From Amphibalanus amphitrite (Eukaryota > Arthropoda > Thecostraca > Balanomorpha > Balanidae), in the NCBI RefSeq assembly GCF_019059575.1, contig NW_024882872.1:62001-126000 (forward strand): DNA of 64,000 nucleotides, read 5' to 3'. Positions 1 through 64,000 of the stretch are shown here, piece by piece. A program made the position numbers and the translations under genes. The notes under the pieces were generated by a model, which searched no databases, had not been told where the DNA came from, and saw only the letters and a list, made by a program, of their open reading frames with translations. Positions within the stretch are counted from its first letter, which is position 1. The number at the start of each line of letters is the position of its first letter.

Positions 1-495
1 GCTTTACATGTTTCTAGGTTAGTTTTTGGAGCTAAATTCCAATCTAGCAGCCATTTGAACATTTACGAAGTAGTTTTGGTGCCTTCGAAGCATGTTACGA
101 AGCTGTCAGAGGCGGTTGCCACCCATTACGAATACCCGACAAAACCCTTACTGGTTGACCTGACCTGACCTGACCCGACCTGGCCAAATGCATGAAGACA
201 TCATCTATGATTATAATTAACATAATATGCGTGATCAGCACCCCGAAAACTCCATAGCAGCCACCCTTTACGACGTTCTAACAGGTCCCGATTTTCCCGA
301 CATTTGGGTCATTGACCTGACGTGGAAGGTCAACCGATAACCTAAGACCTTAAAATTGGGTATCATCGGCTTCTTCTCGTCACGGGCAACACGGTCGTGT
401 CTCCGCGAAGCTCTAGCTCGATCAGGGGCCAAACGGCAAGGTCCCCCCCCTATACGTTCGCGGCTGAAAAAAACACCAATACGGGCGAGGGTTAA
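1..495. repeat. Dispersed TTAACCC-end element, right part
   Basis: This stretch is closely similar, in direct orientation, to 24885-25386. Both share the run around GAAGTAGTTTTGGTGCCTTCG, the clustered TGACCT motifs and the G/C-homopolymer part. The right end, CCAATACGGGCGAGGGTTAA, is the reverse complement of the left end of the fuller copy at 24485. The family therefore has inverted ends. The left end lies outside the window. No coding potential is credible; the ORFs are short and random. Confidence 0.75.
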
Positions 496-1839
496 TATAC
501 TTTCGCTTTGGGAAATTAAAGCAATAATCAGCAGTCAACTGACTACACGTTATAAGGGGCAGACGTAAATAACCCGCCAAGGCTCTGGTGTATGAGATAT
601 TGATACTTTATGAGGTAGATATGCATGCGTAAGATGGGCGGTCAGCCCGTTGCTAGCAGTTTGACTTTGCCCTACTACGCACCGGATTGATAAATGATAG
701 GTACACTCTTAAATAGTTCACTTCATTCAGGGTAGTTCAATTGCAATGGGATCTGAGTTCTGACTGGTTGGCGTCAAACCTAGCCGGCAATTTTAGGGCA
801 GCCACAGGAAGTAAGCTATCCTGGTTAAAAGTTTACATAACAGAAAGCGGCGTATTTAGAAAATCGCGAAGGGGGGCAAGGGTTAGGAGGGCGCCACCTC
901 ACCCAAGGAGGGCGCCATACGGTGACGAGATAGAAATCCGTAACGATCGCTCAGGAGGGGGGGGGGGGCGTTTTTTACCACGCCACCAGTTTTTTTTTTG
1001 CGTGTGTAGGGAAAGCTGCGACGCACAGTGCTGCGAAACTTGATAGGTATTGGGTTAATCTCACAGTGGCAAAAAGGTTGCAAGTGATTGGCACAGGCAC
1101 TAAGTTCCTATTGCCAAAGTGTTCTTGAAATGCTGCGCCGAGGGCGCGCGAAATTTTCGAAAACAAACACTATCTCCGCTTTTTAAGCACATCTGATTTG
1201 TTCTTTGTTCAAAGCTCTTCTCACTCTTTTAGAAAAGTTGGTGGGGCAAAAATAAAGGTTGGTGGGACCTGCCACACCAACTGTGCAGGAAGCTCCGCCC
1301 ATGGGTGACGGTGTAGAAAAAGTTAATTGGTGGCGGCATCCACACCATATCACCGTATCGGATTGATACCGGAGCACGAGATGCGTTAGTACAAGCTCAC
1401 AACAAGAAGCAGCAGCGCAGCAACAAGCATCAGAAACATAAACCGAAACAGGACTGCTCCTCATGAGAGCGGGTTAGCCTCTTCGGGCTTCTCACCTAAA
1501 TTACCTCAGACCAGCCCCTATAGCCTTCTAGTTCTCACAGACCCATGCAGTGCTTAGCACATAACACATAACCAATTTCAATCGCCGAAATTTCAAATGC
1601 TTGTTGTTGCGGCCGTGCCCATTAACTTCTTTATCATACCTAATCCCTGTACCTAAATGTCATAATTGTAAGATCAATCTGCTAAGACCAAGACGGGTTT
1701 CATGCATAGAGCGTAGAGTTTTGGTTTACTTCATTCATTGTGCTAAATGCACGCTCATCTGTGGCAGTTTCGACAGGCAAGGCATCAAATATGTGAAAGA
1801 GAGCGGCACGCTGGGAAACGTAGATAAATGAAGGGCAGC
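496..1839. other. Intergenic, no gene seen
   Basis: No exon with conserved protein similarity, RNA gene or clear mobile element was recognised. The stretch includes a G run near 955-968 and short GGGCGCC motifs near 885-915, which resemble the minisatellite that follows. Confidence 0.5.
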
Positions 1840-3060
1840 GATCAACAGCGGTCGCCAATGGGTAGAAGGGCTGCGATCGACAGGAAGGCACCAATGACTG
1901 AGAGGGCGGCGATCATCAGGTCCAGGAGAGCGCCAAATAGGAGGACCCCCGATCAGCATTAAACAGGAAGGCGCCAAAAGATAGGAGAGCCCTGATAGAC
2001 ATTCGACAGGAGAGCACCAATAGGTAGGCTAGTGGCAAGCAGCAGCAGGGTGCCAATGGGTAGAAGGGCGGCAATTAACAGGAGGGCGCCAGTAGGAAGG
2101 AGGGCCCCGGCCAACATTCACCTGGAAGGCGCCAGTAGGTGGGGGAGCACCGAAAAACAGAAGAATGTTAATTATCTGGAGGGCGGTGATCAGCAAGAGG
2201 GCACCGATGAGTAGGATGATGGCAATCAACAAAAGGTCACGAATGGGTAGAAGGGCGGCGATCAACAGGAGGGCGCCAAAAGGTAGGAGGGCGGCGTTTA
2301 ACAGGAGTTCACCAGTGGGTAGAAGGGCGGCGATCAACAGGAGGGCGCCAATAGGACAGAGGGGCCCGATCGACAATCAACAAGTAGGTGCCACCAGGTA
2401 AGAGGGCGGCGAGGAACAGGAGAGCGCCAATAGATAAGAAGGTGGCGATCAACAAGAGGTCGCCAATAGGCAGAATGACTGCAATCAACAGCAGGTCGTC
2501 AATAGGTAGGAGGGCGATCATTAACAGGAAGTCGCCAATGGGCGCAAGGTTGACGATCAACAGGAGGGCGGCAATGGTGAGGAGGGCGCCTTCGCCCAAG
2601 AGGGTGACATTGAACAGGAGGGCGCCTGCATGAGTAGGGCTGCGATCAACAGGAAAGTACCAGTGGGTAGGATGGCGCGGTGATCAACAGAAGGGCGCCA
2701 GTGGGTAGGAGGGAACACGAGGGTGCCAAAAGGTAGGAGGGTTCCGATCAACACTCAACAAGAGGGAGCCACGGAGGGCGCCACATGGGTAGGAGGGCGG
2801 CGATCAGCAAGAGGATGCCAGAACGGAGGACGGCGGCAATCAAAATTCTACAGGAGGGCGCAGTAGGTAGGAGGGTGCCGACCAGCCGAAAGGCGCCAAC
2901 GGATAGCGGGGCGGCGACCTACAGGAGGGCGCCTTTGGGTAAGGGCGCCGATTTATAGGAGGCCGCCAATGGTAGGGGTATTCCGATCAAAATGAGGGCG
3001 CCAGTAGGTAGGACGGCTGCGATCAACAGGCTTAAATTGGCGACTACCACTACGATTAGA
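1840..3060. repeat. Degenerate GC-rich minisatellite (~37-39 bp period)
   Basis: A block built from AGGAGGGCGGCGATCAACAG and GGAGGGCGCCAATAGGTAG follows itself with a spacing of about 37-39 bp and many point changes and small indels. It starts near the GGGCAGCGATCAACAG motif at about 1835 and decays after 3020. All three frames of both strands stay open for long stretches only because of the repeat, giving low-complexity alanine/leucine- or arginine-rich peptides. None of these is a credible gene. Confidence 0.85.
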
Positions 3061-3082
3061 GCGCTACAGCCTACAAAGCGGT

Positions 3083-3172
3083 TGGAGGGCGCCCTCCGGC
3101 GCCCTCCAACCGCATTTTCCCTGTAAACATATTCGCGATTGGAGGGTGCCTTCGGCGCCTTCAATCGCAAAT
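3083..3172. repeat. Two adjacent perfect or near-perfect hairpins
   Basis: The first hairpin (about 3083-3114) has the arm GGTTGGAGGGCGCC, a short CTCC loop and the reverse-complement arm. The second (about 3137-3170) has the arm GCGATTGGAGGGTGCC with a near-perfect partner. The arms reuse the GGAGGGCGCC core of the neighbouring minisatellite, so they probably arose by local inversion of that repeat. No transcript function can be inferred. Confidence 0.7.
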
Positions 3173-3239
3173 GGTGCTGGGCATGGTCCAGTGGCCCCCC
3201 TGTCTACGCCCCTGGATAATAGATAGGTACGTACGTGAA

Positions 3240-3690
3240 ATAATACAGCGTTATAGGGAGGGACGGATCATAAAACGTTCTGGGAAAGGGAGGCGTGTAA
3301 GAGCAGAAAGGTGTCTGGGGAGGGGCGCCACGTAGCGGTGCAGCAAGGTGCCTTGGGAGGGCGGCGCCGACTGCTAGATAGATCATTGTGGGGAGGGGCG
3401 GCTTATTGAGGGCGGCGGGAAGTTGTGGCGAGGGCAGCACATAGAGAGCGCCGAGGTGCTCTGGGAAGGGGCGGCAAGTCATCTGGGGAGGGTGGCACAG
3501 ACGGCGATAGAGCATTATGCGGAAGGACGGCACATTGAGGACGGTGCGGTTCTGTAAGGGGCGGCACAGAGAGCTCCGAGGAAATTGAGGGAGAGTCGGT
3601 GCGAAGGGGCGGCAGGGCATCTGGGAGGGGCGGCATGTATAGAGGTTAGGTATTTTAGTGAGGAACGGCACGTTGAGGTCAGGCGTATAG
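3240..3690. repeat. Purine-rich degenerate GGGAGGGGCGGC repeat
   Basis: Motifs of the form GGGAGGGGCGGCAC recur irregularly every 25-60 bp, separated by variable spacers. The frames look open on the minus strand, but translations are proline-rich low complexity. I see no gene here. Confidence 0.6.
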
Positions 3691-3887
3691 TGGACCGAGC
3701 AGTGCCGTTTCTTTTGTTTCGTTTTGAAGTCCCTAAACTAAACCCCCCAATTGCAGACTTCCTCTACCAGGGGCGGCATTTCAGCATCCCAAAAATGGGC
3801 TGGAATTTCCAGCGTTCCAGCGCGGTGGTTACGCCCATGGGCCGAAGTAAATAAAAAAAAAATGCACCCGCGACCCCCTACCGTAAC

Positions 3888-4000
3888 TTCACATCCGGTG
3901 ACAGCACAAAAGCAAATATTCTAATCTAAATATTCTAAATAATGGAATATTAAATATGGCCATTTAGAATATTTACTTTTGTGTTGTCATCGAATGTGAA
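3888..4000. mobile_element. Short hairpin MITE-like element
   Basis: The left arm begins TTCACATCCGGTGACAGCAC and the right arm is its diverged reverse complement, ending ATGTGAA. The arms are about 38 bp with a few mismatches and an A/T-rich centre of repeated AATATTCTAA words. Size and structure fit a miniature inverted-repeat element; no target duplication was identified. Confidence 0.6.
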
Positions 4001-4189
4001 TAAACATCACAATGTCTGACGCAATACCTACCGTAAGGTCATATGGGTCATGAAAGTTCACCAACAGTCCTCTGCAATACCTTAAATTAAACACAAGATA
4101 GGGAGATGACAACACCTTGGATGTGTTCTGTGGTTCAGTTCATCAATACGGGTGTATACACCATGACCTCCCCAACTCAGGTCATGACC

Positions 4190-5920
4190 TGAGCCTGGTC
4201 GAATTTTCCAGCTGGGGCATTCCACGATAGATCGTACCACTTTTTTCCAATTTGACACCCTCATATCACGGATTTTAACGATAATTGGTCTAAGGGGTAA
4301 TCAGGGGCTCTGAATCCTCCTGTAACAATTTCAGGCTTATCAGATGAGTGGTTTTTGAGTTATAGTGTATAACATGTTTTGGATCTTGCGTTGTAGCGCC
4401 AAGTTTGGCGGGCTGTAACTCTAAGACGGATAATCCAAATGCCAAATGCTATACGGCATTGAACTTGCATTGAAACAAAGAATAATATTAATTTTTAAAA
4501 TTTTGAAATATATGCTATTTTTGATATATAACACCTCGAGTTTCCTTTCAGTTGCATTTTTATGCCTTTAGGACCAAAATTTTTTGAATTTTTATTTTCT
4601 TTAAAACATTTTTGGATCATTATTAAGTAGTCTGCAAAAAATTAGGAAGGTGTTCTTTCTATGAATGTACTTATTTTGCGTCACCGTAATGGTCTCGAAT
4701 TGTGATTTCGGAAGAGAGCCTACAAATGGCGTGGTAAAGCTGCCTAGTGACATCACTGGCTACTGAAAGTTCAATTGAAGTCATTTTTGCCTCACTTTTG
4801 CATTGTTGACCTTGCGTGACGTCATTCGTACGTCACTAGTGTCATAAGAGTTTTTCGTCAATAACTCTCGATCAAATTGAGCTAGAGAGACGGGAAAGCT
4901 ACCAATGGACTCGGGAAGACCTTGCGAATCGAATGATGTGCAATATGATCTCATTCGCCCAGCTTCGTGGCCTGACCCGACTGTTCCATCTCTGTGCCGG
5001 CGCTGTTTGTCCAGCGCCGCGCTGGTTGGCTTTGCCCCGGACTCGAAGCGGTCACGTGATGCCTGGGGGCTGGCTGCCGGCTGGGCCGCCCGGTCGGGGA
5101 GCGGAGCCAAATACACGGCAGTGTGCTGACCCGAGGTCAGCGACTTAAGCTAACTTCACCAGAACAAACAGTATACCATTCGACGCGCCGGAGCTAGGCA
5201 AACACAAAAATGCTAAAATCGCGGCTCTGCGACCATTTGTTGCGAAGTAATCTATCAAAAACCGGACCCGTAATTTGGGTCACTTGAAATGACCTCTGGG
5301 GTCACCAATGAACCCGAGACCTTAAAATGTGGTATCATTCGATGCATCTTGCAACGGCGCACATGCTCGTTTTTTCCGCAAGGTTCTAGCTCCATTAGAG
5401 GCGAAACGGCGAGCCGGGGTCGTACCGACCCCCGGAAACCCATTTTGTATACATTTAAATGAGGAACTTATAGAAAGAACACCTTTCTAATTTTTTTGCA
5501 TGTCGATTTTAAATGACCTGAGGTTTATTTTGAAGAAATAAAAATGGCAAAAATTTTGATCCCAAGGGCCAAGGGACAATTTAAAAAAATACTAGGACTT
5601 TTTTCAATATATAAAGCTTTTCTTTCCAACTTTAAAAATACTGTATTAATCTTTGATTCATCGTTAGTTCAAAGCTGTTTACCGTTTGTTGCTTGCTTAG
5701 CTCGTTTTTGAGTTATAGCTCATCAAACTCACCCTTACAATCTGAAGTTTAGAAAATTTTATGCAATGTAACTCAAAAAGTTTTCATCTGAGAAGTCTGA
5801 TATTTTGGCAGGTGTTTTTTGAGTCTATGATTACCCCTTATACCAATTTTCATTCAAATATGAGAGATGAGGGTGACGGGCCTGGTACGATCTATCGTGG
5901 AATGCCCCAGCTTCTCAACG
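4190..5920. mobile_element. Nested inverted-repeat (foldback-like) element
   Basis: The arms at about 4190-4680 and 5465-5920 are diverged reverse complements. GGGGCATTCCACGATAGATC near 4215 pairs with GATCTATCGTGGAATGCCCC near 5890; TTGGTCTAAGGGGTAATC near 4286 pairs with GATTACCCCTTATACCAA near 5828; and GGTGTTCTTTCTAT near 4650 pairs with its complement near 5470. The centre (about 4780-5450) is a different repeat, similar to 45868-46400 and carrying TGACGTCAT-type palindromes, so one element appears to sit inside another. No transposase was found. Confidence 0.6.
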
Positions 5921-6899
5921 AGAAAAGCACGATGCAAATATTTGTGCAAACTTTATGGCAAAAGTTATTGCTGAAAACTTATCCTCAACAACCTCATTTT
6001 TACGGTTTTTGCCTTCTTGAAGTCAAGCCATTAACTTTTAGTCAATTATTTGTCATACGAATGACTTATCAATGTTTTTTTTTCGATGCTCTTGCTCTAG
6101 TTCCTATTTTTAGAGCTATGCGCTACTTTGTCCATCCAATAATTTCAAAATAAAATGACCTTTGGTGATATCCTGTCACCTCGGCGTTGACCTGACCTAG
6201 AAAATGACCTAGAAGTACTTTTTCATGACTTTAAGAACTCCTCATGAACACGCTTTAGCCGCTGTCGCTGCGTGGCTTAGGAACCGCTCAAGGAAGAGGG
6301 GTGCAAAAACCTCTCCCACTTCGATATCTTACGGTAGAACCACCATGCGCCCTGGCGCGGATTAATCAGCATGCTGATCACTCTGCGATAATAAACGTTA
6401 CCCGGCCTTTTTAGATATTCGGGAGAACCTTAGGAAGGGGAGGTGCGTAAAATGTAATCCTACGTCGCTGCGTTACCTCAAAAGTTGCTGTAATAAGCAT
6501 TATGTATTTCACGCTACCGATGAACGAAACTTCAACAGTGAACGGTGTTTTTGAAATATGGAAGCTTGAAAATAAGATTGTTCGCTGCGCCCGTAGCTGT
6601 CTTGGAGCCACGGTAGAATCGGCCAGACATATTTTACGTCACCACGATGGTGTGCTGAAGGCACTACACTGCTGCTGATTTTTCCCCCATTGGTCGTCAT
6701 CGCCGCTGTAGGTGTTTCTATTGAATTAAATAAAAGCCGGAACCTTAGCCAATCACTATACATTTTTGGAAAATCAAGAGCACAAGGAGTTGGAAAAGAT
6801 GATCGGTTGGTGCTGAGTAGGTAAGGATGCTAAATACTTTTGTTGACTCCTGAAGATAATTCATTCGCCTCTACAGCAGCGGTTTCTTGGTCCGCCTCG

Positions 6900-7300
6900 T
6901 CTATGCTATTCTGCAGTGTTTGACTCCTCACCTGCATGGTTCCTAGCAGCGCCATGTCGCGGCGTGCCGTGGGTGCCGCGATCCGTTCCGTGTCCGCGCC
7001 GCCCGCAGTCTGACCGCGCTCTGAGGCCAGCCTCCGGTCGTCGCGCCCAGCCCGGTATCTCGGCCGTCATCAGCCGTCGGACGAGCAGCGCTCTTTTCCA
7101 GCCGGGCTGCATGGACTGGCGGCCTGCAGATGAGAGAAAAATGCACCGATCCCGATGGGACGTGTCACGTCTCCGGGCCGGCGGCGTGGGACCACGGAGC
7201 CGGCTTCCCACGCGCACACCGTTCACAGATCGGGAGGAGTGGCGCGGTGGGCAGACCCCCCCCCCCCTCTCTCTGGGGAGCGGTGCGTTATGAGTGATCC
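6900..7300. promoter_or_regulatory. CpG-rich block, candidate promoter or first exon region
   Basis: This 400-bp block is much richer in C+G and in CpG than its A/T-rich surroundings. It lies upstream of the TMEM33 exons and downstream of repeat DNA. Open frames exist on both strands (for example 6906-7337 minus) but resemble no family. A CpG-rich promoter is an inference. The missing first exon of TMEM33 may lie here or further upstream, but no conserved N-terminal sequence was recognised. Confidence 0.35.
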
Positions 7301-10300
7301 TGATTGCGGTTGCTGACGATCCGACTATCGACTGCAATGCTGGCGAACTTTTTCCACCGCAAGGCCATAACTTAGTGTTCTAATATACAATTGTTAATAG
7401 CTTCGACTCCTAATTGTTATCACTGCCATCATCAAATCAGATACGTTTGTAGCAATAATCAGTATCTGTTTTTCTGGCATAGAAGCATACGATTCAGCAA
7501 CGCCTCTTAGATCAAAGTCCTTATCAATAACGATTATTGAACCAGAACATTATTCAGGAGGCTAGCTGGATCATACCTACCGTGCGGACAAAGAGCGCCT
7601 GTTAACGCCGAACGGTCGTTGACAGTAATATTCACACGTTTATTGATCCCGAACGTTATTTTTTGCTCCCTCTATTAATATCTTGTAAAAGTGCGGGGAA
7701 TGTGGATTGAGACGTTTTGTGGTGGTGAGATAAGGGATCGTTAAACAGGGTCCCCGTTACGATCATTCGTGGTAGTAGCACGGGTATCTTTAGATTCAAC
7801 TGGTCTTAGAACGTTTTTGAAGTCGGGGGACTATGGAAGTGATAGAAATGGAAAATGATTCTTAAAATGAGAATGATCAGTAACCTTTCATGTATTTATA
7901 TAAACGTTTGGTAATTGGATTGGTCGGTGATTGCTGTTCCTTGAAATCCCAATTTAGCCCATCTGAATAAAGTGCATACCGTATTCGAACGGAAACTAGT
8001 GTATGGAGTATAGACACTTCAGCTCAGGGTTGGAATTTCACTTTTTTGTTCTGGTAGTGGAGTACAAAATTTTTGGGCCAGTGGAGTACAACTGTACAGC
8101 GTTGGGGTGGTCAATTGCGTCTGCATAGTGTTTTTTTTTGTGCAGTGTGTTTCTTTGTACCTATGCATGTAGAATTGGAAGCATGTGAATAAACAATACA
8201 GTGTGGAAAACAATGTTTATCGAGTGACGCAGCAAGACGATTGGCTAGAACTTTTTATTGAGAGTGGCAAGTACTATGTGATCGTAATTGAGTGGTTAGT
8301 GGTCACTGGTCATAGTAAGGATTAGGTTAGCAGCTAGAAGAAGGGACGAGAGTCGGGAACCAAAAATTGGTGCTCTCGTATGCACCAGGAAGCACTTCTT
8401 AGTCATGCAATGTAATGTAATGCAAGCTATAACTGAAAGCAAGATTATCTGAATTTGTTAGACAACTGATAGTACCTAGATCAGCAAAGACAATTGGGAG
8501 GTTAATGATAGTGATATTGACTCCACTCCAGGTAACAGTCAAATTATCAATTAATCATCATAGTCAGCTTAATGGTACCTATTTACTATCATGAAAGGAA
8601 CCAGACCAAAATCAAAGTGGAACGTTCACTTACCCCACGGCTAATGCCAATGCCCACGACCCACGCTTGATTACAATTATAAAAGACAAAACCTGTTAGG
8701 TTGTTTAGGTTGTTTTTACAATTATACTCATAGCACGGAAAACAGGCAACAATGGAAAACAAGCGAAAATATAATCACTTCATCCAGCTTCAAAAACGTG
8801 GAAAACGCCGCGCCGGTACCGACATCAGCGGCACAAATATCGGCGCGGCGAAATAAACGGCCCGATAGTGTTGGCACAGCACACACCACGGAGTCGCGAC
8901 TACGCTACGGTCACAGGACCCGGAGACAGAGGTCGGAGTACAGCCTTTGAACACCAATTTCGCAATAACCATAGGTCCTCTGGCCAAAAACTGCCTACCA
9001 TCAGAAAGCAGGCTCAATTTTGTATCTGTCATGGCCGGGCCATGAGAAACGGAGCTGTGTGGAGCATACAATTGGCAAAGGAGTACGGGGTCGTTACTTC
9101 AAGTTTTATCATCGAGTTTCCAGTTCAGAAAATCTTCAATATTAACAGTTGCGGCACTTTATTTGAAAAAAATTGGTCATTTTTTGAAAGGTTGTATTTT
9201 TCTCCTTTTTTTAAACCCCAAACAATCATTATTTGAGCGAAAGTTACGATGCAAATGTCGAAAGATTCCAAGTCGTCTCCCGATCAAAAACCATTTAAAA
9301 TTCCATCCTTAGGAGAACTGAATCGCGACTCCACAGAAGCTGTGCAGAATATGAACATCTCTAACAAAAAGACAATCATTGCGCACTTATTTGTGCTGTG
9401 GTAGGTAGCGGCTTGGGTAGCGGCATGGAGATAGGAATAAATACGACGTATCATGTGTATAGTGTAGTGTTTAGTGTATAGTATGGTATTTTTATATACC
9501 TTGCGACGTGTATTCATTCATTTTGTGGCCGGGCTTGTGAGTTTTACTTGCATTATCCCGTGTTTCATTTTAATTGCATGACTGATGAAGGTTACAGCTA
9601 AATTATTAACCTCATTCGCAGCTGGCAGATACTTGTCTAGCTTGATGATATTTATGTGTTAATCGGTGTCTGCTTCCTTGATATCCCTATGATCCCTATT
9701 ACGATAGGTACACATGCAGCGTTTAGTCCAGACCCTGGTCCAGACCAATAGGTACTCCATGGCATTTTTGATAACTTTGTACCCCATCATCATCCTGGAT
9801 TTGGACTTGGCACAAATGCAAGTCATTCTAAGTTATTAAGCTCACAAAATACAACATTTTGCATGCATGTTTATTTCATGTACATTGTCTACAGGACCAC
9901 GTAAGCACATAATTTATTAAGCATAACACAGCAATGTACCAGTACAAGTATCAGTCCTGGTAGTTGTTCATCACGGCTGGTGGATGTTATGCAGGATATT
10001 TGGCTCTTCGATCCTCATTTTGCTGTGCATTGTACTTGTAGTTTTTGCCCTGACTTGGGTTGGGCCCCTGGGCTGGGATTGCAGAAGCTGTGTTTCCACT
10101 GGGTACCTGTAACACAAGGGAGTATGGACAGTTCATTGTCAAATTTCACACCCTTTTATTTGTGTGGGATGCGTAGTCATTGGAGTACAAAAATTGTCAT
10201 TTTCTAGTGGAGTACAAAATTCCTGGCGCATCCTGATACCAGAAAACGGCAACTTTTCCAACCTTGCTTCAGCTGACAGCTTTCGTCCTCTGTTTGTCCA

Positions 10301-10598
10301 GGAACTGCGGATGCCTTATCGGATAATGTTGACATAATCACTGTTAGTTGTTCTACGTCGGGCCGTATTTCATTCATCTCGCTGTCCTGCCACTGCCATC
10401 CAAAAGCCACGCAGTAGACTGATAGTGACTTTTATTGTCATCACCTCTCCCACACCCCGGTCTGACATGCCAATCTGGGTGAAAACCCACTTCCCCTGCC
10501 GTCTGTGTACCAATGATAACGATCAACATTCCCTGCACCCACATTCCGGTCTAGCATTGAACCTATCTGATGACTTTCCCCCTCTCTTGTGCCTACAG
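7301..10598. other. Non-coding stretch, probable TMEM33 intron or upstream region
   Basis: The sequence is A/T-rich with no recognisable exon. A GTGGAGTACAAAAT word occurs twice near 8056-8100 and again, with a TGGAGTACAAAA variant, near 10180-10222. This suggests small related repeat copies. A consensus 3' splice site (pyrimidine tract then CCTACAG) ends the stretch at 10598. Confidence 0.45.
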
Positions 10599-12150
10599 CC
10601 CGGCGCGCATGGCGTACGTGTCCGCTCTCCTAGCAGCTCTGCTCACCTCTATACTACGACTGCGCCAGCGTCTGCCTCCACCGCAGCTGACTCGCGAGTG
10701 GGGCGCCCGGCTGGTGCTCGAGGACGCCTCGCACTACGTCATGTACGCGCTGGTGTTCGTGGTGCCGCCGCCCCTGACGCTGGTGCTGCTGCCAGTCACG
10801 CTGTTCGCCGTGCTGCACAGCTCCAGCTACACACTGCAGCTGCTCGATGTGAGTCGATGGAGGCCGTCTGTGCTGGTATTGTGTGTTGGAAGTGTTTTTG
10901 GTGGGCAAGGGGGTTGCCGTTACTCGATGTGAAGGTAAGAACATTGTGTGTGTTGTTTGTATAGTTGGATGGGTTTGAGTGGGCCGTTGCACTGTTTGAA
11001 GGGGGACTCCAGGTGATGATTATATGAAGGTCGACGAAGACTGTGTTCATATGTGTGACTGTGGAGGGGGAGAGGTTATTTGGGAATGTAAGTGAACAGA
11101 TACCGTTAGTGTGTACGTATGCGTGTATGTCTGTGGGACCACAGGTGCCGTCTCGCTAATGAAGCGCTTAGACAGGGTGGATTACACCCAGCCGACAGGC
11201 GCCGCTCCATCTGTGGTATCCGCCGGTCGTGTCGTGTTGACGACCGCCCGGTGTTATCTGTGCGTGACGGCGCCATCTGCCACAGCTGCTGGGACCGAGC
11301 TCGGCAGCGCCGCTGCGCTACCTCATCTCCCTGGTCGAACTGAAGTCGCAGGCGATGCTGAGGGCCATCGCCATCGCCGAGATCGTCCTGATGCCCTACA
11401 CAGTCGCCATGCTGCTCGTGTACGTATGCGGCCATAAACGCACGGGCAGTGTTGGAATTGTCGTTTTCGATCGTCTCGGATGATAAAATCTGTCTGGAGA
11501 ACCGGCAAGCTTTTAGAATAGCCAACCACAAAACCATATCTTTGGCGTAATGGCTACTGCATATGATAGCTGATAAATGTGAGACTCTCAGTACTATTAT
11601 TGCATATTTTAGGCATATTCATAGCAGCTTTTCATCGCACAGGCTGCGAAACTTTTAGAAAGATTTTGCGAAAGATTTTAGATGGCGCACTCGCTGCTTT
11701 GTATTGGTTTCTGAAATGCTTTTGCTGAAATGTTTCTGAATTCTTTAACTGAACTTGGGTGTCAATCACTGCTTTCTGTTGATGTGTTTCAAATTTTCTC
11801 TCGTTGATTCGGAACGCAACTAGAAATCTAAATTCTGAGTTCTGACCGACATCCATGAGGCCCACACCTGGAATTTACAACGGATGAACCCACCACCTGA
11901 CTCCGGTGTGTCTCTGTTCGCCAGCGGCCGCGGCAGTCTGCTGGTGCCGTTCATCTACTACCGGTTCCTGTCGCTGCGGTACGCCTCGCGCCGCAACCCC
12001 TACTCGCGCACCATCTTCGCCGAGCTGCGCGTGGCACTGGAGCGGCAGGCGGCCAGCCCGCGCTGCCCGGCGCTGCTCAGTTCGGCCATCCACCGCGGCG
12101 TGGCGCTGGTGTCGGCGCTCAGCCCGCCCGTCATGGGGGCGCCCCAGTAA
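10599..12150 (+). CDS. Tmem33: TMEM33 (Pom33/Kr-h2 family), three 3' coding exons
   Basis: The coding exons are 10599-10848, 11286-11419 and 11925-12150, with GT-AG borders and phases that join cleanly. They give 202 residues ending at TAA 12148. TMEM33 proteins are multi-pass ER and nuclear-envelope membrane proteins that help shape ER membrane and nuclear pores. The visible family pattern includes ALLTSILRLRQRLP, then a LEDASHY segment before a hydrophobic helix, IAEIVLMP in the second exon, and GRGSLLVPFIYYRFLSLRYA followed by SRRNPY in the third. By comparison with the family length (about 250 residues), roughly 49 N-terminal residues are missing and must lie in an upstream exon I could not find. 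The first exon shown starts inside a codon. ATAAAT near 12790 could serve polyadenylation. Confidence 0.92.
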
Positions 12151-14193
12151 CGGAGGACCCGGCCGCCAGGGGCGCTGAAGTCGGCTGTCCCCGAAGGGTC
12201 TCCGTCTGACCTTACATGCGTGGAGCCTGGACTCCCTAGCTCGGTGGGTCGTGCTGCTCGGGCCAGGTAAACGGGAGAGGTCAACGGATGCTGCCTCCGG
12301 TGACCTGTTGCAGGGTCAACCGTCAGGTCAGTCAACATGACTATCAGGCAACGCCTATCTGCTGCACTGCCCAGTGCCCACTGATAGGGGTTCCACTCTC
12401 AATGTCAATCAGCTATCATAAATGTGATGCCCAGTGATGTGTTGTCATACCGTGTGTGATGGTATGTTTCACAGTCGTATGTGGTATATAAGTCCAAGTT
12501 TTGTCTGATGTCTCAGGCGGTCCATCGAATGTTGGGTGTGTTCACAGAGCGCTGTCGATAAATTGAGACCGTGCACCTATGGATGTGTTATCTGTCAAAT
12601 GTTCAGGGATCCCCAGCTCCCCAATTCACTGATGTACTCTAGTCGTGATTAATGGTAAGGTGTCTTGGAGCTACTTGGTCTGAGCTACTTGGAGCTGTGT
12701 ATCCTATCAATTATCGTTTATCGTTCGTGAAATCAGAAATGCTATAGTATGTGTCAAATATTTCATATTTTTGTCAGTGTAATATGTAGCAATAAATTAT
12801 TTATGATTTAGCTCTCCATTAAGTTGTTTCTTGCAGCCTGTTTCTACTTTTTATGTTTATCTACGGCCCCGCACTTCATCACTATGTTACCTGTCTGTTC
12901 GTAAGCCAATATAAGCCACCGAAAGTTGCAGCTTTCCTGTCTTCTATATTCAGCTACTGTCATCATCATACTGAACATTTCATCATCAAATACTAGATAA
13001 CCGAGTTGAGTTCTCTATTTATGATCATTGTATAAGACAAGAATCTACGTCGAGATTTCGTTGACACGCGCATTTGGCCACTGGAACACGATTATATGAT
13101 TGCGGTATTAACTTTCTCGGTCAGACTTGATGGATCCACCGTTACTTTGCGCGGTACTTTTAAGACAGACTGTACAAAACAATACAATCTTGGGAGAGGA
13201 ACGCGAACTAGGAGGTCAACGTTTTCATATCTTCCGTTTCAAACTGGTTATGATCGTATAGCGTTATCAACTACATCCAAAAAGTGGAGATGACGATAAA
13301 CGTGTCTCGAGCGCGTAGGCGGATGAGATAACGACTTCCGTCGCACCTTCAGATAAATCCAACCGGTCCAGATCTCGTCTGTCGATTCAATGATTCATTC
13401 AAGGGAGCCACCAGCCACGGCTGTTGTCTTTCGAGCGTATTCAGCTTAGCCCACAATCTCAGGCTTTCGCCTGTCCCCCTCACAATCTACCCACTCTCTG
13501 CACCTTCTGACCGTCTCCACCCTCAGCCCCACCTCCTCCCCAATCCCAGCCGGACCTGCCTGCTTCACTTCCAGCTCGCCCTCACGTTCTCAGACCCGGC
13601 ACCAATGCAGCGTGACCTACTCGTTCCGCACCCGGTACAGCCGTGAGCTCAGTCTTTCCCAACCACTCCCCGACCCCGCAGACCGCAGACAGGTGCATTG
13701 AACGCTTCACGTCACTGAGAACTGAAATTAAGTCGCTCCCGCACCGCCGCAGGCGATACAATGAGTTCAGTGAGCTCACCACGGCAGGCGCGTGTATATG
13801 TGCCAGCAAGCATGACTTGCATATTGTCACCCTTCCCAGGCAGGTACCGACGCACTTTCGGATGTTCCGGACAGCGCGGTGTGCTATCTCAGGCCGACAA
13901 AGTGCCCTTCTGCCCGGAGTGACTAACCCCTCCCTCGGTCAAGGGAAGCCCGATGTGAATGGTCTCCCGTCGGTGTCGTCAGCTGTGGCCGCCGTGACTG
14001 ATGCCCTGGATACGCCCCTGACAGCCAGCTGGCGCTCTCAAGGTCACGGAACGATCGACCGCGGCGGCGGCGGTGCGCAGGCAGCCGGAGCCAGTCGGCG
14101 GCGACCGGTGACGGGTGTGGTCCACGGCAGATCGGGCGGCGTCTGCGTAAAGTGCGTGTAGAAGCTCGACGCGTGTCCACGTGGTCGGCCAGA
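12151..14193. other. Intergenic region between TMEM33 and FAXC-like gene
   Basis: No conserved exon was recognised. The segment holds the TMEM33 3' untranslated region. From about 13530 it becomes GC- and CpG-richer towards the FAXC-like start, which fits a promoter and 5' leader. The frame open upstream of the FAXC-like ATG (from 14152) has no ATG of its own. Confidence 0.45.
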
Positions 14194-15192
14194 ATGCACG
14201 GAGGACCGGGCCCGGCGTATAGCGGCGGCGGAGGCGGCTACAGCGGGCCGCCGCCCACCGTCGGGGGTATGTTCGGTGGCGGTGGCGGCGGCGGCGGGCC
14301 GCGGTTCGGCAGCGGAGGTCTGCGCAGCGCCTGCAGAGAGGTGGCCGACAGTCCGGCGTGCCGCCGTCTGCTGCAGCTCGCGCTGGGAGCGGCCGCCGTC
14401 GGCATCGGCGTCAAGCTGTACACCCAGTACCGGCGCCGTCAGCGGCGCGCGCGATGGGCGCAGCAGGGCAAGGACGTGGTGGTGCTGCACACCTACCCGC
14501 GCTGCACCACCGTGCCCAACATGTCGCCGTTCGCGCTCAAGATCGAGACCTACTGCCGCATGGCCGGCATCGCTTACGTCATCGACACGGAGGAGCCCAT
14601 GGGCGGCAAGCTGATGAGTCCCTGGATCACCATCAACGGCGAGGAGATCAACGACTCCGAGCTGATCCTCGACTACCTCGAGAAGCACTTCAACAAGCCC
14701 GTGGCGGCGACGGAGAAGCTGACGCCCGCCCAGCGCGCCGTCGGCCGCATCACGCAGGTGATGCTGGACGAGCACACCATGGGCCTGCTGGCCATGAAAC
14801 GCTACGTCATCGACAATATGGAGTACGTGGGCACCATCCTGCCGGCGCAGATGAAGAAGATGGTCATCATCTACAAGCTCTTCTTCTCGGGCGTCATCAA
14901 GAAGCGGATGTGGCTGAAGGGCGTGGGCCGGTTCACCGAGCCCGAAGTGCTGTTCTTCCTGTACCGTGACCTGCAGGCGCTGGCCGACACCCTCGGCAAG
15001 CAGCCCTACCTGCTGGGTAACGAGCCCACCACCTACGACGCGGCGGCGTTCTCGCTGCTGGCGCAGGCGCTGTGCGCCACCGCGCCCGAGGTCGAGGTGC
15101 AGGTGCGCCAGAAGCACGACAACCTCTGCCAGTACTTTGACCGTATGAAGTCCAAGTTCTGGTCTGACTGGGACCAGGTGCTGGCGCAGTAG
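14194..15192 (+). CDS. fax: Failed axon connections homolog (FAXC family), intronless
   Basis: This gene is 332 residues from the first in-frame ATG at 14194 to TAG 15190. FAXC/Fax proteins have a glutathione-S-transferase-like fold; Drosophila fax was found as a dominant enhancer of Abl axon phenotypes, and enzymatic activity is not established. A glycine-rich low-complexity tract covers residues 5-42. A hydrophobic segment (about 59-76), followed by arginine-rich YRRRQRRAR, suggests a membrane anchor. A thioredoxin-like N-domain (about 95-170) carries the family motif VPNMSPFALKIETYCRMAGI, and a GST-C-like helical domain (about 180-325) contains GRFTEPEVLFFLYRDLQALA and an LLGNEPTTYDAAAFSLLAQA motif. 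The single exon could reflect lineage intron loss or an old retrocopy; the frame is intact. Long antisense ORFs here are shadows of GC-rich codons. Confidence 0.9.
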   Translation: MHGGPGPAYSGGGGGYSGPPPTVGGMFGGGGGGGGPRFGSGGLRSACREVADSPACRRLLQLALGAAAVGIGVKLYTQYRRRQRRARWAQQGKDVVVLHTYPRCTTVPNMSPFALKIETYCRMAGIAYVIDTEEPMGGKLMSPWITINGEEINDSELILDYLEKHFNKPVAATEKLTPAQRAVGRITQVMLDEHTMGLLAMKRYVIDNMEYVGTILPAQMKKMVIIYKLFFSGVIKKRMWLKGVGRFTEPEVLFFLYRDLQALADTLGKQPYLLGNEPTTYDAAAFSLLAQALCATAPEVEVQVRQKHDNLCQYFDRMKSKFWSDWDQVLAQ

Positions 15193-16670
15193 GTGCTGGC
15201 GCTGCCGGCGGTAGCGGCTGACTGAGTGCCTGTGAGTGCGAGCTGCAAGGCGAATGGTGGGAGGGAGCGGCGCGTGACTGGAGGCGGTGCCCGCCCGGCC
15301 GGCTGGGCTGCCGCTGAGTGACCGAGCGGCCACCCGGCTGCCTCGGAGGATGGTGTACTTAGACGCCGTGTTGGACAGGTAGCCCCTCGGGCGGTGTCGT
15401 CTCGACGCTAAAGGACTGCAGTGGTGAATACATGTGTATGTGAGGAGCGAGCACTACGTCCCTAAAATTACTCTGCTCCGGCGAATATACCAGAAAACAC
15501 GCCAATATGCCAAATATTTATTGTAAACGTAACGATTCCTTGTCCAGATTGCGCTGTTGGCAGCGTGGTGCCACGGTCGCGTCGGTCGCGGTGACGCGTG
15601 CGTCAACCGGCCGCCCTGGACGGAGGTACCTGGGCAGCCGGCCAGGGGGCCGGGCTGGCAGCGGCCGAACTCACGTGTCGCAGCGGCGAGTGATACTGGC
15701 ACAGTGACACACCCAGCTGCCGGACTGGTTACGAGGCAGTTATAAGTGGAGCAAAACATTGATAGTGATACCAAAACCGAGATTACCATCCACTTAAATA
15801 GTGGTACTTTCTTTATAAATCCAACAATACCTGCGTGTCTTAGTAATGTGCCAGGAATAACACTAATAATTTCAGTCCCATAATTCTGCGAATATCACAG
15901 ACGTAAAGGCACCACAGCAGTTCAAAAACAGTAATAGCGAGATGCATCACCAATGCCCATGCTGAACGCTGGTTACTGTCGGTGGGGCATGACAGGAATC
16001 TTTTACGGACCACAGACAACTTCCCATCCCCAAGACATGCCTTCTCACATGCCATATCTGTTAAGTAGATCCTTGCATTAAATAAATACCATATCACCCG
16101 AAGGAGAACACGGACACCAGCAAACATAAGGCAGTGCAGTATCGCTGCAGTAGCATACCGTAAAAAGAAGATCAATGATCTCACTCTAGACAATTGAGTC
16201 TGACAAACATGGAAAAATTCGAAGGAGTGCGAAAAAAACGTGGATACGGGCCCGCACCAAACCCCATCCCCTCCCCAAAAACGACAGCAACGGACAACAA
16301 TAAATTACAGACAAACTGCAATATCAACGGTTTGCCTTCATTATTTCCACCATAACCATCTAGCCATATCAACGACAAAAGACAGAATGGCGACATACTG
16401 GAAACGCAGTTCTGTATCACCAACACTTCAAAAGTGCTCCCCAAAGAGGTCACCCGTTAGTCGTTACCACAAAAATCACAAAAATACACACCCCACCAAC
16501 CCAGTCCGTGCAAAACAGCATACCGACTTATCAGCGATATTTGACGCACGGTCTCCCATGATGTAACTCAGCATGGAGTTTCAGTTGGAAAGCGTTTATC
16601 ACAGCTCTTCGCGGACAGCGTCCTTGGCGGTATCCTCCTGCAAATAGAACCGATATGTGAGTCACTCTTA
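15193..16670. other. Intergenic, no gene seen
   Basis: This holds the probable 3' untranslated region of the FAXC-like gene, then A/T-rich DNA. Open frames on the minus strand around 15840-16450 are hydrophobic by chance and match no family I recognise. Confidence 0.45.
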
Positions 16671-17080
16671 AGGCTGCCCCACACTGGACCTCGCATGCGG
16701 GTTGCGAGTTTTTTGGTTTTCGGGTTTCTTCAAAATCAAATAATACAATCTAAGCTGAGTGACCCACAATACCATCTAACAAGCGAGCCTGCATGTTTTT
16801 AGGTTGTGAGCCACCTTGCATCGCATTCCAAAAGTTGATTTTGAGTCAACTTTCGATTTTCCTCGCTGCGAGGTTTGCGGGTTTTTCGTTGGAGTCGAAT
16901 TTTGGTTCGTTGCACTGGTATTGCGACTATATATAATTTTCTGAAGGTGTACCGGCTTCACTGCATTCATGAAGTTACCATATGGGAACGGTCTTATCAC
17001 TCTATGAATTAGTATTGTGTCCGCAAACTCAAAACCCGCAAACACGCAACCCGCATGCGAGGTCCAGTGTGGGGCGGCCT
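16671..17080. mobile_element. 410-bp MITE with 3-bp TTA duplication (PIF/Harbinger-like)
   Basis: The ends are inverted copies: the left begins AGGCTGCCCCACACTGGACC and the right, read in reverse, begins AGGCCGCCCCACACTGGACC. Similarity continues through CTCGCATGCGGGTTGCG. TTA flanks both sides (16668-16670 and 17081-17083). A 3-bp TWA duplication with GG-rich ends is typical of the PIF/Harbinger superfamily. No transposase is present, so it is non-autonomous. Confidence 0.82.
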
Positions 17081-17487
17081 TTACGCAAACCTCGCATATG
17101 TCCGGACATTGGGCAATTACACAGGGCTTCCAAATCATCTATAAACATCCCCAATCAGCCGATCAGCTTGCTTTCAGCGCGTGGGTGGGAGGAAACAGGA
17201 GATTCAGAGACTTGCAGACTACACGAGCAACGTGCAACGAGAACATCGAGAAGAGTTAGACTATATGGACGAGCGCCGAAAAAAAGCAGACTGAGTACCC
17301 CAAAACCGAAATATCATCTGCAGCATCAGTGATTCGGGATCCCCTGAACCATCCTGCCCCTGCATCACTTCGGATTCGTGGGCGTGAAACTCGCAGTTAA
17401 TCCATCAGCTATCCTATCCTACCAAGTACAGGTCTCGCGGGTTTTAGCGGTAGGTTTTGCACCTAGAAAATTTAGTGTACTTCAGGC

Positions 17488-18470
17488 TATATAGGGTAAG
17501 GGCGGGTAAGAGTACGCGGGCGATAAGAGTACGCATCAGCTGTTCCGGTTGCTTAGCAACGCGGGTTTGTCGAGTTCATGAAGTGACATGAAGCCGCCAG
17601 TGCGTGCTTGTCACCAACAAAACGTGGGCGTTGAGCGGCGACGCTGTTGAGTTTAAGGCGATGAATATTATTTTCGAGCGTTGTGATATTATTATGGTAT
17701 GGTACAATAATTTTGATACTTGGCAGTTGAGATAAGGTACATTTCCGTGATTGTTGTGGGAAACTTGTGAGGTTTTCTGGGGAAATACTGTGCAAAGCAA
17801 TATTCTGTTTGCGAAGTTTTGCACAACGTTTCGGGGTTGTTTTGTGCGCGAATTGCATGTACGGTAAGAGGACGCACTGTTCAGGAGGGTAAGAGTACGC
17901 AGAATTATACATTAAATCGAATATACAGAAATATAAAATTATTAATCTATCGCTCAATGACGTTTGTTTTGTAGGTATATCATCAATGGAGCTCTGTGAT
18001 GCAGATACGTACCCGAAATTCTTCCAAATACGAGTTATTCTCCCTTTTGATTGTGAATTTTTTTAAGATACACACGACATGATTATTTCCTGATTTATAG
18101 ACTTGAAAGATTTATTTTATGTTTTCCTTTTTGGATACTAAAATTAACTTAAATGCCTTCTGAGTTTGAAGTTAAGCATTTGGACAGTACAAGCTGCATA
18201 GGTGTGTGTTCATATGCTTGCGTACTCCACCCGCCTGGCGTGCGTACTCTTACACACCCCATATGGTAAGAGTACGCAACTGCAGCGGTTCAGAAAATGT
18301 CAGTTTTAGATCACTTCCATTTACGCTGAAGGATCGTTGCCCCATGGGTTGATGGCTAATTCAATGACCTTTAATATTCCCTATTTGCGATTTCTTTCTT
18401 TCAAATATTAAACAAATGAGAGCAAGAAATCCACTAAGTGCGTACTCTTATACGACTTCACCCTATTCGT
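17488..18470. mobile_element. Inverted-repeat element with dispersed GTAAGAGTACGC motifs
   Basis: The left end, TAGGGTAAGGGCGGGTAAGA, and the right end (reverse complement TAGGGTGAAGTCGTATAAGA) are imperfect inverted repeats. TA lies just outside each. A TAAGAGTACGC word recurs internally at about 17507, 17526, 17891, 18228, 18243 (reverse), 18268 and 18440 (reverse). There is no transposase frame. It is probably a non-autonomous DNA transposon with subterminal repeats; the superfamily is uncertain. Confidence 0.6.
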
Positions 18471-18632
18471 CGTCTTAAGCTTTAAAGTGTTGAAGATCGA
18501 TCGAGTTGTTGGTTCACAAGCCGGCCATGATCGTGTAAAATGGCTTCATCGTACATCGATTGGCTTCTGAGATATAACCGGAAATGTAAAAGTGCAAAAC
18601 CTACCGCTTAATCTCGCGAGAGCCGTACCACC

Positions 18633-21600
18633 CTACATTACATTCGTGAATGTGAGGGAAGTCTGACTCACGTCGAGCAGCGCTGCCAGCTGCAGATACT
18701 CGGCCACCCAGACGCGCAGGGAGCGGCCCAGGCTGGTGACGCTCGGCCGGTGGATGACGGACGCGTCATCCGAGTCCTCGTGCCACACGGCCGGGAACGG
18801 CACCGGGATCACGTGCAGGATCTTCACTCCTGACGGTCGGCGGGCGAACGGGCGGGGAGAGAGGTCAGCGAACGGTGGAGACGAAGGGTCGAGGTATGTT
18901 GCGGGAAAGCGAATAGCCAAAAGCCCGTTTAAAAAAACATTGGAACATATGCAAGGGCAGCTGCTATATGTTTTCTTGCCATGATGGATAGCAAGCAAAG
19001 AGATATGTAGCTTTTCGTGCTTTTCGCAAGGAGGGCGACATTGTTTGAGCAGTAAATAGCATTTACTGGTCGAAAATGCGCAGTCGTTGAATGAACAAGT
19101 GCGACATTTTTTTTTTTAGCGAAAAAAAAGTTTTATCGACTAATTGCAGTTCTCTTCTCACCTCTATGCATAAACGGCAGATGATCGTCTTCTATACCGA
19201 CTGGTGAGCTCCACGACTTCCTCACTTTGAACATCCGCGGCGCGCCGTCCAAGAGGCGCAGTTTCTTCAGCCGCCTCTCGACCGCTGCCAGCTGCCTGAA
19301 CTCGGCGTCCGCACAGTACGGGTAGTTGTAGATGGTGGGACTCTGGGTGCCCAAGAGATCGAGCAGGACGAACAGGTCCTGGGCGGGAGAGCGGCATCTG
19401 GTTAAACGCGAGCGAATACGACCTGCAGTGATTTTAGCGCTGAACGAGTGAACTTGTGGCGGAAACCAAACTACCTCCAGTCCCTGAATCACGATCCCCC
19501 GACCTAACCTGGCCGGCTTATTAGCGTTCTTCTCACCATGCGCTGCAGTTCAGTGATGACGGTGTCCCCGGCCCGCTGGTAGACGGTTCGCTCCAGCTCA
19601 GAGGCCAGGTGACGCGCGCCGTATATCGAGTCGGTGTCGGTCCAGTGGACAATGGCCTCCTCACCGTCCAGGAACAGCAGCTGCAGCGTCAGCTCCGAGC
19701 GGCCCTGAGCGGAGAGACGCAAACAGATAGTGTCAGTACTCAGTACCGCTACCGCACTGGCACAGCAGCTGAAGCGTCAGTTCCGACCGGCCCTGGACAG
19801 AGATACAGGCATAGACAGTAGACACTCAGTCAGTGTTAGCTCAGAATGGCCGTGGAGACACGCGAATTCGGGAACGAACCGAATGGACGCATGGATGTGC
19901 AATGTGCAGTGCAGCTCAAGCACAATAGGTACACATTACACACTAGCATCACATTTACAAAAAAAAAACGACTACTGTGGGAATCCGAAAAGCCCAGCGG
20001 GTTTAGTTATACCGACCTTGATTGGGTCCAGATACCGCTTGGTCATCAAAGTAGCCAGATGGAGCATCATGGCACAGGGCACGGCCGAATCAGTGGCACC
20101 TGCGGGACAGAACAGTAATGCTTCGTCATTCCACAGCCAGATTAACAATGTTTTTAGGAGCTTTGAGTACGCAACAAAATTAGCCGTCTTGCATACAACC
20201 TATCCGCGTCAAAATAGCCAGCCCGAAGAAAATACACCACCTCTCCTGACTCCTACATATAAACACATGCATACAAACGCACTATCTATATCCGTAGCAC
20301 TCATTACACAGCGCGGCACCGGCGCCCGGTCGTCATTCGCCAGATACTTGACACCGCCGGAGGACGGACACCGTCCCCCCCCCCCCCAGCGGACTCAGCG
20401 GACCCGATCCCCCCCCCCCCCCCCCCCGGCCGACTGACCGATGAACGTGTCCCGTCCGAAGATGGAGTCGTAGTGACAGGCCAGCACCAGCCGGCGCGGC
20501 GCCGCCGGGTCGTGCGTGGCTATTACGTTGGTGAAGTCCATCGGACCGCGTGGCGTCCGCATCTCGAACGTGCGGTTCCCGTCCACGGCCCAGCCCAGGG
20601 ACTCCAGTGTGCTCACTATGTGCTGTGGGTGTACCAAGAGGATGGTAGTTCTGGGAATATTCAATATATGAAACCTGGGGGTTGGAAACTAACTGAAGTT
20701 ATTTTGCCTAATAATGCATGCAATTTATTGCAGCTTGATCATCACATTAGTGCATTGTAAGAGGTAAAAGAGGCTTTCAGATCACCTCGACTCCTATAGA
20801 TATGTATCACCTAACTGACTTAGGATAGGTACCTAATAAGCCATTTCGTTTGAATTCCCTGTTAGTTTAATACCAGCTTTTTAAAGTAGAGGTGTTCTTA
20901 CCTGTCTAACTTCTGTGTGGGCTGCTGAAGTCACATAGCGTGGCCTGAGCATTGGTGCCAGGAGGCTGTTAAATGATGCCCCATCTGGGTCCATCTGATG
21001 ATCCAGCAGTGCCAGCTCCTCCAAGCGGTCACCCAGTGAAACAGGCACATGACTCCTCTGTGAGAAAAAGGTGAAAAGCTTGAGCTACAGTAGCAACCAG
21101 CACCTTGAGTAGCACAAACAGTGGTATGCATACTATTTAGTATTTGGTAAGTATTGATAATTACATTATTCATATTGATTCATACCCAGTAAACATGCCG
21201 ACGTCGGCCCGACGTCGGCCGACGTCGGGGTGACGTCGGCAACTCGGCATCGGCATGCCGACGTCGGCCCGACGTCGGTCCAACCTCGGCACGACGTCGG
21301 CTGGATGTCGGATATGCCCGCATGTACCGATGTCCAGCCGAGGTCCAGCCGACGTCGGGCCGACGTCGGACCGAGATCAATTGCTGAGGTCCAGCCGACG
21401 TCGGGCCGACGCCGGACCGACATCGGCCGCTGTTTTGACCGTTAAAATAATATAAAATACATGATTCATGTTTCATAAAGAGCTTCTGTATTCAAAATAT
21501 CCTCAGGAAACTCAAATCTTCCTCCACGCCGCAACCCCCTGATCCGGACTGGACGGGAAACTTTATCCCATTTGGGATTGCCCGTAAGCCGAGCTCGCCC

Positions 21601-24600
21601 GTAGCCGGGTGCGGTGAGTGCTTGGGGGCTGCTCGGCCTATCCTTTGGTCAGGCTCAGCCCCGGCAACTCACCAGGGCCGGGCCCAGTTCATATAGAAAG
21701 GCCAGTCGGCAAGTGTCACTTTGCCAAAGTGCCACTTATCAAAGGGACACTTTGGGAAACGTTGGTGCAGGTGTGTAAGAGTGGCTATATGAATCTGATT
21801 GTGGGGTCGCCCTTTCCAATAAGTGTCACGTAACCAGCGTCCTAAAATTTGTCGATTTGGGTGGGAAACAACATCCAAATTATGACAATTTTCCACTCTC
21901 ATTTCAAATATTCGAGAGCGATTTTCCACTCCCAACCTCAAAAAAACAAGGAGTATCTGCGTGCATGCTCGTAAACATCATATTGATACATGTAATACAA
22001 GCTACATTCTACCACATGTGTGTGGTGATGAATGCTATCAATCCGCTTTCCCTTCATTCTTACCACTCCCTCCTGTTTTTAGCTTTACCTGACAGGCAAT
22101 TTTCCACTCTCATCTCCCTGGTAACTGAATAAATTTACCCCTCTGACACCCAAAACAAAATATAATTCTGGGACACTGCACGTAACAGCAATGGGACCAG
22201 GGACTCTATATGAACTGGACCCAGCGTGCTCGCCAAGAAGACCAATGTCTTCTCTCCATCCTATCATCCTTCCGGCTCTGAAATGGTCTTGTCAGACCGA
22301 AAGGGCATAAGCCAACAAAACAAACTGAATTAGCTATTTGGATGCGTGGTGTAGTGGTTAGCGCACTAACCTCGCGTTCAAATGACACGGGGTTCGAATC
22401 CCATCGCCGGATGATGCTTTTGGCGTGTTGTCCCAGTCAAGGGCGGATCCAGCCGGCCGTCTTGGGGGGGGCCAACCTGTTGGGACTAGCCAAACCTAGG
22501 GTACCCCCAAATCTAGTTTTCTCACCGGTTTTAGGCCACTTATTTTTCACCCTTCGCCTTTTCATCGAAAAAAAAAAACGAAACGAAAACATTTGCAAAA
22601 AGTGAGATATTTTGTCTCAGCTGAGTCAAGGAACTACCTTTTTGGTAACGTAGAATAAAAGCTTAAATCTTCCACATGAGCTGTCAAGCCAGGTAAAGAG
22701 GGGGATTTTTTTCTTAAATGTTTTCTTCCCTTTAGTTTTCCTTTGTGACCCACAACCGCTAATTCAGGGAGGGCAAGCTGCCCCGGCGGTTCCTAACCCT
22801 ATGAAAAGTTGTGGGGCAGCGCCCCCACGGCCCCAGAGTTGTGGGGGCAGGCTGCCCTCACTGACCCCCAGCTCCCGCTCCCATGACCACAAAGTTCAGG
22901 CCCATGGCCCGGCGTCGAGCTCAAATTCAGACTCGGCAATGTTGATGGTGTGTCCGAGTTCAGACAAGCTGAGCTTATGCTGGATTCAGCTAGGACGATT
23001 GAAGAGGTATCCTGTTGGGCTAAATTCCGGACAATCTCAAGCTCTAATTTTGCATTTAATGCTTAATTATCCTACTATGTTGAGTGAAAACCAAGTGAAA
23101 ACTACCCATGTGTCATTAAGTATAACTTCAAATAGTGGGTTTAGTTAGTGACATATGGTGGAGCATTAGGGGTTTTAGGGGTGCACATGCACCCCCTAAC
23201 TGAATAAAGCACCTTCTCAAAATGACGCTTGAAACACTTCAAAAACAAGTAAGTACCCCAGTAAACATGCCGACGTCGGCCCGACGTCGGCCGACGTCGG
23301 GGTGACGTCGGCAACTCGGCATCGGCATGCCGACGTCGGCCCGACGTCGGTCCAACCTCGGCACGACGTCGGCTGGATGTCGGATATGCCCGCATGTTCC
23401 GACGTCCAGCCGAGGTCCAGCCGACGTCGGGCCGACGTCGGACCGAGATCAATTGCTGAGGTCCAGCCGACGTCGGGGCGACGTCGGACCGACATCGGCC
23501 GCTGTTTTGACCGTTAAAATAATATAAAATACATGTTTCATGTTTCATAAAGAGCTTCTGTATTCAAAATATCCTCAGGAAACTCAAATCTTCCTCCACG
23601 CCGCAACCCCCTGATCCGGACTGGACGGGAAATTTTATCCCATTTGGGATTGCCCGTAAGCCGAGCTCGCCCGTAGCCGGGTGCGGTGAGTGCTTGGGGG
23701 CTGCTCGGCCTATCCTTTGGTCAGGCTCAGCCCCGGCAACTCACCAGGGCCGGGCCCAGTTCATATAGAAAGGCCAGTCGGCAAGTGTCACTTTGCCAAA
23801 GTGCCACTTATCAAAGGGACACTTTGGGAAACGTTGGTGCAGGTGTGTAAGAGTGGCTATATGAATCCATTGTGGGGTCGCCCTTTCCAATAAGTGTCAC
23901 GTAACAGCAATGGGACCAGGGACTCTATATGAACTGGACCCAGGGTGCTCGCCAAGAAGACCAATGTCTCCATCCTATGAAACTTCCGGCTCTGAAATGG
24001 TCTTGTCAGACCGAAAGGGCATAACCGAACAAAACAAAACCAAATCCGTTAGCTGGCTGCGTGGTGTAGTGGTTAGCGCACTAACCTCGCGTTCGAATGA
24101 CACTGGGTTCGAATCCCATCGCCGGCTGATGCTTTTGGCGTGTTGTCCCAGTAAACATGCCGACGTCGGCGACTGGGGGGCTCGAATCCCGCCGCCGGCT
24201 GATATTTTTGGCGCGTTGTCCCAATAAACATGCCGACGTCGGCCCCGTCGGTCCAACGACAAACGATCTCGTCAACCTCGGCAAACGATCTCGGCCCGAC
24301 GTCGGCTCGAAGTCGGCTGAACTTCGGCTGGACGTCGGAACATGCGGGCATATCCGACGTGCAGCCGATGTCGGGCCGAGGTTGAACCGACGTTGGGCCG
24401 ACGTCGGGCCGAGCCTCGGCCCGACGTCGGGCCGACGTCGTCATGTTTACTGGGACAGGTAAGGGGAAATTGTGTCTTCCTCTGTTAACCCTCGCCCGTA
24501 TAGGGGGAGGGGTCGAACAGACCCCACCCCCCCGGTTTTTCGCGAATAACTCGCGTAAAAACGGCTAATCGCGACGAAACTTTCAGTACCCTCGATTTAA

Positions 24601-26467
24601 TCAATTTGGCATCTACCCTAAAACTTTAATTACCCTGACCCAAGTGACCTTTGACCTGTGACCTATTTCTCGAGACCATGCTTGGCCGGGATCGCGATTC
24701 GGCGTATGTTGGCTCGCATTAGCCGCGCGTTTGCAGTCTTTTCTCGTGGTTTCAAGCGTTCAAACATGTGATCCCATGTTGGTCAAACATGTTGGTCCCA
24801 TGCATTTGGATGGGTGTGAAGGACACCTGAAGGTCAGGTCAGGTCATTGACCTTTGATGACCTCAGTTCACTTTTTCGAGTTTTACATGTTTCTAGGCTA
24901 GTTTTTGGAGCTGAATTCGAGTTTAGCAACCATTTGAGCATTTACGAAGTAGTTTTGGTGCCTTCGTAACATGTTACGAAGCTGTCAGAGGCGGTTGACA
25001 GTGACACGTACTACGAATGCCCGGCAGGACCACTACTGGTTGACCTGACCCGACCTGCCTAAATGCATGAAGACATCTTCTAGGATCAACACTAACACGA
25101 TATTGGTGATCAGCACCCCGAAAAAGCTCAGCCACACTTACGACGCTCTAACAGGTCCCAATTTTCCCGACTTTTGGGTCATTGACCTGACCTGGAAGGT
25201 CAACCATGAACCAATGACCTAGGACCTTAAATTGGGTATCATCGTCTTCCTCTCGTCACAGGCAGCACGCTCGTTTTTTTTCGCGAAGCTCTAGCTCGAT
25301 CAGCGGCCAAACGGCAATGGGGGCAACGGACCCCCCCCCCCCCATACGTTCGCGGCTGACAAAACGCCAATACGGGAGAGGTTTAAATCCATATACCTTC
25401 AGGTATGAGACAAGAAAGCTACTGGTCAAAAGTGTTAATGAACTATGAAGAAGCTTCAGCCATTAAAAAGCTTCTGAAATTTCTCAAGCTTAAGTTGATT
25501 ATACTCAGTGTTGTTATGATCATTCCTCAGTTTTCTGACAAGAGCCACACATTTGGCCATGGTAAACGTTAAAAATACCTTTTTCTTTAAAAAAGTGCCC
25601 AATGACAATCTTATTTTCCAACAAATTTGCAATTAAAACCAACCAGTACACAATACAGAATACGTGCCTATGAATGCGAATAACAATGTGATATCATGTC
25701 TATTTCTCCTACATGTTCACCCTCGCCGGCACAGGCCATTTTGACTCTGGTTGGCAGAGTTTGTCACGTTTGCCCCAAGGTCACTCAATCATCAAAGCTA
25801 TATTTCAGTTTTTCAGCATAGGAACTTTTAGAATGTTTATTTTTTAGTTTTCTTGACTTATGTCTTGGGGGGGGCCAAAAGATAGTATGGCCCCCCCTTT
25901 GACCGTCTTGGGGGGGGCCATGGCCCCGTTGGCCCCCCCTTGGATCCGCCCCTGGTCCCAGTAAACATGCCGACGTCGGCGACTGGGGGGCTCGAATCCC
26001 GCCGCCGGTTGATATTTTTGGCGCGTTGTCCCAATAAACATGCCGACGTCGGCCCCGTCGGTCCAACGACAAACGATCTCGTCAACCTCGGCAAACGACC
26101 TCGGCCCGACGTCGGCTCGACGTCGGCTGGACTTCGGCTGGACGTCGGAACATGCGGGCATATCCGACGTCCAGCCGATGTCGGGCCGAGGTTGATCCGG
26201 CGTTGGGCCGACGTCGGGCCGAGCCTCGGCCCGACGTCGGGCCGACGTCGGCATGTTTACTGGGTACTGGCACATACAGGCATCAATATTGATAATTACA
26301 ACATGCAGACAAAATTGTTACCAGTAGCATATGCAGAAAGGAATATGTGGTGATTTCTGACCACAATAGCTCCATATTACCTGTTTAGTTAGCCACTCGA
26401 TATCAGACCCACTTGCAGGCCCATATGTGATGAAGTTAGCAATGGCGGCTAATAAATATATGCTCAT
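18633..26467 (-). CDS. QPCT: Glutaminyl-peptide cyclotransferase, seven exons
   Basis: The coding exons on the minus strand, in order, are 26381-26467, 20902-21057, 20439-20622, 20017-20099, 19537-19704, 19162-19378 and 18633-18829. All have GT-AG borders and compatible phases, giving 363 residues, close to the usual length of about 360. The enzyme cyclises N-terminal Gln (or Glu) of secreted peptides to pyroglutamate with one zinc ion. Exon 1 encodes a signal peptide beginning [16 protein letters not shown]. Zinc ligands expected in the family are present: Asp146 in ATDSAVP, Glu186 in DGEEA and His315 in VWH. So are the catalytic Glu185, the Asp233 equivalent in LLDLLG, Trp314 and the Cys130/Cys151 pair. 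The product is secretory or Golgi-located. Intron 1 (21058-26380) is full of repeats. A G run of about 17 lies just downstream of the exon 3 donor. Confidence 0.95.
21835..22178. mobile_element. 344-bp hAT-like MITE with 8-bp target duplication
   Basis: CACGTAAC occurs at 21827-21834 and again at 22179-22186. The ends are inverted: left CAGCGTCCTAAAATT, right (reverse complement) CAGTGTCCCAGAATT. The paralogous copy has a single uninterrupted CACGTAAC at 23898-23905, an empty site. An 8-bp duplication and CAGNG ends are hallmarks of hAT elements. No coding capacity is present. Confidence 0.9.
22340..22413 (+). ncRNA. tRNA-derived SINE head
   Basis: A box A-like GTGTAGTGGTTAGCGCA and a box B GGTTCGAATCC stand at tRNA-like spacing (about 35 bp), followed by CCATCGCCGG. 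The acceptor and anticodon stems do not pair properly, so this is a Pol III promoter relic of a SINE, not a functional tRNA. Confidence 0.75.
22433..23256. other. Intronic sequence with GGGCGGATCC-type MITE fragment
   Basis: A GGGCGGATCCAGC motif followed by CTTGGGGGGGGCCA lies near 22441-22470. Similar words recur, reversed, near 25903-25953. Both look like ends of a common DNA-transposon remnant. The rest is A/T-rich intron without recognised features. Confidence 0.4.
23257..24150. repeat. Composite CGACGTCGG repeat plus SINE, copy 2
   Basis: This is a direct copy of 21185-22432 without the hAT-like insertion. It shows the same palindrome-rich start, the same body and a tRNA-like SINE at 24055-24128. 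Few differences are visible by eye, which implies recent duplication, either as one element or as a segmental duplication. Confidence 0.85.
24055..24128 (+). ncRNA. tRNA-derived SINE head, second copy
   Basis: It has the same box A (GTGTAGTGGTTAGCGCA) and box B (GGTTCGAATCC) arrangement as 22340-22413. Partial 3' relatives (GGCTCGAATCCCGCCGCCGG) follow at about 24178 and 25988. Stem pairing is too poor for a functional tRNA. Confidence 0.72.
24147..24455. mobile_element. CCCAGTAAACATG inverted-repeat element
   Basis: It begins CCCAGTAAACATGCCGACGT and ends ATGTTTACTGGG, with GACGTCGG palindromes throughout. A SINE-like segment (about 24170-24226) sits near its left end, followed by a second internal AAACATGCCGACGTCGG. 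The structure resembles a MITE whose ends and interior share one palindromic word. Confidence 0.7.
24485..25386. mobile_element. TTAACCC-end element, full copy
   Basis: The left end, TTAACCCTCGCCCGTATAGG, and the right end (reverse complement TTTAAACCTCTCCCGTATTG) are inverted. Subterminal C/G runs are present at both ends and AGGTCA/TGACCT clusters lie in the middle. It is homologous to 1-495, and relatives with TTAACCC ends occur at 40151-41338 and 45203-46400. No protein is encoded. Confidence 0.75.
25387..25954. other. Intronic A/T-rich sequence with transposon fragment
   Basis: No exon was recognised. Near 25863-25953 there are runs of GGGGGGGCC and CCCCCCTT and a GGATCCGCCCCTGG motif, a reversed relative of the fragment near 22441. 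Confidence 0.4.
25955..26267. mobile_element. CCCAGTAAACATG inverted-repeat element, second copy
   Basis: This is nearly identical to 24147-24455, with the same SINE-like insert after the first palindrome and a closing GGCATGTTTACTGGG. It lies about 110 bp from QPCT exon 1. Confidence 0.75.
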
Positions 26468-28589
26468 CTTGACCTGTTAACAAATAGGCTTTAGTGTGAA
26501 AAAGACAAAATTGTACATCAATTTGCAAGGTGCTATCACTACTGGACAATAGGAGTCAACAGGATGATTCACTTTGATTTTCATTCTAAATTTGCGATTG
26601 CATCACGAGGCAAGACATGTTCAAATCGCTCTGTTTTGAGGAATGTTGTCCACTCGGTCCATTCAAAGATTCATCCGGAAAACTGGCATAGCCACAATCG
26701 ATGAAAAAAGTTCACGAAATTTGCATTGGGCTGTCCCGAGTCTGCCCCAAGGATTGCCCTTAGGCAAGCGGGCCCTTGGGGCCTTGCCTTGGATTGCATT
26801 GCCCCAAGGTCCAAAAGGATAGTGATTTTAGACATGAACGGCGCACTTGTTTCAAAATATGACTCCAACATGCCTCGATGCTGTTCGACGTAGCTGTCAT
26901 GTTTCGAGTCTCCTGGCCTTCCTATTGGTGGAATTCCCCCAGGGCAGTTAATTCACCAATGAGAGGCTGGGAAACGCAAGGAAGTTTCTTCCATGTAAGG
27001 GAAAATATGTCAGTATACTGCTAAAGAACAGAAGCCGATGAAGTGACGAATCGACACAACCGATCGGTTATGTTGGATAATATCTTGGATAATATTTCTT
27101 GTTATCCCGTTTGTAACTTGTTTGCAAGTACAGCGAATTATTTTTTATGAGGTCAGACTTGTTCTTATGTGTCGACCGTCTTCCTCTTTAGAGAAGGTAA
27201 GTCCTGTTTTGTATGCATTTCTTTTCTTTTCTGGTTTTCAATTGTGAATACCTATGTAGGTAAAGGCCATTTTTGTAAGCCTGTAATCGCTTTAAGCGGT
27301 CTAATGAAAAGCGCACATGAAGCTGCAATATCTTTATCAATACCCAGCTGAAAATATCATCTTACACTTGATTTACCAACTTGACTCTATTCATAATCCT
27401 TGTCTCGTGCGATATTTGTGCACTTAAAGTTATCCGACGACCGACAGGCTAAAAAAATCTGGTATTTGTGAAGCGGTCATCACATGAAGGTTTTCCAACT
27501 GAGGAGAGGCGCTATTCCTGGGGGTGCTTCTTTCTTACAAGAACCACACTACAACCTACAAACCTTCAGTGCCTCTCCTTGGCTGGAAAACCTTTGTGTG
27601 ATGTCTGCTCTACTTATGCCAAAAATCTGACCATACCTACCTACCTGAGGTTATATAGAACTATCTATTCTAAGTTCTAACTTATATTTTAATTGTATTT
27701 CAAATTCAAAGTAGCAAGCTATGCTTATTTTTGTAAATAACACCTTTTCAATCATGGGCTTTTAATTAACCTATGTCACTTTTCAGGAATGATACATTTA
27801 CATAGGTACCTAGCCTAGCTGCCTAGGTGCCTTGGTAGGTACCTTTTTGTGATTTTTGCATATCAGATCATTTTTTGCAGACAGGTGTATACATATGCTG
27901 CTGGCCCTGCTGGACTGGTTGCAACCAGTCAGGCTGCACATGTGGGAAAGGGTGCTGTCGGTTTTTATCAGCATGCCACCGGTATTCTTGTAAATGGAAG
28001 ATCATTGGTGGTGTTTCTGGGTCTCTCACTTGTGAACTTAAAGGAAACAGTCCACTTTCCTGAAATCAGTATTTTGCTATTGATTTATGATTTTTTATGC
28101 TCAAAATAATCATGAAATAAAATAAAACCTTTTTGTAAAAACAATTATTTTCTTTATTTTAATATAGGGCGAACTATATTCTATGTAAAATAATGTTTGA
28201 CGCGGAAGCTTATTACGCATTGACCAATCATATTGCGTAGCTCAAACCTACGAATACTGCATTGGCTGTAAGCAGCACGCTGATTGGCTGACGATGACGT
28301 GGCTGCATTCCTGTGCAAGGCACGCATTCCTCTACAAGGCACTCTTTTCGGAACGAGAAATGGAATTTCTTCGTCTAGGGTGATCGTTGAGCCGTAAAAG
28401 CTCCTGATTTGTGCTAGTCTCAGCTCAAGCTACGAAACTGCTATTCCAGCTCAAAACCCCATGTTAAAAGTGAACTATTTCCTTTAACCATTGAGAAGTA
28501 AGGAAGTGAGCTGGTAGCCTGCTCATAAAAATAGCAACAAGATAGTGCTCTTGCTAGTTCTAACATTGGGTTTCATCCATTATGCCAGT
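26468..28589. other. Intergenic region between divergent QPCT and GABPA genes
   Basis: It contains the QPCT upstream region (minus strand) and mostly A/T-rich DNA. The hairpin at 27478-27606 is listed separately. I recognised no conserved exon. A shared promoter region is plausible but no element stands out. Confidence 0.4.
27478..27606. repeat. Inverted-repeat hairpin
   Basis: CATCACATGAAGGTTTTCCA near 27478 pairs with the reverse complement of TGGAAAACCTTTGTGTGATG near 27582. The pairing continues through GAGGAGAGGCGCT against AGTGCCTCTCCTT. The arms are about 45 bp with a spacer of about 40 bp. It is a MITE remnant or hairpin RNA source; no target duplication was found. Confidence 0.6.
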
Positions 28590-28950
28590 TCCAGCTGTGA
28601 TACTGATGAGTGATTTCTGTCTGTGACATAGGTCCCCATCCATGATGCTGATCCCAGTCTGTGATGCAGATTCTATCTGAGACACCAGTTCTGTCTAATG
28701 CTAATTCCTGATTGTGACTGTTTTTGTTTGGTTTCTCTGTACCACCTTCGATGTTGGTTAAGTGTGTGTGTGACACCCATACCCGTCTGTGATGCCTGTT
28801 CCCATTCGCGATTCCCGTTGCCCATCTCCATCAGTGATGCTTGTCTCTTTTGTGATGCCCGCTCTGACTGTGACACCGGTTCCCGTGGCCCGTGCTTGAC
28901 GCCCGTTCCGTCTTTGACACGGTTCCATCCATGACGTTGGTTTCCGCGGA
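28590..28950. repeat. Degenerate TCTGTGATGCC minisatellite before GABPA exon
   Basis: Variants of CTGTGATGCCTGTTCCCAT recur about every 20 bp with heavy decay and run right up to the 3' splice-like TTTCCGCGGACAG before the GABPA start. The pyrimidine-rich repeat probably acts as the polypyrimidine region of that intron, if a 5' non-coding exon exists. Confidence 0.5.
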
Positions 28951-28953
28951 CAG

Positions 28954-31900
28954 ATGTCTGACAGCTCTGAGCTGAGCGAGGACGAGTATGGCTCGTCGGG
29001 CGATTTCTCCAATGACGAGGTGGACAGTGTGGACGAGCTGGACGGCTCGGACGTGGACGCCGACTACTCGCCGCCCAATGCCATCACGTACGGCGGCGGT
29101 GACCCGCTGGCCGATGAGGACCTCGAGATGGACGCCGGCGAGCGCCGCAGGTCAGTGCTGACGGTCGGACTAGCTACCTACCACCGCTCCATGTCCAGCT
29201 ATTTATATTTGAAGCAAGTATGTGATTTGACTATGCGTACAATCATTCTGAGCATCGTTCAACTTTATGTTGCCAAAGCAATGATATTGGGCTATCGACA
29301 GTGTATTGACCGTTTGAGTTTGCTATGTCAAGGGGTATTTATCCTGTGCTGCATCATGGTCCCAGTTTTTTTTTTTTTTTAGATTGCTGCGTGTTCCAAT
29401 GGCAGGTTCATCCGCGATATATCCTCACTCCTGCAGCGTGTAGTTCTCACCTGTGTCAATCCTTGCAGGCGTTCCAGCGAGGGTGAAGGGGGCGCCGTAC
29501 AGCTCACGGAACACATAGGCCTGCAGGAGCCGCTGGCCTCGCTCAGAGACCTGCTGGAGCAGCGTATGGGCATGGAATTGTCCGGCTACGAGTACTGGCT
29601 GCAGGGCGTTCAACAGGTCTGTTATTTGTGGCTTTATCTCGGTTGATTTTGAAATGGTGTATGTCTCTTATAAAATGTCAGCTTGATTTCAATGTTCCTT
29701 TTTTATGTGTTAGTTTTTTTCTGTTACCGCTGATAGTGTGAACGACCTGTGTTGGGTTATTCACAGCTGGAGCCGCAGCACACGCTGGCCGAGCAGTGTA
29801 TAGAGGGCGAGGGCGTCGTGCAGGTGAACGTCGAGCTCTCCATCTCGCGCGGCCGGCGCATGATCAACATCATCGACGTGCTGAAGCCGAGCGAGGAGTA
29901 CATGGAGCAGCAGCAGCGGCGCCGCGAGCGGCAGGCGGCGCGCGGCGTCAAACGGCCGCTGTCGCCGCCGCCGGAGGCCGGCCGGAAGTCGGAGCCGGAG
30001 CCGGAGCCGGCCGAGCGCGAGCTCACGGGCGAGGAGCTGGACACGGTGCTGGAGGAGGTGGCCGCCACGCCCGACGGCGAGGAGACCGAGGACGACGTCG
30101 AGATGCAGGGCGTGCAAGGTAAGCGAGCGCAGACGGGATGGGAGACTGAACAGGAATGGCCGGTCCTGACAGCGGTCGGCGGCTCGGCTGCCGGGCTGAC
30201 CGCCTGAAGTCCCATACCTATATCAACAACACTGCCTGGTTATACACATGCTTTTTGTACATTGCCTATGTTTAATTTGCATGCAAATTTGTGTAGAATT
30301 TCCCTTAACATAATATCTTAGCTTAAAAGTATAGGATACTTTGAACATATCACGCTTTGCACACTTTAATCACATGCGGGAAAACGCTTTTAACGGGCCG
30401 GTAGGTGTGAAGTCGGCGCAAATGCAACGTTTACGAACGTTTCAGACTACAGATACGGATGTCGGTCAGCACTAACTTTCCACTTGCATGATGATGCTCG
30501 CTCATTTTTGTTTTGTTGTTGCTCACATGTTCCACAAATGATTATTTGTTTGAAGTAAACACCTAGTTTAGTACAGTTGCCATGCCACTTTTCATAATTT
30601 ATTAGCGTTTATGTTTGCATTAACTGTGTGTTGCATGTTGTGTGCTTGTGCCCGCGAGCTGCACCACGGTTGGTGGTAACAGCAGGCGGCGCCGGTCTCC
30701 TCGTGGATACCCCGGCGCGCGGTCCTGGGCTCGGGGCGCGGCCTCTCTCTCCGCTCTGTCCGTCGCCACTGACCTCCGTCCGTTCGATCCTCAGATGATG
30801 AGTTCATGTTGCCGGACTTGCCGATCGAGCGGCTGTCGGTCAGTCCCGACGTGCCGCTGGCGCCAGACCTGGCTGTCGAGCCGTCTGTCCGCTCCCCAGA
30901 TGAGCTGGTGCTGCCGGACCTGGTGGTGGAGCCGCCGGCGCCGGCCGCCGAGCGGAGGCCCGTCGGACGGCCGCCGGCCAAGGGGCGACGGCCGACGGCG
31001 GCGCCCGCCGCGGCAGACCCGATCGCCGTCAGCCCGGCCAAAGCGGCGCCTCAGACGGAGACCAAACAGGTCACGCGCTGGGCACTGTCGCCCAAGTTCA
31101 AGGAACTCCAGACCACCTTCAAGATACCCACAGGTCAGCACGAAGCTACGACACACATGTGATGCCAATGTCTATTCAGCAAACATGGAAATGGCTCGTA
31201 ATTAACAACGAGTTTGTCGGTAAATGTTACGATACAGCTGCAGGAAGTACTGGCCGTGGCTTGTTGGGCGATAACATGTCATCATCCATACGCAGACTGC
31301 GGCACCGGCTACAGGCCACGCTGACGCGCTCTCCACCCCTCAGATCCGTTGTCCTGGAGCAACAAGCACGTGCGTCACTGGTTGGGGTGGGCGCTGGAGC
31401 AGTTCCCGGCAGCGGCCATCAGACGGTCAGAGTTTGAAACGATGGCAGGTGAGAGATAAATACGCGCCAACACACGCACACCCGACTCGAAAGGCGCGGT
31501 TACATCATCGCAGACATTTAGACAAAGGACTCAACAGGCTGGCCTGGAAGACTCAGCTGTGTGACAGATCCAATCTCGGCTAACGCATTTCATTCAACAT
31601 CCTACTGCGTGTGCGTACACCACATCCTGACTCAACACTCAACCAGGGGAACACAGGCTGACGGGGTGGGAGAGACGGGCAAAAACTAGCTGAAGCTGAT
31701 GTCGTGAATTCCATGTCAGTGAACCCTATCTATGCGTCAGGTGTGGACCTGTGCGGCATCGACAAGAAGAAGTTTGCCAACCTCGTGCCCACTGACGCCA
31801 ACGACCTATTCTGGACGCATCTGGAACTGCTCAGGAAGTGCAAGTTTGTCGGTGAGTATCAGCCACCGGTAATGGCTTTTGTTCAGCCGCCATTGTCTAG

Positions 31901-33103
31901 CCGTAATTCAACTCGACGTCGGTCCTATATTGCTCCAATAAGATTATCTCATAGTTTTCTTTGTTTGTTATCTCACGATTATCATCGCTTAGCTCGTTTT
32001 TAAACCCGTTTGCTATGGGTTTCTTCCTTGTTTCCTATAATTGCTTACTGACCAGAGTGGTTGATACATGTTACAGCCATTGTTCAACGGGAAGAAATCG
32101 TGACTAACGTGAAACCGAAGAAAATAAAGGCGAAATTCAACCTGGATGGACCCGAATTCGCCAATAGTAAGCTCATTGATGAGTTAATGCTCTATGCCTT
32201 TGTCTAACCTTTCGTAGTTTACCATTCATGATTGTGTTTTTTTTATTTTTACCGATAATTGGACATTCGTTGGCTCTTTGTGATATTTAAAAAAAAAAAT
32301 GAGCAAAGGTAGTTATTTACGTGGTATTATTCACGTCACAATGCCACAGCGCAATTCATACCCCCAATTGGTGGGTAGTTACGTCGCACGCAGTGCCATG
32401 TATTGTGCACTGTGCGTTGGGCGGCGCGCTGTGAGCTCCATCCGTTTATCCGCGCGGTGCCCGCAGACACGACCGCCGGCCACATTCAGCTGTGGCAGTT
32501 CCTGCTGGAGCTGCTCACGGACAAGGCGCGACGCGAGATCATCCACTGGGTCGGCACAGAGGGCGAGTTCAAGTTCAGTGACCCCGAGATGGTGGCCCAC
32601 CTGTGGGGCCAGCGCAAGAACAAGCCCAACATGAACTACGAGAAGCTGAGCCGCGCGCTGCGCTATTACTATGACAGTGATATGCTGCAAAAGGTAAAGC
32701 ATAATCGGGCGTGGGCAATAATCGATTGTTTTCTTTTCATGAACCGTATTGACCGTATGGTACAGCCTCTATACCGTATCTACATATACATCCTCCAATC
32801 TTTTTGCTCTTGCTTAAGCTCATCGGTATGGTTTTGCCGCATTTTATCAGTTTATTCGAACTTTGGGTCATTAACATCGGGGAAGACTGAACCATTTGTA
32901 ACTAAGCCCGATCACCATTTACCTTGGCGCTGCCACTGCAGGTGCCGGGTAAGCGGTTTGTGTACAAGTTCATCTGCGACCTGCGCGCCGTGCTCGGCTA
33001 CAGCCCGGCCGAGCTGTCGCGCCTCGTCATGGAGGCCGAGCACCGCGAGAACCTGGCCAACAAGCAGCGCATGCGGCACAGGATGGCGGCCGGCTTCAAC
33101 TGA
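28954..33103 (+). CDS. GABPA: GABP-alpha type ETS transcription factor (Ets97D-like), nine exons
   Basis: The coding exons are 28954-29150, 29469-29616, 29767-30118, 30795-31133, 31344-31448, 31741-31851, 32077-32166, 32467-32693 and 32942-33103. All are GT-AG and phases agree, giving 576 residues. This is the DNA-binding subunit of the GA-binding protein (NRF2-type) that activates respiratory and ribosomal gene promoters with a GABP-beta partner. The acidic Ser/Asp/Glu-rich N-terminus covers residues 1-65. An N-terminal GABP-alpha (OST) domain lies at about 80-160 ([20 protein letters not shown]). A Pro/Ala-rich linker follows, then a Pointed/SAM domain at about 325-412 ([18 protein letters not shown]). 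The ETS domain is at about 452-537, with recognition helix motif [12 protein letters not shown] and KRFVYKF. Start at ATG 28954, which directly follows a splice-acceptor-like CAG, so an upstream non-coding exon is likely. The linker is longer than in vertebrate relatives. Confidence 0.94.
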
Positions 33104-35203
33104 GCTGCACTGCTCACTGCTGGACGAGCGGTCGGTGAGCCCACGTCTAGCACGTGCTTTAGGTAGCTGGCTATCAATGTTTTTCACACCAAAACACCGG
33201 AACAATGAGAGCGTCTGGATTGGATTAGAACCTTTTTTGGTTTCCACTGAAAATCACCAAATGACTGAGGTTTTAGGATCGGTTTATATTTGCTACTATA
33301 GGTACTACTCTTTGGAAGCGTTAGTCGCAATTACAGGCAATGCGAACCTGTAAACGATGGATGTTGGTTCCCGGTATTGTTGCTAATTTTCGAAATTACT
33401 TTGGCGTTGTAAGTTATGTTGGCTGTGAAACTGTTATCTGCGCTCTAGTTCCAATTTTGCTAAGCACAGCGATGAACCGGTTTGCCCTGGTAATACCAGG
33501 GTCCCATACTGTAAGGTCACCTGTATCCTTCGGATGAAGATCATAGCGATGTCGCTGAGGTGCACATGGAATGTTTATTAGAATGCGTTGGTTCTCAGTA
33601 TGCTGAATGTGCGTACATCCTTGTCGCGACTCCGTGTGTCTTGCCGGCGACCATGCCGTGAAGATGCCTTCCCCGTGCTCGCGAGATCTGGTGACTGCGG
33701 ACAAATGCAGTGCCGTGTTCATTTCATACATGTTAGTGTATCATTGTTTTCATGTAAATAACTCATGATGTGTTCCAATAGTCTTGCCTTGTATTCATGA
33801 CTTTGTACAGCCATCCATGAACTGTGTGTGTGCAGTCAACAGTGTTAACCGTAAATAGATATTTTGTCATATTAGGTACGAGTGTCGGATTCCAAGGTCT
33901 CGGGTCTCGTCAGATGGCATAAAAGTCGAATCAATGCACTAAATCGCGCAACGTTTGATTCGATGTAGGTCCGATGGATCGTGCCCACACGTGTCAGGCG
34001 GTGGCTGGTCCACCTCAGAGTCAGGCCCGCCTTTCTGAGAGTGGACTCCGTAGGAGTCCTCGACATGCACTCCGTCGCGAATAAGAGTCCCGGTCCGCCT
34101 TCTCTGGCCGGATACCGGTGACCTCAAGATACCTATAAGAAACGGTGACCTCGACGAAAGCTTGAGTTTTTTTTAGGATAAAACGAAAACTAAACTTTTA
34201 TTAGGAACTGTTTTAAACTGCGCAGCAGTGCATAAGGAATCGAAATCCGATGAATTTTTTTGGGATTTAAAGGAAAAAATTTGTGGGTAAGCCCTCCCGC
34301 CGCGTCCAAGACCGCCTTCCTGGATCCGCCAGTGCTTACAAGCGCTTACAAAGATAAAGCATTTATAACGCACTTTAGTACGTACATGAAGCGGTCATAT
34401 GACACCTCACAGGCCACAGCGAAGATTTGTGAATTGTGATGAACTAGTCTCCGTAAGCCTCGCTGTGTTGCAGCTCTGCTGCTTGACCGCACAGATTGTT
34501 GTTACGCAATTTGACAGACAACTCAAACATTTTTAACCGATCCTTGAATCTACCCAATGATCGTCTTCTTGCTGCTGGTAGCACCCGGTGGACAACGGAT
34601 TACGTTTTGGCAGAATATAAGACAATTCTACCGTATTTGTAAGTAAACTAGTAGACTTCATTATTGTTTACATGTGGATGTGGATATTTCCAAGGATATT
34701 TCTAAGTGGATGGACGTCTTTTTTATAACTTTGAGGTGTTTGGAAAGGTGTACAGAGGATGCTTGGGAGTGGTATTTTCAAACCTCATGCTGGCTGTGTT
34801 TGAATGTGATGAAACAAAGTTGTATGTAAATACATTCACTGGTGGATAAAACTAATTTGCCTGGCAAAAATCATAAAAATGCTGTGCTAAGTAGATATGT
34901 ACCTACATCAGCTCAGTATGGTTACTGATTGTGAATGTGATGATGTGGCCACCCGGGCGAAGACCCATATTTTGGTGCATTTAGGACATCGGTGAAAGCA
35001 GGGCGCCGCAGGGCATATTTGGTCACGTGACTATAGAAGTTCTCCCCTCTTAATGCCTTCTACACAATGGTTGTCACGTGGTTTGTGCGAGTGAATTTCC
35101 AGAGCCTTGATCAATTCGCCCCAGGCGCCCTGGGTATTAGTATATTTTAGGTCCGAGTGGACAATTGTGACGCTGTTGATACAAATATGTAACAGCAAAA
35201 AAT
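33104..35203. other. Intergenic, GABPA 3' region
   Basis: No conserved exon was recognised. A short segment near 34270-34340 (reverse CTGGCGGATCCAGGAAGGCG) resembles the end of a common DNA-transposon remnant. Around 34975-35160 there are GC-rich words (GGCGCCGCAGGGC, GGCGCCCTGGG) with no assigned function. Confidence 0.4.
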
Positions 35204-35346
35204 TTAGGTTTTAGGTTAGTTTAGGTTGTAGGTTTGTAGGTTGTAGGTTTTAGGTTGGTAGGTTTGTTTGTAGGTTTTAGGTTGGTAGGTTTGTAGGTTT
35301 TAGGTTGTGAGGTTGGTAGGTTGTAGGTAAATAGGTAAGGTTAGGT
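35204..35346 (+). repeat. Degenerate TTAGG/TGTAGG telomere-like tract
   Basis: Over about 140 bp the plus strand is made almost only of TTTTAGGTTAG, TTGTAGG, TTGGTAGG and TTTAGG words. The arthropod telomeric repeat is TTAGG. The tract is degenerate and internal, so it is either an interstitial telomeric-like sequence or a simple repeat grown from a GGTT motif. Confidence 0.6.
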
Positions 35347-35349
35347 CAG

Positions 35350-35544
35350 GGCCCTGTTCGGTCGCTGTTTTTATATCAGCGTGCTGTCGGTTTTCCCCGT
35401 ATAAGGAAGTTATTGCTGGCGCGGCTTGGCCTCTCATTGGTCTAACGAATAGACCACTTGAATTCGACCAATGAGGAGCCAAGAAGCAGCAGCATGGTCG
35501 CAGCCTGGCGCCTGCTGATAAATAAACGGGGTGCGAACAGAGCT
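35350..35544. mobile_element. 195-bp MITE with GGCCCTGTTC ends
   Basis: The left end, GGCCCTGTTCGGTCGCTG, and the right end (reverse complement AGCTCTGTTCGCACCCCG) are imperfect inverted repeats that both reach ATCAGC about 30 bp inside. CAG flanks both sides (35347-35349 and 35545-35547). The ends resemble the elements at 42751 and 62588. It is non-autonomous. Confidence 0.6.
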
Positions 35545-36724
35545 CAGGTTTAATTATGTTTTTGTTTTATTTCCAAGACATACAAGTATCATTTTTGGAT
35601 TCAGGATGTCAAATAATGTAAGAATATGAAAACTTGATCTTTTAACAGTCACTCGGACTCGATGTATACTTTTACCGCGCCATGTTTTCACCGTCGTCCT
35701 GCATTTAAATGATGCCTGCTTTTATGACATGCTTAATGATTATCAAAGATATGTTCAAAAATCAAATGGCACCATCAGTGCAAACTGCATGCCACTATTT
35801 CAATACTTTTGTGACCTGAAGGGTGAAAGGGTAAAACAGCATTTTGATTTAGCATGCACTCTGCACACTGTGCTGCTACAGTGATTACCCTAGCTAGCAG
35901 CTTAACACCTGCTTTTCACCCTAATTCTTCTGCTTTCTCCTGAAAGGAGAAAGAATCAGTAGGTAGTGAGCAGTGCCAATGACAATGCATAGTTACAGCC
36001 GATATGGCATGCATCAACATGGAAATGGGTGGAGATGTGACTGCTCAGTGCTCATTCCACTACAGTGGCATGACTCCATGCTAATTGTTCAATAAGCAAA
36101 TGATGCAAGCAGGATCATGCAATGGTAGATATGTGTGACTCAGGATACCTAAGTACTGCAATGCTATTTTAGTTCAATGGGCCATTGATCTTAATCTTGC
36201 AGTACCTTCCTACCTCATTATATCCTTTTGCTCATTTAATATTGTTTTTCTCTTTATTTTACTAAATAACCGAAAAGTGGCCTATTTATTCCAGAATCCA
36301 GATTGGTTAGCACAGTAAGCTGAAGATAAGACCACTTTTGCATCCATTATGTAATGCCAATCAGGTACCTACCTTGCTAATTTTGAGGGAATGGATAGGT
36401 CATTTGCATTTCAATTTGAACTGCTAGCCATTTATGTTATGAAGTTATATGCAATAGGCTATTTGTGCAGTTCCATTCAACAATTCAATACTACATAACT
36501 GTTTCTGTTTGATGGCACTGCACTACCTGCCACATGTCACGATCATTGATCAATATTGAAATATTATCAAGGAGAACAGAAATATGTTTTTTTAATCATA
36601 CACAATGTATTGACCTTTTCTGGGGAACTATCATGGGTTAGTAACCATCATAACTATCATAATTATTCACCTTTGATTCATTTAGGAGTTATTGCAGACA
36701 AATGAACTTGAGACTTGGATCAGC
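35545..36724. other. Intergenic, upstream of RABL3
   Basis: The sequence is A/T-rich and no exon was recognised. Just before the RABL3 start there is a splice-acceptor-like TTATTGCAG ending at 36697. A 5' non-coding exon may therefore lie in this stretch, but none could be identified. Confidence 0.4.
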
Positions 36725-37405
36725 ATGAGTGACATGGAGACAGTGAAAGTGGTAGTGGTTGGTGACTCCGGTGTAGGCAAGACATCATTGGTACACCTAA
36801 TCTGCCAAAATGAGCCATGTGCCAAGCCATCGTGGACGATCGGCTGTGCGGTGGACGTCCGCATTCACGAGTTTCGCGAGGGCCTGCCGGAGCAGCGCAC
36901 GTACTGTGTCGAGCTGTGGGACGTGGGCGGCAGCGCGGCGCACGCCAACACCAGGCGCGTCTTCTACGGCGGCGCGCACGGCGTCATACTGGTGCACGAC
37001 CTCAGCAACCGCAAGACGCAGAACACGCTGGCCGGCTGGCTGGCCGAGGTGCTGAGCCGCGACGCCGGCGAGTCGGCCGCCTTCGACCCGGAGACGTTCG
37101 CCGGCTCGGCCACCGCCCAGCTGCCCGTGCTGGTGGTGGCCTGCAAGCCGGACCTGTCCGACCCGCGGCGCGCCGCCCACCTCCAGCGACAGGCGTCCCG
37201 GTTCGCCGACGAGTGCGGCGCCCAGGAGATCACCGTCGACTGTCTGAGCGCCCGCTCGCTGGCGGCCGGCAGCAGCAACGCCGTCAAGCTGAGCCGGTTC
37301 TTTGACAAAGTGATTGAGCGCCGCTACCAGCGGGAGCCGGTGACCCAGCACTGGGAGCGGCGCCGGCCCGGGCCGCCCGTCAGACACTCGTACCGCGACT
37401 ACTGA
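36725..37405 (+). CDS. RABL3: Rab-like GTPase RABL3, single exon
   Basis: This gene encodes 226 residues from ATG 36725 to TGA 37403. It is a small GTPase of the RABL3 family, which lacks the C-terminal prenylation cysteines of true Rabs and is linked to cell proliferation, RAS prenylation control and lymphoid development in vertebrates. Visible motifs are the P-loop GDSGVGKTS (residues 13-21), switch-region SWTIGCAVDVRIHEF (36-50), Walker B WDVGGS (65-70) and HDLSNRKTQNTL (91-102). A degenerate NKxD box reads ACKPDL (139-144), and the signature SSNAVKLSRFFDKVIE lies near the C-terminus. An earlier in-frame ATG is absent; the open frame extends to about 36692 without one. Length fits the family (about 236). 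The gene has no coding intron here. Confidence 0.94.
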   Translation: MSDMETVKVVVVGDSGVGKTSLVHLICQNEPCAKPSWTIGCAVDVRIHEFREGLPEQRTYCVELWDVGGSAAHANTRRVFYGGAHGVILVHDLSNRKTQNTLAGWLAEVLSRDAGESAAFDPETFAGSATAQLPVLVVACKPDLSDPRRAAHLQRQASRFADECGAQEITVDCLSARSLAAGSSNAVKLSRFFDKVIERRYQREPVTQHWERRRPGPPVRHSYRDY

Positions 37406-37933
37406 CCGTTCGCAGGGGCGGGACACGGAGACCGCGGACCGGAGGCTACCGTGTTTGATGTGGTGACGAGCGTGGAGAGCATTTCTGGGTGTTTGGACGC
37501 TATTGGTGCCTGGACTGCATGGGAAGAATATAACCAAAGTGATTTTATTTACCTAAATAGACTAGTGTTTTTAGCAATTTATGGGGTTTCACATGATCGG
37601 TGATTGTCATTTGTTGAGACGAGAAAAGAAGAGTTTGAGGGTCAGTTTGCTGTGATAATCGTACCGGTGATACTGACGGTACTACATATCAGACTGATGC
37701 GTTACATTGTGCCCTTGCCGTGGATATGTTGGAGTTCAGTGGTCATGTGAGAAGCGTCTTCCATATATGACATTGGTGCACGCTGTCGATTATCATCCCT
37801 CGTATTCGCTCGAGTCTGTGTCTGCGCCGCTGCGCTCCAACCGCGTGTGCTGCCCGGCGAGCGGCCGCCGTTCCGACCCGCTGACGGCCCGGCCCGTGCC
37901 GACCAGCCGCGCCGGCAGACCGCTCCCACCGCC
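37406..37933. other. RABL3 3' region and CpG-rich leader of next gene
   Basis: No separate gene is seen. The GC-rich 37800-37933 segment directly precedes the first ATG of the following gene and probably holds its 5' untranslated region and promoter. Confidence 0.45.
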
Positions 37934-40900
37934 ATGGAGTCGGCCATGACGATGGAGACCGACCCGTGGCTGGAGAAGAAGTCGGACGGCCTGGAGCACC
38001 AGTACAGCGTGCGGGCCGACCAGCTGAGCCAATCGGTGGACGACATCGGCCTGCTGGCCACCGCCGAGCCCACTGAGCCGCCCGAGTCGCCCCAACCGCC
38101 GACCTCGCCATTCAAGGTACGGAGGGGAGGAGGGGCGAGGGCTGTCGGGAGGGATATTTTGTCTGTGTTGGGGGGATGGGGACTAGTGGAATGGTTGAGT
38201 GGTTGTGTGATAACGTAGATCAGCTGACTTCAGATAACGATATGTATTGCAAATTCACGCTTCCAATGATATTAACAGAAATTAAACAGAGGTTTCTCAA
38301 CGGTGCCTACTACTGCCACTACTTGACAAGGCAATCCGACTGAAACCATAGTAAGGACCATAGACGATAGCTTAGTGGCCAGAAAAGTCTCAGAAAAACC
38401 CGTACATAAAACACCGTCGGTAGGCCATATTGACGTCTGTCTCGTGTTTTCTCAGGTGACCATGTACCAGTGCGCCCAGTGTAAGACCACATTCAGCACG
38501 CTGGACATGTGTGTCAGCCACCAGTGCGGCCTGGCGGCGGACTCTGTGGTCGACTCGACTCAGCCGCAGTCCCCGGAGCAGCCGGCGCAGGGCGCGCCGC
38601 GGCAGTCGGAGGCCCAGCAGGCGTCCGGCCGCAGCCTGGCGCAGCAGCTGGACGACAGCCAGGGCAGCAGTGAGTGGGGGACAACAGCCAGGGCAGCAGT
38701 GAGTGGGGGACGACAGCCAGGGCAGCAGTGAGTGGGAGCAGAGACGGCGCACTGAGTGGGATAGAGACAGCACACTGAGGGTGGGCAGAGACGGCACACA
38801 GAGTGGGACAGAGACGGCACACTGACTGACGGCGGGCCGAGACGGCACACTGATTGGGGGCAGAGACGGCACACTAAGTGGGGGCAGAGACGGCACACAG
38901 AGTGGGGGCAGAGACGGCGCACGGTGTGGGGCAGAGACGACACACTGGGTGGGGCAGATACGGCACACTGAGTGAGGTGTTGTTTCGGAGATAGCTGCGA
39001 CGTTTGAGAAGCGTTCCAGGTTACCTGGTTGAACCTTGGACCTATTTAACTGCCGATATGTTAGCGGTAGGTAAATCAGCTTCTGAGGAGTTGCTCTGCT
39101 GCCCACTCCTACGCATACATTGCCGAGTGATTTACGATAGTGGCTCCTCGGCTCACTGTCGGACTGTATGACTGTCATTTACTTATGTTTCCAAGTGACA
39201 CACGATATCGGCACACTAAGCTTACTGCGCGACTGTCATTGTTCCAGATTACCGTTGGGGGCAGCACGACACATTGGCGCTGATGGAAATTCTCACTAGC
39301 AGCGCGGACAAGTTCAGCAACCCAAACATCAAGCGAAAGTTCATCTGGAAAGAGGCCTGTGACAAAATGCTAGAAAAAGGTTTCAGCATAAGCCAGGTAA
39401 CAATTTAATTGCCACGATTTTCACGATGACCGCATAATAGATATATGTGCTTTATTAACAATATGTTTATGTCTCACTAGCAGCTGTTACACCACTGTGT
39501 CATCACAGGCAACGAGTTTCAGAGTCAGGGCTTAGTGTTTTGCTTGTTTCACATTTTCACGTTATCGCTAATTTTCCGGAAATTATCCCTACGTTTCCTA
39601 TGTAGTTCTCAGACAAAGGCACTGTTTGACATTTTACAGCTGGCGTTCCACTTCTGAAGCTCATCGTGATGTGCCATTATCCGATAATGACGTTGCCCTT
39701 CTCGCCTGCAGTTACAATGCGAGAATCGCTGGAAGACGCTGAAGGCCATGTGGCGCAAGTCGCAGGCCTCCAGCTCGTCGCCGGCCTTCTTCCGTGAGAT
39801 GTGTGAAATCGCCGAGCAGTACCCGCAGCTGATGGTGGACAGCAGCCTGGGAGGCGGCGACACCGGCCGCGTCGACCGAGCGACCGGTGAGGCGACTCGG
39901 AAGGCAGTGGCTAGTGTTGGCCTGCTTCCTCCTAAGCGCTAATTTGTCTGAGTACGCCACTGCCCGCTATTGTGGGATCGTTCTTGCTACGAGATCTAAC
40001 ACTTGGTGAAACCGGCACTTCCTGAATATCCCGAATAAGCCGCGCATAGTTGATATCTAATCTTGATATTATGACACTGGCTCTGGCTTCTATAGGAGAC
40101 CAATTATTTGTCATGTCAGCTATCAAGTAAGCTCACAATGCAGTTATAGATTAACCCGCGCCCTGGTGGGGGGGGGGCTATTTCCCCCCCCCCTCCAGAC
40201 TTTTCGATATATCTCCAGAACCGCTGCGCCGATCGTCACCAAACTTTCAGTACCCTCCCGGACATCAATTTTACACATTGTGACCAAATTTTTTTTCCAA
40301 AGGCTATGATAGGTTGGCCGGAAATGACGTCAGAGTGACGTCATGTTCTGCCATTTTCGACCCAAAAAAGGGTTTCCCGGGAAGAGCTGTCAGGCCTATA
40401 GCTTTGCAGATACAGAAAAACGATGAAGCATAAAAGCTGTAGAATTGACAGGGCTACAAAACTGCTATCTCGGATTTTTGAAATTTTTGGATTTTGACCC
40501 CCAAAAATAAAAAATAGATTTTTGAATATAATAGCCGAAAAATCCAAAAAGTTTTTTGAATTTCGCAAAAACCGGAATATATGTGATAGTCCTTACCGCC
40601 TTCTATCCACATACCAAATTTGAGATTGATACCTCTTTTTTTGGCGAAGTTATAGCGAAAAAAACGGTTCAAAATTGATGACGTCAAATTTTCAAACTCA
40701 ATTTTTAGCAATTCTAGACCCCGTAGCGCAAAACAAAGACCACCATTAGACTCCCCGTGACGAGCTGCATCGAATCAATACCCATTGTATGCAAAACTAT
40801 CAACTTTAAAATTTGACCTTTTTTGACCTGACCTTGACCTGACCTTCACCAGAAAGTGACCTAAGCCGTACCTGATAGTCTTATAACCAACACCATTGAG

Positions 40901-42504
40901 TTGGAAATGAAAAATAGGCCATAAAACATGCATCGCACAACCTTAGTACCTAAAGTTAGGTTCATGTGACCTGACCTGTGACCCTTGGTGACCTGACCTG
41001 GTAATGTCAGTGACCTCTTATAGCAACATATGTACTAGGCGACTGACGCCCTATCGCTGATTCTCGACAAAATGCGTTTTCTTCGGTGTTATAGCGCATT
41101 CCCTAGATGACCCGTGAACGGTGAAACATTTCATCTTTGACCTGACCTGTGACGTCATCGGTGACCCCGAGGTCAATGAAATTTGGTTTCTTTCGACAAA
41201 TTTGACAGGCCTTTCGAACGCCGTTTGAATTTCGCGGATCCGTCCAGTAGTTTCGGAGATACGAGGGGGGGGGGGCAAAAAATAGCCCCCCCCCCACCAG
41301 GTCGCGTTATAAACAGACCCCACCAGGGCGCGGGTTAAGTTATATGAAAATTATTGAGCGTATCCAGCACCATGTATGCACCACACTTTCACAGGAAATA
41401 TCCACTCACTCTTCCATGGGTTTTAGTGAAAAGTCGCGCTTTCCAGCTAAATAACACGCTGTTCACCCTTGTCAGTCCAGTGAAGGTTATCACACCGCTT
41501 TCCAGCCCCCTCCCTCCCCATGAGCTCGTTGATACTGAACACTGTGCACGCCCTGTCCAGTGCCGGCAGGGCACGTGAAGACCAACTGGACCCGCGAGGC
41601 GTCGCTGACAATGCTGGCGCTGCTGAAAGCGCGCGCCGCCGACTTCTCAGATCCTAGCATCAAACGGCGCGCCCTGTGGACAGATATCTCCGACGCGATG
41701 CGAGACATTCACATGGAGTATACGCCAGAACAGTGCGAGGGACGCATGAAGACGCTGCTCCAAGCATACAAGTTAGTAACGACGGCGTGTTTGGTGTGCA
41801 GAAGGGGTCGTTCGTGGTTCGTGTAATCGTTAAGTATCGGACTAGGAAAGTGACGAGGTGGCGTTTTTAGAAAAGGGATCAATGATCAGTAGGTGAACGC
41901 CCATCTTGTTTGAAGTCGTCTTTCCCACCCAGTGATCATATCTTGTGAAACCTAGTCAAAATCGTTTTATCCTAAATCTTGTCGTTCTCTCAGTCACACG
42001 AGTCCTCTCTGACGGCGTGTTTCGCTGTGCCGCAGACGGGCGCAGACGCGGTGGGACCTGACGGGCGAGGGCGCCGAGTCGGACTGCTACTACCAGGTGG
42101 ACGAGCTGGTGCAGCTGATCCCCGAGCTGGCCGGCAGCGCCGCCGGACGGGCCGCCGCCGCCGTCGACGCCAGTCTGGCGCCGGGCACCGGCAGGAAGGT
42201 GACGGCGGCCGGCCCGCGGCGGCGCCGGGCCGGCCGCGCCGCGCGCCAGCGCGACCTGGTCACATGGCTGGAGAACTGGCTGCAGGAGCAGCGCCGCTGG
42301 GACGAGGGTGTGCAGGCTGTGCTGCGCTCCCAGCACGCCGAGCGGCTGCGCGTGCTGACCGAGATCCGGGACGAGCTGCGGGCGGGCGGCGCGCGTGTGC
42401 CCACCACGCGGCCGCCGCCGCCACTGCCGGCGCTGCCCCAGATCAAACACGGAGTTAGTCCGTCACAGACAGACAGCGTGGTGGCACAGGTGTTCCTGAC
42501 GTGA
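37934..42504 (+). CDS. Protein with zinc-finger-like motif and two Myb/SANT-like domains, six exons
   Basis: The coding exons are 37934-38116, 38456-38669, 39248-39396, 39712-39886, 41570-41771 and 42036-42504, in phase with GT-AG borders. They give 463 residues. The N-terminus (1-61) is acidic. A Cys/His motif, CAQCKTTFSTLDMCVSHQC (67-85), looks like an atypical zinc finger. Two trihelix-type Myb/SANT-like DNA-binding domains follow: the first at about 133-205 (RWGQHDTLALMEIL, then CENRWKTLKAMWRK across an intron), the second at about 241-320 (TNWTREASLTMLALL, CEGRMKTLLQAYK). The C-terminus has a basic patch RRRRAGR near 369 and a helical QRRWDEGVQAVLRSQHAERL segment. Such domains occur in transcription factors and in proteins derived from PIF/Harbinger partner genes. 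A nuclear DNA-binding role is inferred; I do not recognise the exact ortholog. The exon 2 donor is duplicated in tandem (see findings). Confidence 0.85.
38640..38985 (+). repeat. Tandem repeats across exon 2 donor and into intron 2
   Basis: Three copies of a 29-bp unit (ACAGCCAGGGCAGCAGTGAG core) begin in exon 2 at about 38651 and run to about 38737. They are followed by a degenerate CAGAGACGGCACACTGAGTG repeat of about 25-30 bp up to about 38985. Open minus-strand frames across it are repeat artefacts. Confidence 0.8.
40151..41338. mobile_element. TTAACCC-end inverted-repeat element in intron 4
   Basis: The left end is TTAACCCGCGCCCTGGTGGG and the right end is the reverse complement of the same 20 bases. 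Both are followed inward by C or G runs of about 10. AGGTCA/TGACCT words cluster at 40818-41010 and 41139-41180. The GTTATA motif on both sides may be part of a target duplication, but the register is unclear. Size is 1,188 bp and no transposase is encoded. Confidence 0.8.
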
Positions 42505-42750
42505 TTCGCACAAAGTGTGATAACCGTGTCATTATTCTCATCGTCAGTCATTGTAAATACACACGCGTATCCACTTTATCAAAAATGATATCTGAATAAC
42601 GGAGAAAAGTTGATGTATAGCGTACTTTGTATATTTTACACGCAGTATAGCCCGTTCAAGTTATCACGCAATCGCCCGAATTCAACTGAATCAACTGACA
42701 ACTCAATAATATCAATCGGGAAAATAAAACCGGGCCTTCAACGTCTCCTA

Positions 42751-43077
42751 GGCCCTGTTTCACGGCGGAGCGCTGCAGTGCGCTGCGCGCGTCGGCGCGT
42801 TGGGTTTCCATGGCAATATCAACAAACCTCCCTCTGACGCTACGCTATGATGTCATCGCAAAACGCCAGCACCCAAGCGTCAGCACCATCAGCACGCTAG
42901 CAGCATTCGCACTCAAACCTCTGTTCTCTCTGTACTGGGTTCTTTTGGACCTCTGTTCCAAACGCGATTCATCAAAAGCTAACGGATCGCACGCAACGTC
43001 ATTCGAGTGACGTCAGGGGTACGCCTCAGCTCCCAGCGCGCTGCAGCGCGCGCAGCGTCGGGCGGTGAAACAGGGCC
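42751..43077. mobile_element. 327-bp MITE with CTA duplication (PIF/Harbinger-like)
   Basis: The left end, GGCCCTGTTTCACGGC, and the right end (reverse complement GGCCCTGTTTCACCGC) are inverted, and both arms carry GCGCTGCAGNGCGCT words. CTA stands at 42748-42750 and at 43078-43080. It encodes nothing. A truncated relative is at about 47858-48020. Confidence 0.8.
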
Positions 43078-43080
43078 CTA

Positions 43081-43825
43081 GCCGAGCGTTGTACCATTGA
43101 TTGCCCAAGCCCCGTACCAAGGCAGTTCCCTGCACCCAGACCCTGCCACCGGAATATCACAAAATATTATCAACTCGAACCACAGGATGCGCCATATGTA
43201 AATCGTCTGCCTACTGGCCGCCTCGCTATGAAAAGTCGGGGCCACAGGTCCTCAATGCACTAAAGCTAATGCCGCGAAAGTCTCACTCGTGATAAAGGCT
43301 AGCGACGTCAAAATAAAACGTACAAGGAACTGTAATAATTATGGAATCGTAACGTTCGCCTATTAACTACGTAGGTTATAGGCATTCATTTCGCGCTTTG
43401 TCACAGTCGAGTATCACCGGAAGTCCGGACAGTATCCATAATACCGCACTAGGCAATCAACTCGTCCTGGTAATGCCCTAGATGCAGGGACTAGGACTAG
43501 AAATAACTAGCTGCGTAAAAATCGCAGACCAGTCTCTAGCCACTCTACCCTAAATACGCAACAGGTCCTACGTGTCATTTTGCAAATAATTGGCACCACA
43601 CTGGAGTTTTTGGGGATTGTAGAATTCCTCTGATATGACTGTCTAGTGTCGATGATTATGGGACTAACCCGCCGTAGCTACGCCGTAATGTAGGCATATC
43701 GCTTGTCATGGTCAACGTCGCGACGTTTCGAGGGCCCCGCGCGCCCGGTCGTTCGGCGGGTAGGCGGAATGGTGTAAAGCTGAGGCGATCAGGTATCACA
43801 TGGCCGGCGGAGCGCCGTCCGGCGG
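43081..43825. other. Intergenic, no gene seen
   Basis: This lies downstream of both the Myb/SANT-like gene (+) and the small coiled-coil gene (-). No conserved exon or clear repeat was recognised. Confidence 0.45.
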
Positions 43826-45181
43826 CTACCGGCGCGGCACAGCCGACATCTGGACGGCCGGCTGGACGCCCAGCTGCGAGGCGCGGTCCTCCTGTATGCG
43901 CAGCAGCTGCGCGATGGTGACGTGCCGGCCGGCCACCTCCTCCTGCAGCGAGTCGCGCTCCTGCAGCAGCAAGCCCAGTTGCTGCGACACAGCTGACCGG
44001 GGAATTAACTGGTCAGATGGCAACAAACATCATTATAGCTCATAAATCATAAACTGATCAATTAAGCTGTAAGCAGGCATGTTTTGCTTTTTGCAAACAA
44101 ACCAGGCAAGACATACCTACCTTGTATGCTAGATACCAAGTGATCCTTAAGCTTCATCAGCTCAGTTGATGACATACCTTGCACTGAAATTTGGAAACAA
44201 AGCCAAGTCACACAAATTAATCACAAAATCGCCTAACAACAGGTGCAGTTCATTTTAGAGTTAAGGTGCCCCATAAAATATCAAGTTATGATAGCTGGTG
44301 TATTTGCTGATGTAGGATGTAGGCCCACAATGCCTATGAACCAGGCTGTTAATCAATAATGTAAGCTAAAGCAGACAAACTGGAGTGGTCATTGAAGCAA
44401 ATATAAGGTATCAAATTTAAGTGATACATAGATGTGACAAAACTTTTTAAAACATATTTATTAGAGGTGGCAAAACTGGAAAATTTTGGGACCCGGAGGC
44501 CGGACCCGGACCCGGTCTGACTGGCACATTCCCGGAACCGGTCAGACCCGGTCTAAGTCAGCATTGGAACCAGATGGACCCGTTCCCGAAATTCATTTAG
44601 AAAATTTGTACAGTAGGTCTACAAAAAAAGTCCCCCGCTCCAGAGGCGGCCGGCCGGCCGAACCCCCGGATTCCAGCCCCGACTCTATTGCGCAGGCCGC
44701 GGCAGCGACACGGGTCAGGTCGCGGCGCCCGGCGAGTGGGTCAGTTGGCGGCGGCCGGCCGTGGAGTGAGGACGCCGTGTGAGGGGCGCAGAGATGCCGC
44801 AGTGCGGAGGAGGGGGGAAGATAGTGACTCTGCACTATGCCGGAAATGATGCCTTTGTGATCTAAATTAAACACCTGCAGACGCAGTGCATATCCTCCCT
44901 CGCCCCATTCCTATTTTATCATAACCCTTCAATAAGCCGTAATGATCATTGAACGCAAGCAAGCAAACAAAACAACCCGTTTAGTGGCGACATCATCTCG
45001 GATAAAAAAGCGACAGTAATGATTAAAATAGACATAGCGCGAGAGCAAATCGAGGGGTATATATGTATCACATACCCAGCATTTTATTCCCATCTGGCAA
45101 ATCAAGATTGGGGATCTTGTCTAACAAGTCAGCGGCCGTTCTAGACACAGATAAATGCTTTGTTTTCAGTTGCATCATTAT
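43826..45181 (-). CDS. Small coiled-coil protein, three 3' exons (start uncertain)
   Basis: The minus-strand exons are 45076-45181, 44121-44183 and 43826-43992. GT-AG borders and matching phases join them into one frame of 111 codons ending at TAG. The first exon follows a TTATTGCAG acceptor and contains ATG ATG (45178, 45175), so the protein may be about 110 residues or longer if more exons lie upstream. Visible features are ADLLDKIPNLDLPDG, then a leucine/isoleucine heptad region (KLKDHLVSSIQAVSQQLGLL, then LQERDSLQEEV and IAQLLRIQED) predicted to form a coiled coil. The ERDSL segment recalls the coiled coil of schwannomin-interacting proteins, but the match is too weak to name it. The function is unknown. 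The splice joins, not similarity, are the main evidence. Confidence 0.6.
44184..44599. other. Intron of the small coiled-coil gene
   Basis: The sequence is A/T-rich. A GGACCCGGACCCGG-type short repeat lies at about 44488-44560 (proline/glycine/arginine codons in any frame). No other feature was seen. Confidence 0.4.
44600..44830 (+). repeat. Dispersed GTACAGTAGGTCTA repeat, copy 1
   Basis: TTGTACAGTAGGTCTACAAA followed by AAAGTCCCC, a CCAG.GGCG word and CCGAACCCCCG match, in reverse orientation, the segment at about 48395-48525. The shared order of words over about 130 bp indicates a common repeat; its class is unknown. Confidence 0.5.
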
Positions 45182-45202
45182 CTGCAATAATTCGAAGCGA
45201 GG

Positions 45203-46400
45203 TTTAACCCTCGCCGGCCGAGAAGAAGGGGTGAATGCCGCCACCATGTATTTTTTTTTTTTTGCGGTAGCTCAAAGCACACTGATGATAGAAGGCTGAC
45301 ATTTCATATGCCTTGCATTTGATTCACGCCGGATCATTTGACATCAACCACGTTTTCAGGTCAGGTCACTTAACCATGGCGTCTTAACCCTCGCCGGCCG
45401 AGGGGGGGGGGGCGGGTGCCGCCCCCAATAGGGTTTTTTTTCGCGATAGCTCCGAACACGCTGGCGATAGAAAGCTGAAACTTGGCATACCTAACATTTG
45501 ATTCAAGCCGGATCTTTTGACACCAACCGCATTTTGGGTCAGGTCAGGTCACTGACCTATGGCGTCATAAGTGAGCCTCTGCACGATCTTCAGATGTCGC
45601 AACTTCGCAACGCCTTCACTGCCAGAGGAGATGTCACAGGGAAATGAAACTTGCAGGATCTAGTATCCATTATGAGTCTCACAGCTTGTATATCTCGGAT
45701 TTTTCCTAAAGGTCATATGAGGTCAGGTCATTTTCGTGACCTCACCATTAGGTATAAGCCAATGGGGAAAAATGAAAACTGCTGTTCTGGCGCCGGGAAC
45801 GATCTCCAACTACCTCAAGCACACAAAATCGTGATTTGATGCACTCCTTGCTTGCAAGGTTAGATGCGTCACTTTTGCAATGTTGACCTTGCGTGACGTC
45901 ATTTATGACGTCACTAAGGTGATAGGAGTGCTTCGTCAATAACTCCCGATCAAAATGAGCTAGCCAGTCGGGACAGCCATCTTTGGACTTTGCAAGCTTG
46001 GCGAATCAAATGTTATGCAACATGTCCTCCTTTCAACAGCTTCGTGACCTGTGTTGCCCTAACATGACATTGACCTCAGGTAAACATTCAAAATTGCTTC
46101 ACCTAAACAAAAAAGCATATAAATCGACGCGTCTGAGAACAGAAAACACGATTGCATCGAAATGACGATAATGCGACCATTTTTGCAAAGTTATTTACCA
46201 AAAACCGATCGAATGCCTTGGGGCCCTTGACCTGCCCTAAGAGGTCACTGATATTTTAAAATGGGGTACCAGTCGCTGCGTCACGTAACGAAGCAAGCGC
46301 TCGTTTTTTTCCGCGAGGCTCTAGCAGCTAGCTCAATTATAGGAGCTAAACATGGGGTTGGGGGATCGCTCCCTTCTCACTCACTATTTGGCCGGGGTAG
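45203..46400. repeat. TTTAACCCTCGCC-end repeats, tandem starts
   Basis: TTTAACCCTCGCCGGCCGAG occurs at 45203 and, as CTTAACCCTCGCCGGCCGAG, at about 45384. Each is followed by a T-rich GCGGTAGCTC / GCGATAGCTC segment and an AGGTCAGGTCACT cluster. From 45868 the sequence is homologous to the centre of the nested element at 4780-5450 (GTTGACCTTGCGTGACGTCA and onward). No gene is seen. Confidence 0.6.
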
Positions 46401-48805
46401 TGTTTGCAATTATTGTTAATATCTAGCATTTTCAGATTTCAAATAACCCATTTTTCTCGCCCAACTCTTTCAATTCAAGGTCATAACACCTGCAGGTCAC
46501 GTCAAGTGACCTTACCTCAAGGAAAGTTCCTGTGCTCATCATATCTAAATACACCGACTAACCGATCGCTTTAGAACTTTCAGCGATTTCGATGGGCAAC
46601 ACTATATGTATTTGAAACGTTTACTTTGCAAGTTTGACATTGCTGACAGAAAGGCCGGGTCAATTTTGAGATCGTTCAAGTCAATGGGAGAAAATTGAAC
46701 TGCGCTTTTTTGGACGGAACGCATAATAAACATTCTGAAAACATGTGGTGCTTGATGAGATACAATACTGAATGAGAAAATTGTTTGTTTTGTTGGGAGC
46801 CATCTTTTTCAGTCTGAAAAGGCCCTTGCAGAGCTATGACATAACTATGCTCTGGTGTAGTAATTGGGTTGTGCGAGCCAGCGACAGTGATCTGCGGAAG
46901 CGAGACTGTTCCCGTGGGACGATTGCCCTGTCGGGACGGTCCAGCCGTCTCCCAAACGGTCACCCGAAGAGGATTATGTGTCATGGAATGGATCCGACAT
47001 CAACTACAGGTTGGCTGGTGGGATGACCTCCAGTCCGGAGAGGGAAGCATGAAGACTAGGGGCGATGCGGATTGTTTTTTCCTGAGGAGAGCGAGGACGG
47101 AAGGGATCCAGCACCCTTGACCCTTCCTTATACTGAATGTATCTCAGGCTGTTAAATCTCCTAAGCGTTTTTTTCTCGACATCGTCAAGGTGTCATTAAT
47201 AAAAAATATGAAATCCGGGAGAATAAATTAAATATAGAAATTGTGGCCAACAGAACATTATCAGTTGCGTTAAACATACTAGTAAGCATGATCACACACC
47301 CAGCTTATATATGAGCCATGTCATAATTATTTTTGATAGACATGTTAAGTTATGAAATCGTCTAAAGTGTTCGTAAAGTTCCACGATACGAATCTAATAT
47401 CCTGCTATGCATCATGACCATTTCTGGTCAGGTCATGTCTTTGAACATAGGCCAAATTTTTCAACTGACCTTTAAAGATCAACTTTTGATTCATTCGAAG
47501 CGTTTTTTTATAAGAGGAATACGAGGCTGGTAAAATTAATTTCAAGCAAGTTTTAAGCTAAAAACTTTTAAGTGTTTGTGGAAAAGCAATTGGTTTTCTC
47601 ATAATACCGATGGTGGCAGTTGCTGTTATTTACGTGCTAAGCTGTTCGCCTTTATTAAATCTGACAATATTATTCAGACATAGCGGTAAACGAGCTGATT
47701 GTTGTGTTAGGTTAGGCTCGGTCGATTTCAGAGTGGGAAGGATGACAGGAATTAGGGGGAGACAGGGGGCCTGGGCGGGAGTCCTGGACCTCATGCTCCG
47801 CTGGGGCCGAGCCCAGCACGTGGGTTGGATTGCCCTGACACATAGATAGCCCTGGGCGGTGTTTCACGGCCCCGCGTTGCAGCACGCTGCGCTGCGCTGC
47901 TGCATTGTTGCGGCGGTTGATATGAATTCGGCTCCACGCTAGCGTTGCGAGCTCCCGAGTCTGTTGATGTTTCCATGGAAACTGGAAACCCAATGCACCG
48001 GTGCGCGCAACGCACCCTGTCCAAGCAAAATTTTACCACCGATGACCTCTGGTGACATGACCTCTGGCTCTGACCCGATCTAAAATTGGCTGAAGTATAT
48101 TTCTTCTTCTTTTTGCTACTTTTGACGCTACTTCGAATGCCACTTAAATGCCCAAAGCTGAGTTATAAGAATGATGCTCAATCCCCATTTTCCCTCCAAC
48201 AGGGCGTGCATAGGCATTCCTGTGGGGCACGGGCTAACAATGACTCTCATAATCATTGTGGCCATGAACATCTACTGCCATTCTTCAACACCGGTTTCGC
48301 TGCGCTGAGCGGCGGCCGTCCCGTGTGTTGGATTCTACAGCTGGCTGGCGGAAAGCGTTACCGGCCGCCCGTCCACCGCCCGCGGGCCGGACCGAGCGGT
48401 CCCGCTGACCCTATCTGACCTGAGCCTGGCGCGATATGGGACAGGCAGACGGGGGTTCGGCTCAGCGAAGGCAGCGCCCACTGGTGCTGGGGACTTTTTT
48501 AATAGACCTACTGTACAGTGCAAGAAGAAAATATTTTCTTTCCAAATGGGCATACTTGTGTTGCAAAGTAAAACACTCATGCCATGGTCATTTCACAATT
48601 CACTTCGCTTCACAGTTAGTATTTAAGAACCAGATTCAGGTCATATTTAATAATATAAGGCGTAAGAAGAACAATGAATTTCATGCTCACCTAAGCCCAT
48701 TTTACTTCAGCTGCTAAAAATGATGTGAACTGGGGATCCATGGAGCAGTGACTTCATTAGTCAGAACCTAACATCAAACATGGAACAAGATAAATATACT
48801 GATAC
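46401..48805. other. Intergenic repeat-rich region
   Basis: No recognised exon. About 47858-48020 is a truncated relative of the 42751 MITE (GTTTCACGGCCCCGCG). About 48290-48525 is the reversed copy of the 44600 repeat. The open frame at 46869-47120 matches nothing I know. Confidence 0.4.
48290..48525 (-). repeat. Dispersed GTACAGTAGGTCTA repeat, copy 2
   Basis: In reverse orientation this segment reads CTGTACAGTAGGTCTATTAA, then AAAGTCCCC, a CCAGTGGGCG word and CCGAACCCCCG, in the same order as 44600-44830. The two copies are inverted relative to each other, about 3.6 kb apart. Confidence 0.5.
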
Positions 48806-48968
48806 TGTGATGTATTATCCCCGAACGTTGAGTCTGGACATAGCTAACACACGGCACAACACGAGCGTCCACGGACATGTCACGCCATGGTCGTCACTCT
48901 CAGCCAACTGCTAGTCAGCTGGCCGTTCCAGAGGCTCTCAACGCTGGTAGAGCGGCTACGGTACAACA
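48806..48968 (-). repeat. 3' LTR of the Gypsy element
   Basis: The 163-bp LTR has inverted dinucleotide ends (TG...CA) and is identical by eye to 54606-54768. It is very short for a Gypsy LTR. Confidence 0.93.
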
Positions 48969-49107
48969 CCCTCCGCCCCTATAACATAACATGAACATTT
49001 AAACCAACGAAAATAGCTGTTAGCAAACATTTAGACAAACGAAACTAGCTGCTAGCACTTCCTGGCTAAAACAAACGCCGGCTTGGCATGGACAGCTCCC
49101 GCCAGCT

Positions 49108-49440
49108 CTACCGGTATCTGATCGGCACGTTTATGGTCCGTTTTGACCGGCGCAGAGGCTCGGTCGGCTCAGGCCGCTCGTTTTGAGCCGCTCCGGCCTC
49201 CGCCTCGTGCTCTGGCTCGTTCTCTCTCTCCTCCTCCTCTCCTCTCTCTTCCTGTCCTCCCTCTCCACTCCCGCCGTCTCGGAGGTAGCCCCCACCGGGT
49301 GGGTGCTGACGCTCCCGCGAGAAAGATGCCTGATTCGCCGGGAGCTGATACTGCTGCTGTTGTGCTGCTGCCGGTTCTGTCGCCTGCTGCTGTGCTCGGC
49401 CGGCGGCGGGGAGCAGCTGGTCGGCGTGGCGCGCCCACAC
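49108..49440 (-). pseudogene. Displaced original 3' end of gag-pol
   Basis: In the minus frame this continues the integrase C-terminal region (ARHADQLLPAAGRAQQQATE) into an acidic Glu/Gly-rich tail ending RRSKRTINVPIRYR. The same 127 bp at its start also occur at 49951-50077 in the main frame. It is therefore the natural end of the polyprotein, cut off from the rest by the inserted segment. Confidence 0.85.
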
Positions 49441-49957
49441 GTCTGTGTTGTACTGTGTACTGGCAGCGCTGATCTGTTTCGCCGGCTCGCTCGTGTTGGC
49501 GCGCGCGCAGGCGGGTCAAAGTTCGGATGTGCCGGCGGCCGGCAGCGACCAAGGCCATCTGCAGCGGCCGCCGGGCAGTGGGGGTCAGGCGGAGGGGAGG
49601 ATCGGGTTTGCGCGTCGTTCGGTGTGCAGGTGTCGACCGCGGCAGTGGAAATACAGTTCCGGCTTACAGATTCACACTCACCGTGGACAACAGGGCTCTG
49701 TCACGGATACTCAGCCCCGAGCGCGACCTGCCCGGCCTCTCAGCGGCACGTCTTCAGAGGATCGCCATGGAGTTGGCGGCGTACCAGTATGACGTGGAAC
49801 TGCGCAAAACGGCAGACATGGCTCTCGCTGACAGTCTGTCTCGGATGGCGCTGCCGGATAGCGAGCAGGAGCAGACGGCAGCAGAGGCGGACACCAGCGG
49901 CCTGGACTGCCACCTGATGTTTATGGACGGTGCGGGCCCGCCGCTGACGGCCCGCGA
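49441..49957. other. Inserted segment in Gypsy element: foreign 227 bp plus inverted RNase H copy
   Basis: 49668-49958 is the exact reverse complement (by eye) of 51113-51403, which encodes the RNase H-integrase spacer. 49441-49667 matches no other part of this element. On the plus strand, that part reads LYCVLAALICFAGSLVLARA in an open frame from a TTG, which resembles a signal peptide but lacks an ATG. The insert is flanked by the 127-bp direct repeat 49314-49440 / 49951-50077. Confidence 0.85.
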
Positions 49958-52900
49958 GAAAGATGCCTGATTCGCCGGGAGCTGATACTGCTGCTGTTGT
50001 GCTGCTGCCGGTTCTGTCGCCTGCTGCTGTGCTCGGCCGGCGGCGGGGAGCAGCTGGTCGGCGTGGCGCGCCCACACGGCCCCACCGACGTCCACCTGAT
50101 ACGATACGGGGCCCGTGACGCCGATCACCTGGCCGCGTCGCCAGCGCTGAGGTCCAGCATACGTCCGCGCCCACACGGCCTGACCGACCTGAAACTCGCG
50201 CGGGCGTCCCCCGGCCGCTTCTCTCTGGTCCTGCTGGCTGTCCGTTACGTCACGAATGATGCTGGGGTGCAGACGATCCAGCCTGGTGCGGATCGGGCGT
50301 CCGAACATTACCTCCGCCGGCGGCCGACCTGTGACCGCGTGTGGAGCTGTCCGGTACGCGATCAGCACCTTCTGCACACGTTGATGCAGCGAGCCGCCGT
50401 CCCGTGCGGTCGCTCGGAGCCCGCTCTTCAACACACCGACAGCTCGCTCGGCCGCGCCGTTACTGGCTGGGTGGTACGGCGCCGTGCGGATGTGCCGAAC
50501 GCCGTTGTTGGAGAGGAAGATCCCAAACTCCGTCGACGTGAACTGAGGTCCGTTATCGGTTACGACTTGGTCTGGGATTCCGAATCGCGCAAACAGCTCC
50601 CTGAGCTCCTCAACGGTCCGCCCGGCGGACGTCGTTGGCATGATGATGGCCTCCACCCACTTGGTGTGACTATCGCACACCACCATCAGGTACTTGTTTT
50701 CCACCGGCCCCGCGAAATCGACATGGATTCGCTGCCACGGCCCTGACGTGGGCTCCCACGGGTGGAGTGTCGCTCGGGGTGGAGCGCCGCGCTTCTCAGC
50801 GCATGAGTGGCAGCCCCGTGCCATGGCCTCCAGGTCGGCATCGAGACCGGGCCACCACAGGTACCGCCTCGCCAGCTGTTTCATTTTGGACCCACCAAGG
50901 TGTCCAGTGTGTAGCTCCTGTAGCACCCGCTCTCTGAGTCTCTGGGGTATCACCGCCCGTCCGCCCCAGAGGAGCACGCCCCGGTCGGTGGACAGCTCCG
51001 TCTCGCGCTGTCTGTAGGGGGCCAGCTCCGGCTCCGTCACTGATGGCCATCCGTGTCGGACATGCGACAGTACCCTGGCCAGCAGTGGGTCACGTCGGGT
51101 GCCGCTTTCGAGCTCGCGGGCCGTCAGCGGCGGGCCCGCACCGTCCATAAACATCAGGTGGCAGTCCAGGCCGCTGGTGTCCGCCTCTGCTGCCGTCTGC
51201 TCCTGCTCGCTATCCGGCAGCGCCATCCGAGACAGACTGTCAGCGAGAGCCATGTCTGCCGTTTTGCGCAGTTCCACGTCATACTGGTACGCCGCCAACT
51301 CCATGGCGATCCTCTGAAGACGTGCCGCTGAGAGGCCGGGCAGGTCGCGCTCGGGGCTGAGTATCCGTGACAGAGCCCTGTTGTCCACGGTGAGTGTGAA
51401 TCTCCTCCCGAACAGGAATCGATGGAACCGTCTGAGTCCATACTGCACACCGGTCGCTTCCTTCTCAACCTGTGCGTAGCGCCTCTCAGTCGGTGTCAGC
51501 GTCCTCGACGCAAACATGATTGGTCGCTCCGTGCCGTCGGGCATCTGATGCAGAAGGGTCGCGCCGACCCCCGTGGAGCTGGCGTCCGTGACCAGCTTCA
51601 GCGGCAGGCTGGGGTCGTACCTAACCAGCACGCGCCCGCTGGCCAGCAGCCGCTTCACTGTAGCGACCGCAGCGGAGCACTGCGGCGTCCACCGCCACGG
51701 TGTGCCGCGCTTGAGCAGAGCGTACAGAGGCGCGAGCGTCGTGGCGAGCCCCGGCAGGAGGCGGCTGTAGTAGTTCACCGATCCCAGTAGGGATCGGAGC
51801 TGCTGTACGTCTCGCGGCTCCGGCGCGTCCAGGAGCGCCGTTGTGCCGTCCTCCTCCGGTCTGATGCTGTCTGCAGTGATCCTCCACCCCAGGAACGATA
51901 CTTCCCTGGCCAGGAACACGCACTTGGACCGCTCCAGTCTCAGCCCGTTGCGTTCCATTCGATCCAGCGCCCGATCCAGGCGCCTCAGCAGCTCCTGTTC
52001 GCTGTCGGCTGCGATCAAGCAGTCGTCCATGTAGCACACGCAGCCGTCCAGTCCCTCCAGGATCTTGTCCATAGCCTGCTGGAACAGGAAACCGCAGTTA
52101 GCGATTCCGTACGGCATTCGAATCATTCTGAACGATCCGCGGTGTGTCGTCACGGTGGTGAGGTCACGTGACTCCTGGTCCAGCTCCATGTGTTCGTACG
52201 CCCGACGGATGTCCAGTTTGGCGAACACTCGGCCCTTGATGTTCGCGAACAGGTCCTCCGGCGCCGGGAGCGGGTACGGCGTCACCATGAGCTGCGGGTT
52301 CACAGTTAGACTGTAGTTGGCGCACAGTCTGACCTGACCGGTCGGCTTCAGCACCGGCACCAGCGGCGTTCCCCAGCCGGTGGGCGCCTGCTCCGAGTCG
52401 GTCTTCTCCGCGATTCCCTCGCGAACCCAGCGCTCCAGCTCTCTGTCGACCAGGGGTAGGAGCGCGTACGGCACCGGCCTAGCCTTCTTGTACACTGGGC
52501 GAGCGCCGGGCTTCAGTGCCAGGTGGGCCTTCACAGTCATTTTGCCCACACCGTCCGCAAACACTGACTCGTGCTTCTTGATGACGGTCTCCGGCGTCAG
52601 TCTCGGACCTGCCTCCGAGGGACCGCTGACCATGTGTACCGCTCGCCAGTCCAACTGCAGCTGGCGGAGCCAGTCACGTCCCAGCAGCGGTGTCGTTTCC
52701 GGCCGGTCACAGATGACCAGGCGCAGGGACCGAGTCTGACCTGCGTGCTCGACTTGCACGGTCGTTTCTCCACGGAGAGGCACCAGTTGTCCCGTGAATG
52801 TCTGCAGTCTCAGGTCTGACGCTCGCACGCACATTCCCGGTATCTTTGTGTCCCTGCCGACAATCGTCACTGGTGAGCCGGTGTCGACTAGCATCCTGAT

Positions 52901-53977
52901 TTCTCGCCCGTTTATCCGTACTGAGACGAGAGGAAGGTCCGCTCTCTCACCCCGTATGTCAATCTTCAGGACACCGCTCTCCAGTTGGTTGTCCTCCAGC
53001 CACCGTCCGCTGTCTTCTGTCAGGTGATCCACAGCGCGCTCCGGGCACCTCCGCTGCAGGTGAGTGTGGGAGCCACACCGGTAGCAGCGCCGGATCGCCG
53101 TCTGGCGTGTGCTCTGGTCCTGCCGTGGTTGACTGGCTCGGCCCCGACGTCCCGACTGAGATGCGGCCTGGTTCCGCCGGTACTCTCCGGGCGGCGGGCC
53201 GTCCCCGTCTGCGAGCTGGCGAGGACTGCTGCCCGCGTGCTGGTGCGTGCTGCTCCTGCCACCACCGCCGCGCCCCCGCTGGAGAGTCGGGCAGTCTCTC
53301 TTCCAGTGCTGCTGCGACCCGCAGTTAAAGCACTGTCCTCGTCGAGGCTGGGCTGACCTGCCCGCCATTGCCACAGCGTTCACCATCGGCTCCACACTGC
53401 CGGGCGCCGTAACTGCCGGCGCCGACTGGCCTCCTCCCACCTGGGCGCACAGCTGCCGCATGTCTCTGTAGGCCCGTGCGGCTCGGCGAACGTTTTCCAG
53501 AGTGAGCTCCTTTCCCCTGCTCGCCGTCTCTTGGAGGAGCTTTTCCCGCAGTCCTGGGCTGCTGCCGACTACACACCGGTCTCGTAGTTCACGGTCCGTT
53601 TCTGCAGCCGTGTAGCCGCAGCGCAGCGCTTGGACGCGCAGCCGCCCGAGGAACTGCTCGAAATCTTCCTCCGTTCGCATTGTCATTTGATGGAACTCGG
53701 CTCTCTCCGTCACAGTGTTCCGGACTGGGGCCAGGTACGTAGTCAACTTTTCCTTCAACTTCTCGAACTCATTTCCCTCCCCCGCCGGCTCGGGCAGGGC
53801 CTCGCTGAGGTCCGCTATATCGGGCCCCACGAGGTACTGTAGCAGCGCGCATTTCCGCTCCGTTTCTCTGACATTGGCCGCGATCAGGTAACGCTCCACA
53901 TTCCGTAGCCATTTTTCGAAGTCTTCTCCCGGTCGGTATTGTCCTACCGCCGACAGCTGCATTCCTGGCAGCTCCAT
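49754..53977 (-). CDS. Gag-Pol polyprotein of the Gypsy element (chimeric C-terminus)
   Basis: This is one uninterrupted frame of 1,407 residues from ATG 53977. The order of domains is Gag capsid-like (1-180); two CCHC zinc knuckles, at about 216-229 (CFNCGSQQHWKRDC) and 298-311 (CYRCGSHTHLQRRC); aspartic protease LVDTGSP (about 363); reverse transcriptase with YMDD (649-652); RNase H VTDAS (about 796); and integrase with H1023/H1026/C1056/C1059 and the D1087, D1141, E1177 triad. The protease-RT-RNase H-integrase order defines Ty3/Gypsy. The last roughly 65 residues are read from the inverted copy (antisense of the RNase H region) and are not native. Gag and Pol are fused without a frameshift. 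All core motifs look intact, so activity in cis or trans cannot be excluded. Confidence 0.93.
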   Translation of the reverse strand: MELPGMQLSAVGQYRPGEDFEKWLRNVERYLIAANVRETERKCALLQYLVGPDIADLSEALPEPAGEGNEFEKLKEKLTTYLAPVRNTVTERAEFHQMTMRTEEDFEQFLGRLRVQALRCGYTAAETDRELRDRCVVGSSPGLREKLLQETASRGKELTLENVRRAARAYRDMRQLCAQVGGGQSAPAVTAPGSVEPMVNAVAMAGRSAQPRRGQCFNCGSQQHWKRDCPTLQRGRGGGGRSSTHQHAGSSPRQLADGDGPPPGEYRRNQAASQSGRRGRASQPRQDQSTRQTAIRRCYRCGSHTHLQRRCPERAVDHLTEDSGRWLEDNQLESGVLKIDIRGERADLPLVSVRINGREIRMLVDTGSPVTIVGRDTKIPGMCVRASDLRLQTFTGQLVPLRGETTVQVEHAGQTRSLRLVICDRPETTPLLGRDWLRQLQLDWRAVHMVSGPSEAGPRLTPETVIKKHESVFADGVGKMTVKAHLALKPGARPVYKKARPVPYALLPLVDRELERWVREGIAEKTDSEQAPTGWGTPLVPVLKPTGQVRLCANYSLTVNPQLMVTPYPLPAPEDLFANIKGRVFAKLDIRRAYEHMELDQESRDLTTVTTHRGSFRMIRMPYGIANCGFLFQQAMDKILEGLDGCVCYMDDCLIAADSEQELLRRLDRALDRMERNGLRLERSKCVFLAREVSFLGWRITADSIRPEEDGTTALLDAPEPRDVQQLRSLLGSVNYYSRLLPGLATTLAPLYALLKRGTPWRWTPQCSAAVATVKRLLASGRVLVRYDPSLPLKLVTDASSTGVGATLLHQMPDGTERPIMFASRTLTPTERRYAQVEKEATGVQYGLRRFHRFLFGRRFTLTVDNRALSRILSPERDLPGLSAARLQRIAMELAAYQYDVELRKTADMALADSLSRMALPDSEQEQTAAEADTSGLDCHLMFMDGAGPPLTARELESGTRRDPLLARVLSHVRHGWPSVTEPELAPYRQRETELSTDRGVLLWGGRAVIPQRLRERVLQELHTGHLGGSKMKQLARRYLWWPGLDADLEAMARGCHSCAEKRGAPPRATLHPWEPTSGPWQRIHVDFAGPVENKYLMVVCDSHTKWVEAIIMPTTSAGRTVEELRELFARFGIPDQVVTDNGPQFTSTEFGIFLSNNGVRHIRTAPYHPASNGAAERAVGVLKSGLRATARDGGSLHQRVQKVLIAYRTAPHAVTGRPPAEVMFGRPIRTRLDRLHPSIIRDVTDSQQDQREAAGGRPREFQVGQAVWARTYAGPQRWRRGQVIGVTGPVSYQVDVGGAVWARHADQLLPAAGRAQQQATEPAAAQQQQYQLPANQASFSRAVSGGPAPSINIRWQSRPLVSASAAVCSCSLSGSAIRDRLSARAMSAVLRSSTSYWYAANSMAIL

Positions 53978-54004
53978 GGCTGTTGTCCGGTGGAGCTCCC
54001 GCGA

Positions 54005-54262
54005 TAGGTCCGCTGTAGCCTCCTCGATCGGTCCGCTGAGTACCCTTGATCGGTCCGTTCAGCCCCCTCGATCGGTCCGCTCAGCCCCCTCGATCGGTCC
54101 GCTGAAGCCTCCTCGATCGGTCCGCTGTAGCCTCCTCGATCGGTCCGCTGCAGCCCCCTCGATCGGTCCGCTACAGCCCCCTCGATCGGTCCGCTCAGCC
54201 CCCTCGATCGGTCCGCTCAGCCCCCTCGATCGGTCCGCTACAGCCCCCTTGATCGGTCCGCT
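54005..54262. repeat. CTCGATCGGTCCGCT minisatellite in Gypsy leader
   Basis: About ten copies of CCTCGATCGGTCCGCT with CAGCC or GTAGCC spacers stand at 22-24 bp spacing, just upstream (in the element sense) of the gag ATG. This lies between the primer-binding site and gag, in the transcript leader. Confidence 0.88.
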
Positions 54263-54605
54263 AGTCTCCGCGGCCGGTCCGCCGGTTCGCTGCAGCGCTG
54301 CGGAGCCGGGCGACAAAAGGTGTAGTTTGAGAACCTCTGGCGTCGAACCGCCAGGCACCGCCTCAAACCGCCTCAAACCAGATTCAGCACCGCCCGCAGA
54401 ATCTCTGGCGCACTGCCAATCGCTACGATGGGCACAGCCGGCGCTTGCCAGCGACCGACCAATCACAAGCCGCGACACATCCGATGCGTTGTACGCCTGA
54501 TCCAGTCTGAGTCCCGAAGGCCAAAATTGAATTCCCGAGCCAACCACTGTGCTCCATCTTGAAAGTTATGCCATGCCAAGCTCCAATCTGATCTTCGTCG
54601 CCAAG

Positions 54606-54768
54606 TGTGATGTATTATCCCCGAACGTTGAGTCTGGACATAGCTAACACACGGCACAACACGAGCGTCCACGGACATGTCACGCCATGGTCGTCACTCT
54701 CAGCCAACTGCTAGTCAGCTGGCCGTTCCAGAGGCTCTCAACGCTGGTAGAGCGGCTACGGTACAACA
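54606..54768 (-). repeat. 5' LTR of the Gypsy element
   Basis: This is identical by eye to 48806-48968. On the minus strand it is followed by CTTGGCGACGAAGATC, the presumed primer-binding site (complementary to a tRNA 3' end; the tRNA identity was not checked). Confidence 0.93.
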
Positions 54769-54891
54769 GATACCTTTCCTAATATTCTTGGTAAAAGATA
54801 TTTGTTTTTAGAATTAAAAACAAGTCCTTCAAATATCAACTATATAACGTCCCAAACCAGAAAATATTCAATTAAAATCAAAATAGAAACA

Positions 54892-54902
54892 TCAAAACTG
54901 TA
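54892..54902 (+). repeat. Left 11-bp target-site duplication of foldback element
   Basis: TCAAAACTGTA stands here and again at 62173-62183 in direct orientation, immediately outside the inverted ends. Confidence 0.88.
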
Positions 54903-55064
54903 CGTCCATCAATTGAGCAGCAGTTTGATATTCGCGAATATCAAACTAAAAATTCGATATTCGGACGGGGAACGCAATAACTCAAGAACCAGTGAACCGA
55001 TTTTGATGAAACGACCCTCATTCGATTCCTCGTTCCTCATTGCAGGTTGACAGCGATTTTCAGG

Positions 55065-58000
55065 TCACTAGGTCATGACCTTCAAGGTCAAGGTCAAGGT
55101 CAAAGGACGGGGAACGCTCTACAGCCTAAAGTTACCGTCCGATTGGCTTGTAAATGGTCTCAATCGATTCCCCGACCCCGATTCCAGGTTGACAGCGATT
55201 TCCAGGTCACTAGGTCATGACCTTCAAGGTCAAGGTCAAGGTCAAAGGACGGGGAACGCTCTACAGCCTAAAGTTACCGTCCGATTGGCTTGTAAATGGT
55301 CTCAATCGATTCCTCGACCCCGATTCCAGGTTGACAGCCATTTTCAGGTCACTAGGTCATGACCTTCAAGGTCAAGGTCAAGGTCAAAGGACGGGGAACG
55401 CTCTACAGCCTAAAGTTACCGTCCGATTGGCTTGTAAATGGTCTCAATCGATTCCCTGACCCCGATTCCAGGTTGACAGCGATTTCCAGGTCACTAGGTC
55501 ATGACCTTCAAGGTCAAGGTCAAGGTCAAAGGACGGGGAACGCTCTACAGCCTAAAGTTACCGTCCGATTGGCTTGTAAATGGTCTCAATCGATTCCTTG
55601 ACCCCGATTCCAGGTTGACAGCGATTTTCAGGTCACTAGGTCATGACCTTCAAGGTCAAGGTCAAGGTCAAAGGACGGGGAACGCTCTACAGCCTAAAGT
55701 TACCGTCCGATTGGCTTGTAAATGGTCTCAATCGATTCCCTGACCCCGATTCCAGGTTGACAGCGATTTCCAGGTCACTAGGTCATGACCTTCAAGGTCA
55801 AGGTCAAGGTCAAAGGACGGGGAACGCTCTACAGCCTAAAGTTACCGTCCGATTGGCTTGTAAATGGTCTCAATCGATTCCTTGACCCCGATTCCAGGTT
55901 GACAGCGATTTTCAGGTCACTAGGTCATGACCTTCAAGGTCAAGGTCAAGGTCAAAGGACGGGGAACGCTCTACAGCCTAAAGTTATCGTCCGATTGGCT
56001 TGTAAATGGTCTCAATCGATTCCTTGACCCCGATTCCAGGTTGACTGCGATTTTCAGGTCACTAGGTCATGACCTTCAAGGTCAAGGTCAGGGTCAAAGG
56101 ACGGGGAACGCTCTACAGCCTAAAGTTACCGTCCGATTGGCTTGTAAATGGTCTCAATCGATTCCTTGACCCCGATTCCAGGTTGACAGTCATTTTCAGG
56201 TCACTAGGTCATGACCTTCAAGGTCAAGGTCAAGGTTCGCGAATATCAAACTAAAAATTCGATATTCGGACGGGGAACGCAATAACTCAAGAACCAGTGA
56301 ACCGATTTTGATGAAAAGACCCTCATTCGATTCCTCGTTCCTCATTGCAGGTTGACAGCGATTTTCAGGTCACTAGGTCATGACCTTCAAGGTCAAGGTC
56401 AAGGTCAAAGGACGGGGAACGCTCTACAGCCTAAAGTTACCGTCCGATTGGCTTGTAAATGGTCTCAATCGATTCCCTGACCCCGATTCCAGGTTGACAG
56501 CGATTTCCAGGTCACTAGGTCATGACCTTCAAGGTCAAGGTCAAGGTCAAAGGACGGGGAACGCTCTACAGCCTAAAGTTACCGTCCGATTGGCTTGTAA
56601 ATGGTCTCAATCGATTCCTTGACCCCGATTCCAGGTTGACAGCGGTTTCCAGGTCACTAGGTCATGACCTTCAAGGTCAAGGTCAAGGTCAAAGGACGGG
56701 GAACGCTCTACAGCCTAAAGTTACCGTCCGATTGGCTTGTAAATGGTCTCAATCGATTCCCTGACCCCGATTCCAGGTTGACAGCGATTTTCAGGTCACT
56801 AGGTCATGACCTTCAAGGTCAAGGTCAAGGTCAAAGGACGGGGAACGCTCTACAGCCTAAAGTTACCGTCCGATTGGCTTGTAAATGGTCTCAATCGATT
56901 CCTTGACCCCGATTCCAGTTTGACAGCGATTTTCAGGTCACTAGGTCATGACCTTCAAGGTCAAGGTCAAGGTCAAAGGACGGGGAACGCTCTACAGCCT
57001 AAAGTTACCGTCCGATTGGCTTGTAAATGGTCTCAATCGATTCCTTGACCCCGATTCCAGGTTGACAGCGATTTTCAGGTCACTAGGTCATGACCTTCAA
57101 GGTCAAGGTCAAGGTTCGCGAATATCAAACTAAAAATTCGATATTCGGACGGGGAACGCAATAACTCAAGAACCAGTGAACCGATTTTGATGAAAAGACC
57201 CTCATTCGATTCCTCGTTCCTCATTGCAGGTTGACAGCGATTTTCAGGTCACTAGGTCATGACCTTCAAGGTCAAGGTCAAGGTCAAAGGACGGGGAACG
57301 CTCTACAGCCTAAAGTTACCGTCCGATTGGCTTGTAAATGGTCTCAATCGATTCCCTGACCCCGATTCCAGGTTGACAGCGATTTCCAGGTCACTAGGTC
57401 ATGACCTTCAAGGTCAAGGTCAAGGTCAAAGGACGGGGAACGCTCTACAGCCTAAAGTTACCGTCCGATTGGCTTGTAAATGGTCTCAATCGATTCCTTG
57501 ACCCCGATTCCAGGTTGACAGCGATTTCCAGGTCACTAGGTCATGACCTTCAAGGTCAAGGTCAAGGTCAAAGGACGGGGAACGCTCTACAGCCTAAAGT
57601 TACCGTCCGATTGGCTTGTAAATGGTCTCAATCGATTCTCTGACCCCGATTCCAGGTTGACAGCGATTTCCAGGTCACTAGGTCATGACCTTCAAGGTCA
57701 AGGTCAAGGTCAAAGGACGGGGAACGCTCTACAGCCTAAAGTTACCGTCCGATTGGCTTGTAAATGGTCTCAATCGATTCCTTGACCCCGATTCCAGGTT
57801 GACAGCGATTTTCAGGTCACTAGGTCATGACCTTCAAGGTCAAGGTCAAGGTCAAAGGACGGGGAACGCTCTACAGCCTAAAGTTACCGTCCGATTGGCT
57901 TGTAAATGGTCTCAATCGATTCCTTGACCCCGATTCCAGGTTGACAGCGATTTTCAGGTCACTAGGTCATGACCTTCAAGGTCAAGGTCAAGGTCAAAGG

Positions 58001-59685
58001 ACGGGGAACGCTCTACAGCCTAAAGTTACCGTCCGATTGGCTTGTAAATGGTCTCAATCGATTCCTTGACCCCGATTCCAGGTTGACAGCGATTTTCAGG
58101 TCACTAGGTCATGACCTTCAAGGTCAAGGTCAAGGTCAAAGGACGGGGAACGCTCTACAGCCTAAAGTTACCGTCCGATTGGCTTGTAAATGGTCTCAAT
58201 CGATTCCTTGGCCCCGATTCCAGGTTGACAGTCATTTTCAGGTCACTAGGTCATGACCTTCAAGGTCAAGGTCAAGGTTCGCGAATATCAAACTAAAAAT
58301 TCGATATTCGGACGGGGAACGCAATAACTCAAGAACCAGTGAACCGATTTTGATGAAAAGACCCTCATTCGATTCCTCGTTCCTCATTGCAGGTTGACAG
58401 CGATTTTCAGGTCACTAGGTCATGACCTTCAAGGTCAAGGTCAAGGTCAAAGGACGGGGAACGCTCTACAGCCTAAAGTTACCGTCCGATTGGCTTGTAA
58501 ATGGTCTCAATCGATTTCCTGACCCCGATTTCAGGTTGACAGCGATTTCCAGGTCACTAGGTCATGACCTTCAAGGTCAAGGTCAAGGTCAAAGGACGGG
58601 GAACGCTCTACAGCCTAAAGTTACCGTCCGATTGGCTTGTAAATGGTCTCAATCGATTCCTTGACCCCGATTCCAGGTTGACAGTCATTTTCAGGTCACT
58701 AGGTCATGACCTTCAAGGTCAAGGTCAAGGTTCGCGAATATCAAACTAAAAATTCGATATTCGGACGGGGAACGCAATAACTTAAGAACCAGTGAACCGA
58801 TTTTGATGAAAAGACCCTCATTCGATTCCTCGTTCCTCATTGCAGGTTGACAGCGATTTTCAGGTCACTAGGTCATGACCTTCAAGGTCAAGGTCAAGGT
58901 CAAAGGACGGGGAACGCTCTACAGCCTAAAGTTACCGTCCGATTGGCTTGTAAATGGTCTCAATCGATTCCTTGACCCCGATTCCAGGTTGACAGCGATT
59001 TTCAGGTCACTAGGTCATGACCTTCAAGGTCAAGGTCAAGGTCAAAGGACGGGGAACGCTCTACAGCCTAAAGTTACCGTCCGATTGGCTTGTAAATGGT
59101 CTCAATCGATTCCTTGGCCCCGATTCCAGGTTGACAGTCATTTTCAGGTCACTAGGTCATGACCTTGAAGGTCAAGGTCAAGGTTCGCGAATATCAAACT
59201 AAAAATTCGATATTCGGACGGGGAACGCAATAACTCAAGAACCAGTGAACCGATTTTGATGAAAAGACCCTCATTCGATTCCTCGTTCCTCATTGCAGGT
59301 TGACAGCGATTTTCAGGTCACTAGGTCATGACCTTCAAGGTCAAGGTCAAGGTCAAAGGACGGGGAACGCTCTGCAGCCTTAAGTTACCGTCCGATTGGC
59401 TTGTAAATGGTCCCAATCGATTCCCTGACCCCGATTCCAGGTTGACAACGATTTCCAGGTCACTAGGTCATGACCTTCAAGGTCAAGGTCAAGGTCAAAG
59501 GACGGGGAACGCTCTACAGCCTAAAGTTACCGTCCGATTGGCTTGTAAATGGTCTCAATGGATTCCTCGACCCCGATTTCAGGTTGACAGCCATTTTCAG
59601 GTCACTAGGTCATGACCTTCAAGGTCAAGGTCAAGGTCAAAGGACGGGGAACGCTCTACAGCCTAAAGTTACCGTCCGATTGGCT
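55065..59685 (+). repeat. Left arm tandem array (142/169-bp units)
   Basis: Each 142-bp unit opens with AGGTCACTAGGTCATGACCT, then three overlapping AAGGTCA repeats, GGACGGGGAACGCTCTACAG, GTCTCAATCGATTCC and GGTTGACAGCGATTT. The 169-bp units (near 56211, 57090, 58253, 58706, 59159) switch after the AAGGTCA run to TTCGCGAATATCAAACTA, the sequence of the element's own end. Two diagnostic bases (CCCTGA versus CTTGA, and TTTCC versus TTTTC) often alternate between neighbouring units, giving a 284-bp higher-order period in parts. Confidence 0.93.
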
Positions 59686-62144
59686 TGACCTTGAAGGTCA
59701 TGACCTAGTGACCTGGAAATCGCTGTCAACCTGGAATCGGGGTCAGGGAATCGATTGAGACCATTTACAAGCCAATCGGACGGTAACTTTAGGCTGTAGA
59801 GCGTTCCCCGTCCTTTGACCTTGACCTTGACCTTGAAGGTCATGACCTAGTGACCTGAAAATCGCTGTCAACCTGGAATCGGGGTCAAGGAATCGATTGA
59901 GACCATTTACAAGCCAATCGGACGGTAACTTTAGGCTGTAGAGCGTTCCCCGTCCTTTGACCTTGACCTTGACCTTGAAGGTCATGACCTAGTGACCTGG
60001 AAATCGCTGTCAACCTGGAATCGGGGTCAGGGAATCGATTGAGACCATTTACAAGCCAATCGGACGGTAACTTTAGGCTGTAGAGCGTTCCCCGTCCTTT
60101 GACCTTGACCTTGACCTTGAAGGTCATGACCTAGTGACCTGAAAATCGCTGTCAACCTGCAATGAGGAACGAGGAATCGAATGAGGGTCTTTTCATCAAA
60201 ATCGGTTCACTGGTTCTTGAGTTATTGCGTTCCCCGTCCGAATATCGAATTTTTAGTTTGATATTCGCGAACCTTGACCTTGACCTTGAAGGTCATGACC
60301 TAGTGACCTGAAAATGACTGTCAACCTGGAATCGGGGTCAAGGAATCGATTGAGACCATTTACAAGCCAATCGGACGGTAACTTTAGGCTGTAGAGCGTT
60401 CCCCGTCCTTTGACCTTGACCTTGACCTTGAAGGTCATGACCTAGTGACCTGAAAATCGCTGTCAACCTGGAATCGGGGTCAAGGAATCGATTGAGACCA
60501 TTTACAAGCCAATCGGACGGTAACTTTAGGCTGTAGAGCGTTCCCCGTCCTTTGACCTTGACCTTGACCTTGAAGGTCATGACCTAGTGACCTGAAAATC
60601 GCTGTCAACCTGGAATCGGGGTCAAGGAATCGATTGAGACCATTTACAAGCCAATCGGACGGTAACTTTAGGCTGTAGAGCGTTCCCCGTCCTTTGACCT
60701 TGACCTTGACCTTGAAGGTCATGACCTAGTGACCTGGAAATCGCTGTCAACCTGGAATCGGGGTCAGGGAATCGATTGAGACCATTTACAAGCCAATCGG
60801 ACGGTAACTTTAGGCTGTAGAGCGTTCCCCGTCCTTTGACCTTGACCTTGACCTTGAAGGTCATGACCTAGTGACCTGAAAATTGCTGTCAACCTGGAAT
60901 CGGGGTCAAGGAATCGATTGAGACCATTTATAAGCCAATCGGACGGTAACTTTAGGCTGTAGAGCGTTCCCCGTCCTTTGACCTTGACCTTGACCTTGAA
61001 GGTCATGACCTAGTGACCTGGAAATCGCTGTCAACCTGGAATCGGGGTCAGGGAATCGATTGAGACCATTTACAAGCCAATCGGACGGTAACTTTAGGCC
61101 GTAGAGCGTTCCCCGTCCTTTGACCTTGACCTTGACCTTGAAGGTCATGACCTAGTGACCTGAAAATCGCTGTCAACCTGGAATCGGGGTCAAGGAATCG
61201 ATTGAGACCATTTACAAGCCAATCGGACGGTAACTTTAGGCTGTAGAGCGTTCCCCGTCCTTTGACCTTGACCTTGACCTTGAAGGTCATGACCTAGTGA
61301 CCTGAAAATCGCTGTGAGCCTGGAATCGGGGTCAAGGAATCGATTGAGACCATTTACAAGCCAATCGGACGGTAACTTTAGGCTGTAGAGCGTTCCCCGT
61401 CCTTTGACCTTGACCTTGACCTTGAAGGTCATGACCTAGTGACCTGGAAATCGCTGTCAACCTGGAATCGGGGTCAGGGAATCGATTGAGACCATTTACA
61501 AGCCAATCGGACGGTAACTTTAGGCTGTAGAGCGTTCCCCGTCCTTTGACCTTGACCTTGACCTTGAAGGTCATGACCTAGTGACCTGAAAATCGCTGTC
61601 AACCTGGAATCGGGGTCAAGGAATCGATTGAGACCATTTACAAGCCAATCGGACGGTAACTTTAGGCTGTAGAGCGTTCCCCGTCCTTTGACCTTGACCT
61701 TGACCTTGAAGGTCATGACCTAGTGACCTGGAAATCGCTGTCAACCTGGAATCGGGGTCAAGGAATCGATTGAGACCATTTACAAGCCAATCGGACGGTA
61801 ACTTTAGGCTGTAGAGCGTTCCCCGTCCTTTGACCTTGACCTTGACCTTGAAGGTCATGACCTAGTGACCTGGAAATCGCTGTCAACCTGGAATCGGGGT
61901 CAGGGAATCGATTGAGACCATTTACAAGCCAATCGGACGGTAACTTTAGGCTGTAGAGCGTTCCCCGTCCTTTGACCTTGACCTTGACCTTGAAGGTCAT
62001 GACCTAGTGACCTGAAAATCGCTGTCAACCTGCAATGAGGAACGAGGAATCGAATGAGGGTCTTTTCATCAAAATCGGTTCACTGGTTCTTGAGTTATTG
62101 CGTTCCCCGTCCGAATATCGAATTTTTAGTTTGATATTCGCGAA
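59686..62144 (-). repeat. Right arm tandem array, inverted
   Basis: This carries the same units as the left arm on the opposite strand, about 15 of 142 bp with one internal 169-bp unit near 60130-60296. The switch of orientation at about 59685 (GATTGGCTTGACCTTGAAGG) has no spacer and breaks a unit at a shared CTTG. Confidence 0.93.
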
Positions 62145-62172
62145 TATCAAACTGCTGCTCAATTGATGGACG

Positions 62173-62183
62173 TCAAAACTGTA
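62173..62183 (+). repeat. Right 11-bp target-site duplication of foldback element
   Basis: TCAAAACTGTA matches 54892-54902 exactly, in direct orientation. Confidence 0.88.
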
Positions 62184-62587
62184 AGGTCCGCCAGAAATGT
62201 CGACACCAATAGCAATGCAGAGACAAAGCAGGCGTTAAAACACTGCAAAATTTTGTTGGCGTTTAAGTACTGCAAAATCGAATGGCATTAAAGTACCGCA
62301 AGGTTGCGATCATGATTTAGTGCCAATTAGAAAACAAACTACAATTTGTTGTTAGTACTTAGATATAGAATAAAAACCAAAGGTTCTGAGACTGACCTGA
62401 TTTTTATCTTAGCGTCTTTGAGCTGGGATCCATGAGCAGAGTAATTGCGTATTACAAACGTATCACTATGCTGAACAAGCAGGAAAATCCGTTCCTGATG
62501 CACATTTACTCGTCAATGTGTTCGGGGTCTTTGTATCAATGTCATTAGACGTTTAGTGTGTGATGTGTGTGTGATGTGTGAGCCATG
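62184..62587. other. Intergenic, no gene seen
   Basis: This is A/T-rich unique-looking DNA; together with 54774-54891 it is the probable original target sequence of the foldback element. Confidence 0.45.
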
Positions 62588-63032
62588 GGCCCTGTTCAAG
62601 TGTCTGCGGCCGCCGCGGCTCCCGCGGCCAAAAAGGCGGAGCTTAGCTGGCGGCCAATCAGGCGAGAGCAGCATTCTGGGTAATGCGTAGCTCTTCCTGC
62701 GGCTCCCGCGGTCGCTCGGGAGCGACCGCAAGGAAACTTCGACATAAACTGCGCGCGTGAGACAAAACATTGCGGATTTCGCTCTTTGTTTCCGTTGATT
62801 TTATTATGTTGATAAGGAATAATTGCTTCAAAAAGGTACTAATTGAAGTAATAAAGCCATTATAAAGCCATTACACACAAGATTTTGATCAGCATCTCCT
62901 TTCAAAACAACCGTGCCATTCTCGTCGCCGGCCGCAGCGGCCGCAGCCGCGAGGGTGTTCAACCTAACCGAAATTAGGCTCCGCCTCCCGGCCGCGGGAG
63001 CCGCGGCGGCCGCAGAGCACTTGAACAGGGCT
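62588..63032. mobile_element. Inverted-repeat element with GGGCCCTGTTCAAG ends
   Basis: The left arm, GGGCCCTGTTCAAGTGTCTG followed by CGGCCGCCGCGGCTCCCGCGGCC, is mirrored at 62984-63032. Arms of about 45 bp enclose an A/T-rich centre. The ends resemble the elements at 35350 and 42751. No clean target duplication was identified. It is non-coding. Confidence 0.65.
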
Positions 63033-63412
63033 CTGGTTCAGCGGGCTTTGGCCCGTATAGTGTTATTTACGGGTTAGCGGACCGTGATCCGTCTCGCGCG
63101 TCGGCTCCTACCCGTAGCGCAGCCGCCGCCCAGGGTATATTGAGTGAAGGGTAGGACGAACTTTGGTAGGAATTTCTAGTATATCTACTAGAAAACCTAC
63201 TATATGTGGTCGGGACTAGCAAAAAGTTAGTTCAAACTAGAATATGGTAACGCTTATGGTTGGCAGTTGTGACGCGCACGTGACATTCATTTCTTAAATT
63301 TCTAAAATAACAGGTTTTAGGGGCCGATTAGTGGGCAGATACATTCAATTAGCTATTAATAATTGATTATGCAAACATTCAAGAATCTACATCATTCAAT
63401 TCTAGCCAAAAT
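63033..63412. other. Intergenic, no gene seen
   Basis: No recognised feature. A short imperfect repeat of CTAGTATATCTACTAGAAAA lies near 63175-63200. Confidence 0.4.
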
Positions 63413-63495
63413 CACGCGGCGCTCCCAGGATTCGAACTCACGACCCTCGGATCCGTAGCCCGATACGCTACCGACTGCGCTACCGAGGACCGCGC
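63413..63495 (-). ncRNA. tRNA-like sequence (SINE head or tRNA pseudogene)
   Basis: On the minus strand there is a box A-like TAGCGCAGTCGG, an anticodon arm with five pairs around a CTACGGA loop (ACG at the anticodon positions, which would be arginine) and a box B AGTTCGAATCC. The acceptor stem does not pair and the T stem has mismatches. This fits a tRNA-derived SINE or a decayed tRNA gene better than a working tRNA. Confidence 0.6.
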
Positions 63496-63912
63496 GCCGA
63501 CGATCGGAGAGGCGGATCGCGGGTGCTGGCGTGCAGAGAAATCTTTACCCTGTACGCCGTAGAAGATCGGCTGGGTTTCGTGAAAAATGGTAGAGGAATT
63601 GTCGAAAGAAAATTCATCGATCTATCATTTGAGACTAAGAACCATTGATTCCTTCAAAGGTTGACCGAGATATCGCTCGCTGAAAACAGGCCATTTAACA
63701 TGTAAACCCTATGGGCTGGTAGGAAATGTACGCCGTGGAGCAGCAGTGCTACCAACTAACTTCGGCGGGGGCCGAGCCGCCGCCCGCCAGGTGTGGAAGT
63801 GGGCGGGGCCTGGCCGGCAGTGGGAGTCGTGGGACGGCCGGGAGTGGATGTGCCGCAGTTATGGTCGAGCGTTGATATATATATACAATCAGTTACAAGC
63901 TATTTCGGCAAT
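63496..63912. other. Probable 5' part of another retroelement, LTR not resolved
   Basis: The stretch leads into the gag-like start at 63913 and includes a GC-rich part (63765-63860) and a TATATATATACAATC run. The LTR boundary and primer site could not be fixed because the partner LTR is outside the window. Confidence 0.35.
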
Positions 63913-64000
63913 ATGGCCAGTTTTGACGTTAAATTAATCCCAGAGTTCGATGGGTCACACGGAGCGTGCGTTCTCGAGTGGATAGAGAAGATCGAGATGG
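63913..64000 (+). CDS. Start of a retroelement gag gene (runs off the window)
   Basis: From ATG 63913 the frame is open to the window end (29 codons), beginning MASFDVKLIPEFDGS and then VLEWIEKIE. A start of the form 'short leader, P-x-F-D-G-S, hydrophobic, E-W-hydrophobic-E' is typical of Ty3/Gypsy Gag proteins. The sequence differs from the Gag at 53977, so it belongs to another element. Only the first residues are seen, so the family assignment is tentative. Confidence 0.6.
   Translation, partial: MASFDVKLIPEFDGSHGACVLEWIEKIEM

Follow-up and report, generated by a model that had tools for sequence, protein, structure and literature searches.

A 7270 bp segment at positions 54903–62172 of a 64-kb window from Amphibalanus amphitrite (the window being the whole stretch of 64,000 nucleotides analysed) was found to consist of two head-to-head arrays of a short satellite-like repeat. 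A 98% identical gene points to this barnacle, or one very close to it, as the host. Very probably the segment represents a single inserted copy of a foldback-type DNA transposon that is non-autonomous and moved in trans, with arms that have grown in the manner of a satellite. A foldback-type insertion is the best reading because long inverted ends, an exact direct repeat, dissimilar flanks, repetitive arms and a lack of coding capacity occur together; we infer both the mobility of the element and its superfamily. The sequence-only reading, in which a satellite-like palindrome was inserted as a unit or an element amplified its interior after insertion, is thereby supported in part. One copy was seen, and neither an empty site nor a transposase, which counts against the insertion.

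Layout, ends and flanking duplication

The array holds 41 full 142-bp units, 6 full 169-bp units and two 158-bp ends, divided between a left arm of 4.8 kb and a right arm of 2.5 kb (Table 1), and the long inverted repeats are tandemly repetitive inside, as in foldback elements. The opposed 142/169-bp arrays and the spacer-free centre that had been noted from the letters alone were both confirmed, with unit counts obtained for each arm and the arms overlapping at CTTG. A coding element was ruled out, as the longest stop-to-stop frame in the segment is 96 aa and neither an ORF of at least 150 aa nor any gene was found inside it, in agreement with the earlier claim that it carries no transposase. 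Within the window the element is present as a single copy, and no related copy or remnant was found elsewhere in the 64 kb at E up to 0.01.

Table 1. Positions of the element, its parts and the flanking repeats in the window
Feature	Coordinates	Strand	Remarks
Left flanking direct repeat	54892..54902	.	TCAAAACTGTA; or 9-bp CAAAACTGT at 54893-54901
Left arm	54903..59687	+	158-bp end, 26 x 142-bp, 5 x 169-bp, last unit cut
Left terminal 158-bp head	54903..55060	+	
26-bp perfect palindrome, left end	54922..54947	.	AGTTTGATATTCGCGAATATCAAACT; begins at base 20 of left end
169-bp unit L10	56197..56365	+	Core and internal terminal-head copy without outer 28 bp
169-bp unit L16	57076..57244	+	
169-bp unit L24	58239..58407	+	
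169-bp unit L27	58692..58860	+	
169-bp unit L30	59145..59313	+	
Inverted junction of arms	59684..59687	.	4-base overlap CTTG, without spacer
Right arm	59684..62172	-	158-bp end, 15 x 142-bp, 1 x 169-bp, last unit cut
169-bp unit R14	60142..60310	-	Right arm
Right terminal 158-bp head	62015..62172	-	157/158 identical to left head
26-bp perfect palindrome, right end	62128..62153	.	Copy of left-end palindrome
Right flanking direct repeat	62173..62183	.	TCAAAACTGTA; or 9-bp CAAAACTGT at 62174-62182

Pairing the element inward from both ends gave a first mismatch at position 110 and a second at 271. Of the first 158 positions, 157 pair, and the inverted ends previously claimed were borne out. The 20-base tip CGTCCATCAATTGAGCAGCA occurs in the window only at 54903 (+) and 62153 (-), and the two ends are likewise the only carriers there of the tip together with the full 26-bp palindrome. 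No perfect palindrome longer than its two copies was found in the window. A strong terminal hairpin was considered as a defining signal and dropped, as the folding advantage of the first 73 bases over shuffled sequences was modest (z -1.75; 9 of 200 shuffles equally good).

The flanking copies of TCAAAACTGTA are identical at 11/11 bases. If each boundary is shifted one base outward, the terminal bases still pair (A/T) and the duplication becomes the 9-bp CAAAACTGT. The length of the duplication is ambiguous: with ends CGTCC it is 11 bp, and with ends ACGTCC it is 9 bp. Of the perfect 11-bp direct repeat reported earlier, the exactness holds but the length is uncertain. When 3,000,000 pairs of different positions were drawn at random from 100–54000, 25 matched over at least 9 bases and 7 over at least 11. 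Apart from the direct repeat, the 500-bp flanks showed no similarity to each other at E up to 1.

Repair of a staggered break could also duplicate target bases with no transposase involved, if it captured a palindromic satellite array derived, for instance, from circular DNA outside the chromosomes. The satellite-like body with its higher-order blocks, and the single copy seen in the window, would suit such an event. However, both ends stop at the identical base of a special terminal sequence, the tip plus the full palindrome, that is absent from the other units, and matched tips at both ends are not expected from random capture of an array, making this origin very unlikely.

Repeat units and higher-order blocks

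Mean pairwise divergence among the 41 units of 142 bp is 1.85%, with a maximum of 10 bases. Their homology with the 169-bp units was apparent from a global score of 147.5, compared with 21.5 for the best of 200 shuffles, and the more diverged middle of the units alone scored 26.0 against a maximum of 8.5 in 500 shuffles. From base 40 onward, the 169-bp consensus matches the right terminal head from its base 29 at 130/130 positions. Over this part five of the six 169-bp units match fully and one differs at one base, and the joint is identical in all six. On this alignment the 169-bp unit is a core plus an internal copy of the element's own end without the outer 28 bp, the copy being broken 3–4 bases from the centre of the 26-bp palindrome.

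Two variant types of the 142-bp unit, picked after inspection of the data, point to inheritance in blocks. C136T+G137C is present in 5 of 41 units, all of which immediately precede a 169-bp unit (chance 8e-6, given 6 such places). T112C+T142C is present in 7 of the 8 that immediately follow a head or a 169-bp unit, compared with 14 of 41 overall (chance 0.001). The exceptions are one of the six units before a 169-bp unit and one of the eight after a head or 169-bp unit. As variants recur in block order, the array appears to have grown in higher-order blocks.

A total of 24 variants was recorded among the 142-bp units: 4 are common to both arms, 3 recur in units of the left arm alone, and the other 17 are singletons (12 in the left arm and 5 in the right). 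The left-arm variants and the singletons indicate that the arms changed apart, whereas the four common variants and the 169-bp joint, also found in both arms, indicate that part of the block structure is older than the separate histories of the arms. The same observations bear, in opposite directions, on the possibility that a small element was inserted and its array grew later in place. Separate divergence of the arms favours later growth and the shared variants and joint speak against it; it is a plausible order of events, if somewhat short of an even chance, and concerns timing only, being compatible with the foldback insertion preferred here.

The variants also bear on the possibility that faulty assembly produced the inversion or the array. 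Near-identical tandem arrays assemble poorly, and the structure is read here from the assembly. However, a false palindrome should mirror the flanks as well, and these share only the 11-bp direct repeat, while private variants label single units in both arms. An artefact of this kind is very unlikely, although the number of units in the assembly may still be wrong.

The arrays are rich in AGGTCA, the nuclear-receptor half-site. Seven stretches with AGGTCA clusters elsewhere in the window were compared with the unit and showed no clear relation to it. Homology was not accepted for the weak matches of the 169-bp unit and of the end to 30 bases at 4339–4368 (76.7%; E 0.004 for seven chosen stretches).

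Described relatives and the question of superfamily

Transposon arms made of tandem repeats have precedent in Tetris, Galileo, Tm1 and FB. The closest described case is Tetris of Drosophila virilis, which has ~220-bp repeats in its arms, 8–10 bp duplications, a foldback layout, no conserved ORF and repeats that expand into satellite arrays and share a 37-bp stretch with its outer domain (PMC4079207). However, Tetris has an outer domain of up to 866 bp, inner and middle domains, and arms of up to 1,735 bp, whereas the barnacle element, compared by description, has 158-bp ends, no middle domain, and arms of 4.8 and 2.5 kb in which higher-order blocks contain internal end copies. The absence of a middle domain also sets it apart from FB, and its arms exceed those described for D. 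mojavensis Galileo (~1.26 kb) as well as those of Tetris.

In Tm1 of root-knot nematodes (PMC3169594), the arms are composite, with repeats that vary in number and are unequal between ends, and duplications are mostly of 9 bp (8–10 bp in 45 of 53 elements). A 2593 bp copy carries a Phantom-like Mutator transposase, showing that such ends can accompany a transposase of this type. Tm1 differs in having 13–15 bp repeats, 1–9 units per arm and asymmetric 7-bp tips. FB of Drosophila melanogaster (PMC7642927, PMC8277862) has inverted ends with opposed tandem-repeat blocks in unequal numbers (2 versus 7 or 8 in two copies) and a 9-bp (9–10 bp) duplication, but its repeats are 27–31 bp in blocks of five, its ends 467–479 bp, and its middle region 321–322 bp in two described copies. 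Galileo also has long, internally repetitive arms, and its first copies consisted of arms only; its arm repeats hold sites bound by the THAP domain of the transposase (PMC3573991, PMC3688188). It differs in belonging to the P superfamily and in its 7-bp duplications, and in subfamily F of D. mojavensis the arms reach about 1.26 kb and contain two or three repeats.

Two other systems share single features. Plant Mutator-like elements with multiple terminal inverted repeats have whole or nearly whole ends repeated inside the outer end, like the end copies in the 169-bp units, but the extra ends surround other internal sequence and the abstract and Discussion describe no satellite-like array (PMC3310237). 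Some Pacific oyster Helitron satellites have monomers of 164–166 bp and are likewise carried by a mobile element of a marine invertebrate, but there the array lies centrally, with a distinct box on either side, whereas in the barnacle element two opposed arrays run out to the ends (PMC8268682).

Mutator-like elements are described as having 8–10 bp target-site duplications and terminal inverted repeats of >100 bp (PMC5225508). The ends of the barnacle element exceed this length, and its duplication can be read as 9 bp, within the range, or as 11 bp. A foldback transposon of another superfamily, P-like or unclassified, is a possibility of some weight though not the favoured one, and conflicts only with the superfamily clause of the preferred explanation. 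The foldback shape arises across superfamilies, the Galileo transposase being of P type, and an 11-bp duplication would lie outside the Mutator-like range. One paper calls FB P element-related and another holds FB4 more likely Mutator-like, and as they disagree the shape does not fix the superfamily. However, the 9-bp reading agrees with Mutator-like elements and FB, and membership of Galileo was rejected, as a Galileo-like 7-bp duplication would require the end bases T and C, which are not complementary. Helitrons make no target-site duplication and have no long terminal inverted repeats, and a Helitron was rejected as both are present here.

Proposed formation and significance

The element would depend on a transposase, probably of Mutator-like type and provided in trans, that recognises the ends, excises the element and inserts it, duplicating 9 or 11 bp of the target. 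Homology suggests that the 142-bp unit arose by duplication of a subterminal stretch of the element's own end, and an end without its outer 28 bp would have been joined into the array, once, to give the 169-bp unit. This break sits near the expected loop of a hairpin or cruciform, and the loop may have caused it. Blocks of 169 + n x 142 bp could then have multiplied via unequal exchange or rolling-circle copying, as the shared block order suggests, and the arms may have been joined spacer-free over the 4-base microhomology by deletion of any middle or by template switching. Binding of the transposase to the arm repeats has been reported for Galileo, and the internal repeats here may likewise offer it additional binding sites.

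A bolder proposal, in which the transposon is only its own end copied inward in blocks and spreads AGGTCA-rich arrays through the barnacle genome as a mobile satellite, is improbable. The tipless internal ends would then come from opening of the terminal palindrome near its centre, and such an element would seed new satellite loci and receptor-binding clusters.

No match was found for three exact patterns in viral contigs, for the first 300 bases in a distant search of phages, or in Rfam at gathering thresholds, all collections not meant for animal transposons. None of the literature titles retrieved by unit motifs was on a transposon, although absence from print is not claimed, and the repeat sequence and layered organisation were not matched in the few sources compared. 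Foldback transposons are already known from flies and worms. The evidence so far makes the barnacle element a well-preserved example rather than a new principle, one that would extend to crustaceans the foldback transposons with arms that become satellite DNA. Further copies, if they exist, would allow a direct test of transposons seeding satellites and of how internal repeats relate to transposase-binding ends. The likely order of events, from end to unit, block and array, is kept in this one 7.3-kb locus.

Structure and flanking repeat of the foldback element

The foldback element at 54903–62172 (7270 bp) has matched ends, an exact flanking repeat, repetitive arms and an ordered arrangement of blocks. 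The sequence-only reading of two opposed arrays of 142/169-bp units, with inverted ends, no spacer and no transposase, was upheld: the interior was found to be entirely tandem repeat, and the ends matched with no mismatches over the first 109 bases and one over the first 158, the length of the terminal segment (head) of the arms. The arms join at 59684–59687 over CTTG, which is common to both cut units, and the longest stop-to-stop frame within the element is 96 aa. The number of units in the arrays may be wrong.

Composition of the arms and positions of other features in the window
Feature	Position	Strand	Details
GST-like 'failed axon connections' homologue	14002–15192		host gene
ETS-domain gene	32379–33353		host gene
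Small GTPase of Ras kind	36686–37405		host gene
Ty3-type LTR retrotransposon	48806–54768		coding frame on minus strand
Left arm	54903–59687	+	head (158 bp), then 26 x 142-bp and 5 x 169-bp units, cut unit
Right arm	59684–62172	-	opposite strand; head, 15 x 142-bp units, 1 x 169-bp unit, cut unit
tRNA-Arg (ACG), predicted	63416–63491	-	1.2 kb right of element

Exact copies of TCAAAACTGTA immediately flank the element on both sides, and no other similarity was detected between its 500-bp flanks. The exact repeat of the 11-bp duplication claimed earlier stands with the ends placed at CGTCC, but its length is less certain, as a 9-bp repeat also fits: when each end is made one base longer (A...T, complementarity kept), the direct repeat becomes CAAAACTGT. 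By our reckoning, a single chance match suffices for the 11-bp reading and two are needed for the 9-bp reading, yet duplications are given as 8–10 bp for Mutator-like elements (available text of PMC5225508) and as 9 or 9–10 bp for FB elements (available text of PMC7642927 and PMC8277862). Among 3,000,000 pairs of non-identical positions picked at random from 100–54000 of the window, matches of at least 9 bases were found in 25 and of at least 11 bases in 7.

Unit homology and block order

Both the 142-bp and the 169-bp units contain the core CAGGTCACTAGGTCATGACCTTCAAGGTCAAGGTCAAGG together with the box GGACGGGGAACGC, and their homology extends past these two stretches. Beyond the core, the 169-bp unit is a copy of the head lacking its outer 28 bases, with a consensus identical to the right head (130/130). 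The copy breaks 3–4 bases off the centre of a 26-bp palindrome, AGTTTGATATTCGCGAATATCAAACT (bases 20–45 of the head), which is the longest perfect palindrome found in the window and, in a scan of the window, was complete only at the two element ends. An identical joint is present in all six internal 169-bp units, most simply indicating one origin with copying afterwards.

Units were coded as A (T112C and T142C), q or p (one of these two changes), D (C136T and G137C), H (169-bp unit), T (head) and B (none of the A, q, p or D types, though some carry other changes). The order is T ABABABBD H AqpBB H AqABBBD H AD H BD H AB/ in the left arm and T AqBABBABABBD H ABA/ in the right. The five D units among 41 all immediately precede an H, where there are six such places (chance 8e-6), and type A occupies 7/8 positions immediately after T or H versus 14/41 overall (chance 0.001); both chances are only indicative, because the unit types were picked after inspecting the sequences. 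The simplest account is that whole H-A...D blocks were copied as units. The 142-bp units carry 24 variants. Four of these are common to both arms, so part of the block pattern predates the separate history of the arms; 17 singletons and three shared within the left arm only show that the arms have diverged since.

Possible origin and related elements

The element would be moved by a transposase acting in trans, which is probably Mutator-like. Its arms probably grew via unequal exchange or rolling-circle copying, the joint between end copy and array would have arisen where a hairpin had opened or a fork had stalled, and the centre would have formed through microhomology-guided joining. As the THAP domain of the Galileo transposase bound sites at a distance of ~70 bp from the end and in the repeats of the arms (available text of PMC3688188), the arm repeats here may, by analogy, supply additional transposase sites.

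The closest described case found in the literature, as far as the available excerpts go, was Tetris of Drosophila virilis, a non-autonomous foldback element. The ~220-bp repeats of its arms have a piece in common with its outer domain and give rise to satellite arrays by expansion; given its 8–10 bp duplications, the authors propose Mutator (excerpts of PMC4079207). In Tm1 a Phantom-like Mutator transposase sits between such ends (excerpts of PMC3169594), and repetition of nearly whole ends is already known in plant Mutator-like elements (excerpts of PMC3310237). An element made wholly of such repeats, with higher-order blocks and internal ends lacking the tip (outermost bases of the head), was not met in a non-exhaustive search of partial texts. 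The element is classed under the structural kind foldback only, with no superfamily assignment.

Neighbouring genes and other repeats

The window is barnacle DNA. The frame at 14203–15192 best matched Failed axon connections of Amphibalanus amphitrite (98% identity, query coverage 100%), and the best Pollicipes match was 71%. Among the best 120 of 239 matches to the Ty3-type Pol, the nearest named relative was from A. amphitrite (63%), and an unnamed relative stood at 83%. The Ty3-type LTR retrotransposon at 48806–54768, which stops 134 bp short of the left end of the foldback element, has 100% identical 163-bp LTRs, 5-bp flanking repeats (GATAC) and an inverted internal duplication (49668–49958 versus 51113–51403, 100%).

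AGGTCA, a nuclear-receptor half-site, occurs 285 times in the foldback element, and TCAAGGTCA 138 times. The remainder of the window contains 100 AGGTCA versus ~25 expected from dinucleotides, with 49 of the 100 grouped into 13 clusters that each hold at least three, so the motif is common there too and not special to the element. Outside the element AGGTCA/TGACCT thus reaches ~4x its expected frequency, with clusters for example at 24645–25215, 40814–41170 and 45541–45737.

A second inverted-repeat element (4210–5912) has perfect 30-bp ends and arms of ~450 bp that are 69% alike, with no clear flanking duplication by eye; repeats within it recur at 45865–46051 and 46172–46325. Near-identical copies with tandem CCGACGTCGG motifs were found at 21185–21834 and 23257–23905 (98.8%) and at 24145–24454 and 25955–26264 (97.4%). 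A 73-bp tandem at 24105–24243 contains GGGCTCGAATCCC, which resembles a tRNA B box, so these repeats are possibly a tRNA-derived SINE. At 35205–35328 lies a short array whose units resemble TAGGTTTG/TAGGTTGG; it is vaguely telomere-like.
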